This document shows positions 1 through 56,783 of a DNA stretch of 56,783 nucleotides, one piece after another. Made by a program: the position numbers and the translations under genes. Position 1 is the first letter of the stretch; every line of letters begins with the position of its first letter. Below the pieces are notes generated by a model. It ran no database searches, had not been told where the DNA came from, and was given only the letters and a program-made list of their open reading frames with translations. This DNA comes from Elusimicrobiota bacterium (GTDB taxonomy: Bacteria > Elusimicrobiota > Elusimicrobia > UBA1565), in contig JACPXC010000042.1 of NCBI GenBank assembly GCA_016196755.1, positions 1 to 56,783 on the forward strand, read 5' to 3'.

Positions 1-42
1 ATACCCTTGAATTCCAAGCAACCCTGTGAGACAATCTTCTTG

Positions 43-94
43 CATCTGGTGCGGCCTCCTTGTCCTAAGCAACAAGAAGTTACCGCATCAGATG
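43..94. repeat. imperfect hairpin downstream of the RAYT transposase
   Basis: Arms 43-54 (CATCTGGTGCGG) and 83-94 (CCGCATCAGATG) pair over 12 bases with one G-T wobble. A smaller CTTGT/ACAAG stem lies inside. IS200-like Y1 transposases recognise subterminal hairpins, so this could be the end of the element on the 3' side of the gene. The structure is seen in the sequence; its role as an element end is inference. Confidence 0.5.
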
Positions 95-115
95 TTTCGT
101 TTTACACGCTATTTC

Positions 116-904
116 CTACCCACAGTATCCCGTCATGAGCCAAAAACTTGCGATGGCGCTTACGCCATAACCGTTCGCCGTCGCAATCTCCGTGAAGCTA
201 CGGCGGAACCGGCTGACGGCTCGGGGTCGGCTTCCTTGCCTCTTCTCATCGGGAGTTGGCTCCGACTCTGGGACTTCCAGCACCAACTCCTCCAAAGTTT
301 TGATCGCTTCCGGTTTCCTTTCGTCCGGCGGGGAAGCAGGCTCGAAGCTTGGCTGAAAATCCGATTCCTCTTCCATCAAGGTCAGATATCGCCGCCGCGC
401 CGATGCCGGATCATCTCCCAGCAGGGAGAAGGTTCGATCCAAAGCGAGGAGCGTGGAGCGTACCCCTCCCACGAATTGCCGATGGCTGGACCAGAGCCAC
501 TCGCCCGGCGTTTCAACCAGGCCCGCTTCCACTGGATTGCGATGGATGTAGCGGAGCGCCGCCAAAAAATAGGCCTCATCGAGGCAGGGCTTGGCCAAAA
601 AGCGGGACTGAAAGAGATGTCCGAGACGTCTATTAGTCTTGTTGTAGTACCGAGCATAACGGCAAAGGATTCGCCGCATGACATCTCCGATGGGGATGAG
701 ACCGGTCTCGATAAGGAGGTGAAAGTGATTTCCCATCAGACAGTATGCCAAGACGAAAACGCGACACCGCCGCGTCACCTCCTCCAGGATTCCAAGGAAA
801 ATCAGCCGGTCGTCGACCGTCTTGAAGATCGGGTCCCCACCGTTTCCCCGACCCATCACGTGGCTTAGCGTCTTCGGAGCGTGGAGTCTTCTCGGGCGGC
901 CCAT
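116..904 (-). CDS. IS200-like / REP-associated tyrosine transposase (RAYT, Y1 family)
   Basis: The 262-aa protein has the Y1_Tnp layout: an N-terminal HVMGRGN stretch, the HUH metal-binding pair in NHFHLL (H60, H62), and the catalytic tyrosine in LRYIHRNPVEAG (Y119). These enzymes nick and join single-stranded DNA at hairpin-forming ends. The C-terminal 110 residues are longer than in minimal IS200 transposases, which is typical of RAYTs. The ATG at 904 was preferred over an in-frame GTG at 910; neither has a Shine-Dalgarno site. The core looks intact. Hairpins lie on both sides (43-94 and 920-942). It is the only transposase gene I recognise in the window. Confidence 0.85.
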   Translation of the reverse strand: MGRPRRLHAPKTLSHVMGRGNGGDPIFKTVDDRLIFLGILEEVTRRCRVFVLAYCLMGNHFHLLIETGLIPIGDVMRRILCRYARYYNKTNRRLGHLFQSRFLAKPCLDEAYFLAALRYIHRNPVEAGLVETPGEWLWSSHRQFVGGVRSTLLALDRTFSLLGDDPASARRRYLTLMEEESDFQPSFEPASPPDERKPEAIKTLEELVLEVPESEPTPDEKRQGSRPRAVSRFRRSFTEIATANGYGVSAIASFWLMTGYCG

Positions 905-911
905 ACCCACA

Positions 912-942
912 AGTACGCAAAAGGGCCAAAAAAGTTCCCTTT
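912..942. repeat. REP-like element copy 1, upstream of RAYT
   Basis: A 29-nt sequence (912-940) beginning AGTACGC and ending GTTCCCT recurs at 56184-56212 with 26 of 29 bases identical. This copy also forms a hairpin, AAAGGG (920-925) with CCCTTT (937-942), around an A-rich loop. It sits just upstream of the minus-strand transposase start, as REP sequences do around RAYT genes. Confidence 0.6.
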
Positions 943-945
943 CTC

Positions 946-959
946 AAGTCCGGCACCGA
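946..959. repeat. 14-bp direct repeat, left copy
   Basis: AAGTCCGGCACCGA here is identical to 1813-1826. The two copies bracket the TauE/SafE gene. An inverted partial copy (TGCCGGAC) lies at 1747-1754. Confidence 0.6.
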
Positions 960-975
960 CCAGGGGAGGAGGCCT

Positions 976-1704
976 TCAGCCGACGATGCAGGCGTAGAGC
1001 AGGCGGCAGGCCAGGGCCGTCGTCGCCGTCTGCACGGCCCGGCGCATCGTCTCGCGCTCGAGCAGGCTGAGGACATGCTTGCCGGCGAAGATCCCGAGCG
1101 CGGAGGCGGCAAGTAGGGTTAGGATCAAAGAGGAATGGGGCGCGGCGTCGAATCCGTGGTGGAAGTAGACCAGGACGGTCCCGGCGCGCATGACGATCTG
1201 ACAGGCGGCCTTCGTGCCGATGAAGGCCTCTTTGTCGAGGTGGGCACGCAGCAAGAACGGAGCCACCAGCAGGGCGCTGATGCCCGCGAAGACCCCGCAG
1301 AAGCCGATGAGGGCTCCGAGCATGGCGTATTCCCGGCGCGTCGGCGCGGGAGCGTTCTCCGTGGGTATCCAGGTCGCCGCCAGCACGATCAGGCCCAGAA
1401 AGATCAGAAGGATAGGCGTGGAGAAAGGTACGTAGACGAGCGAAGCCAGCCCGACCCCGACGGCCGACCCGGCGCTGAAGGGGACGAGGATCGAGAAGTC
1501 GAGCTTGTTGCGAAAAGCCAAGGCGCGCAAGGCGTCGTTGCCCAGCCAAGCCAGAGCGTAGATCGGCAGGGCGATTTCGGAGGGGTAGACGCCGAGGAGC
1601 CCGAGCAGGAGGAGCGATCCCCCTGCCAGCCCGACGACGCTGGAAACGGTTCCGGCAAAGAGGGCGGCGGCGGCTAGGGGGAGGAACTCGGTCATCAAAT
1701 TCAT
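976..1704 (-). CDS. TauE/SafE family membrane permease
   Basis: The 242-aa polytopic protein begins with FLPLAAAALFAGTVSSVVGLAGG, the N-terminal glycine-rich helix of the TauE/SafE family. A second repeat of the family follows around GALIGFCGVFAGISALL. Members export or import small organosulfur anions or other organic anions; the substrate cannot be read from sequence. About eight hydrophobic segments are visible and the length is normal. The ATG at 1704 was chosen; an in-frame GTG at 1731 would add nine residues. No partner gene lies nearby. The gene sits between the RAYT element and a 14-bp direct-repeat copy. Confidence 0.85.
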   Translation of the reverse strand: MNLMTEFLPLAAAALFAGTVSSVVGLAGGSLLLLGLLGVYPSEIALPIYALAWLGNDALRALAFRNKLDFSILVPFSAGSAVGVGLASLVYVPFSTPILLIFLGLIVLAATWIPTENAPAPTRREYAMLGALIGFCGVFAGISALLVAPFLLRAHLDKEAFIGTKAACQIVMRAGTVLVYFHHGFDAAPHSSLILTLLAASALGIFAGKHVLSLLERETMRRAVQTATTALACRLLYACIVG

Positions 1705-1746
1705 GATGCGCAGAGACCGGGCACCTCTCACGGGACCGAGGACCCA

Positions 1747-1826
1747 TGCCGGACATAGGTCCTAATACTGCCCCCAGAAAGACACCCCTCCGCGTCAAAA
1801 AGCCAATAGCCAAAGTCCGGCACCGA
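1747..1826. repeat. repeat cluster with right copy of the 14-bp direct repeat
   Basis: TGCCGGAC (1747-1754) is inverted relative to GTCCGGCA (1815-1822). The right copy of AAGTCCGGCACCGA is at 1813-1826. AGGACC and GGTCCT arms surround the first motif. The 147-base gap between TauE and the next gene is otherwise without features I recognise. Confidence 0.45.
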
Positions 1827-1836
1827 AGTTAGAAGC

Positions 1837-1842
1837 TAGAAT
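1837..1842 (+). promoter_or_regulatory. -10 box of gene at 1852
   Basis: TAGAAT ends 9 nt before the ATG at 1852. No clear -35 and no Shine-Dalgarno site are visible, so any leader would be only about 2-3 nt. Confidence 0.45.
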
Positions 1843-1851
1843 GGCTCCGGG

Positions 1852-3423
1852 ATGGAGCCTTCCCTGACCCGGGCGCAAGCGGCGGCCTTAGCGGCCTCGG
1901 CCGCGGCGGCGGTGTTCGTCGCCACCGCCGTCCTGCGCTTCCCCGGCGCCCAAAGCCTGGAGTTCTGCCATTACGGGGAGATCGGCCGCCGGATCGTCGC
2001 GGGGGAAGGGCCGGTGACAGGAGTGCTCTACCCGGCCGAGGCCGCCCTGTTGGCCGTGGGAGGGGAGACGTTCGGCGCGGCGGTGGCGCCTCTGGGCCGC
2101 TTCCCTCTCTTCGCGTTCCTGACCGGCGCCTGCGAAGCCCTGCTCGGGGACACCGACGCGGCCGTCCTGACCGCCGCGGGACTGGCCCTGGCCGGCGCCG
2201 CCGCGGCGGCGGCCTGGACCCTCTTTCCTCTATTAGGGCCCTCCGGCGCCTTGGCTGCCTCCCTGATGTTCGCCTGGAGCCCATCGGTGGTGCGCGGGTT
2301 CGCGCTCTGGGGCTATCCGGACCTCAGCTTCTGCGCTCTCCTTCTCCTGTTCCACGAAGCTTGGCTCGAGCGCGGCAAACCGTGGCGGACCGGCCTGTTG
2401 GCCGGCCTATGCTGGCTGGCGCGGCCGAACTTCGTGCTCTTCCTGCCGGTCTACGCCTGGGAGCTTTGGCGGGGCCCCGGCGTCGGCAAGCGCCGTTGGG
2501 CGGCGCGCACGGCAGGCGCGGCCTTTCTCGTGGCAGCACCTTGGGCGGCGCGCCAGAAGCTGGCGGGCGGCCCACTCCTCAACCCGAACTTCCTTTGGAA
2601 CCTCGCCACCGGCGTCCTCACGCCCGAGCCGGCCTGGCGCTACGTCCGGATCTTTTCGCTGAGCGACTTCGGACCCGAGCATGCCGTCCCGCTGGCGCTG
2701 AAGGCGCTGAGCGGCCTCGGCGGTTGGCTGAGCGCTTGGCCGACGCTCTGGCAGTTGGGACCGGCGCTGCCGCTGGCCGTCCTCGGGTTCGTCATGGCGC
2801 GTTCCAAAGACTCGTCGCGCCTGCTCGGGCTCAACCTGGGCCTGCTCGCCCTGCAAGCCGCGGCCTTCAGCCTCCTGCGCGTCGAACGCCTCGGCGAGCA
2901 CGTGGCCGGACGCTACGAACTGTGGTTCGCTCCCGCCTACGCCGCGGCCGTCGTGCTGGGAGCCCGGGCCCTGGCCGCGCGATTCCCTCTTCCCCGCTGG
3001 GCGCCTACCGTCGCGCTGGCTTGCCTGGCCGGCTGGTACGGGCGCTATTACGCGCTGCCCGAGCTGGGCTTCGGCCACCCCGCGGGCCTGCCGGCCGCCT
3101 GGCCTGAGCTGGCCCGCCTCGACGCCTCCGGCGACCCCTCGTTCGTGGCCACGAACATCCCGGCCCACGTCGGCTGGTACGCGCGCCGGCGCGCCGTCTT
3201 GCTCCCGGCGGGCCCCGAGGAGTTCGACCGCCTGCGTCGTCTCCTGCCGATAGGACCGATCCTGCTCTCCACGCTCGTCATCGGCCAGGTCGCCGACATG
3301 CCGTATTGGCTCTCCCTCCTCCGTCATCGCGACGAGGCCGACCGGTTCTGCGCGCGCTTCGGCTACCGGATCGCCTTCGTCAACCCGCAGGCCCTGCTCC
3401 TGCTCCCTTCCCCTGGGCCTTAA
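1852..3423 (+). CDS. polytopic membrane protein, GT-C glycosyltransferase-like
   Basis: The 523-aa protein has roughly ten or more hydrophobic segments rich in Ala and Leu, short charged loops, and a non-membranous C-terminal region of about 110 residues. The layout resembles lipid-phosphate-sugar-dependent GT-C glycosyltransferases (ArnT/PMT type) that act on the periplasmic face. An early CHYGEIGRRIVAGEGP loop could correspond to the family's first periplasmic loop, and ALWGYPDLSFCALLLLFHEAW is also GT-C-like. I see no decisive DD/DE catalytic motif, so the family is a structural guess. The gene stands alone, with a -10 box close to its ATG. Confidence 0.5.
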   Translation: MEPSLTRAQAAALAASAAAAVFVATAVLRFPGAQSLEFCHYGEIGRRIVAGEGPVTGVLYPAEAALLAVGGETFGAAVAPLGRFPLFAFLTGACEALLGDTDAAVLTAAGLALAGAAAAAAWTLFPLLGPSGALAASLMFAWSPSVVRGFALWGYPDLSFCALLLLFHEAWLERGKPWRTGLLAGLCWLARPNFVLFLPVYAWELWRGPGVGKRRWAARTAGAAFLVAAPWAARQKLAGGPLLNPNFLWNLATGVLTPEPAWRYVRIFSLSDFGPEHAVPLALKALSGLGGWLSAWPTLWQLGPALPLAVLGFVMARSKDSSRLLGLNLGLLALQAAAFSLLRVERLGEHVAGRYELWFAPAYAAAVVLGARALAARFPLPRWAPTVALACLAGWYGRYYALPELGFGHPAGLPAAWPELARLDASGDPSFVATNIPAHVGWYARRRAVLLPAGPEEFDRLRRLLPIGPILLSTLVIGQVADMPYWLSLLRHRDEADRFCARFGYRIAFVNPQALLLLPSPGP

Positions 3424-3474
3424 GAAGGAAGGCGTTTGGGCCTGTCGGCCCTCCCTAGTCAGTATCGACCGCCC

Positions 3475-3480
3475 TATACT
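3475..3480 (+). promoter_or_regulatory. -10 box, leaderless start at 3487
   Basis: TATACT ends exactly 6 nt before the ATG. Transcription would begin at or next to the start codon. The -35 region is not recognisable. Confidence 0.6.
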
Positions 3481-3486
3481 TCAGGT

Positions 3487-5064
3487 ATGCGGCGCTCAAT
3501 AGCGGCCTGGCTGGCGTTGTCCCTCTGCGCGCCCCAGGCTTGGGGGCAGACCGGGCGCGCCGCGCGTCCCGTCCCCGTCGTCCCAGTCCATACCGCCCCA
3601 GGCTTCGCCCCAACAGCCGCCCCGGTCTCCTTAACCAACTCGGCCGTTTCTCTGCCGTCCCTTCCGACTCTAGCGGCCCCGGCGTCCATCTCTCCCGCCG
3701 CCGCGGTCGCGCCGCAAGCCTCCGCAGTAGCCGCACCGGCCGCCGCCGCATTCATCCCCGCCGTTCCCCAAGCTGCCGTCGCCGAGGGTTCCCTCCTCCC
3801 TGCCGCGGCCGCCGCGGAAGCCGCCGCAGCCTTCGAGCCGACCCGATCCGGCAACCGGGAGACCAGCACCGCGCGGCTGAGGGCTCTCTCCTTGACCGCC
3901 GAGGTCGAGCCGCTCTGGACGGGCGGCGTCCGTCGGGGCGCCGATGCGGGCGCCGTGGCGGCCCGGACGTCGGGGCGCGCGCGGCCGTCTTTACTCGCGG
4001 CCTCGCCGCTGGCCGCCAACGCCGTGGCGGAACCAGCCCGTGCCCCCGAGCCGATCGCGATCCCCGAGCGGTCGTGGTCGCAGGGCCTTAAGGACTGGCT
4101 GCATTACGCCCAGATCACCGGCAGCTCGCTGTGGTGGTACACCTTCCCGCGGCTAGTCGAGCGCTGGAACGAGGTCGCGGAATCCCTCGAGAAGTCCGAG
4201 GGCAAACCGCGGGCCGTCCGGTCCATCATGGGCTTTTTCATCGCCCATCGCGTCCTGGGCTCGACCGGCAGCTACGCCCCGATGGGCTTCCGGGTCGCGG
4301 CCAACCAGGTCGTCGTCGACGACGCCTGGCGCATCTACGACGCCTACTTCGCCGATGACGCAGCTTCGCGCGCCGCCTTCGGCCGCTTGATCGCGCGCTC
4401 CCTGCGCTTCAACCCCAACCGGCGCTCCACCCAGTTCCGCAAGATCGTCTTCCACGCCCTGCGCGAGGCGGCCACGATGGACCCCGCGGCCGTGCCGGCC
4501 TTCTTCGACTCCCTGGCCACCGACGAGAAGGCCGCCGCGCTGGCCGATTACCAGGCCACGGCCCAGCCGCGGATCCTGGCCCGCTTCGAGACCCTGGCCA
4601 ACGCCGTCATCCTGGAGCTAAACGCCTCCCTGCCGGCCGGCCGGCGCGTGGTCGGCGCGGTGCTGCTGGGCAGCTTCGCTAACGGCGCGGCAGGCCCGGG
4701 CAGCGACTTGGACCTCCAGACCATCTCCGAGGACGGCGGGGCGTCCTACAACGAGGAGTTCCTCAAGCGCCTCAAGGCCCGCTGGAAGGCCGAGGGCGTG
4801 CCATCGCACCCGGTCTCAGGCTTCGAGTACGGACTGCCGCTCTCGAAGGATCTGATCACCCGGGTCCACCACGAGCCGTACATGGTGGTCTCGCCCTATC
4901 CCGAGGTGGTCGCCGCGCTGGCCGCCGCGCCCGGCGAGATGAAGGATGCCGATATGAAGCGCGGCGTCCAGGGTTTGGCCTTCGTGTGGGCTTATTCGGC
5001 GCTCCTCGCCGCCGTGCTGATGCTCTACGAGGGCTGGCGCCGGCTCGTCCGGCGCCTGGCCTAG
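3487..5064 (+). CDS. secreted nucleotidyltransferase-domain protein with Ala/Pro-rich leader
   Basis: The 525-aa protein starts with a signal peptide (MRRSIAAWLALSLCAPQAWG) followed by about 170 residues made almost only of Ala, Pro, Val and Ser. A folded region follows. Around residues 391-408 it contains VLLGSFANGAAGPGSDLDL, the GS-x-x-x-G...D-x-D signature of the nucleotidyltransferase fold (MNT/KNT type). A single hydrophobic helix (LAFVWAYSALLAAVLML) near the C-terminus could anchor it. NTase enzymes are normally cytosolic, so the predicted export is odd. The ATG at 3487 was preferred over one at 3436 because of the signal peptide and the -10 box 6 nt upstream. Function unknown. Confidence 0.7.
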   Translation: MRRSIAAWLALSLCAPQAWGQTGRAARPVPVVPVHTAPGFAPTAAPVSLTNSAVSLPSLPTLAAPASISPAAAVAPQASAVAAPAAAAFIPAVPQAAVAEGSLLPAAAAAEAAAAFEPTRSGNRETSTARLRALSLTAEVEPLWTGGVRRGADAGAVAARTSGRARPSLLAASPLAANAVAEPARAPEPIAIPERSWSQGLKDWLHYAQITGSSLWWYTFPRLVERWNEVAESLEKSEGKPRAVRSIMGFFIAHRVLGSTGSYAPMGFRVAANQVVVDDAWRIYDAYFADDAASRAAFGRLIARSLRFNPNRRSTQFRKIVFHALREAATMDPAAVPAFFDSLATDEKAAALADYQATAQPRILARFETLANAVILELNASLPAGRRVVGAVLLGSFANGAAGPGSDLDLQTISEDGGASYNEEFLKRLKARWKAEGVPSHPVSGFEYGLPLSKDLITRVHHEPYMVVSPYPEVVAALAAAPGEMKDADMKRGVQGLAFVWAYSALLAAVLMLYEGWRRLVRRLA

Positions 5065-5066
5065 CC

Positions 5067-5618
5067 TTACTCGCCGCCGCCGGGGTCTCCGCCGGGATCC
5101 CCTCCGCCGTCTCCGCCGTAGCCGCCGTAGCCGCCTCCGCTCGGGGCGCCGCCGGACATCGCCGGCAGCCTCCCGGCGGCGGCGATCGCCGCCGCCGCCG
5201 CGTCGGAATCTCCGCCTCCTCCGCCCGCGGCCGAGGCCGCGGCCGCCGCGGCGTCCTCGGGCGAGCCCTCCTCGCCGCCGGATTCCTCGAAGGACTTCTT
5301 GCGCTGCAGCTTCTTTCTGGCGCCGCCCTTCCTCTTGGCCGGCTTCGACTTCTCGACCGTGGGGGTCTCCTCGGGGTCCGGTGAATCCACGTCGACGTCG
5401 TCGAGCTTGAGTTTCTCCTTCTTCGCGGCCTTGGGCATCTTCTGGTAGATGGGCCGGCCCTTGGCGTCGAACTTGTAGACGCTCTTGCCGGCCTCGATCG
5501 AGGGAGAGATGTATTTCGACTCCGCCTTCGGAGGGTCCTTCTCCTTTCTCTTTGGTTTCGACTCGGCCGTCGTGGCCAGCAACGCTAGGGCGCAAAGGGC
5601 GGCGAATAAACGCGTCAT
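5067..5618 (-). CDS. small secreted Lys- and Gly-rich protein
   Basis: The 183-aa protein has a signal peptide (MTRLFAALCALALLATTAES), a lysine-rich middle containing VYKFDAKGRPIYQKMPK, and a low-complexity tail of Ala and Gly runs ending in repeated GGDPGG. I recognise no family. It ends 2 nt from the convergent gene at 5064. A good promoter (TTGAAC, 17 nt, TATACT) ends 6 nt before its ATG. It is divergent from the ABC transporter genes. Confidence 0.7.
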   Translation of the reverse strand: MTRLFAALCALALLATTAESKPKRKEKDPPKAESKYISPSIEAGKSVYKFDAKGRPIYQKMPKAAKKEKLKLDDVDVDSPDPEETPTVEKSKPAKRKGGARKKLQRKKSFEESGGEEGSPEDAAAAAASAAGGGGGDSDAAAAAIAAAGRLPAMSGGAPSGGGYGGYGGDGGGDPGGDPGGGE

Positions 5619-5624
5619 ATTCGG

Positions 5625-5653
5625 AGTATAGCCCCGGTATCGTCGAGGTTCAA
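5625..5653 (-). promoter_or_regulatory. promoter for gene starting at 5618 (leaderless)
   Basis: On the minus strand TTGAAC (5653-5648), a 17-nt spacer and TATACT (5630-5625) precede the ATG by exactly 6 nt. Confidence 0.65.
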
Positions 5654-5657
5654 TGGG

Positions 5658-5687
5658 TTGGCGCGAAATCCTTCGGTGCCCTATACT
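5658..5687 (+). promoter_or_regulatory. promoter for the ABC transporter operon (leaderless)
   Basis: TTGGCG (5658-5663), an 18-nt spacer and TATACT (5682-5687) lie ahead of the ATG at 5694, with a 6-nt gap. It is divergent from the 5625-5653 promoter within a 75-nt intergenic region. Confidence 0.6.
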
Positions 5688-5693
5688 ACCCCC

Positions 5694-6491
5694 ATGTCCG
5701 CCCCTGTCCTCCGCCTGGATTCCGTGGCCTGGAAGGTCGGCTGGACCAAGACCATCATCTCGGACATCGACTTGGCCTTCCGGGCCGGGCAGCTCTCGGC
5801 CCTGATCGGCCCCTCCGGCTGCGGCAAGACCACCGTCCTCAAGTGCCTGCTGACCTTGCTGCGTCCCTCCACGGGCAAGGCGAGTTGGGACGGGTCCGAC
5901 CTCTGGCCCCAGCGGCGCCAATGGCGCGCCCGGGTCGGCTACGTCCCCCAGGACGACGTCGTCCACACCGCGCTGACGGTCCGCCAGGCCCTGACCTACG
6001 CCGCCCGCCTGCGGCTCGACGCCGGCACGGAGGCCGCGGCGATCGACAAACGCGTCGAGTCGATCGCCAGACTCCTCGGCCTCGACGAGCGCCTCAAGCT
6101 CCGCATCGCGCGGCTCTCGGGAGGCCAGCGCAAGCGCGTCAATATCGGCGTGGAGCTCGTGGCCGACCCCGACATCCTCGTGCTCGATGAGCCGGCCTCC
6201 GGTCTCGACCCGGCCACCGAGGGGGACCTGGTGCACCTGCTCAAGGGCCTCGCCGCGGCCGGCCGCCTGGTCGTCATGACCACGCACTCGATGGAGTACC
6301 TGGACGAATGTCACAAGGTCGTCTTGTTGATGAAGGGACGCGTGGTGTTCAGCGGCTCGGCCCCGGAGATGCTGGCGCATTTCTCGGCGCCGCATCCCGC
6401 CGAGGTCTTCCGCGTCCTGCGCACGGCCGACGCCGACGACTGGGCCTCGCGCTGGCGAGGCTCCCCCCTGTCCGCCAGGGCGGCCGCATGA
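5694..6491 (+). CDS. ABC transporter ATP-binding protein, ABCG-like
   Basis: The 265-aa nucleotide-binding domain has Walker A GPSGCGKTT (39-47), the signature LSGGQRKRVNIG, Walker B with the catalytic glutamate ILVLDEPASGLDP, and a switch histidine in MTTHSMEYLDE. The LSGGQRKR signature followed by VNIGVEL resembles ABCG-type exporters (eye-pigment/White family). It should hydrolyse ATP to drive the permease encoded next, with which it overlaps by 4 nt (ATGA). The substrate is unknown. The ATG at 5694 was chosen because a -10 box lies 6 nt upstream. Confidence 0.9.
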   Translation: MSAPVLRLDSVAWKVGWTKTIISDIDLAFRAGQLSALIGPSGCGKTTVLKCLLTLLRPSTGKASWDGSDLWPQRRQWRARVGYVPQDDVVHTALTVRQALTYAARLRLDAGTEAAAIDKRVESIARLLGLDERLKLRIARLSGGQRKRVNIGVELVADPDILVLDEPASGLDPATEGDLVHLLKGLAAAGRLVVMTTHSMEYLDECHKVVLLMKGRVVFSGSAPEMLAHFSAPHPAEVFRVLRTADADDWASRWRGSPLSARAAA

Positions 6492-7228
6492 GACGCCGCC
6501 CTGGTTTCCGCGCCCAACTCGACGTCCTCATCGACCGCGTCTTGGCCGTCCACATGGGGTCGGCGGGGACGATGCTCCTGCTCGCCGCGCAGGCACCGGC
6601 CATCGGCGCCTGCGTGGGCCTGGCCTGGCGCGCCGCCTCGCCCACGGCCTCCGCCCATTTCGTCATGTCGGTGGCGGCGGTCTGGATGGGCTGCATGAAC
6701 GCCTGTACGGCCATCGTCCAGGAGCGCGCGGTCTTCGACCGCGAGCGCATGTTCGACCTGGACATCCGCGCCTACCTGCTCTCGAAGCTGGCCGTGCTGG
6801 CGACGCTGGGGGCCGTGCAGGCCGCCCTCCTCCTCGCTTCGGCCGGCGCGCTCATGCACCTGCCCGCCTCGCCGCGGGCCTTGGCCCTCGAGTTCCTGGC
6901 CTTGACCGCGACGAGCGCCGCGGCGGCGGCGCTCGGGCTGTGCATCTCGGCCTTCGCCAAGAGCGCCCAAGGGGCGGTCGTGATCGTTCCCATACTGCTC
7001 ATCCCCCAGGTGGTGTTCTCGAAGCTGATCCTGCGCGAAGCCATCGAGCGCGACGTGCCCAAGTGGCTCCACCGGCTGACCCTGACCAAGTGGTGCTTCG
7101 AAGCTTTGGAGAACGCCCCCAATGACGTAAAATGGCTCGACCAGATGGGCGCCTGGGCGGCGCTGGCGGCCTGGACGGCCGTCTTCTTCTCCGTCGCCGC
7201 CTTCAAGCTCCGGCTCGACGACTCATGA
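6488..7228 (+). CDS. ABC-2 type transporter permease
   Basis: The 246-aa protein has about six hydrophobic segments and the general look of ABC2_membrane domains, including a cytoplasmic connector with VQERAVFDRERMFDLDIRAY before a long helical bundle. That segment resembles the coupling region of ABCG-family permeases. The start ATG overlaps the ATPase stop (ATGA), which implies translational coupling and a shared exporter complex in the inner membrane. The next gene overlaps in the same way. Confidence 0.85.
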   Translation: MRRRPGFRAQLDVLIDRVLAVHMGSAGTMLLLAAQAPAIGACVGLAWRAASPTASAHFVMSVAAVWMGCMNACTAIVQERAVFDRERMFDLDIRAYLLSKLAVLATLGAVQAALLLASAGALMHLPASPRALALEFLALTATSAAAAALGLCISAFAKSAQGAVVIVPILLIPQVVFSKLILREAIERDVPKWLHRLTLTKWCFEALENAPNDVKWLDQMGAWAALAAWTAVFFSVAAFKLRLDDS

Positions 7229-7686
7229 AAAAGCTCATCGCCTTCCTCGTCCTTGCCGGGTCCGGCGCCGGCTTCTTCCTGGCGGCCTCCAACGGCTACG
7301 TCCCCGGGGTCGGCGGCCACAAGGCGGTGCTGATCGTCAAGTCGCGGCGCTTCATGGAGTGCCTCAAGTTCAAGGAGTTCAAGGAAGCCGCCCGCTTCCA
7401 CCACCCTCAGGACCTCAAGGAGCGCCCCGACATCCCCAAGATGCTCGAGGACTTTTTCCTGATCCCGCCCGAGAACCTCGACGTGAAGGACGTGCGCGTG
7501 GACTACGTCGAACTCGACTCCACGCGGGTGCGCGCCAAGGTGCGCGTGACCTCCACCGTCGAGGTCCTCAACAGGAAGGAGACCCGCGACCCCGAGGCGA
7601 TGCTGTATTGGCGCCTCGAGAATGGAGAGTGGTACCTCGACCTGCGCACTACCCTCGAGCGCGGCAGAAACCCCGTCGGCGGCTAG
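7225..7686 (+). CDS. membrane-anchored or secreted protein of the ABC operon
   Basis: The 153-aa protein begins with a hydrophobic segment (MKKLIAFLVLAGSGAGFFLAA) that could be a signal peptide or anchor. A soluble domain follows with alternating acidic and aromatic residues (VRVDYVELDSTRVRAKVRV, MLYWRLENGEWYLDLR). That pattern looks like a small alpha+beta fold such as the NTF2-like or DUF4878 type, though this is a weak impression. It overlaps the permease by 4 nt, so it probably works with the exporter. Confidence 0.75.
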   Translation: MKKLIAFLVLAGSGAGFFLAASNGYVPGVGGHKAVLIVKSRRFMECLKFKEFKEAARFHHPQDLKERPDIPKMLEDFFLIPPENLDVKDVRVDYVELDSTRVRAKVRVTSTVEVLNRKETRDPEAMLYWRLENGEWYLDLRTTLERGRNPVGG

Positions 7687-7762
7687 CGCCCGCTCCAAAA
7701 TCCTTCCCAAGGGGCCCTTGAAATCCCGGATTCCAGGGGGCACACTGGAGGCGGAGGCCGAT

Positions 7763-9958
7763 TTGCACCCCTTCCGACCCCGCCCCCTACTCCTGCTCGG
7801 CGCGCTGTCTTTGCTCTTGACGGCGCTTCCGGCCCTGGCCGAAGACCCCCCACCTCAGGCCGCCCCCCCGACGCCCGTGCGCCGCGAGGACCCCCTGGCG
7901 CCCTTCCTGAGCCGTCTTGAGCTGCCCGACCCTGACGAAGCCCAACGCGCGGGCTTCGACCGCGACCTGGCGGCGTTCCTCGAAAGCGAGGGCAGCCGCG
8001 CCGCCGTCGACCACCTGGCCGTGGAGGTCGGCGGCTTTTCCACCCGCAATCTGAGCGCCGTGCAAGCGCGCAAGCTCGACCTCCTGACCCGGATCCTCGA
8101 CCTGCAGGCCGCCGACCAGGACCGCCGATTCGAGGGCGTGCGGGCCGGAGCCCGCTTCCTGCCGCCGGGACGGCGCTCCGCCCCGCCGGCCGGACCGGCG
8201 CCCGAGGATTGGGCCGACCGCCTGGCCCCGGCGCCCGCAAGGCCCAAGGCCGGCGCCGCCTTGGCGAGCGCGTTGCGCCCCGAGACCGCGCGGCCCGATT
8301 CCACGGTGCCGCGCGTAAGCGTGCCGGTGCGGGGATTCAGCGACGCTCCGCCGGCCCCCGGCTCGACCGGCCGCCTGCCGCAGCTCTATACCCCTCCCGG
8401 GCCGCGCCCGCTGCTCGGAATGCATCTGCCTCCCGAGCTCAGCGGCGAGTTCAATCCCCGGCGGCTCCCGCCGATGAACCGCGGCGAGACCTACCCCCAA
8501 TACTTCGACCGCCTGCCGCTGGCCGCCCTGCAGGCCTATTCGCATTGGTCGCGCGGCCAGCTCGACGACATCGCCCGGCAGGGGCGCGAGCGTCGGCCGG
8601 CGGGCGACCTTCTGCTGGCCGCCGGGGGCGGCCCTTCCTCCGACCTGGCGCAGAAGCGAGCCGTGGCGCGCTGGCTGGACGGGCATCTGGACTCCGCCGT
8701 CGACCGGCGCCGCGCGGCGATCATGCCGGTCGTGGCCTCCATCGAGGGCGGGCAAGCGCCGACCCCGCGGACCCTCGCCCGCCTAGGCACCGCGCAGTTG
8801 ACCGACCTGGTCCACGTCCTCGACGCCCGCGCCGCCCTGCGCCCGCCGACCGCCCTGGCCATCCCCGAGGCCGCCGCGCGCGCCGACCAGACGCGGGGAG
8901 TCCTTTGGCGCGCCCTGCTCGACCGCGCGGTCCCCGCCGACCCCCGCCTCGGCGCGCCGTCGTCATGGCTGGGCTTGAGCGACGACGAGTTCCGCCGCCG
9001 GCTCGCCGGCGTGGGAGACCCGGCCCGCGCGGCCATGGACGCCTGGACCCGCCTGCAGGCCGCCCAGGACACCCTGCCGGGGATCGGTCCCCACGACTCG
9101 CGGGACGGCCGCCGGCTCTACTACGGCCTGCAGGCCCAGGTCGACCGAATAGTCGCGGGCCAGTCCCAGCCCGCGGTGCTGGCGCTGGAGGACCGTTCGC
9201 GCTCCTTGCTCACCGAGGCCTATGCCCGCGTCGGAGGGGACCGCTATCAGGCGGGCATCAACGACTTGCGGGGCCTGCGCGCCGAGGCGTTGACCGCCCT
9301 CAGGGACATGCCCCCGGCCGACGGCCTGCCCCTGGTCGCCGCCCAACGCGACCAGCTCGAGGGTCTGATCCGCCGAATCGACGGCTCGCAGCGATTCCTC
9401 GCGCGCGTGCCGCCGCTCGCCAACGTCCCCTACACAGGAGGACCCGCGCTGCCCGCCATCCAGCAGATCATCGGCCCCGGCGCCGAGATCCTCGGCGGGA
9501 ACGTCTATCGCATCTCCGACCACGGCAGCGGGGCCATGGGGACTCCCCACCAGCACCTCATGCTCGACGTGCGCTATCGCGGCGCCGACGGGCGCGAACA
9601 GACCGCGTCATGGCCGTTCGGCTTCTTCCAAAACGCGGCCACCGAGCGCGACACCTGGGTGGCGCGCAATCCGAACGTGACCGCGGAGACCCTGCGCACC
9701 CTGCGGCCCGAGCAGGTCTTTGGGACGTACGCGAACCTCGTCGACACCCAGCAGCGGTCCAACACCTTGTTCCAAACCGGTCAACTCAATTGGACCCTGA
9801 CGGGCGTGGGCAACAACCTTGGCGGCTGGGAATATACCGGGCTTCCCGTCGTCGCGGCCCTCCTGGTCGGCGGCGGCAAGTATGCCGCGGGCCAAGGCGT
9901 CTCGGTCAATTGCCGCGATGTCGCCTGCATATTCGAAGGCCGGCTGCCTAAACCTTAG
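7763..9958 (+). CDS. large secreted protein of unknown function
   Basis: The 731-aa protein begins LHPFRPRPLLLLGALSLLL and has a signal-peptide cleavage region ending ALAEDPP. The TTG at 7763 was chosen because GGAGG (7753-7757) lies 5 nt upstream; an earlier in-frame ATG at 7622 lies inside the previous gene. Pro-rich stretches cover the first 200 residues and the rest looks folded. The C-terminal 180 residues contain GAMGTPHQHLMLDV and a WPFGFF motif that could be one globular domain. I recognise no family. It follows the ABC operon by 76 nt and converges with the next gene. Confidence 0.65.
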   Translation: MHPFRPRPLLLLGALSLLLTALPALAEDPPPQAAPPTPVRREDPLAPFLSRLELPDPDEAQRAGFDRDLAAFLESEGSRAAVDHLAVEVGGFSTRNLSAVQARKLDLLTRILDLQAADQDRRFEGVRAGARFLPPGRRSAPPAGPAPEDWADRLAPAPARPKAGAALASALRPETARPDSTVPRVSVPVRGFSDAPPAPGSTGRLPQLYTPPGPRPLLGMHLPPELSGEFNPRRLPPMNRGETYPQYFDRLPLAALQAYSHWSRGQLDDIARQGRERRPAGDLLLAAGGGPSSDLAQKRAVARWLDGHLDSAVDRRRAAIMPVVASIEGGQAPTPRTLARLGTAQLTDLVHVLDARAALRPPTALAIPEAAARADQTRGVLWRALLDRAVPADPRLGAPSSWLGLSDDEFRRRLAGVGDPARAAMDAWTRLQAAQDTLPGIGPHDSRDGRRLYYGLQAQVDRIVAGQSQPAVLALEDRSRSLLTEAYARVGGDRYQAGINDLRGLRAEALTALRDMPPADGLPLVAAQRDQLEGLIRRIDGSQRFLARVPPLANVPYTGGPALPAIQQIIGPGAEILGGNVYRISDHGSGAMGTPHQHLMLDVRYRGADGREQTASWPFGFFQNAATERDTWVARNPNVTAETLRTLRPEQVFGTYANLVDTQQRSNTLFQTGQLNWTLTGVGNNLGGWEYTGLPVVAALLVGGGKYAAGQGVSVNCRDVACIFEGRLPKP

Positions 9959-9963
9959 CCGAG

Positions 9964-10245
9964 CTACCCTATCACCTTGCCGGAGAGGACCTGCGGCTCC
10001 TCGACGTTGAGGTGCCCCGCGTTCTGCGCCACCCACTCCTTCGCCTTCCGGAGACTCTCTTCGATCCCCGCCTTGTTGAGGCAGATGGTGACGGAAAAAC
10101 CGCCGGTATCCGTGCGCGCCAGCGTGTAGCCGACGAAGCCGTTGACGGAACGCATGAGGATCTGGACCTCGGTGGCGTTCTTCTCTAAAACGGCAAACAA
10201 CTCTTTTGCACCCTCGCCGGAATACGTCCTGACCACTGCTTCCAT
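9964..10245 (-). CDS. small antibiotic-biosynthesis-monooxygenase-like (dimeric alpha-beta barrel) protein
   Basis: The 93-aa protein (MEAVVRTYSGEGAKELFAVL...) has the beta-alpha-beta-beta-alpha-beta pattern of dimeric ferredoxin-like barrels. VRTYSGEGAKELF and GFVGYTLARTDTGGFSVTIC resemble ABM-type stress or heme-related proteins. No catalytic residues stand out, and the family assignment rests on overall pattern. An AGGAGG site lies 9 nt before the ATG. It is 15 nt downstream of the hydrolase gene, so the two are probably co-transcribed. Confidence 0.65.
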   Translation of the reverse strand: MEAVVRTYSGEGAKELFAVLEKNATEVQILMRSVNGFVGYTLARTDTGGFSVTICLNKAGIEESLRKAKEWVAQNAGHLNVEEPQVLSGKVIG

Positions 10246-10260
10246 ACCCGTGTCCTCCTG

Positions 10261-11034
10261 TCAGCCCTTTAACGGTACGCGCATCAGATCCTCGGCGGCC
10301 CGCGCCCAGGGCAGGCGGGCCAAGCGCCGGGCCAGGCCCTTCTCCGACGCGGTCGATAGATGCGTGAGAAGGACCTTCTTCGCCTCCGACGAGCGCCCCA
10401 GTTCCAGGGCCTCGGAGACGCGCAGGTGCCCTTCCATGCGCTGGTGATCGGCCAAGGTAGCCTCCACCGCCAACAGCGAGACGCCCCGCGCGAAGCGCGC
10501 CAGGCCCTGGTCCCAACCCGTGTCGCCGGTGTAGGCCAGCGAAAGCTTGCCGGCCTCGAGCCGGTAGGCCAAGGACTCCGTGGTATGCGGGACCTCGCGG
10601 CAGGAGACCTTCCAGCCCTCACCCCGCACGACCGAGCGCTCGCCCAAGTCCTCCACCGCGAGGCTCCAGCCGCGCGGTCGCAGCCAGGGGTGATAGGCGC
10701 GCTCGAGCCGCGCGGCGAAGGCCTTGAACCCCCGGGGACCGAAGAGCCGCAGGCGGCCCTTCCGGGGCTTGCCCTCGTAGCGCCACTTAAAAAGGAGGGC
10801 GGCCAGGTCGCCGACATGGTCGGGATGGCGGTGCGTGAAGAAGACCGTGCCGACGGCGTCGGGGTCGAGCCCGGCCCGGCAGAGCTGGCGGAGGTTCCCG
10901 AACCCGAGGTCGAAGAGCACCACCTCGGCGCCCAGGCGCAAGGCGTAGCCGGCGGGGTTGCGCAGCGTGCCCGCCCCCGGCCGCGCCGGCGCGAAGCAGC
11001 CCGAACCCAGTACTACGAACTCCGCGTCACTCAC
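10261..11034 (-). CDS. metallo-beta-lactamase fold hydrolase, RNase Z-like
   Basis: The 257-aa protein carries the metal-binding signature THRHPDHVGD (H68, H70, D72, H73), a third histidine in VPHTTESLAYR, and the metal-bridging aspartate in LAYTGDTGWD. The order and the late LLTHLS histidine match the RNase Z / ElaC-like branch. It could process tRNA 3' ends, but many related hydrolases have other substrates, so I do not assign rnz. The start codon is GTG at 11034. Its upstream neighbour ends 27 nt away in the same direction. Confidence 0.8.
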   Translation of the reverse strand: MSDAEFVVLGSGCFAPARPGAGTLRNPAGYALRLGAEVVLFDLGFGNLRQLCRAGLDPDAVGTVFFTHRHPDHVGDLAALLFKWRYEGKPRKGRLRLFGPRGFKAFAARLERAYHPWLRPRGWSLAVEDLGERSVVRGEGWKVSCREVPHTTESLAYRLEAGKLSLAYTGDTGWDQGLARFARGVSLLAVEATLADHQRMEGHLRVSEALELGRSSEAKKVLLTHLSTASEKGLARRLARLPWARAAEDLMRVPLKG

Positions 11035-11061
11035 GACGGGCCGCCATCCAGGCGACGAGCA

Positions 11062-11967
11062 TCACGGCAGCGCGCGCAGCCATGCGTTGACCTTCTTGAG
11101 CAAGCCCTCGCGAGCCGCGCCGCGGTAGTCACCCAGGCGCTCGCCGAGGCGGGAGAGCCCCTCGCGCCCGAGCGCGGCGGCGACCCGGGCGGGGCCGGCC
11201 GGATAGAGCCGGCCGTCGAGCACGGCATACTCGCCGCCGGCCCGCCACTCGAGGCGCCCGAGTTCGATCTCGTGGCGATCGAGGAAATCGACGGCCTGGT
11301 CGAAGGTGGGGGCGCCCGCGTCGCCCGAGCGAGCGGCCTCGCGATAAAAGAGATAGGCGTCCTCGGAGAACAGGTAGAGGTCCCAAGCCAGGCGGGCCAA
11401 GGCGTCCGCCGGCGCGGTGCCGGGGAAGACCGTGTCCGCGCGCTGGCCTTGGCGGCGCGCCCAGTCGCGCTGCTTGCGCCGCGACTCGAGCGACTCCCGA
11501 GCCTTGACGGTGGCGCCGCGAAGGCTCTTGGCGAAGTCGGGGTCCACCGACACCTTCTCGAGGGCGTGCTCGAGCGCGGCCTGGCGCGCGGCCATCTCGG
11601 CGTCGGCCACCTCGGCGGGCAGGGCCGCCGCCGCCTTCCAACGCTCCACGACGGAGAGCAGTTCGAACTCGAGCGGGGAGAGGCCGGGCGCACGGTCGGA
11701 GTCAACCACCAGGGCGGGGCGCTCGCCGCCCTCGTAGCGGAGCGCGGTGCCGGGACGGCGCGGACGCTCGACGACGCGCAGGTCTTCGGTGAGCCCCAGG
11801 AGCCGCCGCCCGGTCTCGCTCTTGCGCAGCTCGCGCGCCGTCTCTTTAAGAGCGGCCTTGAGCGCCGGGCCGGGCTCGGGGTCGGGACGGACCGAGTCGG
11901 GAGCCTGCGCGCGCGCGGCGCCGGCTAGCGTCAGGAGGATCGCCGCCGCCGCCAGCCGCCGGGCCAT
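11062..11967 (-). CDS. secreted protein of unknown function
   Basis: The 301-aa protein has a signal peptide (MARRLAAAAILLTLAGAARA) followed by a mostly helical, Ala- and Arg-rich mature region. It contains a conserved-looking SPLEFELLSVVERWK segment and a FLDRHEIELGRLEWRAGGEY segment near the C-terminus. No HExxH or other catalytic motif is visible. I recognise no family. It starts 3 nt after the stop of the upstream pentein gene, so it belongs to the same minus-strand operon. Confidence 0.65.
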   Translation of the reverse strand: MARRLAAAAILLTLAGAARAQAPDSVRPDPEPGPALKAALKETARELRKSETGRRLLGLTEDLRVVERPRRPGTALRYEGGERPALVVDSDRAPGLSPLEFELLSVVERWKAAAALPAEVADAEMAARQAALEHALEKVSVDPDFAKSLRGATVKARESLESRRKQRDWARRQGQRADTVFPGTAPADALARLAWDLYLFSEDAYLFYREAARSGDAGAPTFDQAVDFLDRHEIELGRLEWRAGGEYAVLDGRLYPAGPARVAAALGREGLSRLGERLGDYRGAAREGLLKKVNAWLRALP

Positions 11968-11970
11968 GGC

Positions 11971-12849
11971 CTAGAAGAGTTCGGCGGCCAGCGCGGCCAC
12001 CGAGGCGCCGGCCTTGATGAACTCGCGCGTGTCGACCGGCCGGGTCCCGAGGCCGATGGCCCGGATATGGCCGGCGGCCGCCGCCGCCCCCGCCTCGAGG
12101 ACGGCGGTGCCGTCCACCACCAGCGCGTTGCAGGGCAGCATCCCAGCGGCCTCGCGCTCGTCGGCGGCCAGGACGATCGGGAAGATCTTGAGGATGAGCT
12201 CGAGGCTGACCGGGTCGAAGGCGGGCGGCACGATCAGCACGGCCTCGGGGGTCAGTGGGCGAAAGCAGGAGGAGAGGTGCGTGAAGCGCTCATTGACGAG
12301 CTTGAGCAGGACCACCGGGGCCTCGAAGGCGTCCGCGGCCAGCGCATAGGATTCAGGGTCGGAGCGGAAGCCGTGGGCGCCCCACAGCAGGCGCTTGCCG
12401 GGATGCCAGGCGCAATCGGCGCCGGCCTCAAAGACCAGGGACTGGTCGCGCGGCTTGATGATCTTGTAGCCCGCGGCCTTGAACCAGGCCTCGAGGCGCT
12501 CGGACTCGCCGCGCCGCGCGGGGCGCCGGGAATGGCCGAGCAGGCAGACTTTTTCCATGCGCGGCGTCACGCCGGTCAGCGACTGCGTGGCCGCGAGCGC
12601 CAGATGCGGCAGGCCGACGACCGGGTCGAGCAGCTTGACCGGCCGGCCCAGGGTCTCGATCGCCGCCTTGACCCCGTCCCATTGCACGCGCGCGCGCTGG
12701 CGGTCGCCGTCGGAGCCCGGAAGGTCGGCCAGGGCGGAGAAATAGTCGGGCGGGCACATCAGGACGGCGGCCGGACCCGGCATGGCGGGGCAGTTCTTGA
12801 CCGAGAAGCCCTTGAGCTCCTCCGCGCTCGAATACAGCCGCGCTTTCAT
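11971..12849 (-). CDS. amidinotransferase / dimethylarginine dimethylaminohydrolase-like (pentein) protein
   Basis: The 292-aa protein matches the pentein superfamily. LMCPPDYFS is the N-terminal strand motif, FEAGADC (E141, D145) the substrate-binding acidic pair, HLSSCFRPL carries the catalytic histidine (H191), and LPCNALVV carries the nucleophilic cysteine (C240). Relatives hydrolyse or transfer guanidino groups of arginine derivatives. The exact substrate is unknown. A -10 box TAAACT with an upstream TG lies 7 nt before the ATG. The following secreted protein starts 3 nt after its stop. Confidence 0.8.
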   Translation of the reverse strand: MKARLYSSAEELKGFSVKNCPAMPGPAAVLMCPPDYFSALADLPGSDGDRQRARVQWDGVKAAIETLGRPVKLLDPVVGLPHLALAATQSLTGVTPRMEKVCLLGHSRRPARRGESERLEAWFKAAGYKIIKPRDQSLVFEAGADCAWHPGKRLLWGAHGFRSDPESYALAADAFEAPVVLLKLVNERFTHLSSCFRPLTPEAVLIVPPAFDPVSLELILKIFPIVLAADEREAAGMLPCNALVVDGTAVLEAGAAAAAGHIRAIGLGTRPVDTREFIKAGASVAALAAELF

Positions 12850-12856
12850 TTCGCGG

Positions 12857-12862
12857 AGTTTA
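12857..12862 (-). promoter_or_regulatory. extended -10 box of the pentein gene
   Basis: On the minus strand TGG-TAAACT (hexamer 12862-12857) ends 7 nt before the ATG at 12849, leaving essentially no leader. Confidence 0.5.
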
Positions 12863-12874
12863 CCATAAGGAAAC

Positions 12875-14143
12875 TCAAGGGAAGCGCGCCTCCACGAACG
12901 CGCGCGCGAAGGCGGCGCAGTCGAGCTCCTCGGTCCGGCCCGAAGGCTCGAGGACCAGGACCGTGCCGCGCGGCGCGGGCAGGAGGCAGACCGGCGAGCC
13001 GAACGCCACGCGCACCGCCCCGGCGCGCCCCCAGCCCAGCGGCAGGAGGACGACCGGGCGTCCGCGCGAAACCACGCGGCCCGCCACGGCGGACAGGAAG
13101 CGGACCCGGAAAGGCGTCTCGCGCGCGAGCTCCGCGTCGAGCTCGGCGCGCGCCGCGGCGGCCGCCTCGACCGGCAGCCCCAGCGCGACCGTCGCGGCCG
13201 CGAAGGCGGCGGCCCCCTCGGGGCAGAGCCGGCCCTCGGCCAGCGCCGCGCGGCCTCCCGGCGCCAGCGCGCGGGACAGCACCCACGCCTCGATCCGACG
13301 CCAGGCGCTCCTAAGGACGCAGCCCTCCCCCGAAGCGAGGAAGGCCGTAAACGACGGGTCGTTGGCGGCCAGGCGCGCCAGCACGGACGCCGGACGTCCG
13401 GCCGCCGGGCTTTCCCGGCACAGGCGCCCGGTCGCCTCGCGCAGGGCGTAGTAGCCGCGCGCGGTGACCGGGACTCCCCCCGCCAGCACCATGATGAGCT
13501 CGCCGCCCTCCGCGAGCAGGCGCAGGATGCGTCCGCCGATGCGCGGCCAGCCGTCCGCCGCGGTCAGGACGCGCCCCGGCCACGGTCGGGCGCCGGTGAC
13601 GCGCAGGAACCCCAGATGGACGCGGGTCATGAAGCCGGCGTACCCGCCCTCATCTAAGGAAGACAGCATGTCGAGTCCGAACGCGTCCACCGCGTTGACG
13701 AGCCGCGGCCGGCAGGCCGCGCCGCGCGCCGCGCGCAGGCCCTTGAGGGCGTGCCGGAACATGACCGGGTTGAGATGCAGCCAGTCGGGGTCGATCGGCG
13801 CGTGGGCCAGCAGGCAGGCCAGCGCGGCACGGCGCCCGGTCCGGCGCTCGGCCTCGGCGGCCAGCGCCGCGGCCTCGCGCAGAGGCGCGGCGCCGGGGTC
13901 GAAGGGATGCTCTGGCCGGCCGCCCTCGAGCGACCCGTAGATCTTGTCCTGCACCGCCAGCGAGGCGCCCGCAGGCAGGACCGACTCCGCGGCGGCCATC
14001 GCCCGCCCCACGCATTGGAGGAGCGGCTCGACCACCAGACGGCCGAAGACCCCCTTCTCGGGAGGCAGGCCTATGGCCTGGTACTCGGCCCGGGCAAAGA
14101 GCGCGAAGAGGTCCTCGGCGGTCCCTGGGGGGCGCAGGTCCAT
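12875..14143 (-). CDS. protein of unknown function
   Basis: The 422-aa protein (MDLRPPGTAEDLFALFARAE...) has no signal peptide. It is rich in Ala, Arg and Leu, with long predicted helices, a glycine-rich central stretch (LLAEGGELIMVLAGGVPVTA), and a hydrophobic patch near the C-terminus. I recognise no domain. The ATG at 14143 was preferred over one at 14239 because the longer version would cover the divergent gene. A -10 box TACAAT lies 8 nt upstream. It ends 25 nt before the start of the pentein gene and may be co-transcribed with it. Confidence 0.6.
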   Translation of the reverse strand: MDLRPPGTAEDLFALFARAEYQAIGLPPEKGVFGRLVVEPLLQCVGRAMAAAESVLPAGASLAVQDKIYGSLEGGRPEHPFDPGAAPLREAAALAAEAERRTGRRAALACLLAHAPIDPDWLHLNPVMFRHALKGLRAARGAACRPRLVNAVDAFGLDMLSSLDEGGYAGFMTRVHLGFLRVTGARPWPGRVLTAADGWPRIGGRILRLLAEGGELIMVLAGGVPVTARGYYALREATGRLCRESPAAGRPASVLARLAANDPSFTAFLASGEGCVLRSAWRRIEAWVLSRALAPGGRAALAEGRLCPEGAAAFAAATVALGLPVEAAAAARAELDAELARETPFRVRFLSAVAGRVVSRGRPVVLLPLGWGRAGAVRVAFGSPVCLLPAPRGTVLVLEPSGRTEELDCAAFARAFVEARFP

Positions 14144-14151
14144 TGGGCGCG

Positions 14152-14172
14152 ATTGTAGGATAATGCTATTCT
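14152..14172. promoter_or_regulatory. compact divergent promoter pair
   Basis: The whole intergenic region is 37 nt (14144-14180). On the minus strand TACAAT (14157-14152) ends 8 nt before the ATG at 14143. On the plus strand TATTCT (14167-14172), preceded by TGC as an extended -10, ends 8 nt before the ATG at 14181. Any -35 element must lie inside or near the opposite gene's start. Confidence 0.5.
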
Positions 14173-14180
14173 TGCGCGTC

Positions 14181-15509
14181 ATGAAAAACCTCATCCTCGT
14201 CGTCGCATTCTCGGTCAACGCCTGGGCGGCGGACGGCACGGTCGTGCGCGTCGACGGTCCCTCGGTCTACCTGGACCTGGGCGCCGGCGCGGCTGCTCCC
14301 GGCCGCCGCTTCGAGGTGCTCAAGGCCGGGGCCGAGCTCAAGCACCCTTCCACCGGCGAGTCGCTCGGACCGGTCTGGGAACGCCAGGGCTCCGGTGCTT
14401 TGACCTCCGTCGAGGAGAAGTACTCGGTCGGCAGCCTTTCGGAGGGGAAGGCCGAGGTGGGCTGGAAGGCGCGCCTGCTCGACGCGGCCTCGGCCGCGCC
14501 GGTCCCGGCGCCGTCGGCGAACACCCCGTCGGTCTCACCGGCCCCCGGGGCGGAGCTCTCGAGGCTCCCCGCGGTCAAGAGCCCATCGTTTGCGATGGAG
14601 GCCCTGGACCTGGCCGTCGGCGACGTCGACGGCGACGGGGCGCCCGACGCCGTGCTCTTCGACGACAACAAGGTCGAGGTCCGGCGGATGTCGGGCGACT
14701 GGGGCGTGCTCTGTTCCTATGACGAGAAGGCCACCAGCGCGCGTCTGCTCTCCGGCGAGGCCCGCGACCTCGACGGCGACGGCAAGGCAGAGGTATTCGT
14801 GTCGATCCATAACCGGCTGGCCTCCGCGGTCGAGACCCACGTGCTCGACTGCAAGGGCGGCGCGCTGGTCCGCCGCGAGACCCTGCCCTGGCTGGTCCGC
14901 GCCTACGGCGCCTCCGACGGGACCCGTCCGCTGGGCGCCCAGTCGCTCGAGCCCGACTCCAATTTCCCGTCTTCCGACGTGCACCGCCTGGCCTACGAGT
15001 CCGGCAAGTACCGGCTCCAAAAGCCGCCGCTCAAGCACAAGCGCCTCGAATGGCTCTACGGCTTCGCCTTCTCCCCGGCGGAAGGCGAGCCGATCCTGCT
15101 CCACTACAACCGGGCCCAGCGCCTGACCCTGCGCTACGCGAAGGGCACCTGGACCTCTCCCGCGGCGTACGGCTACGGGCCCGCCAAGCTGGCCTGGCAC
15201 GGCACCGAGTTCCACTTCCACCCCCGCTTCATGACCGAGCTGGCGGGAGGCGAGCTCAAGGCCGTCTACACGGTCCGCAACATCCCGAAGCTGCTCGGGA
15301 TGGCGGCCTCCTTCGGCCTCTACTCCGGCGCCGAACTGCACCGCCTGAGCTTCAACGGGATGAGCCTCGAGCCGGGCTGGAAGGCCGACCTGGCCGGCAG
15401 CGCGGGCGGCCTCGACCTCCTGCCGTCCTCCGGCGGCGCGCCCGAGCGCCTGGCCGTCGCCGTCGTCGGCGCCAACGGCCGCACGGCGGTCTGGCTCTTC
15501 GACAAGTAG
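14181..15509 (+). CDS. secreted FG-GAP/VCBS-repeat protein
   Basis: The 442-aa protein has a short signal peptide (MKNLILVVAFSVNAWA). An N-terminal region to about residue 100 (VVRVDGPSVYLDLGAGAAA...) resembles the small beta domains of FlgT-C type. Beta-propeller-like repeats follow, with calcium-binding loops DVDGDGAPD and DLDGDGKAE. Such repeats usually form extracytoplasmic propellers. An in-frame ATG at 14163 would lengthen the signal peptide by six residues, but it would overlap the -10 box. It sits 3 nt before the transpeptidase gene, so the two are probably one operon. Confidence 0.75.
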   Translation: MKNLILVVAFSVNAWAADGTVVRVDGPSVYLDLGAGAAAPGRRFEVLKAGAELKHPSTGESLGPVWERQGSGALTSVEEKYSVGSLSEGKAEVGWKARLLDAASAAPVPAPSANTPSVSPAPGAELSRLPAVKSPSFAMEALDLAVGDVDGDGAPDAVLFDDNKVEVRRMSGDWGVLCSYDEKATSARLLSGEARDLDGDGKAEVFVSIHNRLASAVETHVLDCKGGALVRRETLPWLVRAYGASDGTRPLGAQSLEPDSNFPSSDVHRLAYESGKYRLQKPPLKHKRLEWLYGFAFSPAEGEPILLHYNRAQRLTLRYAKGTWTSPAAYGYGPAKLAWHGTEFHFHPRFMTELAGGELKAVYTVRNIPKLLGMAASFGLYSGAELHRLSFNGMSLEPGWKADLAGSAGGLDLLPSSGGAPERLAVAVVGANGRTAVWLFDK

Positions 15510-15512
15510 CCG

Positions 15513-17801
15513 ATGCCCAGGAAGGGCGCGCGTCGACCGCGCGGCTCCGCGGTGGCCGCCGGCGTCGCGGCGGCGCTGGCGCTGGCCGCCGCCGGGACGG
15601 TCGCCCTGTTCCTCTACGCCGAGCGCGTCCTCGGCCCGCTCCTCGGGGGCGAGGCCCGTCCGGCCTACACGACGCGCATCTACGGCGCCCCCAAGCGCCT
15701 GCGCGTGGGCGCCCCGATGACCCCCGCGGAGCTGCGCGGGCGCCTCACCCGCCTGGGCTACGCCCCCGGCATCCCCGACCGCCCGGGCGTCTACCGCGAG
15801 GAGAAGAACCGCTTCGAGGCCTTCCTGCGCAGCTTCGAACACCCCTTCATCAAGCCCACGCCGCGCCGAGTCTTCCTCGAGCTCGAGGCGGGCCGGCTCT
15901 CGGGGCTCAGGCTGGCCGACCCTCCCACGCCGCTCCTCGAGGCGTTCCTCGAGCCTGAGGCGCTCTACGAGGTGTCCACCGCGGGACGCGTCCGCCGCCG
16001 GCCGCTCAAGCCCGGCGAGGCCCCGCGCTGGATCCTCGACGCCGTCATATCGACCGAGGACCGCCGCTTCCGCGAGCATGCCGGCGTCGACCCGCGCGGC
16101 ATCCTCCGGGCGGCGCTCAAGAACCTGCGCCGCCGCCGCGTCGCCGAGGGCGGCTCGACTCTGACCCAGCAACTGGTCAAGAACCTCTACCTCTCCCCCC
16201 GGCGCACCTTCTCGCGCAAGGCCAGCGAGGCCGTGCTGGCGCTCTACCTCGAGACGCGCTACGCCAAGGACGACATCCTGCGCCTCTATCTCGACACGGT
16301 CTACTTCGGCCAGGACGGGCCGGTCGGCGTCTTCGGCCTGGTCGCCGCCTCACGGCTCTACTTCGACAAAGAGCCGGCCGGCCTGGAGCTGGCCGAATGC
16401 GCGGCGCTGGCGGCGCTCCTGGCCTCCCCGGGCCGCTTCGACCCGCGGCGCGACCCCGCGGCCGCCCTCGAGCGGCGGAGGCTGGTCCTCGCGGCGATGC
16501 GCCGCGACGGGCGCATCACGCCGGCCGAGGAGCGCGCCGCCGGAGTGGCGGTCCTGCGCCTGGCCGGCGGCAAGGCCGCGCGGCCGCGCGCGGCGGACTA
16601 CTTCCTGGCCTGGGTCGAGCGGCTGCTCGACGAGCGCCATCCCGACCAGCACCTCATGGCGCGCGGCGTCACCGTCCATACCACCCTCGACCCCTGGCTT
16701 CAGGAGGCCGCGCGCCGCGCGGTCAAAAAGGCCGTCCATCAAGCCGCCCTCGTGGCCCTCGATCCCCAGAGCGGGGCGGTGCGCGCCCTGGCCGGCGGCA
16801 AGGACTATGCCACGGCTCCCTTCGACCGCGCGACGCGCGCGAACCGGCAACCGGGCTCGGCCTTCAAGCCCTTCCTTTATGCCGCGGCACTGACCGCCGA
16901 GGAGGGGCGCACGCCGGCTTTCACGGCGGCCACTCTGCTCGAGGACGCGACGCGCCAGTGGCGCATGGAGGGCGGCACCTGGAGCCCGCGCAACTACGAC
17001 GGCGTCTACCGCGGGAGCGTACCGGCGCGCACGGCGCTGGCCCTGTCGCTCAACGCGGCCTCGGTCGACCTAGCCTCCCAAGTCGGCCTGCCGCGGCTCA
17101 TCGAGACGGCGCGCCGGTTTGGGATCGTCAGTCCCCTGCGTCCCGAGCTCGGCATGGCCCTGGGTTCCTCCGAGGTGACCCTGCTCGAGCTGACCGGGGC
17201 CTATCTTCCCTTCTTCAACGGCGGCCTGCGCGCCGAGCCGCACGGGATCGTGGCCGTGCTCGACTCGGACGGCGCCACCCTCGAGGCCCGCAAGCCCGAG
17301 CGCCGTCCCGCGCTCAGCGAGGGCGAGGCGTACCTCCTGGGCGAGCTCCTGCGCGAGGTCGTGCGTACCGGCACCGCCAAATCCCTGAAGCGCTGGGGTC
17401 TGGCCGGCGTCGCCGCCGGCAAGACCGGTACGACCGACGAAGGCCGCGACGCCTGGTTCGTCGGCGCTACGCCATGGCTGGCCGCGGGGGTGTGGACCGG
17501 CGAGGACGTCCCGCGCCCCCTGCCGATCACCGGGGCCTCCGCGGCCCTGCCCGTGTGGGCCGACTTCATGCGCGACACCGTGCCGCCCGACCTGCGCGCC
17601 TTCGGCGCGCCCGACCCTTGGCCGCGTCCCTCCGACATCGAGGAAGTCGAGATCGACCCCGCCAGCGGGCTGCTCTACCATGCCGCCTGCCCGACCCGGC
17701 GGCCCGAGATTTTCCTCCCCGGCACCAAGCCCACCCAAGACTGCCCGCTCCATAAGAAGGGCGTCGTGGGGTGGTTCAAGGACCTCTTCAAAAAGCGGTA
17801 A
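15513..17801 (+). CDS. mrcB: bifunctional penicillin-binding protein (PBP1b-like transglycosylase/transpeptidase)
   Basis: The 762-aa protein polymerises and cross-links peptidoglycan at the inner membrane. It has an N-terminal membrane anchor and a UB2H-like segment (TTRIYGAPKRLRVG, residues about 52-110). The GT51 domain has catalytic E182 in STEDRRFREHAG and the motif GGSTLTQQLVKNLYL. The transpeptidase domain has nucleophile S449 in GSAFK, SLN (S512, N514) and KTGT (637-640). The C-terminus is a lysine-rich tail. Length and order fit class A PBPs of the PBP1b type. It starts 3 nt after the FG-GAP gene. Confidence 0.92.
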   Translation: MPRKGARRPRGSAVAAGVAAALALAAAGTVALFLYAERVLGPLLGGEARPAYTTRIYGAPKRLRVGAPMTPAELRGRLTRLGYAPGIPDRPGVYREEKNRFEAFLRSFEHPFIKPTPRRVFLELEAGRLSGLRLADPPTPLLEAFLEPEALYEVSTAGRVRRRPLKPGEAPRWILDAVISTEDRRFREHAGVDPRGILRAALKNLRRRRVAEGGSTLTQQLVKNLYLSPRRTFSRKASEAVLALYLETRYAKDDILRLYLDTVYFGQDGPVGVFGLVAASRLYFDKEPAGLELAECAALAALLASPGRFDPRRDPAAALERRRLVLAAMRRDGRITPAEERAAGVAVLRLAGGKAARPRAADYFLAWVERLLDERHPDQHLMARGVTVHTTLDPWLQEAARRAVKKAVHQAALVALDPQSGAVRALAGGKDYATAPFDRATRANRQPGSAFKPFLYAAALTAEEGRTPAFTAATLLEDATRQWRMEGGTWSPRNYDGVYRGSVPARTALALSLNAASVDLASQVGLPRLIETARRFGIVSPLRPELGMALGSSEVTLLELTGAYLPFFNGGLRAEPHGIVAVLDSDGATLEARKPERRPALSEGEAYLLGELLREVVRTGTAKSLKRWGLAGVAAGKTGTTDEGRDAWFVGATPWLAAGVWTGEDVPRPLPITGASAALPVWADFMRDTVPPDLRAFGAPDPWPRPSDIEEVEIDPASGLLYHAACPTRRPEIFLPGTKPTQDCPLHKKGVVGWFKDLFKKR

Positions 17802-17804
17802 TAT
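17799..17804 (+). promoter_or_regulatory. -10 box overlapping the PBP stop codon
   Basis: TAATAT overlaps the TAA stop of the PBP gene and ends exactly 6 nt before the GTG start at 17811. A weak TTCAAG (17775-17780) lies 18 nt upstream. Confidence 0.5.
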
Positions 17805-17810
17805 CACGGG

Positions 17811-18749
17811 GTGACCTGGGGGACGCTTCTGGTGGCCGTTTTTGCGTCCGCCGCCGCCGCGGCGCCTTCCTCGCCGTGGGGCGAGAAGGCCTACGGCGTC
17901 CTGCTGGTGGGCCCCGACGGCGGGCAAGATTGGAAGGTCCTCACCGACCTGGTGCGCAAGCGCCTCGGCAAGGATGTCCCGCTCGAAGCCTTCACTGGAC
18001 CGCTCGAGTCTCGCGGGCTCCAAAAGGCGCTCGACCGCCTGCAGACGGCGCGCGCAAAGAAGGTCTGCGTGGTCCCGGTCTTCCTCCACTCCGCCTCGAT
18101 GGAGCTCGAGCAGCTCCGCTACACCCTCGGCCTCGAGAAGCTGCCCAGCCGGCCCTTCATGGAGACCTGGGGGATGACGGGGCGCGTCGTCGCGCGCGTA
18201 AAGACCAAGGCGGCGCTGGTCCTGACCAAGCCGCTCGGCGCCGACCCAGCGGTCTCCGATGTCCTGCTCGAGCGCGCGCTCGACGGCCGCCGCCGGGGCA
18301 AGAAGGAGACGGTGCTCCTGCTCGGCGCGGGCGCCGAGACCGACGACGAGAACGCCGCCCGCCAGGCCGATCTCGAGGCCCAAGCCGAGCGCCTCGACGC
18401 ATCCAAGGAACTGGCCGGGGCCTCGGTGTGGCTCCTACGCCCCGACTCTAAGGACCGGCCGCGCCAGCGCGCCGACTCCGAGAAGGCCCTGCAGGGCTTC
18501 GTACGCGGCCAGACGCGCGCGGGGCCGCTCGTGGTCGTGCCCTACCTCCTGAGCGAGGACGGCACCCTGCGCCAATGGCGCCGCGTCCTAGAGAACCCGT
18601 TCTTGCGCTGGCAGGCCAAGGGCTTGCTGCCCAGCGACCGCCTGGCGCGCTGGGCCGTCGAGCGCGCCCAGGCCGCGCGCGGCGAGGCCGACCAGGTGCG
18701 CTTCAAGGACGCCGGACAGGCCCTCCCGCCGCAAGAGCGGAAACGCTAG
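17811..18749 (+). CDS. secreted CbiX/SirB (class II chelatase)-like protein
   Basis: The 312-aa protein has a signal peptide (VTWGTLLVAVFASAAAAA, GTG start). Two domain-like halves follow. GVLLVGPDGGQDWKVLTDLV, KKVCVVPVFLHSASMELEQL and ETVLLLGAGAET resemble the beta strands of class II tetrapyrrole chelatases such as CbiX and SirB. In those enzymes histidines near these strands bind the metal. Here H92 (VFLHSAS) is one candidate but the usual first-strand histidine is missing. Export is unusual for this fold. The function is uncertain; it may bind a metal or be a structural homolog. Confidence 0.55.
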   Translation: MTWGTLLVAVFASAAAAAPSSPWGEKAYGVLLVGPDGGQDWKVLTDLVRKRLGKDVPLEAFTGPLESRGLQKALDRLQTARAKKVCVVPVFLHSASMELEQLRYTLGLEKLPSRPFMETWGMTGRVVARVKTKAALVLTKPLGADPAVSDVLLERALDGRRRGKKETVLLLGAGAETDDENAARQADLEAQAERLDASKELAGASVWLLRPDSKDRPRQRADSEKALQGFVRGQTRAGPLVVVPYLLSEDGTLRQWRRVLENPFLRWQAKGLLPSDRLARWAVERAQAARGEADQVRFKDAGQALPPQERKR

Positions 18750-18763
18750 AATAAGATCGGAGG
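18747..18763 (+). promoter_or_regulatory. -10 box and Shine-Dalgarno site of thyX
   Basis: TAGAAT (18747-18752) overlaps the preceding stop region. GGAGG (18759-18763) lies 8 nt before the ATG at 18772. This is one of the few first genes in the window with a normal leader and ribosome-binding site. Confidence 0.5.
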
Positions 18764-18771
18764 CTGAACCC

Positions 18772-19509
18772 ATGACCGATAACGCGCCGGATGCCGGGAC
18801 CAAGGTGCTCGACAAGGGCTTCGTGCGCCTCGTCGAGACGATGGGCGGGGACGCCGGAGTCGTCGAGGCCGCCCGGGTCTCCTACGCCGGGACCTCCAAG
18901 GGCGACGAGCGCGACAAGAAGCTGATCGCCTACCTGCTCAAGCACCAGCACCTGACCCCCTTCGAGCACGCGCTCTTCAAGTTCCACGTGAAGTGCCCGA
19001 TCTTCGTGGCCCGCCAGTGGTTCCGCCACCGCTTCGCGGCCTACAACGAGATCAGCTTCCGCTACACCCAGACCAAGGAAGACTTCTACTTCCCCGACGC
19101 CTGGCGGGCCCAGGACCTCAAGAACAAGCAGGGCTCGGTGAGCGCGAAGGACCTTGACCAAGCCGCGCTGTCGAAGGACTTCAAGGCCTCGGTCGAGCAG
19201 GCCTTCAAGACCTACGAGTCGATGCTCGCCGCCGGCGTCGCCCGCGAGATGGCGCGCATGGTCCTGCCGGTCAACCTCTATACCGAGTTCTACTGGACCG
19301 TCAACGCCCGCAGCCTCATGAACTTCCTGGCCCTGCGCGCCGACGGCCACGCCCAGGCCGAGATCCAGCGCTACGCCGAGGCGCTGGCCACGGTGTTCGC
19401 CGCGAAGTGCCCGTGGACCTACGAGGCCTTCCTCGCCAACGTCTGGAAGGGCGAGAACGCCCAACTCGCCGCCGCGAAGGAGAAGGCGTGCGCGCCGCTC
19501 TCCTCCTGA
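18772..19509 (+). CDS. thyX: flavin-dependent thymidylate synthase ThyX
   Basis: The 245-aa enzyme converts dUMP to dTMP using methylenetetrahydrofolate, FAD and NADPH. The ThyX signature RHR-x7-S is present as RHRFAAYNEIS (R85, H86, R87, S95), followed by FRYTQTKEDFYFPD. The C-terminal half has the ARMVLPVNLYTEFYWTVNARSLMNFLALR helix pair that binds FAD and nucleotide. The length is normal. The next gene starts inside its last 22 nt, so translation is likely coupled. Confidence 0.93.
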   Translation: MTDNAPDAGTKVLDKGFVRLVETMGGDAGVVEAARVSYAGTSKGDERDKKLIAYLLKHQHLTPFEHALFKFHVKCPIFVARQWFRHRFAAYNEISFRYTQTKEDFYFPDAWRAQDLKNKQGSVSAKDLDQAALSKDFKASVEQAFKTYESMLAAGVAREMARMVLPVNLYTEFYWTVNARSLMNFLALRADGHAQAEIQRYAEALATVFAAKCPWTYEAFLANVWKGENAQLAAAKEKACAPLSS

Positions 19510-20582
19510 GCCTGGCCCTGGCCGCCCCCACGGGCGCCCAGGACACCGCGGTCTCGAGCGCCCCGGCCTCCGCGGTCGGGAAGGTGCGCCGCGGGACCAT
19601 GAAGTTTTTGGTCCACGTGCAGGGGACGGTGCGGCCCGAGCAGGTCTACCGCCTCAAGTCCACCATCGACGGCCGCATCGAGTCGGTCGACAAGAAGCCC
19701 AACACCTGGGCCGACGAGCGCGACCCCATCGGAACCCTGCTCACCAAGGAGATGGCGGCGATGGCCGACTCCAACGCCACCACTCCCTCCGCCGTGCTCG
19801 AGGAGCGCTGGCAGCGCGTCTTCCAGCCCATCGACATCGCCTGCCCCGGGCGCTGCTTCGTGGTCAAGGTCTACGCCCAGCCCGGCACCCAGGTCAAGGC
19901 CGGAACCCTCCTCGCCGAGGCCGCCGGCAAACTGCGCCTGGTCGGCCGCGTGAAGCCCGGCGACACCCAGTGGGTGCGCGAGGGCCAGACGGTGCGCTTC
20001 TGGTCGAAGAAGGATCCGACGCGCCGCCAGACCGCCAAGGTCGAGCGCTTCGTGCGCGACGTCCAAGGCCAGCGGATCATCCCCGGCGGCACCTTCACCG
20101 TCCTGCTCACCCCCGAGGCTTGGCTCGACGCCAACACCGAGTGGGAGGGCGTCATCGAAGCCGAGGTGAAAAAGGACGTCCTGAGCGTCCCCACCCAGGC
20201 GATCCTGGTGCTCGACGGCGAGGCCTTCCTGCCGATCCGGGTCTCGACCGGCGTGTCGACCTACGACGAGACCGAGATCGTCGCCGGCATCGGCGAGGGC
20301 GTGCGCTTCTTGACGGTCGACCCCGCCGCCACCGACCTGCAGCGCCATATCCCGCCGCCCGAGACCCTGGAGCGTTTCGAGCTCGAGGAGGGCCGCAAGA
20401 AGCGCCGTCCCGAGCGGGAGCGCGACGACGCCGACCTGCGGCCCGCGCCGCGCACATCCATCGCGCCCGAGCGCTGGGAGATAAACCGCCGAAGCAAGCG
20501 GAAGGCCGGCGCCATCGACGTTTTCCCGGACGACCGTCCGCGAGGAGAAAGGGATGACCGCTATCCGAGCGACTTCCGCTGA
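19488..20582 (+). CDS. secreted membrane-fusion-protein-like (HlyD/RND adaptor-like) protein
   Basis: The 364-aa protein starts at GTG 19488, with GGAG (in GAAGGAGAAGG) upstream and a signal peptide VRAALLLSLALAAPTGA. The mature region has lipoyl- and barrel-like segments seen in periplasmic adaptors: GTVRPEQVYRLKSTIDGRIE, VVKVYAQPGTQVKAGTLLAEA and LVGRVKPGDTQWVREGQTVRF. The long coiled-coil hairpin seems short or absent. The C-terminal 90 residues are highly charged (RKKRRPERERDDADLR). No pump or outer-membrane partner lies nearby, so the partner is unknown. It overlaps thyX by 22 nt and the next gene by 29 nt. Confidence 0.6.
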   Translation: MRAALLLSLALAAPTGAQDTAVSSAPASAVGKVRRGTMKFLVHVQGTVRPEQVYRLKSTIDGRIESVDKKPNTWADERDPIGTLLTKEMAAMADSNATTPSAVLEERWQRVFQPIDIACPGRCFVVKVYAQPGTQVKAGTLLAEAAGKLRLVGRVKPGDTQWVREGQTVRFWSKKDPTRRQTAKVERFVRDVQGQRIIPGGTFTVLLTPEAWLDANTEWEGVIEAEVKKDVLSVPTQAILVLDGEAFLPIRVSTGVSTYDETEIVAGIGEGVRFLTVDPAATDLQRHIPPPETLERFELEEGRKKRRPERERDDADLRPAPRTSIAPERWEINRRSKRKAGAIDVFPDDRPRGERDDRYPSDFR

Positions 20583-21129
20583 GGGCTTGACGCTCTTCGC
20601 CAGCCTGCAGGTCCTGCGCGTCGAGGCGCGCTACCGGGCCCTGATGGCCAACGAGAAGGTCGTCGCGCGCCAGGAGTTCCTGGCCGGCTATGACCGCGGC
20701 GCGGCGCGCGTGAGGACCGACTCCTACGCGCTCTCCGGCCTGGCCGCCGACGGCGACCTGCTCATCGTGCGCTCGAGCAACCACCTCGAGGATTTGAACG
20801 CCGCCGCGACGCTCGTCAGCGACGCCGGCCTCGGCCGCCATCTCACGCCCTCCGCCCTCTACCTCGGCACGCTCGGCGACGCGGCGCGCGTCTCCGGCCG
20901 GTTCCTCTGCGTCGTCCCGCTCTCCGAAAAGCCGGCCGCCGCCGCGCCCGCGGGCGCGCGCCTGAGCGTCCTGGACTGCCGCGGACTCGGGCCGGCGCCG
21001 TTCGTGGCCCTGCTCGAGGGAGACGACGTCCTCATGGGCCGGGCCTTTCTCGCGGCCGTCGGCGCGTCCTCCGCCCCGGTCAGGATGGGCCTGCACGGGG
21101 AGATCCGCGACATCGTGGACTCGCTCTAG
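20554..21129 (+). CDS. possible chlorite dismutase-fold protein
   Basis: The 191-aa protein has YRALMANEKVVARQEFLAGYD and LSGLAADGDLLIVRSSNHLEDLNAAATLVSDAGLGRHL as two short stretches of resemblance to Cld/HemQ-type dimeric alpha-beta barrels (the pattern G-x-x-A-D-x-D-L...L-x-x-L). The conserved proximal heme histidine is not obvious, so heme binding is doubtful. The name is a fold-level guess. AGGAG lies upstream of its ATG, inside the adaptor-like gene. The GH57-like gene starts 3 nt after its stop. Confidence 0.45.
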   Translation: MTAIRATSAEGLTLFASLQVLRVEARYRALMANEKVVARQEFLAGYDRGAARVRTDSYALSGLAADGDLLIVRSSNHLEDLNAAATLVSDAGLGRHLTPSALYLGTLGDAARVSGRFLCVVPLSEKPAAAAPAGARLSVLDCRGLGPAPFVALLEGDDVLMGRAFLAAVGASSAPVRMGLHGEIRDIVDSL

Positions 21130-21132
21130 CGC

Positions 21133-23508
21133 GTGCGCAACAAGTACTACGCGGTCCACCTCCACCTCGACCATCCCGAACGCGAGAACCCCTGGCTCGA
21201 GGTGCCCGAGCCGGACCCCCAGGCCGAACCGTTCTTCGACGACTTCGATCGTCTGCTCCACCTCTCTTGGGGACCGCTGTCGGCCGCGGAGCACCGAGGT
21301 CCCGACGGCCGCGTGGAGGCGGTCGTCGACCTGTGGGCGCTCTGCGGCTTCGACGCCGCCCCCGCCGTCCTCGAGCGCCTGGAGCGGCGCGCCCCGCGCC
21401 TCTACGCGCGTCTGAGGGCCGGCCGCGCGGCCGTGGCCACCGCCTATCCCGCCCTGATCCTGCCGTTGGCCTCGGCCGACGACCGCCGCGCCGCGGTGCG
21501 CTGGGGCCTGGCGGACTTCCGCCGCCGCTTCGGCCGCCCCGCCGCGGGCTTCGTCCCGCCGGCCGGCGCCGTCGACGAGGACACGCTCGAGGCCCTGGCC
21601 CGCGAGGGCCTCGCCTTCGTCCTGCTCCCTGCCGCCGCCGCGGCCCGCTTGCGCAGGCGAGGCGACGAGTGGCTAGACACCGCCGCCGAAGCGCTCGACT
21701 GCTCGCGCCCGTACCGCTGGCGCTCGCGCAAGGACCCCGCGCTCGCCCTGTCGGTGTTCTTCTCCCCCGAGCGCTTCGAGCCCCACTCCTTGTTCGCCCG
21801 CCGTCCGCGCCCGCCCAAGCGCTCAGAGGTCGCGCTGGCCGACGACCCCGAGTCCGCCGGCGAGCGCCTGGCCGCCAAGCTGGCCGACGTCCTGCGCGTC
21901 AACGACGCGGCCGAACTGGCCCATGCGGCGTTCTCGGCCGACTGGTTCGGCGCGCGCCTGCCCTCCGGCGAACGCGCCCTGGCCCGGGCCATGGCCCTGC
22001 TCGAGCGCGAGGCCCCCGCCGAGCCCGCCGTGCACGAGGCCTTCCTCACCCTCTTCCCGCCGCCCCAAGAGGTCCAGGTGCGGCCGGCCTCGCGCGACTG
22101 TCCGCACGGCTTCGCGCGCTGGAGCGGCGACTGCGCCTGCCGCGTCGAAGGGCACGACGGGACCCCGTCCAAGGCCCCGGTCCGCTGGCGCGCGCCCCTG
22201 CGCGCCGCGCTCGACGGCCTCTCGGCCTCCCTGGCCGCCCAGGCCCGCGCCGCCTGGGCTCCGCTGGCGCGTGATCCCGCCGCCGTCGTCGACGCCGCCG
22301 CGCGCCTGGCCTTCGTCCCGACGCCCGAGGTCCAGCGCTCGTTCTTGGAAGAGGTCCTGGCCCGACATCCGACCCCCGAGGAGGCGGCCCAGGCCCTGCG
22401 CCTGGCCGAGCTCGAGCGCTGGCGCCTCAAGTCCCTGTCGCGCTGGGGCCTCGAGTCGGCCGACCCGTCGGGGGGCAACGCCGTCCAGGTCCTGCGCTGC
22501 GCGGCCCGGGCGCTCGACCTGGCGCGCGCCGCCCTCGGCACCGGCAAGGCCGAGGCGCTCGAGAAGACTTTCATCGAGGCGCTGTCCTTGGCGCCGTCGG
22601 ACGGCACCTCCTACTCCAACGCCGCCGCCGTCTACCTGAAGCTGGCCGCGCCGGGGCGCACCGGCCCCGGGCGCGTGGCCGCCTACGCGGCGGCGGCCGA
22701 CCACCTGTCCCACGAGCCGGGGCCGGTCCCCGCCCCCCCGGAGTCCCCGGCCTGGGAGACGCGCCTGCGGCCGCTCGTGCGCCGGAGCCTGCGCGACGGG
22801 CGGGCCTGGCGCGTGCTGTCCGCGGCCGGCGTCGATGTCCGCCACCGCCGCACCCTCGAGACATGGTCGGGGCTGGCCGCGGTGCGGCGCAAGGACGGCG
22901 ACGACCTCGAGGCGCGCTGCGCGCCGCTCCCCGAAGCCGAGCGGCCGGCCGCCGCCGGCCGCCTCGACGCGGCCTTCCTCACCGGGAACGCCGACGCACT
23001 GGACGCGGCCTTCGACGCGGCCTTCGGCTCAGAGTCCTGGCCTCTCGACGGCCTGTTCCCCAGCGCGCGCTGGCTGGCCGCGCGCTCGCTCAAGGAGCGC
23101 GGCAGTCCCGAGCGCCGCAAGCGCCTGGAGCCCTTCGCGCGGCTCTCACGGCGGGCCGCCCTCGCGTCGCCGGCGGAGTGGGCCACCGCGCTCGACGCCC
23201 TTGGCGACGCCTTGCCGGCCGAGGCCCTGCCCGGCGCCGCGGCCTGCAGGACGGCCGGCGCGCGCTCGGCGGCCGCCTTCGCGGCCGCGCCGGCTCCGGA
23301 GACGTTGAAAGATTTCGCGGCGTTCCTCGATTCGGCCCGGCGCGGCGGCCTGCGCCTGCCGCTCTGGGAACAGCGCGAGACGGTCTGGAAGGCGCTGGAA
23401 AGCATGCCCGCAAGCCCGGAGGGCGCCGCCGTGGCCGTCCTCCTGGGCCTGCCGGCCCCGCGGGTGACCGAGGCGGCGATCAAAGGAGAGACCCATGGTG
23501 ACGCGTAG
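21133..23508 (+). CDS. GH57 / DUF3536-family protein with degenerate catalytic motifs
   Basis: The 791-aa protein (GTG start) aligns in order with DUF3536 GH57 proteins. ENPWLE follows region 1, ALILPLASADDRRAAVRWG and DFRRRFGR precede region 2, and DCPHGFARWSGDCACR (about 322-337) is the Cys-rich family marker. The catalytic motifs differ from the family pattern as I know it. Region 1 reads HLHLDHP (9-15) instead of HGHFYQP. The LPET motif reads PPAGAVD (142-148). The DGETYGHH motif region reads SADWFGAR (268-275). The protein is therefore probably not an active glycosidase. It overlaps phoH by 14 nt. Confidence 0.7.
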   Translation: MRNKYYAVHLHLDHPERENPWLEVPEPDPQAEPFFDDFDRLLHLSWGPLSAAEHRGPDGRVEAVVDLWALCGFDAAPAVLERLERRAPRLYARLRAGRAAVATAYPALILPLASADDRRAAVRWGLADFRRRFGRPAAGFVPPAGAVDEDTLEALAREGLAFVLLPAAAAARLRRRGDEWLDTAAEALDCSRPYRWRSRKDPALALSVFFSPERFEPHSLFARRPRPPKRSEVALADDPESAGERLAAKLADVLRVNDAAELAHAAFSADWFGARLPSGERALARAMALLEREAPAEPAVHEAFLTLFPPPQEVQVRPASRDCPHGFARWSGDCACRVEGHDGTPSKAPVRWRAPLRAALDGLSASLAAQARAAWAPLARDPAAVVDAAARLAFVPTPEVQRSFLEEVLARHPTPEEAAQALRLAELERWRLKSLSRWGLESADPSGGNAVQVLRCAARALDLARAALGTGKAEALEKTFIEALSLAPSDGTSYSNAAAVYLKLAAPGRTGPGRVAAYAAAADHLSHEPGPVPAPPESPAWETRLRPLVRRSLRDGRAWRVLSAAGVDVRHRRTLETWSGLAAVRRKDGDDLEARCAPLPEAERPAAAGRLDAAFLTGNADALDAAFDAAFGSESWPLDGLFPSARWLAARSLKERGSPERRKRLEPFARLSRRAALASPAEWATALDALGDALPAEALPGAAACRTAGARSAAAFAAAPAPETLKDFAAFLDSARRGGLRLPLWEQRETVWKALESMPASPEGAAVAVLLGLPAPRVTEAAIKGETHGDA

Positions 23509-24457
23509 GCTCAAGCTCAACGACGACCAAGAGGCCTTGTCCCTGCTCGGCGAGCAGGACGCCAAGCTCAAGCGGCTCGAACAGGAGTTCGGGGTGGAGC
23601 TCTTCGTCCGCCACGACCCCGAGGGCAAGGAGCTGCATCTCTCGGTGCGCGGCTCCGGCCCTCGGGTGGAGAAGTGCCTCAAGCGCCTGCGCGAGCGCCT
23701 GGCCTCGGTGCGCGCCGGCACGGCCGCCGAGGACGAGCACTCGGTGCCGTCGTTTCCGACCGGTGTGGTGCCGGTCCCCGAGGACTCGCTGTTCGTCACG
23801 GCCTACGGCAAGCCGATCCGCGCGCGCGGCGCGCGCCAGCAGGAGTACGTCGACGCCATCAGCCGCGGGGATCTTACCTTCGGTGTGGGGCCCGCCGGCA
23901 CCGGAAAGACCTACCTGGCCGTGGCCTGCGCGCTGAGGGCTCTGTTGGCACGCGAGTGCAAGCGCGTGGTGCTGACCCGTCCGGTGGTCGAGGCCGGTGA
24001 GAAACTCGGCTATCTGCCCGGCGACCTCAACGAGAAGGTCAACCCCTACCTGCGCCCGCTCTACGACGCGTTCTGGGCCATGCTCGGCCCCGACAAGTTC
24101 CGGCTCTGGCGCTCGGAGGAGGTCGTCGAGGTCCTGCCGCTGGCCTACATGCGCGGCCGGACCCTCGACGACGCCTTCATCATCTTAGACGAGGCCCAGA
24201 ACACCACGGTCGAGCAGATGAAGATGTTCCTGACCCGCATGGGCCACGGCTCGCGCGTGGTCGTCACCGGCGACGTCACCCAGATCGACTTGGAGAAGCC
24301 CTCGCGCTCGGGCCTGGTCCTCATCGAGAAGATCCTGCACGGGGTCAAGGGCGCCAAGTTCGTGCGCTTCGACGAGGGCGACGTGGTCCGCCACCCGATG
24401 GTGCGCGAGGTCCTGCGCGCCTTCGACAAGTGGGAAGCCGCCGAGGGGAAGAAGTGA
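23495..24457 (+). CDS. phoH: PhoH family ATPase (YbeZ-like)
   Basis: The 320-aa protein has a short N-terminal RNA-binding-like region, then the PhoH ATPase core. Walker A is [12 protein letters not shown], with the family motif [27 protein letters not shown]. Walker B is [11 protein letters not shown], and [14 protein letters not shown] follows. It is known to act with YbeY in rRNA maturation or RNA metabolism. GGAGAG precedes its ATG, which lies inside the end of the previous gene. The following ybeY overlaps by 4 nt, the standard arrangement. Confidence 0.92.
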
Positions 24458-24891
24458 AGGTCGTCCTCCACGGCGAGAAGTCTCTAGGGAAAGGGGCGAA
24501 GGCCGCTGTCGAGAAGGCGGTCAAGGCCGCGCTCGGCCCCCGAGCGAAGAAGTCCGGCGAACTCTGCGTGGTGTTCGCCTCCGACGCGCAGGTCCATGCG
24601 CTCAACAAGCGCTTCCTCGGGCACGATTACAAGACCGACGTCATCTCGTTCCCGTATCCCCGGGCGAAGGGGGTCAAAGGCGACGCCCCGTTCGGCGACG
24701 TCTACGTGGCCCTCGGCGTGGCGAAGCGCCAGGCCAAGGAACTGGGGCATTCCCCGCTCCGCGAGGCGGCGACCCTGGCCGTGCACGGGACCCTGCACCT
24801 GGTCGGCTATGACGACCACAAGCCGGCCGACAAGAAGCGGATGTTCGCGCGGCAGGACCGGGTGGTGGTTGGCGTGTTCCGCGCCGGTTAG
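24454..24891 (+). CDS. ybeY: endoribonuclease YbeY
   Basis: The 145-aa protein has the YbeY metal site in [14 protein letters not shown] (three histidines), preceded by [13 protein letters not shown] and GDVYVAL. It is a zinc-dependent endoribonuclease for 16S rRNA 3'-end maturation. The start is GTG at 24454, overlapping the phoH stop (GTGA). The C-terminus is ordinary for the family. A promoter for the next gene starts 54 nt after its stop. Confidence 0.92.
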
Positions 24892-24944
24892 CCGCCGGGA
24901 CAGGCGTCGCTCAGGCGGCGGCGCGACAGGCGTCAGACCGGCAG

Positions 24945-24973
24945 TTGACAAATCCGCTCGGCCCTGGTAACCT
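24945..24973 (+). promoter_or_regulatory. strong consensus promoter of the 86-aa gene
   Basis: TTGACA (24945-24950), a 17-nt spacer and TAACCT (24968-24973) with an extended TGG directly before it make this the best promoter in the window. The -10 ends 7 nt before the GTG at 24981, so the transcript would be leaderless. An in-frame TTG start at 24945 would fall on the -35 box and is unlikely. Confidence 0.75.
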
Positions 24974-24980
24974 GTCCTTG

Positions 24981-25241
24981 GTGGGAATCGTTAAAATCCT
25001 GGCTGTCGCCTTCACCCTCTGGCTGCCGGTCGCCTCGGTGGTGACCGCCGCCGCCAGACTTACGTCGACGGAAGGCGCGGTCTCCGTCGAGGAGACCGAC
25101 GACAAGGCCGCCATCCCGCGCGCCGCCATGGTCCCGGTCCAGACGCAGACGCCGGCCTACGACCTCCCCAGCCGCCACCTCTACCCCGAGCACTTCACCG
25201 GGCCGCTCCTGCCGCCTCCCAACCCCGCCGCGCTCGCCTGA
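24981..25241 (+). CDS. small protein with N-terminal membrane segment
   Basis: The 86-aa protein (VGIVKILAVAFTLWLPVAS...) has one N-terminal hydrophobic segment, signal-peptide-like or anchor, followed by an acidic, Pro-rich tail ending LLPPPNPAALA. It has no recognised family. The GTG at 24981 was chosen because the consensus promoter ends 7 nt upstream. It lies 99 nt before the SulP gene and could be the first gene of that unit, though it has no known link to bicarbonate transport. Confidence 0.55.
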   Translation: MGIVKILAVAFTLWLPVASVVTAAARLTSTEGAVSVEETDDKAAIPRAAMVPVQTQTPAYDLPSRHLYPEHFTGPLLPPPNPAALA

Positions 25242-25339
25242 GCGCGCGTCACCCGACGCACCCTCGCAACCACTGACACACGGCGTTCGCCTCACGCGAC
25301 CGCTGTGCCCGCGGAACGATACCGGGAGACACAATTGCC

Positions 25340-26836
25340 ATGAAATCGCACTTCGAATTCTTCAAGACCGACCTTCTCGCCGGACTCGTCGTTTTCCTCG
25401 TCGCCCTTCCCCTGTGTCTGGGCATCGCCCTGGCGAGCGGGGCGCCCCTGTTCTCCGGGATCATCGCGGGGGTGCTCGGAGGGATCGTCGTCGGCTCCCT
25501 GAGCAAGTCCAACATCAGCGTCGCGGGCCCCGCGGCGGGCTTGACGGCGATCGTGCTGGGTGCGATCACGGGCCTCGGGTCCTTCCCGACCTTCCTGCTC
25601 GCCGTTTTCCTCGCGGGCCTGATCCAGCTGGGACTCGGCTACGCCCGCGCGGGCGCGTTCTCGAGCTATCTCCCTTCCAACGTGATCGAGGGCATGCTCG
25701 CCGCGATCGGGCTCATCATCATCATAAAGCAGCTCCCCTACGCCGCGGGCTGGAGCGCCGGAGCGCCCCAGGCGGGCGCCCTCCTCATCACCGCGGCCTC
25801 CCTGGCGATCCTGGTCGCCTGGAACAACGTCCCCCGGCTCAAGGAGATCAAGGCCGTGCCGGGCGCGCTCGTCGCCGTGCTCGCCGGCGTCGCCATCAAC
25901 GAGGGCCTCAAGGCCGCGGGCTGGGCCTGGGCCCTGCGCCCCGACCAGCTCGTCACCCTGCCTGTTCCGGAGTCGGCGGCGGGATTTCTCCAGCTCTTCT
26001 CCCGGCCCGACTTCTCGATGATCTTCGACTCGCGTGTCTGGATCGTCGCCGTCACGATCGCGGCCGTCGCCAGCATCGAGACCTTGCTGTGCATCGAGGC
26101 CGCCGATAAGCTCGACCCCTGGAAGCGCTACACCGACACGAACGCCGAGCTCAAGGCCCAGGGCGTCGGCAACATGCTCTCGGGCATGCTCGGCGGCATC
26201 CCGATGACCTCCGTCATCGTCAGGACCTCGGCCAACGTGAATTCCGGCGGGCGCACCAAGCTGGCGGCCATCGCCCACGGCTTCTTCCTGCTCCTGGCCG
26301 TCGTGGCGATCCCCTCCCTGCTCAACCGCATCCCGCTGGCCAGCCTCGCGGCCGTCCTCCTGATGGTCGGCTTCAAACTCGCCAGCCCCGCCGTGTTCCG
26401 GCACATGTGGAGCGCGGGAAAGTACCAGTTCATCCCGTTTGTCGTCACCGTCTCCGCGGTCGTGTTCACGGACCTTCTCAAGGGGGTGGGCATCGGCCTC
26501 GCGGTCAGCGTGCTGTTCATCCTGATGGGGAACATGAAGCACGCCTACCATTTCAAGAAGGAGGAGCATGTCGAGGGGGAGACCATCCTATTGGAGCTGG
26601 CCCAGGAGGTCTCCTTCCTCAATAAGGCGGCGATCAAGCGCGTCCTCGCGGACCTGCCCGAGCGCACGCGGCTCACCGTGGACGCGTCGAAGACGGTCTA
26701 CATCGACCACGACGTGCTCGAGCTGCTCCGGGATTTCCTGCGCACGGGCTCCAAGGACCGGCGCATCCAGGTGAAGCTCCTAGGCTTTAAGAGCGCCTAC
26801 AAGGTCTCGGACGGCATCGAGGTCGGCGCACACTGA
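25340..26836 (+). CDS. SulP family anion transporter (possible bicarbonate transporter)
   Basis: The 498-aa protein has about 11-12 membrane segments. It has the SulP core PLCLGIALASGAPLFSGIIAG near the N-terminus, the VAGPAAGLTAIV motif, and a GGIPMTSVIVRTSANVNSGG loop. The C-terminal STAS domain is shortened (about residues 410-498). This SulP branch is often found with carbonic anhydrases, and some SulP proteins carry bicarbonate (BicA). With dabA one nucleotide downstream, a role in inorganic carbon uptake is likely but inferred. GGGAGA lies about 15 nt before the ATG. The 98-nt gap upstream shows no clear promoter. Confidence 0.85.
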   Translation: MKSHFEFFKTDLLAGLVVFLVALPLCLGIALASGAPLFSGIIAGVLGGIVVGSLSKSNISVAGPAAGLTAIVLGAITGLGSFPTFLLAVFLAGLIQLGLGYARAGAFSSYLPSNVIEGMLAAIGLIIIIKQLPYAAGWSAGAPQAGALLITAASLAILVAWNNVPRLKEIKAVPGALVAVLAGVAINEGLKAAGWAWALRPDQLVTLPVPESAAGFLQLFSRPDFSMIFDSRVWIVAVTIAAVASIETLLCIEAADKLDPWKRYTDTNAELKAQGVGNMLSGMLGGIPMTSVIVRTSANVNSGGRTKLAAIAHGFFLLLAVVAIPSLLNRIPLASLAAVLLMVGFKLASPAVFRHMWSAGKYQFIPFVVTVSAVVFTDLLKGVGIGLAVSVLFILMGNMKHAYHFKKEEHVEGETILLELAQEVSFLNKAAIKRVLADLPERTRLTVDASKTVYIDHDVLELLRDFLRTGSKDRRIQVKLLGFKSAYKVSDGIEVGAH

Positions 26837-26837
26837 C

Positions 26838-29741
26838 ATGGACACGCCAAACGCCGTCGGAGAGCACGGAAGCCTCACCACGCCCCATCACGAGAGCCTC
26901 GAGGCCGCCGTCAAGCACGCCGCGCACTGCCTCCCCGAGCAGGGGCCGATAGGGGTCTTCATCCACCACAACACCCTGCACGCCTTCCAGCACCTCCCCT
27001 TCGAGGAGGCGGTACAGGCGGCGGCGCTCTCGTACGGGACCGAGCCCTTCCTGCTCGAGGAGACCTACCGGGCGGATTTCGAGCGCGGCCGCATCCTCGG
27101 CGAGGACTTAGACGCGGTGCTCGCCGCCGAGCCCGACGCCCCGCTGTGGCCCGGCGGTCCGGCTCGCCGGCGCCTGCGTCGGCTGATGCTCGTTCCCGGC
27201 CCGGCGCTCGTGCGGGCGGAGAACCTCGACTGGCTGCTCGCCGAAGGCGGCCTGCTGCGCGGCCCGCGCGACGGCGCCCTGCTGGCCGCCTGCCTGCGCA
27301 GGACCCTCGCGCGCGCCGGGTCCGAGCCCGCCGTGCCGGCGCGCCCCCGCGACGCCCTGCTGGCCGTGGCCGGCGTCGACAGCGACGAGGCGGTCAACCC
27401 GCACTTGATCCGCGACTGCTCCGCGTTCCTTGACCAAGGCGTGGCCGCCTGGCCCATGCCCGGGCGGGAGAAGGGGTTCTACGCGGCCGTCGCGGCCTTG
27501 GCCGACCGTCCCCTAGCCCTCGAGCCGGCCCCGCTCTCCGGGCTCGGCCGGGCCTTCCGGCGCCAGGCCGAGAGCGGCCTGTCGCCGACCGCGGTCGTGC
27601 TCGAATGCCTCAACGACTTCCGCGTGCCGCGCTCCGATTGGGAGCGGCTGCTGACGGCGGAGCTCAGGGCCTTGCCCGGCTGGGCCGGTCTCATCTACAA
27701 GCTCGAGCGCGAGCCCGGCCTCGCCCCGCACCTGCCGCTGCCGTGCTCCCTGATGGACTTCCTCGCCGTGCGCTTGACCTTGACCCGCGTCGCCATCGAG
27801 AACGCGTGGGCCGGCCGCGGCGAGACGAGGCCTTTCTGGCCGCATTGGCGCGAAGCCGCGGCGGCGTCCGTCCCGGCGGAGGCGGAGCGCCGGGCCTCGG
27901 CCGCGCGCCTGTTCGACGCCGCCCGCATGCTGGGCCTGAGCACGGAGAAGGTCAGCCTCCTCACCGACGCCGAGTTCGCGGGCTTCCAAGCCGAGGTCGA
28001 GTCTTTCGGCGACTGGGAGCGCCGACGGCTCTGGCATTTGGCCTACGAGCGGCGCCACGAGCAGGACATCCTCAAGCTCTTGGCGGGCCACCGGTCCGTA
28101 ATCGACCCTCGGCGACCCGCCGAGCGGCCCTTCGCCCAGGTGGTGACCTGCCTCGACGAGCGCGAGGAGTCCTTCCGCCGGGCCCTCGAGGAGCTCGAGC
28201 CCTCGGTCGAGACCGTGGGCGCGGCGGGCTTCTTCAACGTCGCCGTCCAATACCAGGGCCTCGACGACCCCCACGGCGTGGCGCTGTGCCCCGTCGTCGT
28301 GACCCCGCGCCACTCTGTGACGGAGCGGGCCCGCGAGCACGCGCGCCCGCTGGCCGAGCTCCGCCGCGCCATGCGCCGCCGCTGGGCGTCCGCCGCCCAC
28401 GCGTTCGAGACGGGCTCGCGGTCTTTGTTCGCGGGCTGGGCCTTATCGCTGCTCAGCCTGCTGTTCCTACTCCCCCTAGCGGGCCGCACCGTCGCGCCGC
28501 GGCTCGCCGCCCGCGCCCGCGTCTGGCTCGGCCGGGGCGTCCCGCGCCCGAACACGGAGCTCGCGCTGCACCGGCCCGATGAGGGCGCGGCGTCCGCCGA
28601 GGGCGGGTTTCTGCCCGGCTTCACCGTCGCCGAGCAGGCCGAGCGCATCGCGGCGCTCCTGCGCGCGGCCGGCCTGAGCGGCGCCCTCTCCCGCCTCGTG
28701 CTGCTCTTGGGGCACGGCTCGACGAGCCTCAACAACCCGCACGAATCCGCCCACGACTGCGGCGCCTGCGGCGGACGACGCGGCGCCCCGAACGCGCGGA
28801 TCGCGGCGGCCATGGCCAACGACCCGCGCGTGCGCGCGCGCATGGCCGAGCTCGGCGTGAGCGTCCCGGAGGACTCGTGGTTCGTGGGCGGCTACCACGA
28901 CACCTGCAGCGACGAGGTGACCCTCTTCGACCTCGACGCCGTTCCCGCTGGCCACGAGGCGGAGCTCGAGATCGTGACGCGCGCGCGCCACGCCGCCCGC
29001 GCGGCCAACGCGCACGAGCGCGCCCGGCGCTTCGAGGCCGCCGACGACGACGACTCCGTCGCGTCGGCCCTGGAGCACGTGGAGGACCGCGCCGACCGCC
29101 TCTCGGAGCCCCGCCCCGAATACGGCCACGCCACCAACGCCGTCTGCATCGTCGGCCGCCGCAGCCTGACGCGCGGGCTCTTCCTCGACCGGCGGGCGTT
29201 CCTCGTCTCCTACGACCCGGACCGCGACCCCAGCCTCGACAGCCTGGCCGCCCTGCTCGGCGCCGGCGGGCCCGTCTGCGCGGGGATCAACCTCGAGTAT
29301 TATTTCTCGGTCGTCGACAACGAGCGCTACGGCTGCGGCACGAAGCTCCCGCACAACCTCACGGGCCTCGTCGGGGTCATGAACGGCCCCTCCAGCGACC
29401 TGCGCACCGGCCTGCCGTGGCAGATGGTCGAGGTGCACGAGCCGGTGCGCCTGCTGCTCATCGTGGAGAACACGCCGGAGCGCGTGCTCGAGGCGGCGCG
29501 GCGCAGCCCGGCCGTCGTTGAGCTCGTGACCAACCGCTGGATACGCGTCGCCGCGATGGACCCGGCCGACGGGACGATCCGGGTGCTGCGCGGGGACGCC
29601 TTCGTGCCGCTTCAAGGGGCCGTCGAACCTCCGATAGCGCTCTCCTCGGTCGATTGGTACCGCAACCGCCTCGAGCACCTGCCCATCGCGCGCATCGTCT
29701 CGACCGAGCCGCACCCGAGCGCGAGAGGGAGCAAGGCATGA
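26838..29741 (+). CDS. dabA: inorganic carbon transporter subunit DabA (DUF2309)
   Basis: The 967-aa protein begins with IHHNTLHAFQHLPFEEAV, typical of DUF2309/DabA. The beta-carbonic-anhydrase-like zinc site is complete: C438 and D440 in VTCLDERE, H626 in LGHGS, and C641 in AHDCGACGG. The H-to-C spacing of 15 matches the characterised Halothiobacillus protein, in which Cys, Asp, His and Cys are the ligands. DabA is thought to hydrate CO2 to bicarbonate in the cytosol, energised by the DabB cation flux. It starts 1 nt after sulP ends and overlaps dabB by 4 nt. Confidence 0.92.
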   Translation: MDTPNAVGEHGSLTTPHHESLEAAVKHAAHCLPEQGPIGVFIHHNTLHAFQHLPFEEAVQAAALSYGTEPFLLEETYRADFERGRILGEDLDAVLAAEPDAPLWPGGPARRRLRRLMLVPGPALVRAENLDWLLAEGGLLRGPRDGALLAACLRRTLARAGSEPAVPARPRDALLAVAGVDSDEAVNPHLIRDCSAFLDQGVAAWPMPGREKGFYAAVAALADRPLALEPAPLSGLGRAFRRQAESGLSPTAVVLECLNDFRVPRSDWERLLTAELRALPGWAGLIYKLEREPGLAPHLPLPCSLMDFLAVRLTLTRVAIENAWAGRGETRPFWPHWREAAAASVPAEAERRASAARLFDAARMLGLSTEKVSLLTDAEFAGFQAEVESFGDWERRRLWHLAYERRHEQDILKLLAGHRSVIDPRRPAERPFAQVVTCLDEREESFRRALEELEPSVETVGAAGFFNVAVQYQGLDDPHGVALCPVVVTPRHSVTERAREHARPLAELRRAMRRRWASAAHAFETGSRSLFAGWALSLLSLLFLLPLAGRTVAPRLAARARVWLGRGVPRPNTELALHRPDEGAASAEGGFLPGFTVAEQAERIAALLRAAGLSGALSRLVLLLGHGSTSLNNPHESAHDCGACGGRRGAPNARIAAAMANDPRVRARMAELGVSVPEDSWFVGGYHDTCSDEVTLFDLDAVPAGHEAELEIVTRARHAARAANAHERARRFEAADDDDSVASALEHVEDRADRLSEPRPEYGHATNAVCIVGRRSLTRGLFLDRRAFLVSYDPDRDPSLDSLAALLGAGGPVCAGINLEYYFSVVDNERYGCGTKLPHNLTGLVGVMNGPSSDLRTGLPWQMVEVHEPVRLLLIVENTPERVLEAARRSPAVVELVTNRWIRVAAMDPADGTIRVLRGDAFVPLQGAVEPPIALSSVDWYRNRLEHLPIARIVSTEPHPSARGSKA

Positions 29742-30907
29742 ACGACGGACTGCTGCTCGCGCTGCCGGTCGTCCTGCCGGCGCTGCTCTTCGCCGCGCTG
29801 GGCCTGGCCTGGCTCTTGGACCTGCGCCCGAGCGAGGCCGCGGTCGGACGAGCCACGTCGACCTGCTGGGCCCTCGCAGTCCTGGCGGTGGCGGCCCTCG
29901 TGCTGGGTTCCCTCGGCGGGCTGCCCCCGCCGAGCGTCGAATTCGGCCGCTGGTTTTTCGGCGGCGGCCGGCACGTCACGCTGGCCCTGCGGGCAGACGC
30001 CCTCTCGCTGGTCATGCTCTCGCTGTCCGCGAGCCTGGTCGGGATCGTCGCCGTCTTCTCGCGGCGCTACATGCACCGCGACCCCGGCTTCCATCGCTTC
30101 TTCATCCTGCTGAACATGTTCGGCGCCGGCGTCATGCTGCTGTTCGCGGCGGAGCCTTTCGAGCTCCTGGCCGTCGGCTGGGAGCTCGTCGGGGCGGCCT
30201 CCGTCCTGCTCGTGGCGTTCTACCAGCAGCGCGAGGCCCCGGCGCGCGGGGCGCTGCGCGTCCTCGCCGCCTACCGCTGCGCCGACATCGGCCTGCTGGC
30301 GGGGATCGCCCTCCTGCACCACGCCCACGGCGCGCCCTCAGGAGCTACGGCGGCCGCGGTAGCCTTCTGCTTCCTTTTCGCCGCGATGGGCAAGTCGGCG
30401 CAGGTGCCGTTCTCGGGCTGGCTGCCGCGCGCGATGGAGGGCCCGACGCCCTCGAGCGCCATCTTCTACGGCGCGCTGTCGGTGCACGCCGGCGCCTACC
30501 TGCTCCTGCGCGCGCGCCCTTTCCTCGACGCCTCGGCCTGGGCGGCGGGGGCGGTCGTCGCCGTCGGGGCGCTCACGGCCCTGCAGGGCGCCCTCGTCGG
30601 ACGGACCTGCCCCGACGCGAAGACCTCGCTCGCTCACGCGACGGCGACCCAGCTCGGCCTGATTTTCGTCGAGATCGGTCTCGGCTGGGACGTGCTCGCG
30701 CTGTGGCACATCGCCGGCCACGCCGTCCTGCGCACCGCCCAGTTCCTGCGCGCGCCCTCCCTGCTCCACGACCACCACCGGCTGCATTCGGGCGCGGGCG
30801 GCCATCTGACCTCGGCCGGGGCGCCCTTCGGGGCGCTGCTGCCGCGTCCGTTCCAAGACTGGCTCTACGGCTTCGCCCTGGACCTGCGGGGCCGGGGGCT
30901 GTCATGA
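29738..30907 (+). CDS. dabB: DabB-like subunit (NuoL/ND5-type antiporter family)
   Basis: The 389-aa polytopic protein has the ND5 channel core. E149 lies in GWELVGAASVLL, K219 in AMGKSAQVPFSGWLPRAMEGPTPSSA, and a histidine in ALSVHAGAYLL. Further on are CPDAKTSLAHATATQLG and HAVLRTAQFL, where the usual lysine is an arginine. It should supply the cation flux that drives DabA. It is shorter than typical DabB because it ends soon after the TM12-like segment. AGAGGGAG precedes the ATG, which overlaps the dabA stop. Confidence 0.85.
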   Translation: MNDGLLLALPVVLPALLFAALGLAWLLDLRPSEAAVGRATSTCWALAVLAVAALVLGSLGGLPPPSVEFGRWFFGGGRHVTLALRADALSLVMLSLSASLVGIVAVFSRRYMHRDPGFHRFFILLNMFGAGVMLLFAAEPFELLAVGWELVGAASVLLVAFYQQREAPARGALRVLAAYRCADIGLLAGIALLHHAHGAPSGATAAAVAFCFLFAAMGKSAQVPFSGWLPRAMEGPTPSSAIFYGALSVHAGAYLLLRARPFLDASAWAAGAVVAVGALTALQGALVGRTCPDAKTSLAHATATQLGLIFVEIGLGWDVLALWHIAGHAVLRTAQFLRAPSLLHDHHRLHSGAGGHLTSAGAPFGALLPRPFQDWLYGFALDLRGRGLS

Positions 30908-31887
30908 TCCTGCCCGCGCTCCACGCCGCCCTCGCCGTCGGCCTGGTCCTCTCGGCGCCCCGAAGCCTACGGACGACGCGCTGGACGCTCGGCGTGCTGT
31001 GGATCGGCGCCTGCGCGAGCGCCGCCTATCTTTCCCGGAGCACGGCGGGCGCGGCGCTGGCCTGGGCGGCGGCGTTTGCGCCGCTGCTCATGGCGGGGGT
31101 CTTCGAGCGCCCCGCCGGCCCTTGGGCCGCGTTCTCTCTGGCGTTCTTCCCGGCGCAGACCGGGCTGGCCGCCGCCTTCGAGCGCGGACCCTTGCTTCCG
31201 ACAGCCCTGCTCCTCAACGGACACCTGGGCGCGCTCACGGCGTCGCGCCTACTCGCGGCGCTGCCGCCCGACGACGCCGCCGCGGCGCGTCCGTGGGTCG
31301 TAGCGCTGGCGCTGTTTATGGCGCTGGCGTCGGCGGTCCTCGCCCTCAGGGAGACCCGGCCGCGGCGCGTGCTGGCGCGCCTCGCGGCGGGACAGGGAGC
31401 CCTGATCCTGGCCGGGCTGGCCTGCGGCAACGCCGCCGCCCAGGCCGGCGCGCTCGCCCTCGGCCAAGCCTCGGCCGTGGCCATGACGATGCTGGCCGGC
31501 GTCTGCGCGAGCCTCGAGTCGCGAGTGGGCGCCGCGCTCGAGCGTCCCGGCTACCTCGGCCTCGCCGCCGGCGCGCCGCGCCTGGCGACCTTCTTCGCGG
31601 TAGCCGCGCTGACGCTGGCCGGCCTGCCGCTGACGATGGGGTTCCCCGCGCTGGAGCTCCTTCTCGGCGGCCTCTTCGAGGTCGGCCCCGCGGGCTTGGC
31701 GCTGCCCGTCGTCTCAGCGCTCAACGGCTTCGTCGTCCTGCGTCTTTTCGCCCTGCTGTTCTGGGGGCCGGCTCTAGACGCCGCGCGCGGCATGCCCGAC
31801 GCCCTCCCGCGCGAGCGCTGGTTCCTGAGCGCGGCCGTGCTGTTCCTCCTGTTCGGCGGCCTGTTCCCTTCGGCGCTCCTTCCCTAA
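30904..31887 (+). CDS. second antiporter-like membrane subunit of the DIC locus (NuoM/NuoN-like, degenerate)
   Basis: The 327-aa polytopic protein overlaps dabB by 4 nt (ATGA). Its C-terminal half, GLAAGAPRLATFFAVAALTL then GLPLTMGFPALELL, matches the end of the proton-translocating domain of NuoM/NuoN proteins. LARLAAGQGALILAGLACG resembles the preceding helix. The conserved glutamate and lysine of the N-terminal half are not visible. It may add a second membrane unit to DabB or replace its missing C-terminus. It is the last gene of the locus. Confidence 0.65.
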   Translation: MILPALHAALAVGLVLSAPRSLRTTRWTLGVLWIGACASAAYLSRSTAGAALAWAAAFAPLLMAGVFERPAGPWAAFSLAFFPAQTGLAAAFERGPLLPTALLLNGHLGALTASRLLAALPPDDAAAARPWVVALALFMALASAVLALRETRPRRVLARLAAGQGALILAGLACGNAAAQAGALALGQASAVAMTMLAGVCASLESRVGAALERPGYLGLAAGAPRLATFFAVAALTLAGLPLTMGFPALELLLGGLFEVGPAGLALPVVSALNGFVVLRLFALLFWGPALDAARGMPDALPRERWFLSAAVLFLLFGGLFPSALLP

Positions 31888-31889
31888 AA

Positions 31890-31921
31890 AACGCCCCGCC
31901 CTGGGACGACGGCGCGGCGTT
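31890..31921. terminator. hairpin after the DIC operon
   Basis: AACGCCCCGCC (31890-31900) pairs with GGCGCGGCGTT (31911-31921) with one mismatch around a 10-nt loop. An A-run precedes it but no T-run follows on the plus strand, so it is a weak intrinsic terminator. Confidence 0.45.
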
Positions 31922-31926
31922 ACACG

Positions 31927-31932
31927 TACAAT
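31927..31932 (+). promoter_or_regulatory. -10 box of gene at 31950
   Basis: TACAAT ends 17 nt before the ATG. The leader would be about 10 nt and contains no Shine-Dalgarno-like sequence. Confidence 0.4.
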
Positions 31933-31949
31933 AGTGGCCGGACGCCCCC

Positions 31950-33701
31950 ATGAGCCGAAAGAAGACCGCGCCCAAAGAGCCGCCGCCGTTCTCCGACGGC
32001 TGGCTGCTGACCGCACTGTGGGTTGCGGCCTTCGTCGCCCTGGCCGTCGTCCCTGACCAGAAAATCCTGCGCTACAAGCTGCTGGCCGCCGAGGCCGGCG
32101 CGGCGGCGGTATTGGCCTGGGTCCTGGGCTCCTGGGCCGCCCGCCCCGGCGCGGCTTGGGTCAAGACCCCGCTCGACGTCGCCGTCGCGCTCTACGCGGC
32201 GGGCGGCATCCTCTTTTACACGCTCTCGAGCGAGCACGGCGCCTCCAGCCTCGAGCTGACTCGGGTGCTTTTCTCGGCGGCCGCCTTCTTCGCCGCGTCG
32301 CAGACCATCAGGCGGCTCCCGAAGCCGGAGGTCCCGGTCTGGTCCTGGGCGGCCATGGGTGCTGTCGCCGGCGTCTACGCCCTCCTGCAAACACGCGGCG
32401 GCCTAGGGCCGCTCATGGTCCCTCAGGCCGAGCGCCCCATCTTCACGTTCGGCAACCCGATCTTCTTCTCGGCCTTCCTAGCCTCGGCGACCTGCGTGGC
32501 GGGCGCGTTGACGGTCTCCGGCAACAAGCGCGGCCTCTGGTCGCTCTGCGCCGCCCTGGCCTTCGCGGGGCTCTGGACCACCCAGACCCGCGCGTCGGTG
32601 GCGGGCTTGATCGCCGCCGCGGGCCTGGCGGCCATCCTCTCGCTCGACGGCAGGAAGCGCTTGGCTGCTTTCGCGACCGTGGCCGGCGCCATGGCCCTGG
32701 CGGTCTGGTATTTCCGCGCCCGCCAGTGGACCCACGGCATGATCTGGCGCGACACCCTCTCGTTATGGACGGCCCATCCCTTCCTCGGCTGCGGCCTGGG
32801 GCGCTTTCACATCGAGTTCCCCTCCTACGCCTCGCCCGACCTGCGCGCGCTCTGGCCGGAGAGCAAGGTCATCGTGAACTTCGCCCACAACGAGTACCTC
32901 CAGGTCCTGGCCGAGACCGGCGTGCTGGGCTTGGCGCTCCTGGCCGGGGTCATGGGCGGCTGGCTGGGGATGCTGCGCGACTTCGTCGAGCGCAAGGAGC
33001 TCGAGCACCGCGCCCTCATCGGCGGCCTATTGCTCGCGGCCGGCGCGCTGTTCGCGCAGAACGCTTTCTCGCCGGACATGCGCTTCGGGGTCTCGTCGTT
33101 CCTGGTCTTCTGGGCTTTGGGCGCGGCGGCGGCGCTGGGCTGGGGAGAGTCCATCACGCTCCCCGAGTTCCCGGGGCGCTACGCCTTCGCCCTGGCCGGG
33201 CTGTTCGCCCTGGGCGGCTGGGGACGGCTGGCGGCCCAGCCCATCCTGGCCGAGCGGCGGCTCAAGGCCCAGCCCAGCTTCCACGTGTCGGGCGGCAGCG
33301 AGTTCGACCAGGCCGTCCGCGCCCTGCAGGGCCGCTTGGAGTCGAACCCCCAGGACGTCGACGCCGCCGAGAACCTGGCCTTCCTGCACGCCAAGGCCAA
33401 GCAATGGCCCGAAGCCGTGCGCTACTTCGAGCTCACCGCGGCCCTGGCCCCCGACCGTCCCGGCCCGCTCAACAACCTCGGCAACATCGCCTACTCGCTG
33501 GGCGACCGCGAGAAGGCCATCCTCTGGTGGGAGCGCTCCCTGGAGCTCGGCCCCGAGCAGGTCGACGCGCGCCTCAACCTCGGCAAGACCCTCTACGAGA
33601 TGGGGCGGCTCAAGGCCTCCTCCAAGCATCTCGAGCAGGTCCTCCAGCGCGAGCCGGGCAATGAGAAAGCCCAGATTTTGCTCAAGAAGATGGTGGAATG
33701 A
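31950..33701 (+). CDS. O-antigen ligase/polymerase-like (Wzy_C) protein with TPR repeats
   Basis: The 583-aa protein has about ten membrane segments carrying the O-antigen-ligase motifs HPFLGCGLGRFHIEF and FAHNEYLQVLAETGVLGL in the large periplasmic loop region. A C-terminal soluble domain follows (about 455-583) with TPR repeats such as AENLAFLHAKAKQWPEAVRYFE, then NLGNIAYSLGDREKAI and NLGKTLYEMGRL. It probably polymerises or transfers a polysaccharide or glycan at the inner membrane. No polysaccharide cluster surrounds it, so the substrate is unknown. It ends 1 nt from the convergent small gene. Confidence 0.8.
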   Translation: MSRKKTAPKEPPPFSDGWLLTALWVAAFVALAVVPDQKILRYKLLAAEAGAAAVLAWVLGSWAARPGAAWVKTPLDVAVALYAAGGILFYTLSSEHGASSLELTRVLFSAAAFFAASQTIRRLPKPEVPVWSWAAMGAVAGVYALLQTRGGLGPLMVPQAERPIFTFGNPIFFSAFLASATCVAGALTVSGNKRGLWSLCAALAFAGLWTTQTRASVAGLIAAAGLAAILSLDGRKRLAAFATVAGAMALAVWYFRARQWTHGMIWRDTLSLWTAHPFLGCGLGRFHIEFPSYASPDLRALWPESKVIVNFAHNEYLQVLAETGVLGLALLAGVMGGWLGMLRDFVERKELEHRALIGGLLLAAGALFAQNAFSPDMRFGVSSFLVFWALGAAAALGWGESITLPEFPGRYAFALAGLFALGGWGRLAAQPILAERRLKAQPSFHVSGGSEFDQAVRALQGRLESNPQDVDAAENLAFLHAKAKQWPEAVRYFELTAALAPDRPGPLNNLGNIAYSLGDREKAILWWERSLELGPEQVDARLNLGKTLYEMGRLKASSKHLEQVLQREPGNEKAQILLKKMVE

Positions 33702-33702
33702 C

Positions 33703-34053
33703 TTACGGCTTCGCTTCGAGCGAGGAGAGACGCCGACCGTGGTCCCGAAGCTTGTCTTCGTGGTCGGTGAGGATGGCTCCGTGGGAATAAGACTTCTGGT
33801 CGTACGCGACGGCCTTGCCGGCAAAGGCGTCGATCGCCGCCAGGACGCGACCGATGTCATCTTTGGTCGCCATGGTCTGGCGGATGTCGCGGAGATCGGC
33901 CTGCGTCTTCACCATTTCCACCACGAGTTTGTCGACGGTGACCTTGACCGATCCGATCTCGGCCTTCAGTTCATTGCGCACCGCGCCCAATTCGGCCCGC
34001 ACCAATTGGACGTCTGCCTTGGTGGCCGGCTCGCTTGCCCCGCCTTGCGCCAT
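33703..34053 (-). CDS. small coiled-coil protein
   Basis: The 116-aa protein (MAQGGASEPATKADVQLVRAE...) is one long amphipathic helix region, with heptad-like VRAELGAVRNELKAEIGSV and ATKDDIGRVLAAIDAFAG. It has no signal peptide or hydrophobic anchor. Similar small proteins with repeated TKxD motifs exist in many genomes without a known role. The ATG at 34053 was chosen over one at 34104 because an extended -10 (TGG-TATCAT) ends 6 nt upstream. Confidence 0.7.
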   Translation of the reverse strand: MAQGGASEPATKADVQLVRAELGAVRNELKAEIGSVKVTVDKLVVEMVKTQADLRDIRQTMATKDDIGRVLAAIDAFAGKAVAYDQKSYSHGAILTDHEDKLRDHGRRLSSLEAKP

Positions 34054-34059
34054 GGGCAG

Positions 34060-34065
34060 ATGATA
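34060..34065 (-). promoter_or_regulatory. extended -10 box, leaderless start at 34053
   Basis: On the minus strand TGG-TATCAT (hexamer 34065-34060) ends exactly 6 nt before the ATG. No -35 is evident. Confidence 0.6.
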
Positions 34066-34125
34066 CCAGTACAACCCCCTCGCCGCGAGGGCCCAAAGTC
34101 CCAATTCGAGATGGCCGAGTGAGCG

Positions 34126-34785
34126 CTACCAGTCGACGCCGGGGAGCGAACCCCTCGGCACGGGCTTGGCTTCGAACGGGCAGATCACAGCCGGCTTGCA
34201 GGTCTTCCCGGCGTTGAGGCCGTCGATCCACGTCAATTGCTCCGCCACCGTCTTCGCGCCCAACTTCCGGCGATCCTCGTCCGTGGAGCTTTCCTCGACC
34301 GGCCATAGGCAGTAGCAGCCGTTCGGGTCTCCCGGCAACTGGGACCCCTGGGTGGCGTAGATCTGCTTCTGGCCCCGGGTCATGAGATGCCGGTCGATCC
34401 CGCACGTCACAAGGATCTTCGCGTCTTCCTTTCCCAATAGGACGGCTCGGGAGGCCCAGATGTAGGTCTGATAGGAATGCTCCGCCGCCGGGCCGTGCTG
34501 GAAGACCATCGCGGCATGAAAATAGTCGTCCGCGGTCCTGAGGCACCCTTCCGCGAAGATCGCCGCCACGCGTTTCCGGCGCTTGTCGTCGCGCCGCTCG
34601 ATCTTCTTCAAAGCCTCTGGCGACTGGCGGGACCAATCTACGGAACGGTCGCGCTGGTCGGCGTCATACAGCGATTTGAGCTCTTGCGACCGGTCCGTTT
34701 TACACGGATCGTCCGAGGCACCCGCATGCGCCGAGAGCCCGGCGGCTAGGACCAATGACGCGATCGCCCGTAGCATGTGAGCCAT
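34126..34785 (-). CDS. secreted DUF6624-like protein
   Basis: The 219-aa protein has a signal peptide ([21 protein letters not shown]). A domain follows with [20 protein letters not shown], then [17 protein letters not shown] and [21 protein letters not shown]. The Q-H, I-D-R and G-x-x-Q-x-Y-x-T-Q pattern resembles DUF6624 proteins, whose function is unknown. The ATG at 34785 was chosen; an alternative ATG at 34776 leaves a slightly shorter signal peptide. It is divergent from leuS with only 24 nt between the starts. Confidence 0.65.
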
Positions 34786-34794
34786 CCTACAAAG

Positions 34795-34802
34795 GTTATA
34801 AT
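34795..34802. promoter_or_regulatory. shared bidirectional -10 core between leuS and its divergent neighbour
   Basis: GTTATAAT reads TATAAT on the plus strand (34797-34802), 7 nt before the leuS ATG at 34810. It reads TATAAC on the minus strand (34800-34795), 9 nt before the ATG at 34785. The TTATAA core is common to both. No -35 consensus is seen on either side. Confidence 0.55.
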
Positions 34803-34809
34803 GCGCTTG

Positions 34810-37338
34810 ATGGCCGACGACAGGATCCCTTTCGGCGAGCTGGAAGCCAAATGGCAGTCGCGCTGGCGCGAGGCCGGCCTCTTCCGCACCCCCGCCGCCC
34901 CGCGCGAGGGCAAGAAGTTCTACTGCCTCGACATGTTCCCCTACCCCTCCGCCGACGGCCTCCACGTCGGCCACCCCGAGGGCTACACCGCCACCGACAT
35001 CCTCTGCCGCTACAAGCGCATGCGCGACTTCGACGTCCTCCACCCCATGGGCTGGGACGCCTTCGGCCTGCCGGCCGAGAACTTCGCCATCGCCACCGGC
35101 ACCCACCCGCGCATCGTCACCCAGCGCAACATCGCCAACTTCCGCCGCCAGATCCAGGCCCTGGGCTTCTCCTACGACTGGGACCGCGAGGTCGACACCA
35201 CCGACCCCGAGTACTACAAGTGGACCCAGTGGATCTTCCTCCAGCTCTACAAGAAGGGGCTCGCCTACGAGAGCAAGATCCCGATCAACTGGTGCCCGTC
35301 CTGCAAGACCGGCCTGGCCAACGAGGAAGTCTACGGCGGCGTCTGCGAGCGCTGCGGCACCGGAGTCGAGCGGCGCGACATGCGCCAATGGCTGCTCAAG
35401 ATCACGGCCTACGCCCAGCGGCTCTTAGACGACCTCCCGGGCCTCGACTGGCCCGAGTCTACCCTGGCCATGCAGCGCCACTGGATCGGCCGCTCCGAGG
35501 GCGCCGAGGTCGATTTCAAGATCGGGGACCATAAGGTCACGGTCTTCACGACCCGCCCCGACACGCTCTACGGCGCCACCTACCTGGTGCTGGCCCCCGA
35601 GCATCCCCTCGTCGAGGACATCACCGCCACCGAGTTCAAGGGCTCGGTCTCGCGCTACATCGAGGGTGCCAAGCACAAGTCCGACCTCGAGCGCACCGAG
35701 ATCCAGAAAGACAAGACCGGGGTGCCCACCGGCGCCCTGGCCGTCAGCCCGGTCAGCGGGCGCAAGATCCCGGTCTGGATCGCCGACTACGTCCTGGCCT
35801 CCTACGGCACCGGCGCCATCATGGCCGTCCCCGCCCATGACGAGCGCGACTGGCAGTTCGCGGTCCGCCACGAGCTCCCCATCAAGAAGGTCGTCGAGCC
35901 CCCGGCCGAGGCCCTCAAGGCCGACCCCAACCTGCTCAAGGACAAGGCCTTCACCGAGGACGGCATAGCCGCATTCTCGGAAGTCATCGACGGCCTCCCC
36001 ACCCCCCAGGCTAAAACCAAGATGGTCGCCTGGCTCGAGGAGAAGGGCGTCGGGCGCCGCAAGGTCACCTACCGCCTGCGCGACTGGGTGTTCTCGCGCC
36101 AGCGCTATTGGGGCGAGCCCATCCCGATCGTCCATTGCGACAAGTGCGGCCTGGTGCCCGTGCCCGAGGACAAGCTGCCCATCCTCCTGCCCGACGTGCG
36201 CCACTACAAGCCCACCGGCACCGGCGAGTCGCCCCTGGCCGACGTCCACTCCTGGGTCAACACGCACTGCCCGGCCTGCCACGCCCCCGCGCGGCGCGAG
36301 ACCAACACCATGCCGCAGTGGGCCGGCTCCTGCTGGTACTACCTGCGCTTCCTCGACCCGCGCAATCCCGCGCGCCTGTTCTCCGGCGCGCTCGAGAAGT
36401 CCTGGATGCCGGTCGACTGCTACGTGGGCGGCGCCGAGCACGCCGTCCTGCACCTGCTCTACGCCCGCTTCTGGCACAAGGTGCTCTTCGACCTCGGCCT
36501 GGTCACCACCAAGGAGCCGTTCCAGAAGCTCCGCCACCAGGGCATGATCCTCTCCTTCTCGTACCGCGACCCGCGCGGGGTCTACCACGGCTACGGCGAC
36601 ATCGAGCAGGGAGAGGACGGCAAGGCCCGGCTCTCCGGCACCGGCGAGGAGCTGGCGGTCCAGGTCGAGAAGATGTCCAAGTCCAAGAAGAACGTCGTCA
36701 ACCCCGACGACGTCCTCGCCAAGCACGGCGCCGACGTTTTCCGGCTCTACGAGATGTTCATGGGCCCGTTCGACGACTCCAAGCCCTGGGACATGAAGGA
36801 CATCATGGGCCGCGTGCGCTTCCTGCGCCGGGTCTGGCTGGCCTTCAACGACCCCGCCAAGCTCTCGGCAGGCGAAGGCCTGACCGCCCTGCGCCACCGC
36901 ACCATCAAGAAAGTCGGCGAAGACATCGAGATATTCCACTTCAACACCGCGATCAGCGCGCTCGACATCTACTTGAACGCCATCGACGCCGCCAAGGAGC
37001 CCGCCCGGGCCGACGCCGAGGTCTTCCTGACCATCCTCAACCCCTTCGCCCCCCACATCACCGAGGAACTCTGGGAGCGGCTCGGCAACCCGGCCTTCCT
37101 GTCGGCGCGGCCGTGGCCGGTCTACGACCCCGAGAAGCTAAAGGAGTCCCAGGTCGAGGTCGTCATCCAGGTCAACGGCAAGGTCCGCGCGAAGCTGGTC
37201 GTCCCCGCGGGCTCGCCGCAGGACGCGCTCAAGGCGGCGGCCCTGGCCGACTCCAAGGTCAAGGCCGAGTCCGCGGGGCGCGAGGTCGTGAAGGTCGTCG
37301 TCATTCCCGACAAACTCGTCAACGTGGTGCTCAAATGA
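34810..37338 (+). CDS. leuS: leucyl-tRNA synthetase
   Basis: The 842-aa class I synthetase charges tRNA-Leu. HIGH appears as [17 protein letters not shown] (43-59) and KMSKS as EKMSKSKKN (near 622). Between them is the CP1 editing domain, including [20 protein letters not shown] and [16 protein letters not shown]. Cysteine-rich segments ([19 protein letters not shown]) fit its zinc module. The length is typical. The ATG at 34810 was chosen over 34801 and 34777 because the -10 TATAAT overlaps those. The order leuS-lptE-holA is the one known from Escherichia coli. Confidence 0.95.
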
Positions 37339-37952
37339 AGCGACTCCTCCCCCTCCTCCTTCTGACCGCCGCGGCCCTCTCCGGCTGCGGCGGCGGCGAC
37401 GACCTGGTCTACAAGCCCGCCGACCAGATCCTGCCCGCCCACATCAGGCGCCTGGCCGTGCGGCCCGTCATCAACAAGACCCAGCAGTTCGGGCTCGAGG
37501 ACAAGCTGACCCTGCGCATCCGCGACGAGTTTTTGCGCAACGGCCGCTACTCGGTCGTCCCCGAGACCCTGGCCGACGGCGTCATCGTACTCACCCTTAC
37601 CCGCTACATCCTCATCCCGACCCAATACGACTCCGTCCTGGCCCCCACGGCCTACAAGCTGCGGGTCATGGCCGACCTCGACTTCGTCGACCGCACCAAG
37701 AACCAGGTGCTCTGGACCGAGCCGAACCTCGAGGGCGTGCAGACCTACAACGCCCCGACCTTGGTGGGCGGCATCACCGAGGAGCAAGCCCGGGAGCTGG
37801 TCTGGGACGTCCTCGCCCGCGACGTGACCAAGCGCGTCATCCAAGGCTTCGGCTCGATCACCGGCACCTCCCGGCGAGAGATCGAACCGACGTCCCCGCC
37901 GCACGTCACGCCCGTGACGCCGGCGAAGCCGACCAACCCGACCCCCTACTGA
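37335..37952 (+). CDS. lptE: LPS assembly lipoprotein LptE-like
   Basis: The 205-aa protein starts with a lipoprotein signal ([11 protein letters not shown], lipidated C18). The mature domain has [43 protein letters not shown] and a [11 protein letters not shown] helix end, which fits the LptE/LptE-like (DUF4136-like) beta-alpha fold. LptE plugs LptD at the outer membrane. The Pro/Thr-rich tail of about 20 residues is unusual. It overlaps leuS by 4 nt and holA by 1 nt, the order known from proteobacteria, which supports the assignment. Confidence 0.82.
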
Positions 37953-38959
37953 TGCCGTTCGACGCGCCCCCCGCGGCTCACGCCAAGGAGTGGGCCAAAG
38001 GCTCCTTCAAGCCGGTCTACTACCTCTTCGGCGAGGACGAGGCGGGCAAGATCCAGTTCGTCGAGGACCTAAAGAAAGCCGTCGGCGCCGACGAGTTCAA
38101 CCTGACCGAGCTGGCCGGCGAGGCCGCGGACGCCGCGGCCGAGGCGGTCTCCTCGGCTTCGACCCCGCCCATGTTCAGCGCCAGGCGCCTGGTAGTCGTC
38201 CGGCGCGCCGACTTCGGCGCGCCGGGCCTGCGCCTGATCGCCGAATACCTGCGCGACCCGCTCCCCTCCACCGTACTCTGCCTTTCGTCGTCGGCGCCCT
38301 GGCCCGACAAGAAGGACCCGGCGGCCTCGGCCGCCCAGACCCTCGGAGGGCAGGTCTCCTTCCGCCCCCTAGGCCCCGAGGACGCGGCCCGGCGCCTGCG
38401 CGAGGAAGCCAAGCGCCTGGGGTTCACGCTCCAGCCCGAGGCGGCCGAGCTGATGGTCGAGGAGTCCGGCACGGAATGGGGTGTCTTGCGCGCCGAGCTG
38501 GCCAAGGTCGGCCTGTTCGTGCAGGGTAAGGGCAAAGCCACCACCGAGGACGCCGCCGCCTGCCTGGGCTGGCGCCGCCGCACCAACATCTGGGACTTCC
38601 CGCGCGCCGTCCAGAAGCGCGACGCCGCCGAGGCGGTCAAGATGCTGCACTCCCTATTGGAAGAAGGCGAGGACGCCTACTCGCTCCTGCCCAAGGTGCG
38701 CAGCGCGCTCAACCTCCAGCTCAAGGCCAAACGCCTGGCCAAGGCCGGGGTCCCCAAGGACCAGGCCTTCTTCAAGCTCGGCCTCAAGCGCCGCTTCGAC
38801 GACTCGTTCTTCGACTGGACCGACCGCGTGAAGGAGCATCAGCTCGTGAAGGCCCTGCGCGCCTGCCTCGACGTCGAGGCCGACATCAAGTCCAAGTCCT
38901 GGCTCGACCCCGCCTTGGAGCTCGAGAACCTGCTGCTCAAGGCCTGCGGAAAATCCTAG
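37952..38959 (+). CDS. holA: DNA polymerase III delta subunit HolA
   Basis: The 335-aa protein is the clamp-loader delta subunit that opens the sliding clamp. It has the delta-type start KPVYYLFGEDEAGKIQFVEDLKK, ARRLVVVRRADFG, and LCLSSSAPWPDKKDP ahead of the helical C-terminal domain. There is no functional Walker A, as expected for delta. The start ATG overlaps the lptE stop (TGATG). It ends upstream of a strong bidirectional terminator. Confidence 0.88.
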   Translation: MPFDAPPAAHAKEWAKGSFKPVYYLFGEDEAGKIQFVEDLKKAVGADEFNLTELAGEAADAAAEAVSSASTPPMFSARRLVVVRRADFGAPGLRLIAEYLRDPLPSTVLCLSSSAPWPDKKDPAASAAQTLGGQVSFRPLGPEDAARRLREEAKRLGFTLQPEAAELMVEESGTEWGVLRAELAKVGLFVQGKGKATTEDAAACLGWRRRTNIWDFPRAVQKRDAAEAVKMLHSLLEEGEDAYSLLPKVRSALNLQLKAKRLAKAGVPKDQAFFKLGLKRRFDDSFFDWTDRVKEHQLVKALRACLDVEADIKSKSWLDPALELENLLLKACGKS

Positions 38960-38992
38960 CCCGACGCGGCCGACGCCGCCCGATATCCACAC

Positions 38993-39012
38993 CACTGTCC
39001 ACGTGGACAGTG
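38993..39012. repeat. 20-bp perfect palindrome
   Basis: CACTGTCCAC (38993-39002) is followed directly by its reverse complement (39003-39012). It lies between the holA stop and the terminator. It could be an operator-like dyad or part of a longer structured 3' end; no protein is known to bind it. Confidence 0.7.
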
Positions 39013-39018
39013 ACCCAA

Positions 39019-39056
39019 AAAGCGAGCGCCTCCCCGACCGGGGAGGCGCTCGCTTT
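39019..39056. terminator. bidirectional intrinsic terminator between holA and rpsT
   Basis: Perfect 17-bp stem: arm 39019-39035 (AAAGCGAGCGCCTCCCC) and arm 39040-39056 with a 4-nt GACC loop. An A-run (39017-39021) and a T-run (39054-39056) lie at the ends. It serves the convergent genes on both sides. Confidence 0.85.
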
Positions 39057-39069
39057 CAGCTTAGGCGGC

Positions 39070-39351
39070 TTAAGCCGCGGTCTTGTTGAGACGGGCGGCC
39101 AAGCGCGACTTGCGGCGCGCCGCCGTCTTCCAGTGGATCGTGCCCTTCTTGGCGGCCTTGTCCCAGGTGCTGGCCACGGCGCCGAGCAGCTTGGCGGCCG
39201 CGCCCTTGTCCTTCTTGGTGACGGCCTCGAGGAAATCCTTGGCGGCGTCGCGCGCCTTGCGGCGGATGACGCGGTTGCGGGCTGTGCGCCGGAGCGCCTG
39301 CCGGTGAGTCTTGATGGCGCCAGTGTGACGCCCGGTCTTTAGCTTTGCCAT
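39070..39351 (-). CDS. rpsT: 30S ribosomal protein S20
   Basis: The 93-aa basic protein (MAKLKTGRHTGAIKTHRQAL...) binds 16S rRNA in the small subunit. It shows the family's triple-helix pattern with RRTARNRVIRRKARDAAKDF, KDKGAAAKLLGAVASTWDKAAKKG and the TIHWKTAARRKSRLAARLNK ending. The length is slightly above the E. coli protein. It has its own promoter (TTGACC, 18 nt, TATAAT), with the -10 ending 8 nt before the ATG. It ends 14 nt from the bidirectional terminator. Confidence 0.94.
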   Translation of the reverse strand: MAKLKTGRHTGAIKTHRQALRRTARNRVIRRKARDAAKDFLEAVTKKDKGAAAKLLGAVASTWDKAAKKGTIHWKTAARRKSRLAARLNKTAA

Positions 39352-39359
39352 AGTGGGGG

Positions 39360-39389
39360 ATTATAGCTTTCCCGTCGGAAGGCGGTCAA
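39360..39389 (-). promoter_or_regulatory. rpsT promoter
   Basis: On the minus strand TTGACC (39389-39384), an 18-nt spacer and a perfect TATAAT (39365-39360) lie 8 nt before the ATG at 39351. Confidence 0.75.
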
Positions 39390-39398
39390 TCGGACCGC

Positions 39399-39404
39399 TA
39401 TAAT
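39399..39404 (+). promoter_or_regulatory. uvrC -10 box, leaderless start
   Basis: A perfect TATAAT ends exactly 6 nt before the GTG at 39411. It is divergent from rpsT within a 59-nt intergenic region. Confidence 0.7.
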
Positions 39405-39410
39405 CTATAG

Positions 39411-40718
39411 GTGAGCCAAGAGCCCCCCTCCCGAAGCCACCTCCCCCAGGCCTGCGGCGTCTACATCATGCGCGACGCCGCCGGGGAGGTGCTCTACGTA
39501 GGCAAGGCGATCAACCTGGCCCGCCGGGTGGCCCAGTACTTCGCCGAGAACCCCAAGGACATGAAGACCAGCATCCTCGCACCCCTGGTGCGCCGGATCG
39601 ACTACATCGCCTGCGACTCCGAGCGCGAGGCCCTGGTCTGGGAGCGGCGGCTCATCGGCCGCCACATGCCGTTCTTCAACGCGATGTGGAAGGACGACAA
39701 GAGCTACCCGTGGGTCCGGCTGAGCTTAGACGAGGATTACCCGCGCCTGCGGGTCGTGCGCAAGAAGCGCCGCGACGGGGCCAGGTACTTTGGCCCGTAT
39801 CCCAAGGTGACGCCGGTGCGCGGGCTCCTGCGCAGCCTCTGGAAGCGCCGTCTCATCCCCTTGAGACCCTGCGACTGGGTGTTCTCGCGCGAGAAGCCGC
39901 TGGCCCAGGCTAAGATCAACGCCTGCCTCTACTACCACACGGGCGAGTGTCCCGCGCCCTGCGCCGGCAAGGTCTCCTTCGACGACTATCGGCGCATCGC
40001 CGACGACGCGCGGCTGTTCTTCGAGGGCCGCTACGCGCGGCTCAAGACCTCGCTGGCGCGCGAGATGCGCCGGGCCTCGAAGCGGCTCGACTACGAGGAG
40101 GCCGCCCGCCTGCGCGACAACCTCTCCGGCATCGAACACATGGCCGAGCGCGTGCGCTACTCCGAGGTGCGCCCGGGGAAGGTCGCCGAGCGCCTCGAGG
40201 CCTCCAACGGGGTCAGCGACCTGCAGGCCACGCTGGGCCTGCCCCGGCCGCCCCACCACATAGAGTGCTTCGACATCTCGCACCTCTTCGGCGCCCAGAC
40301 CGTGGCCTCGATGGTCTGCTTCACCGGCGGCGCGCCGCACAAGGACCATTACCGCCGCTTCCGGGTGCGCACCGTGGCCGGCATCGACGATTTCGCCTCC
40401 ATGGCCGAGGTGGTGGCCCGCCGGGCCCGCGCCCTCAAGGAAAGCGAGGCACCCCTGCCCGACCTATTCCTGATCGACGGCGGGAAAGGCCAGCTGGCGG
40501 CCGCCGAGAAGGCCCTGGCCGAGGTCTCGCTCAAGGTACCGCTGGCCTCGCTGGCCAAGCGCGAAGAGGAGCTCTTCGTCCCGGGGCGCCCGGACCCGAT
40601 CCGCCTGGAGGCCTCGAGCCCCGCGCGCCGCTTAGTCGAGCGCGTCCGCAACGAGGCCCATCGCTTCGCGGTGACCTACCACCGCCTCCTGCGCGGCAAG
40701 AAAGTCCTCGAAAGTTAA
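39411..40718 (+). CDS. uvrC: UvrC-like excinuclease subunit, short form without HhH domain
   Basis: The 435-aa protein has the N-terminal GIY-YIG nuclease ACGVYIMRDAAGEVLYVGKA, the UVR motif DYEEAARLRDNLSGIEHMA, and the RNase H-like C-terminal nuclease with IECFDISHLFG, LIDGGKGQL and NEAHRFAVTYHR. UvrC nicks DNA on both sides of lesions in nucleotide excision repair. Usual UvrC is about 600 aa and continues with helix-hairpin-helix motifs, which are missing here: it ends at RGKKVLES. The start is GTG at 39411. The pilC gene ends 4 nt away on the other strand. Confidence 0.85.
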   Translation: MSQEPPSRSHLPQACGVYIMRDAAGEVLYVGKAINLARRVAQYFAENPKDMKTSILAPLVRRIDYIACDSEREALVWERRLIGRHMPFFNAMWKDDKSYPWVRLSLDEDYPRLRVVRKKRRDGARYFGPYPKVTPVRGLLRSLWKRRLIPLRPCDWVFSREKPLAQAKINACLYYHTGECPAPCAGKVSFDDYRRIADDARLFFEGRYARLKTSLAREMRRASKRLDYEEAARLRDNLSGIEHMAERVRYSEVRPGKVAERLEASNGVSDLQATLGLPRPPHHIECFDISHLFGAQTVASMVCFTGGAPHKDHYRRFRVRTVAGIDDFASMAEVVARRARALKESEAPLPDLFLIDGGKGQLAAAEKALAEVSLKVPLASLAKREEELFVPGRPDPIRLEASSPARRLVERVRNEAHRFAVTYHRLLRGKKVLES

Positions 40719-40722
40719 GGGA

Positions 40723-41940
40723 TTATTCGACCATGGAGCCGAGCGCGAACATCGGCAGGAACATGGCGACGACGATGGTGCCGATGATGATGCCCATGAC
40801 GACGATGACGATGGGCTCGATCATCGAGGTGAGGCCCTTGACCGCGGTGTCGACCTCCTGGTCGTAGAAGTCGGCGATCTTGCTCAGCATCTGGTCGAGG
40901 GCCCCGGTCTCCTCGCCGACCCCGATCATCTGGGTCACCATGGCCGGAAACACCCCGCTCTTCTTGAGCGGGTCGGCCAGCCGGCCGCCTTCGCGGATCG
41001 ACTCGCGGGCCGAGAGCACGACGTCCTCGATGACCTTGTTGCCGGCCGTGGCCGCCACGGTCTCGAGGCCCTGCATGATCGGGACGCCGGACTTGATCAG
41101 GGTGCCCAGGGTGCGCGTGAACTTGGCCACGGCGACCTTCTTGAGGAGGATGCCGAAGACAGGCGCCTTCAGGGTGTACGAGTCGACCACTTTCTGGCCG
41201 GCCTGCGTCTTGTAGTAGCGGATAAAGAGCTTGTACGTCACAAACGGGCCAGCGACCAGAACATACCAGAACTTCTTCATGATGTTCGAGAGATCGATGA
41301 GCATCTGGGTCGGCATCGGCAGCTCTTTGCCGAAGCTCTCGAAGATCGTGGCGAAGGTCGGGATGACGAACACGAGCAGGAAGACGGTGACGACGCTGCA
41401 GATAGTCAGCACGATGGCCGGGTACATCATCGCGCCCTTGACCTTCGCCTTGAGGGCCTCGCTGGACTCGAGGAAGCCCGAGAGGCGCTCGAGGATGGTG
41501 TCGAGGATGCCGCCCAGCTCGCCGGCGCGGATCATCGCGGTGTAGATCTCGGGGAAGGCGTCGGGGTGCTTCTTCAAAGCGTCCGAGATCGACAGGCCGG
41601 CCTCGATGTCGAGGCGGACCTCGCCGAGTATCGTCTTGAAGGTGGGATTCTCCTGCTGGTCCTCGAGGATGGTCAGGCTCTGGACGATCGGCACGCCGGC
41701 GGAGACCAAAGTCGAGAGCTGGCGCGAGAACAGCACCAGGTCCCGGGAGGCCACCTCGGGCTTGCCGAGGAGCTTCTCCTTGATCGCCGCCATGATGCCG
41801 GGCGTCTGCTCGGCGATCTCGAGGACCGTCAGCTTCTCGGCGCGCAGCTTCTGGACCGCCTCGGCCTCCTTGCCGGCGTCGAGGACGCCGGTCTTGACGC
41901 CTCCGGCGGAGTCCTTGGCTTTATAGGTGAACGTGGGCAT
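40723..41940 (-). CDS. pilC: type IV pilus inner membrane platform protein PilC
   Basis: The 405-aa protein has the two-repeat GspF/PilC organisation. An N-terminal soluble part (MPTFTYKAKDSAGGVKTGV) precedes the first T2SSF domain with FSRQLSTLVSAGVPIVQSL. A transmembrane pair around YPAIVLTICSVVTVFLLVFVIP follows, then the second domain with FTRTLGTLIKSGVPIMQGLE, and a final membrane helix near IVIVVMGIIIGTIVVAMFLP. It connects the motors PilB and PilT to the pilus base. The start is 6 nt after the pilT stop. Confidence 0.93.
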   Translation of the reverse strand: MPTFTYKAKDSAGGVKTGVLDAGKEAEAVQKLRAEKLTVLEIAEQTPGIMAAIKEKLLGKPEVASRDLVLFSRQLSTLVSAGVPIVQSLTILEDQQENPTFKTILGEVRLDIEAGLSISDALKKHPDAFPEIYTAMIRAGELGGILDTILERLSGFLESSEALKAKVKGAMMYPAIVLTICSVVTVFLLVFVIPTFATIFESFGKELPMPTQMLIDLSNIMKKFWYVLVAGPFVTYKLFIRYYKTQAGQKVVDSYTLKAPVFGILLKKVAVAKFTRTLGTLIKSGVPIMQGLETVAATAGNKVIEDVVLSARESIREGGRLADPLKKSGVFPAMVTQMIGVGEETGALDQMLSKIADFYDQEVDTAVKGLTSMIEPIVIVVMGIIIGTIVVAMFLPMFALGSMVE

Positions 41941-41946
41941 GCGTTA

Positions 41947-43020
41947 TCAGGCCGGCGTCGACGCGCGCTGGATGAGGCGCTTCAAGTCCTCGGGGTCCGA
42001 CGAGCGCTGGATGGCTTCCTGGTAGGTGACCCGCCCCTTCTTATAGAGGGCGGCCAGCGACTGGTTCATGGTCTGCATCCCGAACTTGCCGCCGGTCTGG
42101 ATGGTCATGAGGATCTGCTCGACCTTCTGCTCGCGCACGAGGTTGCGCACCGCCGGCGTCACGGTCATGACCTCGCAGGCCATCGAGCGCCCCTGACCCG
42201 AAGCGTTGGGGACGAGGACCTGGGAGAAGATGATCTGCAGCACGAACGAGAGCTGGACCCGGATCTGCTCCTGCTGATGCGGCGGAAAGACGTCGATGAT
42301 GCGGTTGATGGTCTGCGCCGTGTCATTGGTGTGCAGCGTCGCGAAGACCAGGTGGCCGGTCTCGGCGATGGTCAGGGCGGCCTGGATGGTCTCCAGGTCG
42401 CGCATCTCGCCGATGAGGATGACGTCGGGGTCCTGGCGCAGGACGTGGCGCAGGGCCACCTGGAAGGTGCCGGTGTCCTGGCCCACCTCGCGCTGGTTGA
42501 CGATGCTCTTCTTGTGGGAGTGGACGTACTCGATCGGGTCCTCGATGGTGACGATGTGGAGGCTCCGGCGCTCGTTGAGGAAGTCGATCATGGCCGCCAG
42601 GGAGGTCGACTTTCCCGAGCCTGTCGGGCCGGTGATGAGGATGAGGCCCTTGGGGATCTTCATGACGTCGTAGATGACCGGCGGCATCCCCAGCTCCTCG
42701 AAGGTCATAAACGACTGTGGGATGGCGCGGATGACGGCGCCGCAGGCGCCGCGCTGACGGAACACGTTCATGCGCAGGCGGCCGATGCCCTTTAAGCCGA
42801 AAGCCATGTCGAGCTCGTTGGTAGCCTCGTAGCGGGCGCGCTGCTCGTCGGTCATCATCGAGAAGATGAGCGTCTGCGTGGCCTCGCCGTTGAGCTTCTC
42901 GAAAGGGGTGGGGACGAGCTCGCCGTCGATGCGCAGGGTGGGCGGGGCGCCGGCCGTGATGTGCAGGTCGGAAGCGCCCCGCTCGTGCATCATCATGAAC
43001 AGCTCGCTCATCGAGACCAT
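41947..43020 (-). CDS. pilT: type IV pilus retraction ATPase PilT
   Basis: The 357-aa motor ATPase has Walker A GPTGSGKSTSLAAM (about 130-143), the Asp box IVTIEDPIEYVH, Walker B DPDVILIGEMRD and the His box ETGHLVFATLHTND. The PilT-type AVRNLVREQK motif follows the SMACEVMTVTP strand. It depolymerises pili for twitching. GGGGAGAAG precedes the ATG. It lies between pilB and pilC in one minus-strand operon. Confidence 0.94.
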   Translation of the reverse strand: MVSMSELFMMMHERGASDLHITAGAPPTLRIDGELVPTPFEKLNGEATQTLIFSMMTDEQRARYEATNELDMAFGLKGIGRLRMNVFRQRGACGAVIRAIPQSFMTFEELGMPPVIYDVMKIPKGLILITGPTGSGKSTSLAAMIDFLNERRSLHIVTIEDPIEYVHSHKKSIVNQREVGQDTGTFQVALRHVLRQDPDVILIGEMRDLETIQAALTIAETGHLVFATLHTNDTAQTINRIIDVFPPHQQEQIRVQLSFVLQIIFSQVLVPNASGQGRSMACEVMTVTPAVRNLVREQKVEQILMTIQTGGKFGMQTMNQSLAALYKKGRVTYQEAIQRSSDPEDLKRLIQRASTPA

Positions 43021-43034
43021 GGCTTCTCCCCGCC

Positions 43035-44894
43035 CTACTCCGCCGCCGTCACCCGGATCATCTCCTCGACCGTCGTCTGCCCGCTCAGGAGCTTGCGGAT
43101 GCCGCAGGCCCGGAGGTTGACCATGCCCTGCTTGCGCGCAACATCCTTGATGGCCGAGATCGGCGCCCGGTCCATGATGAGCTTGCGGATCGGGTCGGTC
43201 ACCTCGAGCACCTCGTAGAGCCCGATCCGGCCGCGGTAGCCCGTCCCGACGCAGTTCTCGCAGCCCTTGCCGCGCGACAGCGCCACTTTTCCGCCTTCAG
43301 ACACCTGCAGCTGGTGCTTGGCCACCCCCAGCTTCACGAGCCAGTCGGCGTCCACCTCGTAGGTCTCGCGGCACTCCTTGCAGATCCCGCGGACCAGACG
43401 CTGCGCCACCACCATCAAGAGCGACGACGACATGAGGAACGGCTCGATCCCCATCATCCCCATGCGCGTGATGGCGCCGGGAGCGTCGTTGGTATGCAGG
43501 GTAGAAAAGACCAGATGGCCGGTCAAGGCGGCGTTGATCGAGATGGCGGCGGTCTCGAGGTCGCGGATCTCACCGACCATGATGACGTCCGGGTCCTGGC
43601 GCAGGAAAGAGCGCAGGCCGGCCGCGAAGTTGAGGCCGATCTCGGCGTTGACCTGGACCTGGTTGATGCCCAGGAGCTGGTACTCGACCGGGTCCTCGAT
43701 CGTGGAGATGTTGACGCCCGGCTCGTTGAGCATCGAGAGCGCGGAGTAAAGCGTCGTCGACTTGCCGGAGCCGGTCGGGCCGGTGATGAGGTTGATGCCG
43801 TAGGGCGCCCGCAGGCACTTGTCGAAGACCGCGCGGGCCTCGGGCTCGAAGCCCAGCTTGTTTAGGTCGACCTGGAGGGCCGAGGCGTCGTTGATGCGCA
43901 TGACGATCTTCTCGCCATGGACGACCGGCAGGACCGAGACGCGCAGGGCGTACTCCTTGTTGTTGACCTTGAGCTTGATGCGGCCGTCCTGCGGCATGCG
44001 CTTCTCGGCGATGTCGAGGTTGGCCATGATCTTGATGCGCGAGGTCAGGGCGTTCTGGAAGCGCTTGGGCGGGGCCGGCTGCTCGTTGAGCACCCCGTCG
44101 ATGCGGAAGCGCACCTTGACCTCCTTCGGGAAAGGCTCGAGGTGGATGTCCGAGGCGCGCGCCTTGATCGCCGAGTGGATCAGGAGGTTCGCCATCTGGA
44201 TGACCGGCGAGCCCTCGCCGGTGCGCTCGAGCGAGAGGATGTCGTCGCCGGCCGCCCGCGCTTCGGCATCCGCCGACACGGTCTGGACCCCCTGGGCCTC
44301 CGCGGCGGAGGAGCCGGAGGCCTCGAGTATGTGGTCGAGCGCCTCCTGGGCGGTCTCCTGCTTGTAGGACTTGGCGATCGTCTCGAGGATCTCGCGCTCG
44401 GAGGCCAGGACCGAGACCACCTGGTAGCCGGTCATCATCTTGAGGTCGTCGAGCACCAGGACGTTGAGCGGGTCCGAGACCGCTATGGTCAGCGTGGCCC
44501 CGTCCTTGCCGGGGGTGAGCGCGATCGGCAGGAGGGTGTGCTCGCGGGCCAGCTTCTCGGGGACGGCGGCCAGGACCTCGGGCGGGATGGGACCGCGCTC
44601 GGAGATCTTTTCGAAGCGGATGCCGACCTGCAGGGCCAGGAACTCGAGCAGCTTCTCCTCGGGCAGAAAGCCCATCGAGACGATCAGGGAGCCCAGCTTG
44701 CCGCCGGTCTTGCGCTGGGCCTCCAGCGCCTGGTCGAGCATCTCCTGCGACAGCGCGCCGACCTCGACCATGAGGTCGCCCATGCGCTTGGGGATGCTCA
44801 GGGAAAGCCCCGCGCCGGGGGCCGCGTTGGCTCCGGAGGTGGGACGGGTCTCGCGGCTAGCGCCGCTGGGGATCGTAGACACTGTTGGAGACAT
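43035..44894 (-). CDS. pilB: type IV pilus assembly ATPase PilB
   Basis: The 619-aa ATPase has an N-terminal MshEN-type domain (RMGDLMVEVGALSQEMLDQA to about residue 170). The central motor has Walker A GPTGSGKSTTLYSAL near 370 and Walker B DPDVIMVGEIRD. A zinc-binding four-cysteine module follows (CKECRETYEV and CENCVGTGYRGR). It powers pilus extension. The first 35 residues are Ser/Thr/Pro-rich. It ends 14 nt before pilT. The promoter upstream has a good -35 and an extended -10. Confidence 0.94.
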   Translation of the reverse strand: MSPTVSTIPSGASRETRPTSGANAAPGAGLSLSIPKRMGDLMVEVGALSQEMLDQALEAQRKTGGKLGSLIVSMGFLPEEKLLEFLALQVGIRFEKISERGPIPPEVLAAVPEKLAREHTLLPIALTPGKDGATLTIAVSDPLNVLVLDDLKMMTGYQVVSVLASEREILETIAKSYKQETAQEALDHILEASGSSAAEAQGVQTVSADAEARAAGDDILSLERTGEGSPVIQMANLLIHSAIKARASDIHLEPFPKEVKVRFRIDGVLNEQPAPPKRFQNALTSRIKIMANLDIAEKRMPQDGRIKLKVNNKEYALRVSVLPVVHGEKIVMRINDASALQVDLNKLGFEPEARAVFDKCLRAPYGINLITGPTGSGKSTTLYSALSMLNEPGVNISTIEDPVEYQLLGINQVQVNAEIGLNFAAGLRSFLRQDPDVIMVGEIRDLETAAISINAALTGHLVFSTLHTNDAPGAITRMGMMGIEPFLMSSSLLMVVAQRLVRGICKECRETYEVDADWLVKLGVAKHQLQVSEGGKVALSRGKGCENCVGTGYRGRIGLYEVLEVTDPIRKLIMDRAPISAIKDVARKQGMVNLRACGIRKLLSGQTTVEEMIRVTAAE

Positions 44895-44928
44895 GTCTCG
44901 GCGGGAACGACGAAAGCACCGACACTAT

Positions 44929-44957
44929 TAGGTAACAGCCAAGCGGAAGTTTGTCAA
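44929..44957 (-). promoter_or_regulatory. pilBTC promoter
   Basis: On the minus strand TTGACA (44957-44952), a 17-nt spacer and TGT-TACCTA (hexamer 44934-44929). The -35 contains the TGA stop of the upstream gene. The leader to the pilB ATG is about 28 nt, without a clear Shine-Dalgarno site. Confidence 0.65.
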
Positions 44958-47125
44958 CCGCCCGGATTATTGAACGCGTCGGCCCCACCCGAGGAGCCGT
45001 CGAGCTCCTCGTCGCCGGGCAGCGGCTGCTGCTGGGAGCCCGCGCGCCGACGCTTGGCGGGCCGGCGGGTCGGCTTGGCCCGCGGCCGCCCGGTGTTGAG
45101 CATCTCCTGGGCGGAAGGATTGGAGCCCTTCAGGCTCCGCTTGCCCAGATCGACCTCGAAACGGAAGCTGTAGGTCGGCTTGCGGCCGCGCCCCCCCGGC
45201 GCGCCCTTGAAGACGTTGTACTGGACGAACCAGATGTCCTTCTCGATCGCGCCCGCGGACCACTCGGGGGTGGTCTCGGGGCCGAGGAACGAGTACTGCA
45301 GCCACGCCCCGATGGTCCCGCGGCTCTCGTCGAGCCTATAGTTCTTGACGAACTCCATGGCCTCGACGCGCTGGTCGGATACGTAATCGCGCCCCTTGGG
45401 CGCCGGCGCGGCAGGAGGCGGGGCCGGCTCGGCGGCCGCGGGCTCGGCCCCCGACGAGTCGCCGCGCTTCTGGAACGGGCTGGCCTGCGGGGCCTGAGGG
45501 GAGCCGTCGGGCGTACCGCCGGTGTCGACGTTGAAGCTGCCCGCGGTCTTCTGCTCGGGACCGATGTCGACGGTCTTGGCCAGCTTCTTCGGGTCGCGCA
45601 GGAAGAAGCCCAGGATGAGCCCCAGGAGCACCACGGCCACGCCGAGGATGATGAGGAACTTCTTGGAGCGGAAGGCCTCCTTGACCCGCGCCGCCACGGT
45701 CGGCTTGGTAGCCCCGGTGGGCGGGACCAGCGGGGGCTGGCCCGGCGTCGGGCTCTCCATCGGGCGGGGCGCCGTCAGGGCGGCGTCGAAGCCCGTGGTC
45801 TCCTGCCCGGGCAGACGCGGCAGGGGGGTCTGCTGGCCGAACGGGAACGGCGTGGCCTGACCGGCCACGCCCAGGCCCTGCATGACGGTCTGCGGCAGGT
45901 CGGGCTGGCCCATGGTCGGCATCGGGGTCATGGCCCCGGGGTCGCCAAGAGGAATCGGCTCGGGCGTCCCCCCGAACGGGAGCGGGCCGCCGCTGCCCAG
46001 CGGCACGGAGCCGGGCGTAAGGGCGAGGCCGCCCTGCTGGGGGAAGATCGTGGTCTGAGGCGTATGCATGGACCCAGGCTGCTGCGGCTGGGGCTGGGAA
46101 GCGAACGCCGGATCGACGAACTGCGGCATCGGCGGCGGAGCGGCGGGGTCCAAGTAGCCGGGCGGGGCCTCCAACGGAGGGGCCTCGACAGCCTCTTCGA
46201 GTCCGGGCACGGCGAACTCCAGCGGCGGCGGCACGTCCGAGACCGGCGAGAGCGACTCGCTCTCCGGGATTCCGAAGGAGGACTCCAGCGGCGGGGCCTC
46301 GACCCCGAACGACGGCTCCGGCGGACCGCTAAGAGGCTCGGGGTCGAGCGCCGGGGACTCGGCCGGCGGCATGACGACCTCCATCGGGGGCCGGGCGCGG
46401 GCCGCGCGCGCGGCGGCGCGCGCCGGGGACTCCTTTGACGGAGCCTCAACGACCGGCTCTGGGGCGGGCTCGAGCTTGGCGGCGGGCGGCGCGGCTTGCG
46501 GCGGGCGGGCTGCCGGCGGCGCCACCTTCTGGACCGGCGGGGCGGCCTTGGCCGGCGTCTCGGGAGCGCTATCGCGAGGAAGTGCCGCCTCCGAGGCCGT
46601 GGCGGCGGCCGGGACGGAGCGCGCCACGGGGACCGCGCCGGTCTCAAAGAGGGTCAGCCGGGCGCGCAGGTCGGCGATCTCGCGCTCGCGGTCCTGGAGC
46701 AGCGAGTCCTTGGCGTTGAGGCGGTCGAGGATCTCGTCTTGCCGGCGCTCGTGGCGCGCCATCTGCTCGCGCATCTGACGCAGGGAGATCTCGAGCTCGG
46801 CGTTGCGGGTGGCGCCGACCTCCTCGCGCATCCAGAAGTTAAAGCGCGGGTCGTCCTCGAAAGGGGGCGGCCAGGCCGCCGCGGGCATATCGTCGGAGGC
46901 CAGGGTCTCCGAGTACGGCGGGCCGCCGTAGCCCGCCGGGGCGGCCGCCATAGCCAGCCCGGCCAGCTCCGGGACGGCCTCGAGGGCGCGCCAATCGCCG
47001 TCCTGGACGCCGGTCGTGCCCTCTTGGCAGACCAGGGTCCCGGCGTGGACCGCGTCGATGCCCGAGAGCTCCTCGCGCGAATAAGGGCCGAGGATGCGCG
47101 AGTCGCTGAAGACCCAGTACTTCAC
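44954..47125 (-). CDS. GYF_2-domain, coiled-coil, single-span membrane protein
   Basis: The 723-aa protein (GTG start) begins with a GYF_2-like domain (VKYWVFSDSRILGPYSREEL, residues 1-55). A charged coiled-coil follows at about 100-150 (LRQMREQMARHERRQDEIL), then a 330-residue Pro/Ala/Glu-rich region and a membrane helix (LIILGVAVVLLGLILGFFL, near 490-508). The 210-residue C-terminal part contains AWLQYSFLGPETTPEWSAG and ends in a basic, then acidic tail. GYF_2 domains bind proline-rich peptides. It ends immediately before the pilB promoter, so a role in pilus function is plausible but not shown. Confidence 0.7.
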   Translation of the reverse strand: MKYWVFSDSRILGPYSREELSGIDAVHAGTLVCQEGTTGVQDGDWRALEAVPELAGLAMAAAPAGYGGPPYSETLASDDMPAAAWPPPFEDDPRFNFWMREEVGATRNAELEISLRQMREQMARHERRQDEILDRLNAKDSLLQDREREIADLRARLTLFETGAVPVARSVPAAATASEAALPRDSAPETPAKAAPPVQKVAPPAARPPQAAPPAAKLEPAPEPVVEAPSKESPARAAARAARARPPMEVVMPPAESPALDPEPLSGPPEPSFGVEAPPLESSFGIPESESLSPVSDVPPPLEFAVPGLEEAVEAPPLEAPPGYLDPAAPPPMPQFVDPAFASQPQPQQPGSMHTPQTTIFPQQGGLALTPGSVPLGSGGPLPFGGTPEPIPLGDPGAMTPMPTMGQPDLPQTVMQGLGVAGQATPFPFGQQTPLPRLPGQETTGFDAALTAPRPMESPTPGQPPLVPPTGATKPTVAARVKEAFRSKKFLIILGVAVVLLGLILGFFLRDPKKLAKTVDIGPEQKTAGSFNVDTGGTPDGSPQAPQASPFQKRGDSSGAEPAAAEPAPPPAAPAPKGRDYVSDQRVEAMEFVKNYRLDESRGTIGAWLQYSFLGPETTPEWSAGAIEKDIWFVQYNVFKGAPGGRGRKPTYSFRFEVDLGKRSLKGSNPSAQEMLNTGRPRAKPTRRPAKRRRAGSQQQPLPGDEELDGSSGGADAFNNPGG

Positions 47126-47171
47126 CTTGATAGTGTGGCCCCGAGGTGTTACGGATTCAATACGTCCGGCG

Positions 47172-48452
47172 TCATTCGAAGCGCAGGGCCTGGACGGGAT
47201 GCAGGCGCGAGGCGCGGTACGCCGGCACGGCCGCGAACACGACGGCGATCCCGGCGGCGAGCCCGAGGATCGCCGGGAAATGCCACCAGCACAGGGCCCT
47301 AGCGGCCTCCAGCCCGTCCTCCGAGAGATAGCGGACGCCGGCCGTCCCCATCAGGGCGCCGAAGATCCCGCCGATGACGCCGAGCAGCGCGGCCTCGGCC
47401 AGGAACTGCAGGAGGATGTCGCCGCGCGTGGCCCCCAGGGCCCGGCGTATGCCGATCTCGCGGTAGCGCGAGAAGACAGTGGCCAGGGTGACGTTCATGA
47501 TGCCCACGCCGCCGGCCAGCATGGCGACCAACGCCACCGCCAAGAAGGCTACGGCCTCCTGGCGGAAGTGCGCCATCATGCTGAGGATGGTCTGTTGGAA
47601 ATCGCTGACCTCGTAGTCTGCCACGCCGCGATGGCGTTCGGCGAGCAACTCCTCGATCCTCCGCAGCGCGCGCGGGATGGTCTCGAGGCTGCCGGTCTCC
47701 ACGACGATCTGGTCGACCGCGTCCAGCGCCCTGCCCGGCTCCATCGGGCTCAGGTAGCGCTGGGCCGTGCTGAGCGGGACGAGGATATTGCCGTGCCCCA
47801 TGTGGCTCCAGCGCGGGTCCTTGTCCTTCGGCGGGTCCTTGAGGACGCCGACGACGGTGTAGAGTCCCCCGCCAAGCTGGATGACCCGGCCCAACGGGTC
47901 GCTCCGCGCTATGTGGGCGTTGAAATCCCTGCCCGACCGCCGTGCCCACCAATCGGGCTTCGGCCCCGACCAGGCGCCCGGCTCCATCACGATGCAGACC
48001 TTGGCGGCGGTCTCCATGTCGTGGGCGTTGAAGAACCGGCCCCGCTGGGTGAAGACCCAGCCCCGTTTGGGCCAGTCCAGCGAGACGCCGGCGACGCCGG
48101 CCTCCACCTGAAAAGGGCCGTCGACGAACTGCACCTGCGTGTAGGTCTTGGGACCGACAAGGTAGGCCCAGGGGAGGGCGCGGCGGATCGCCGCGGCGTC
48201 GGCGGACGTCAACCCCTTGGAGCGGGCCCCCTCGGCGGGGCCCCCGGGCGTCTCGCTCCGGGAGACGGTGATCCTTCCGGTCCCGGACAAGCGGAAGCCC
48301 CGGTCGCGGCGATCATACATGAGGTTGAGGTTCGCAAAGGTGTAGAGGATGGCGGCGACGCCGAAAGCGATCGCGAAGAAGCTCAGGAACGACCGCAGCT
48401 TATGCGCCCGGATCTCGATGAAGCCCGTCCTCAGGGACTCCCCGGCGGCCAT
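47172..48452 (-). CDS. ABC transporter permease, MacB/FtsX family
   Basis: The 426-aa protein has one N-terminal membrane helix (RSFLSFFAIAFGVAAILY), a large periplasmic MacB_PCD-type domain, and three C-terminal helices. The FtsX core is visible in VGIMNVTLATVFSRYREIGIRRALGATRGDILLQFL. The LHPVQALRFE C-terminus is typical of the family. It normally pairs with an ATPase, but none lies adjacent. The ATG at 48452 was chosen, with a TATTCT -10 ending 6 nt upstream; an ATG at 48497 is the alternative. Confidence 0.85.
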   Translation of the reverse strand: MAAGESLRTGFIEIRAHKLRSFLSFFAIAFGVAAILYTFANLNLMYDRRDRGFRLSGTGRITVSRSETPGGPAEGARSKGLTSADAAAIRRALPWAYLVGPKTYTQVQFVDGPFQVEAGVAGVSLDWPKRGWVFTQRGRFFNAHDMETAAKVCIVMEPGAWSGPKPDWWARRSGRDFNAHIARSDPLGRVIQLGGGLYTVVGVLKDPPKDKDPRWSHMGHGNILVPLSTAQRYLSPMEPGRALDAVDQIVVETGSLETIPRALRRIEELLAERHRGVADYEVSDFQQTILSMMAHFRQEAVAFLAVALVAMLAGGVGIMNVTLATVFSRYREIGIRRALGATRGDILLQFLAEAALLGVIGGIFGALMGTAGVRYLSEDGLEAARALCWWHFPAILGLAAGIAVVFAAVPAYRASRLHPVQALRFE

Positions 48453-48458
48453 GCCCCG

Positions 48459-48464
48459 AGAATA
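48459..48464 (-). promoter_or_regulatory. -10 box, leaderless start at 48452
   Basis: On the minus strand TATTCT ends exactly 6 nt before the ATG. Confidence 0.5.
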
Positions 48465-48527
48465 ACCGCCTAATGGACCCAGCGCCACCCTCCCCAAAGG
48501 GCCGTCGTAGCCTCCCCCCCTTCGGGT

Positions 48528-48533
48528 TAGAAT
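48528..48533 (+). promoter_or_regulatory. -10 box of the MFS gene
   Basis: TAGAAT ends 8 nt before the ATG at 48542. It is divergent from the permease gene across an 89-nt region. Confidence 0.5.
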
Positions 48534-48541
48534 CAGGACAG

Positions 48542-50332
48542 ATGCGGCGACTCTTGGCGGCCCTGCTCTCCTGCGCCCTGGCCGCCTCCGGCGCGCCCGC
48601 CTGGGCCGGCCCGGTCAGCGTCGTGACGACGCGGCCCGTCGTCGCCCCGTTGCCGGCCTTCGCCCCCGCGATGACGCAAGCCGCCGCGGCGCCCGTCCTC
48701 AGCGCGCCGGTCCTAGGCTCGGCGCCCGTCCTGGTCGCGGCCCCGTCCCTCGCCCCCTCCGCGCGCCCGACCGCCTCGATGCCGGCCGCCGTCGCCGCGG
48801 CGGCGCTTTCCGTCGCCCTGCCCGCGGCCATCGCGGCCGACCTACGGTTCCGGCCGGCAAAGACGGAGACCGCACCCGCCGCCCCCCGCCGAAACCTTCC
48901 CGCCGCGAAGACCCAGGCCGCGGCCCTGGTCCCCCAAGCCGGCGCGCCGGCCAAGAGCGGACCCGCCGTCCTGGCCGGCCGCGTCTTCGACGGCTCCGGC
49001 CTGGGCCGGCGCGGCGCCGGGACCGACGCCGTCCTCGCCCTGGGCCGCGGCGCGCAGCCCCGCGGACGCCTGGCCGCCTCGGGCGTCGCCGAACCCGAAG
49101 CGCGACCCGAACCCGTCGAACCCGAGCTAGCGCCGAAACCGCTGCCCCTGGGCTACAAGCTCTTCCTAGGCGGCCTGGCCCTCTCGAGCATCGGCCAGGC
49201 GGTCAGCACGGTGCTCATCCCTCTCATGTCGCACGGGATCGGGCCGGCGTCGATCTCCCTGTCGCAGGCGATCGGCCTGGCGGCCGTCATCCCCGGCGGC
49301 TGGCTGGGCGCCTGGTGGGTGAAGCGCTTCGGACCCAAGAGCGCCTACATCTGGTCCAACGTGGCGCTGGCGGCGATGTTCGTCTCGCTCCCGCTCTCGC
49401 ACGCCTTCCTCGGCCCGGTGTCGACGCTCCACCTCGCCGCGTTCTCGGCCCTGGGCGGGATGCAGTACGGGATGCTGCGCGGCATCGCCGAGCAGGACAT
49501 CACCGTGCGCATCCTCGGCCAGGGCGACCGCGACCTGCTGGCGCGGGCCGGCGCGCTCTACTACCTCGTGGTGGCGCCGGTCTATATGGCGACGTCGATG
49601 GCCTTCGGGGCGCTCCTGAGCCCCGCCACCGTGGGCGCCTTCGCGGTGGTCGCCGGCCTCGCGATGGTGGCCAGCACCCTCCCGTTCCGGGCCATCAAGG
49701 CCGACGCGCCCCAGGAAGCGGCGCGGCCGGGGAAGGCCGAAGACGCGAAGGACGGCGGACTGCCTCTTGCCGCCTTCATGCCCTACCTCTTCTTCTGGAG
49801 CATGCACTACGCGTTCTACTTCCTGCTCTCGCCGTTCTTCGCGCTCGAGGTGTTCCGGGACCCCAGCCTGTCCGGCTGGTTCGTCGGCCTCTACTCGCTG
49901 GGCAGCCTGTCGTTCTCGCTGCTCAAGGTCTTCGCCCCGAAGCTGGTGGGCGCCCTGCCGGTGCGGGTACTGTCGATCGCGGGGGTCGTCGCGGTGGCGG
50001 CGTTTCTCTGGTCGGTGCTTGGACTGGGCAGTCCGGCGCTCGCTTTGGCGTCGGTCTACCTCATGGGCCTCGGCGTGGCGGCGGGTATGATCCTTTGGAA
50101 GGCCCTCTACCTCAACCGCCTCTCGGAGGAGCGCCAGGTCGCCGCCTTCGGCCGGATCAACACGGCTTCCGTCGTCCTGAACCTGCTGCCGTTGGCGCTG
50201 ATCTACGGAGCGGGCTGGCTGGCGCCGGGGACGTCGATCCCGCTGCTCCTGTCGCTGGTGGCGGGCGCGGCCACGCTGGCCGGCGCGGCGCTGACGGTCT
50301 ACCTCGCGCGCGGCGCGCGCTCTCTCTTCTAG
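48542..50332 (+). CDS. MFS transporter with signal peptide and Ala/Pro-rich N-terminal leader
   Basis: The 596-aa protein begins with a signal peptide (MRRLLAALLSCALAASGAPAWA) and about 180 residues rich in Ala, Pro and Val. Twelve-helix-like MFS segments follow from about residue 202 (LPLGYKLFLGGLALSS). They include PGGWLGAWWVKRFGPKSAYI, a loop with the MFS G-x-x-x-D/R-x-x-G/R-R flavour, and FYFLLSPFFALEVFRDPSLSGWF. The substrate is unknown. A cleavable signal plus a low-complexity leader on a polytopic permease is odd. The gene at 3487 has a similar N-terminal design. Confidence 0.75.
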   Translation: MRRLLAALLSCALAASGAPAWAGPVSVVTTRPVVAPLPAFAPAMTQAAAAPVLSAPVLGSAPVLVAAPSLAPSARPTASMPAAVAAAALSVALPAAIAADLRFRPAKTETAPAAPRRNLPAAKTQAAALVPQAGAPAKSGPAVLAGRVFDGSGLGRRGAGTDAVLALGRGAQPRGRLAASGVAEPEARPEPVEPELAPKPLPLGYKLFLGGLALSSIGQAVSTVLIPLMSHGIGPASISLSQAIGLAAVIPGGWLGAWWVKRFGPKSAYIWSNVALAAMFVSLPLSHAFLGPVSTLHLAAFSALGGMQYGMLRGIAEQDITVRILGQGDRDLLARAGALYYLVVAPVYMATSMAFGALLSPATVGAFAVVAGLAMVASTLPFRAIKADAPQEAARPGKAEDAKDGGLPLAAFMPYLFFWSMHYAFYFLLSPFFALEVFRDPSLSGWFVGLYSLGSLSFSLLKVFAPKLVGALPVRVLSIAGVVAVAAFLWSVLGLGSPALALASVYLMGLGVAAGMILWKALYLNRLSEERQVAAFGRINTASVVLNLLPLALIYGAGWLAPGTSIPLLLSLVAGAATLAGAALTVYLARGARSLF

Positions 50333-50349
50333 CGGGGCGGAGCCCCGCT
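50331..50349. terminator. short hairpin after the MFS gene
   Basis: AGCGGGGC (50331-50338) and GCCCCGCT (50342-50349) form a perfect 8-bp stem with a 3-nt GGA loop, overlapping the MFS stop codon. No T-run follows. Confidence 0.6.
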
Positions 50350-50351
50350 GT

Positions 50352-50386
50352 GCCGGGCCTCGCTGGGGTTATGTAGGAGGCCCGGC
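50352..50386. terminator. hairpin after gltX
   Basis: GCCGGGCCTC (50352-50361) pairs with GAGGCCCGGC (50377-50386), a perfect 10-bp stem with a 15-nt loop. The arm ends at the gltX stop on the minus strand. It lacks a T-run. Confidence 0.5.
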
Positions 50387-51862
50387 CTAGGACGCCAGCG
50401 GCCGGGCGGCCTGCAGGCGCTTGAGCACCTCGGCCTTCCCCAAGAGCTCGATCATCCCGAAGAGCGTGGGCCCCTCGGTGCGGCCCGAGACCGCCACGCG
50501 GATGGGGTGGAACACCTGACCGGGCTTGAGCCCGTTCTCGTCGCAGAACCTGCGGATGCGCTCCTCGAGCGGCTTCTCGCGGAAATCCTCGAGCCCGGCC
50601 AAGGCGACGCCGAGCCCCTCCAGGACCTTGCCGGCCCCCTCCTTCTTGAGGACCTTCTCGACCGCCTTGGGCTGATACTCGACTTCCTTGAAGAAGAAGT
50701 CGACGAGCGCCGGGACCTCGCTTAGGAGCTTGACCTTCTCGCGCTCGAGCGCCACGGCCGCCGTCAAACGGTCGCGCGCGACGCCGCCGAGGCCCGCGGC
50801 CTCGACGAACGGCCAGGCGTCGTCTAGGAGCGCCGAGGCGGAGCGCGCGCGGATGTACTCGCCGTTCATCCACTTCAGCTTCACGGTGTCGAACGTGGCG
50901 GGGTTCTTCTGGCAGCCCGCCAGGTCGAACTTGGACTCGAGCTCTCCGGGCGCGAAGAGCTGCTGGGAATCCTTGGTCGACCAACCCAGCAAGGCCAGAT
51001 AGTTGCGCATGGTCTCCGGCAGATAGCCCTGGTCGCGGTACTCGAGCACCGAGGTGGCGCCGTGGCGCTTGGAGAGCTTCTGGCCGTCGGGGCCCAGGAT
51101 CATCGACAGGTGGGCGAAGATCGGCGGCTCCCAGCCCAGGGCGAAGTAGAGCTGGATCTGCGACGGCGTGTTGGAGAGGTGCTCGTCGCCGCGCGTGACG
51201 TGGGTGATGCCCATCAGGTGGTCGTCGACGACGCAGGCGAAGTTATAGGTCGGCCCGCCGGCCGTCTTCACGATGACGAAGTCCTGCTGGAGCGAGTTCT
51301 CGAAGGAGACGTCGCCGCGCACGATGTCGTGCACGACCGTGGCCCCCTCGTCGGGCATGCGCAGGCGCACCGAGGCGGTGCGGCCCTTGGCCTCGAGGTC
51401 GGCGCGCTGGGCTTCGGTCAAGTGGCGGCAGCGCCCGTCGTAGCGCGGCGGCCGCTTCTCGAGCTGGGCCTGGCGCCGGATAGCGTCGAGCTCGTCCTTG
51501 GTGCAGTAGCACTTGTAGGCCTTGGCCTCGGAGAGCAGCTGCCCGGCGTACTTCCGGTAGATCTCCTGGCGCTCCATCTGGAAGTACGGCGAGTGCGGTC
51601 CCTTCGACTCGTAGCCGCCGCCGGCCTTGGGCGTGGTCGGCCCCTCGTCCCAGTCCAGGCCCAGCCACCGGATCGAGTCGACGATGGCGTTTACCGAGTC
51701 GGGCGTCGAGCGCACCTCGTCGGTGTCCTCGATGCGCAGGACGAAGGTGCCCTTCATGCGCCGGGCCAAAAGCCAGTTAAACAGCGCCGTGCGGGCGCCG
51801 CCGATGTGAAGATAGCCCGTCGGGGACGGGGCAAAGCGTACGCGGACGGGGGTGTCTGTCAT
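50387..51862 (-). CDS. gltX: glutamyl-tRNA synthetase
   Basis: The 491-aa class I synthetase charges tRNA-Glu (possibly tRNA-Gln too in organisms without GlnRS). HIGH is in APSPTGYLHIGGARTALFNW (12-31) and KMSKS is KLSKRHG near residue 268. The ATP-side FVLRIEDTDEVRS follows HIGH. The helical C-terminal anticodon-binding region is present and the length is typical. AGGGAG lies 5 nt before the ATG. It ends after convergent genes separated by hairpins. Confidence 0.94.
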   Translation of the reverse strand: MTDTPVRVRFAPSPTGYLHIGGARTALFNWLLARRMKGTFVLRIEDTDEVRSTPDSVNAIVDSIRWLGLDWDEGPTTPKAGGGYESKGPHSPYFQMERQEIYRKYAGQLLSEAKAYKCYCTKDELDAIRRQAQLEKRPPRYDGRCRHLTEAQRADLEAKGRTASVRLRMPDEGATVVHDIVRGDVSFENSLQQDFVIVKTAGGPTYNFACVVDDHLMGITHVTRGDEHLSNTPSQIQLYFALGWEPPIFAHLSMILGPDGQKLSKRHGATSVLEYRDQGYLPETMRNYLALLGWSTKDSQQLFAPGELESKFDLAGCQKNPATFDTVKLKWMNGEYIRARSASALLDDAWPFVEAAGLGGVARDRLTAAVALEREKVKLLSEVPALVDFFFKEVEYQPKAVEKVLKKEGAGKVLEGLGVALAGLEDFREKPLEERIRRFCDENGLKPGQVFHPIRVAVSGRTEGPTLFGMIELLGKAEVLKRLQAARPLAS

Positions 51863-51911
51863 GGTCGCTCCCTACGAAAACAAGGTCGACCATTCCCTGC
51901 GCTATGCTCGG

Positions 51912-53525
51912 TCATGCTGTCTCCAGGAGCTCGAGGGCGTGGCGGCGGCTGGCTTCGGTCACCGCGCGGCCTCCGAGCATGCGGGCCAGGGCCTCGACGC
52001 GGGCCTTCCCGTCCAGCCGCGCGACGCGGGTCTGGGTGCGGCCGCCGCGGACGCCCTTGGCGACCTCGAGGTGCGCCGCGGCGCGGCAGGCCACCTGCGG
52101 CAGATGGGTGACGACGAGGATCTGGCGGCGCTTGGCCAGGGCGGCCAGCCGCTCGCCGACCGCGGCCCCCACCGCGCCGCCGACGCCGGCGTCCACCTCG
52201 TCGAAGACCAAGGTGCCGACGCGGTCGGCCTCGGCCAGCACGGTCTTGAGGGCGAGCATCACGCGCGAGAGCTCGCCGCCCGAGGCCACCGCGCGCAGGG
52301 ACTTGAGGGGCTCGCCGGGGTTGGCCGCGAGGAGGAACTCGACGCGGTCGGCCCCCGTCGGACCCAAGGCCTCGTCGTCGAGCTCCACCGAGGCCGCCAA
52401 CCGGGCCTTATCGAGGTGCAGGCCGGCCAGCTCGGCCTGGGCGCGTTCGGAGAGGCGCTTGCCGGCCTTGACCCGCGCCTTGTGCAGGTCCGAGGCCAGG
52501 GAGAGCGCCTTCTTCTCGGCCGCGGCCAGGGCGGTCTCGACGGCGCCGGAGCGCTCGCCATGGTTCTCGAGCGCGGCCAGCTCGGCCTCGAAGCGCCGGA
52601 GGGCCGCCACGAGGTCCTCCTCGGTGCCGCCGTGCTTGCGCTTGAGCTTGGCCAATGTCTCGAGCCGGGTCAGGACCTCATCGAGACGCGCGGGGTCGGC
52701 GCCCTCGCCGTCCTTATAGGCGCCCAGCGCCGACGCCGCCTCCGAGGCGGCCTCGCGCGCGCGGGCCAGCGCCTCGCGGGCGGGCTCCAGGGAAGGGTCG
52801 AGGCGGGCCATCTCCTCGAGCGAACGCTCCGCCGCGCCGAGCTGCTCCTCGGCGGAGCCCTCGGCCTCGTAGAGCCGCGCATAGGCCGCGCCGGCCAGTT
52901 CACCGAGCCGGGCGGCGTGCTTGAGGCGCGGCAACTCGGCCTCGAGCTCGGCCTCCTCGCCGGGCCGGGGGTCGCAGACCTTGAGCTCGGAGGCCTGGAA
53001 GCGCAGAAGGTCGAGGCGGCGCTCTCGTTCCTCCGCGCTCATCTGGAGCGCCGCCAGCTGGGCCGAGAGCTCCGCGCGGCGCGCCCAAGCCTCGGTCATC
53101 GCGGCGCGCTGAGCCTCGAGCCCGGCGAAGGCGTCGAGGAGCTCGAGCTGGGAACCGGGCCGCATCAGGGTCTGGTGCTCGTGTTGGCCGTGGAAGTCGA
53201 CTAAGCCCTCGCAGAGGCGCGCCAGGGCCGACACCGTCCCGGGCTTGCCGTCGAGGAAGACCTTCGAGCGGCCCTCACCGTCGAGCTCGCGGCGGACCGA
53301 CACGGTCTTCCCGCCCGAGACGAAGCTGCCCGAGACCTCGAGGCGCGCCGCGCCGGCGCGCAGCCAATCGGCGCTGCCGCGCCCGCCGGCTAGAAATCCC
53401 AGGGCCTCGACTAAGATCGACTTGCCCGCCCCGGTCTCGCCCGTGAAAGCGGTCAGCCCGGCCCCGAGCTCGAGCTCGAGGGCCTCGACGACGGCGAAGT
53501 TCTTGATCGTCAGCCGGGTCAGCAT
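51912..53525 (-). CDS. recN: DNA repair protein RecN
   Basis: The 537-aa SMC-like ATPase has Walker A GETGAGKSILVEALGFLAGG near the N-terminus, a GQHEHQTLM motif, a long helical coiled-coil centre, and the C-terminal signature ASGGELSRVMLALKTVL. Walker B is TLVFDEVDAGVGG, followed by VVTHLPQVA. It aids double-strand break repair. The ATG at 53525 overlaps the nadK stop by 1 nt (TGATG), which points to coupled expression, a common neighbour order for nadK and recN. Confidence 0.93.
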   Translation of the reverse strand: MLTRLTIKNFAVVEALELELGAGLTAFTGETGAGKSILVEALGFLAGGRGSADWLRAGAARLEVSGSFVSGGKTVSVRRELDGEGRSKVFLDGKPGTVSALARLCEGLVDFHGQHEHQTLMRPGSQLELLDAFAGLEAQRAAMTEAWARRAELSAQLAALQMSAEERERRLDLLRFQASELKVCDPRPGEEAELEAELPRLKHAARLGELAGAAYARLYEAEGSAEEQLGAAERSLEEMARLDPSLEPAREALARAREAASEAASALGAYKDGEGADPARLDEVLTRLETLAKLKRKHGGTEEDLVAALRRFEAELAALENHGERSGAVETALAAAEKKALSLASDLHKARVKAGKRLSERAQAELAGLHLDKARLAASVELDDEALGPTGADRVEFLLAANPGEPLKSLRAVASGGELSRVMLALKTVLAEADRVGTLVFDEVDAGVGGAVGAAVGERLAALAKRRQILVVTHLPQVACRAAAHLEVAKGVRGGRTQTRVARLDGKARVEALARMLGGRAVTEASRRHALELLETA

Positions 53526-54364
53526 CAGCGCTCCGCCCACTTGAGCTTGGCGCGCAGGAGCTCGTAATGGTTGCGCTCCGGCGGGACCAGCAGCTTAAAA
53601 GGGCGCGGGGACCGCGAGATCTCGATCTCGTCGCCGACGCGCAGGCGCAGGCCGACCTGCCCGTCGAGGCCCACCAGGGCCTGCGGGCGGTCGTAGGGAT
53701 GGCGGCGGGTCAGGCGCAGGAGCAGCGGCTGGTCGGAGGGCGCGACCACCGGGCGCTGGGTCAGCGAGTGCGGACAGATCGGGGCCAGGAGGACGGCGTC
53801 GACGCCGGGGATGAGCAGCGGCCCGCCGGCCGCCAAGGCGTAGGCGGTCGAGCCGGTCGGCGTGGCCACGACCAGGCCGTCGCCGAAGTAGGCCGCCACG
53901 GGGCGGCCCGAGGACTCCACCTCGAGCCGCACGGCACGGGCCTGGTCGCCGCAGCGCACCACGCAGTCATTGAGCGCCGTGGCGGGGCCGAAGACCCGCC
54001 GGCCGGCGCGGCGCACCTCGACCGAGAGCATCCAGCGCGGCTCGACCACGAAGCGGCCGGCGGCGACGCGCGCGGCCTCGCGGGGGAAGTCGGCGAGATC
54101 GATGGCGCTCAGGTAGCCCAAGCCGCCGGCGTTGACGCCCAAGAGCGGCACGCCGTGGGGGGCTAGGAAGCGCGCTATGCGGAGCATCGTGCCGTCGCCG
54201 CCGATGGCGATCGCCAGGTCGCAGGCGCCGACCCAGGCTGCGGCGCGCTCCGGCGTCGCCGGCCGGACGTTGACGCCTCGGCGGGACAGGAGGGCGCGCA
54301 CGCCCTTGAGGGCGCGCACGACCTCGGCCTTGTCCGGGTTATGGAACAGGGCCACGGTCGACAC
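53525..54364 (-). CDS. nadK: NAD kinase
   Basis: The 279-aa enzyme phosphorylates NAD to NADP. It has GGDGT in LAIAIGGDGTMLRIA, ALNDCVVRCGD with the NE/D motif, and VVATPTGSTAYALAAGGPL. GTG at 54364 is the most likely start because the ALFHNP segment follows it; it overlaps the comEC stop by 26 nt. Length and order are standard. It is followed by recN with a 1-nt overlap. Confidence 0.9.
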   Translation of the reverse strand: MSTVALFHNPDKAEVVRALKGVRALLSRRGVNVRPATPERAAAWVGACDLAIAIGGDGTMLRIARFLAPHGVPLLGVNAGGLGYLSAIDLADFPREAARVAAGRFVVEPRWMLSVEVRRAGRRVFGPATALNDCVVRCGDQARAVRLEVESSGRPVAAYFGDGLVVATPTGSTAYALAAGGPLLIPGVDAVLLAPICPHSLTQRPVVAPSDQPLLLRLTRRHPYDRPQALVGLDGQVGLRLRVGDEIEISRSPRPFKLLVPPERNHYELLRAKLKWAER

Positions 54365-56177
54365 CCCGTTCGAGGAAGACGAGCGCGATCTGGCGGCCAT
54401 CGGTGAAGAGCTCCACGGCCCCGGTGCGCCGCGTCTCGACCGTGGCCGAAGCGGGACACGGAAGCGGTTTCTTCGACGGAGGACCGGAGCGGACGCAGTA
54501 TACTTCTTTTCCCCGGAGGGCGGCGACGAGCCCCTCGGGACGCCAGACCAGGCTGACGCCGCCGAGGGACAGGCGCGCCGGGCCCGGGTGGCGCTTTGCG
54601 CCGCCCGGCCCCAGCCGGCGCAGGGCGGCGCGCAGGACGGCGGGCCCAACGCCGTCGCCCAGGATGAGCCGCCGGCCGTCCGGGAGAACCGCCACCGCCG
54701 CCCCGCCGCGCCGTCCCTCCAGCATGGTGACGCTCAGCCGCGGCGGGGCCGCCGCCACGGCCGCGCCGAGCCAGGCCGCCGAGCACAGCGCGGCGCCGGC
54801 CAGGGTCCGCGCCCGACCCCGGTCGGGCAGGGCGAAGAGCGCCCCGGCGGCCAACCCATAGACGAGGAGGGCCCCCGGCCCGGGCGCCGGGACCTCCACC
54901 GCCGCCCACGGCTGGGCCGAGGCTCGAGCGCACACGGCGATCAGGGATCGGGCTATGAAGCCCGCGGCCCATCGGGAAGGGGCGGACAAGGCGTCGAGCG
55001 GCGCGGGGAGCATAGAGAGCAGACAGCCCGACCAGACCGCCACCGTCGCCACGGTAGCCGCCGGGAACGCCGCAAGGTTGACGAGCATGGATGCCAGGGA
55101 GATCGTCCCGAAGTAGGAAGCGAAGGCCGGTGTCAGCGCCGCCTGCAGGACGCACTGCAAGGCCAGCCCCGTCCCGACCAACCGGAGCGCGGGCGGCAAA
55201 TCCCGCAGCGGCTCCGTCCAGCGCGGCAGCACCGCGATTATGGGCAGGAGAGCGCCGTAGGTCAAAACGAACCCGGCGTTGAACAACTGCCGCGGGTCGC
55301 AGAGCAGGGTGGCCCAGGCCGCCAGGACCCAGACCTGGAATAATCCCGGTTCTCGGCCGAGCCGCCGCGCCGCCAGGGCGGATGCGGCCATCAGGTACGG
55401 ACGCGTATGGGACGGGTCTGGGATGACGATCAAGAGCTGGAGGGCGCCGACGGCCAGCACCAGCAGTGCGCGCGCACCGGGTCCGAGCCCGAAGGCCAGC
55501 CCGAGGACGAACGCCCCCCCCATCGGCAACGTCAGCTTATCGGCCGAGGGCGTCAGGAGCTGGACGACCCCCGAGCGCTCGAAGTCCCGCTCGAGGGCGG
55601 CAGGCAGGGCGCCTCGATAGCCCAGGGACAGGCCTTCGAGCACCGAGGCCTCGACGGCCCCGAAGCCGCGCGCGAGCCAGCGGTGGATGGCCAGGTGGAC
55701 AGACTCCCCCCAGGCCCAGGGCAGCCATCGCCAGGGCGGCTGAGCGAGCACGGAGACCGAACGGGCGTGGAGCACGAGCGCCGCGCCGCGCATGTCGAGG
55801 AAGGCGGCCTCGTCGAAATCTCCGGGATTGCGCGCCCGCGCCGGCCCGCGCAGCTTGCCGCTCAGGCGCACGCGCTGGCCGGGGCGCAGAAACGACCCTC
55901 CCTCCGCTTTCCGGGCCAGGTAGACAAGCACCTTGGTCGGCGAGACGGGCGCGCCGTCGGCCTCGTCGGCCCGCAACCAATAGCGGTCCCCCGGCCGCTT
56001 CGGGGTGACGCCGGAGAGCAGGGTACCCGAGAGCGCCGTCGTCTCGGCGCGCGCCTTGGCGGCCAATGCCGGCGGGGCATGGACGCGGAAGACGCCGAGC
56101 TGCCAGAGACCCGAGAGGAGGGCCGCGTAGACGGCCAAGCCCCAGGCCAACGGCCGCAGGAACGCCTCCGCGCGCAT
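54339..56177 (-). CDS. comEC: ComEC/Rec2-like DNA uptake channel, lacking the catalytic MBL part
   Basis: The 612-aa protein has two or three N-terminal hydrophobic segments, the DUF4131/OB-like region (GQRVRLSGKLRGPARARNPGDFDE), and the Competence domain with LTPSADKLTLPMGGAFVLGL and YGALLPIIAVLPRW. ComEC proteins carry DNA across the inner membrane in transformation. The C-terminal region begins like the MBL domain (LSVTMLEGRRGGAAVAVLPDGRRLI) but lacks the HxHxDH motif and is shorter than usual. A REP-like element fills its upstream gap. It overlaps nadK by 26 nt. Confidence 0.82.
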   Translation of the reverse strand: MRAEAFLRPLAWGLAVYAALLSGLWQLGVFRVHAPPALAAKARAETTALSGTLLSGVTPKRPGDRYWLRADEADGAPVSPTKVLVYLARKAEGGSFLRPGQRVRLSGKLRGPARARNPGDFDEAAFLDMRGAALVLHARSVSVLAQPPWRWLPWAWGESVHLAIHRWLARGFGAVEASVLEGLSLGYRGALPAALERDFERSGVVQLLTPSADKLTLPMGGAFVLGLAFGLGPGARALLVLAVGALQLLIVIPDPSHTRPYLMAASALAARRLGREPGLFQVWVLAAWATLLCDPRQLFNAGFVLTYGALLPIIAVLPRWTEPLRDLPPALRLVGTGLALQCVLQAALTPAFASYFGTISLASMLVNLAAFPAATVATVAVWSGCLLSMLPAPLDALSAPSRWAAGFIARSLIAVCARASAQPWAAVEVPAPGPGALLVYGLAAGALFALPDRGRARTLAGAALCSAAWLGAAVAAAPPRLSVTMLEGRRGGAAVAVLPDGRRLILGDGVGPAVLRAALRRLGPGGAKRHPGPARLSLGGVSLVWRPEGLVAALRGKEVYCVRSGPPSKKPLPCPASATVETRRTGAVELFTDGRQIALVFLERGVDRGPVP

Positions 56178-56183
56178 CCTGCT

Positions 56184-56212
56184 AGTACGCGAAAAGGCGA
56201 AAAAAGTTCCCT
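56184..56212. repeat. REP-like element copy 2, upstream of comEC
   Basis: 29 nt matching 912-940 with 26 of 29 bases identical. It lies in the 33-nt gap between the small membrane gene and comEC and extends into the former's stop codon. There is no transposase next to it. Confidence 0.6.
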
Positions 56213-56594
56213 AATGCCCTGAGGGAGTCATGATCAGGCTGGAGGGGTCCCGGGCGTTGAGCGGGGTAATGAGGCTCTGTTCGCGGTCTTCGGGCCCCGG
56301 CAAGAGGGACGCATGGGGCGCCGGGGCGTAGTCTTGCTGCAACACCACCTGCTGGCCCTGTAGGGAGGCGCAGGACTCCGCGGCCGGGATGAGCTTGCGG
56401 TGGGTGAGGTACATCGACACCGCCAGCGGCTCGACGAGAAAAAGCGTGAGCGCCGCGGCGATGAGGGCTAGGTCGAGCATGCTCAGACGCTTGACCCAGG
56501 ACAGCGCGGTCTCGCCGGTACCGTCAGGTTCGGTGCGCGTGACGGAGAACGAGAACGACCAGGTCCGGGTCTTGGGCGGGGCGGGATGGGCCAT
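56211..56594 (-). CDS. small single-span membrane protein
   Basis: The 127-aa protein has an N-terminal cytoplasmic part (MAHPAPPKTRTWSFSFSVTR), one membrane helix (LDLALIAAALTLFLVEPLAV) and a periplasmic tail with one cysteine. I recognise no family. A TTGAAT-17-TACCCT promoter ends 5 nt before its ATG. It may be co-transcribed with comEC, whose start lies 33 nt after its stop. Confidence 0.65.
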   Translation of the reverse strand: MAHPAPPKTRTWSFSFSVTRTEPDGTGETALSWVKRLSMLDLALIAAALTLFLVEPLAVSMYLTHRKLIPAAESCASLQGQQVVLQQDYAPAPHASLLPGPEDREQSLITPLNARDPSSLIMTPSGH

Positions 56595-56599
56595 GCCTG

Positions 56600-56628
56600 A
56601 GGGTAGTGCCCGGGACGGCGGAATTCAA
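56600..56628 (-). promoter_or_regulatory. promoter for gene at 56594
   Basis: On the minus strand TTGAAT (56628-56623), a 17-nt spacer and TACCCT (56605-56600), ending 5 nt before the ATG. Confidence 0.5.
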
Positions 56629-56710
56629 GGGGCCGGGGCTCCATGTTCCCGGGGTTTGGGGGGCGAGTTGCTCACCGGCACAGTGGAGTTTACGCGCTTC
56701 GGGCGCGTGG

Positions 56711-56746
56711 ATCCTCGAATTGCCGAACGGCCGGCAATTCGAGGAT
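56711..56746. repeat. 15-bp perfect inverted repeat
   Basis: ATCCTCGAATTGCCG (56711-56725) and CGGCAATTCGAGGAT (56732-56746) with a 6-nt loop. No T-run follows. It may terminate a gene lying beyond the window or be a mobile-element end. The 189 bases after 56594 hold no other feature I recognise. Confidence 0.75.
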
Positions 56747-56783
56747 CTGGAACGGAGAACGGCGGAAGGGTCTGGGCGAGCTG

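Follow-up and report, generated by a model that had tools for sequence, protein, structure and literature searches.

Can a glycoside hydrolase gene whose catalytic motifs have been replaced still encode a protein that is worth keeping, and what might such a protein do? This question was raised by an open reading frame from a member of the phylum Elusimicrobiota, which we analyzed within a DNA stretch of 56,783 nucleotides (the window). The candidate GH57/DUF3536 pseudoenzyme gene is located at positions 21133-23508 (+) and encodes 791 aa from a GTG start. A first-pass annotation had given exactly these limits and 791 codons, and the strings that it quoted (HLHLDHP, PPAGAVD, SADWFGAR, and DCPHGFARWSGDCACR) were all found in the frame. 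The window gene is called copy B below, and the second DUF3536-type GH57 of the same genome is called copy A.

Domain assignment

The window protein was compared with the Pfam models. It matched PF12055 (DUF3536) over residues 351-642 (22183-23058, +) with 93.8 bits (1.6e-26), which passed the gathering score of 25 bits. The match to PF03065 (GH57) was 15.2 bits (0.013) and failed the gathering score of 21.2 bits. Copy A from the same genome gave 51.4 bits (1.3e-13) for PF03065 and passed both models. When PDB sequences were searched with only the window protein, no GH57 enzyme was matched; GH57 was reached only by the family profile. In addition, a single-sequence search of the genome contigs with the window protein gave no matches. 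The GH57/DUF3536 scaffold that had been proposed for the protein was upheld by the PF12055 match and by the alignment of the motif columns.

Catalytic motifs in the window protein

The GH57 machinery consists of a Glu on strand 4 and an Asp on strand 7 (PMC6037648). A motif alignment was made of the window protein with 36 paralogue-A proteins and 19 intact paralogue-B proteins. The catalytic columns were anchored by a family profile alignment to solved GH57 enzymes, namely 1k1w, a 4-alpha-glucanotransferase (E123), and 3n8t, a branching enzyme (E183 and D354), with residue numbers counted off the printed alignments. Their catalytic function is well established. In paralogue A, Glu was found in 40 of 40 rows and Asp in 39 of 39 rows having a residue at those columns.

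Both columns were substituted in the window protein. At the CSR-3 position, GFVPPAGAVD (residues 139-148; 21547-21576, +), WLPETA was replaced with VPPAGA, and the nucleophile Glu became Ala144 (E144A). At the CSR-4 position, SADWFGAR (residues 268-275; 21934-21957, +) stood for DGETYGHH. The ATDGETYGHH stretch was replaced with AFSADWFGAR, and the acid/base Asp became Ser268 (D268S). HLHLDHP (residues 9-15; 21157-21177, +) occupied the CSR-1 position in place of HGHFYQP. At the CSR-2 position (residues 100-107; 21430-21453, +), Q103T and H107A were found, and the GHG upstream was deleted. At the presumed CSR-5 position, SLSRWGLES (residues 434-442; 22432-22458, +) took the place of MYTSCGWFF. 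We infer that the TSCGWFF stretch corresponds to CSR-5 because it follows the barrel and ends in two aromatic residues (PMC6037648). The other replaced residues were F12, Y13, Q14, W141, E270, H274, and H275. H9, H11, P15, and G273 were kept, as was much of the scaffold: of 77 canonical positions that are strongly conserved within residues 1-320, the window protein retained 42.

According to the first-pass annotation, all recognizable catalytic motifs had been replaced. This was correct for both catalytic residues, and the quoted strings were located at the true motif columns of the DUF3536 proteins. However, the four retained residues showed that the motifs were gutted and not wholly replaced. 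No true catalytic motif was found elsewhere in the window protein by full-length alignment or by the anchored profile. The Cys motif DCPHGFARWSGDCACR (residues 322-337; 22096-22143, +) was kept in the window species as had been stated, but it was deleted in both congeners. This meant that it was not a retained marker of the lineage.

Repeated loss of catalytic residues

A tree was built after the motif columns were removed. The B proteins of the order grouped apart from the A proteins, and the window's family formed one clade with 100% support. On the tree, loss of a catalytic residue of either kind required at least four changes, and the nucleophile and the acid each required at least three. 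Among the relatives, such losses occurred independently about four times. Genera g2 and g3 kept both Glu and Asp, with motif 1 and CSR-5 changed. Genus g4 kept Glu and lost Asp. In the window's genus (g1), the nucleophile was lost in three species (Ala, Ala, and Gly) and Asp was kept in two of the three, so that the double loss was restricted to the window species. Outside the window's family, genus g7 lost both residues, and one further genome (G050) lost Glu.

Copy B was absent from three sister species in g7 (G022, which is 99% complete, G014, and G019). In G022, the HlyD-like gene was directly followed by phoH with no B between them. This clean absence indicated that copy B is dispensable in that genus. 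As judged by eye, at least part of copy A was present in all nine genomes with a dead copy B, but also in most genomes with an intact copy B. One syntenic gene could be traced across the order from an intact state, often behind glgC, to copies in which the substrate motifs have changed, then to copies lacking the nucleophile, the acid, or both residues, and finally to absence in some sister species. The path to GH57 inactivity is rarely visible. Such a series allows testing of what keeps a dead enzyme, a binding role or the overlap with phoH.

Motif-1 decay was also observed in copy B of genus g10, where the sequences were HGCFDSP in G016 (L014) and HGHFDQS in G050 (L065). In G050, the nucleophile was Gly, and the Cys motif was gone. 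Genus g10 may represent this decay at an early point.

The phoH-ybeY locus and glgC

Throughout the order, copy B was the gene immediately preceding phoH-ybeY, and this arrangement recurred in one genome from a different family of the class. The B stop codon overlapped the phoH start or was within 5 nt of it in all measured loci but one. In the window, the overlap was 14 nt. The end of the GH57 frame (23482-23508, +) contained the ribosome-binding-like sequence AAAGGAG at 23482-23488, and the phoH start codon was at 23495. The phoH gene (23495-24457, +) was followed by ybeY (24430-24891, +). Upstream, thyX (18772-19509, +) and a gene for an HlyD-like protein (19407-20582, +) were conserved neighbors. 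A putative chlorite-dismutase/HemQ-like protein was encoded at 20554-21129 (+), with a sub-threshold score of 23.6 vs 25 bits. This gene was found at this place only in g1-g3 of the family, and glgC held the slot in other members of the order.

The glgC gene was immediately upstream of many intact B genes. In three genomes that had no copy B (G017, G028, and G037; loci L199, L200, and L201), the slot before phoH held a glgC-type gene. In the window's family and g7, glgC was found only as distant relatives (~38-46% identity) elsewhere in the genome. With genome lists compiled by hand, this glgC type was present in 1 of 9 dead-B genomes vs 12 of 17 intact-B genomes (Fisher p 0.011), a value that is suggestive only, given that the species are not independent. 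There were exceptions in both directions. Two intact-B genomes of g14 as well as g2 and g3 kept Glu and Asp without the adjacent glgC type, and G050 retained glgC despite its lost nucleophile. The correlation suggested that the intact protein probably acted in storage-glucan metabolism, at a step linked to glgC.

Other features of the window were also noted. Directly downstream of phoH-ybeY, 25340-31887 (+) probably encodes an inorganic-carbon uptake cluster, with a SulP-type transporter (25340-26836, +), DabA (26838-29741, +; E 9e-235), and two overlapping Proton_antipo_M frames (29654-30907 and 30703-31887, +). Six long frames in 1852-13311 (starting at 1852, 3436, 5067, 7622, 10360, and 12067) gave no Pfam match at 1e-4; because several overlapped with neighboring frames, not all are necessarily genes. 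A UvrC-like protein with GIY-YIG, UVR, and RNaseH domains was encoded at 39411-40718 (+). It has 435 aa, and UvrC is usually longer.

Selection on the inactive protein

The first-pass annotation had stated that selection kept the frame open. For a random stretch of 791 codons at this GC content, the chance of an open frame was P ~7e-5 to 3e-4. Frame openness alone is modest evidence, and conservation between species is much stronger. The B gene of G002 was full-length, and that of G001 ended at a contig edge. The amino acid identity between the window species and G002 was 59% for copy B and 73% for copy A, with dN 1.4-1.75 times higher for B. The three parts of copy B were 66, 57, and 52% identical in this comparison, and the highest value belonged to the pseudo-catalytic GH57 barrel domain (~residues 1-320; 21133-22092, +), the most conserved part of the protein.

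In g1, dS was saturated and omega was unreadable, and therefore the parallel lineage g7 was used. In g7 (dS 0.9-1.6), omega was 0.10-0.12 for dead copy B, 0.056-0.064 for copy A of the same genomes, and 0.04-0.06 for phoH. In the G051-G010 pair, the barrel domain had the lowest omega (0.063) and the C-terminal part the highest (0.155). The dead protein is constrained, about half as strongly as the intact paralogue. For dN/dS among close relatives, values could be read in g7 but not within the window's genus, and the claim of selection was borne out by the open, alignable frame and by the constraint measured in g7. A pseudogene was ruled out by the open frame, the full-length homologue in G002, and the purifying selection in g7.

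An open frame might also be favored simply because the gene overlaps phoH. Stop codons in copy B would be polar on phoH-ybeY, and the frame might be kept only for phoH translation, with the protein being junk awaiting deletion. The overlap or abutment in nearly all B loci, the faster evolution of B than of copy A, and the clean absence of B from sister species in g7 were consistent with this explanation. However, polarity alone would not conserve residues. Purifying selection at the amino acid level was observed in g7, and the three-way identity in g1 was ~0.48 at ordinary columns vs 0.013 from composition, a baseline that is not a model of neutral divergence. We therefore considered it quite unlikely that phoH translation is all that maintains the frame. 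Because both catalytic residues are gone and the frame is kept by selection, a non-catalytic role, which had been proposed as possible, became likely. The window gene is probably a pseudoenzyme, a folded, non-catalytic former alpha-glucan enzyme that is co-translated with phoH and has a binding or scaffold role.

Predicted fold and the former sugar pocket

The structure was predicted using AlphaFold2 with 44 canonical relatives (pLDDT 83.8 and pTM 0.86). The predicted model had a (beta/alpha)7 barrel and a helical bundle, as in the GH57 fold. The alignment was composed of relatives with intact motifs and was biased to the GH57 fold, and the model indicated compatibility more than proof. The nearest solved structures in VIA-align were GH57 enzymes (Z ~24-28), followed by polysaccharide deacetylases (CE4-type) and GH38 mannosidases (Z 12-20).

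The conservation of the pocket was compared among the three species of g1. Identity was 37/43 (0.86) at the retained canonical invariant columns, 14/33 (0.42) at the replaced canonical columns, and 108/227 (0.48) at the other domain columns. The scaffold was kept, but the pocket columns were no better conserved than the background, and this disfavored the old cleft as a conserved sugar site. The first-pass annotation had suggested glycogen or alpha-glucan binding as an example of a non-catalytic role, and the protein could be a binder or sensor that still uses this cleft. The ancestral substrate was probably an alpha-glucan (PMC11206854; a treY fusion; treZ and glgC neighbors), catalytically incomplete GH57 relatives occur in several specificity groups (PMC6037648), and the protein still has H9, H11, and P15 as well as several aromatic residues. 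Nevertheless, W141, H107, Q103, H274, H275, Q14, Y13, and CSR-5 were all replaced, the columns concerned were not specially conserved in the genus, and the glgC partner was gone from the locus. These results left the proposed glucan binding weak, and we regard it as unlikely. Binding at another surface of the protein is possible.

HLHLDHP was the exception among the replaced motifs, being identical in all three species of g1. GH38 mannosidases and deacetylases have metal-binding His/Asp clusters at the same strand. Since these folds were the next structural neighbors, and Asp at position 13 recurred in g3, g4, and the two g10 loci, the old cleft might have been rebuilt for other chemistry, with the conserved H9-x-H11-x-D13-H14 cluster binding a metal. 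This is improbable, because no other strictly conserved ligand was present at the former catalytic columns, positions 144, 268, and 270 varied within the genus, and g2 did not have the Asp. It is equally doubtful that the cluster (H9, H11, D13, and H14) binds a metal or new ligand in a new function coupled to phoH-ybeY. If true, the rebuilt cleft would be a gain of a new biochemical function.

A possible route to the pseudoenzyme

For the pseudoenzyme with a binding or scaffold role, the following course may be proposed. Ancestral copy B would have been a DUF3536-type GH57 alpha-glucan hydrolase or transferase beside glgC. The loss of the glgC partner, with copy A covering the chemistry, may have freed B from the need to preserve catalysis. 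Decay would have begun with motif 1 and CSR-5, then reached the nucleophile, and then the acid in the window species. A folded non-catalytic protein would have persisted, co-translated with phoH. Its present role would most likely be scaffolding or partner binding via the barrel surface and not via the old sugar pocket.

Comparison with known GH57 proteins

Canonical DUF3536-type GH57 proteins, such as PoGH57 of Pontibacter and copy A, have the same order of GH57 and DUF3536 domains as the window protein and a length of ~800 aa. The Pontibacter enzyme acted on amylose by hydrolysis, and 4-alpha-glucanotransferase activity was inferred (PMC11206854). Copy A of the window genome (contig C32, locus L002; 805 aa) adjoins treZ and is fully canonical, carrying HGHFYQPPRENPW, WLPETA, and ATDGETYGHH. 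It shares the Cys motif and ~30% identity with the window protein. In contrast to the canonical type, which has HGHFYQP, WLPETA (in copy A), and DGETYGHH, the window protein has neither catalytic residue.

GH57 proteins without catalytic residues have already been described, with incomplete relatives in several specificity groups (PMC6037648). The window gene is therefore a genuine case of a dead enzyme, although one with precedents. Like the window protein, these groups have the GH57 fold, lack Glu and/or Asp, have no expected activity, and stand adjacent to intact families. However, they are named in relation to other specificities, and the text does not mention any DUF. Unlike them, the dead copies of the window type are nested in the clade of an active paralogue and arose several times within one order. 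A catalytically dead DUF3536 subgroup appears to be undescribed within the literature searched, in which a single paper names DUF3536. The CE4 pseudoenzyme BA3943 (PDB 7bkf), which was met as a structural neighbor, is likewise a degenerate carbohydrate-active fold kept as a protein; it belongs to a different family and is a mere analogy.

DUF3536-type GH57 enzymes have received little study, and the analysis ties them to glgC and treY/treZ. A DUF3536 GH57 was also found fused in-frame to malto-oligosyltrehalose synthase (treY) at L113:5995-11457. A similar fusion was observed at L176:5986-11409, where a DUF3536 GH57 was in one frame with an alpha-amylase-family part.
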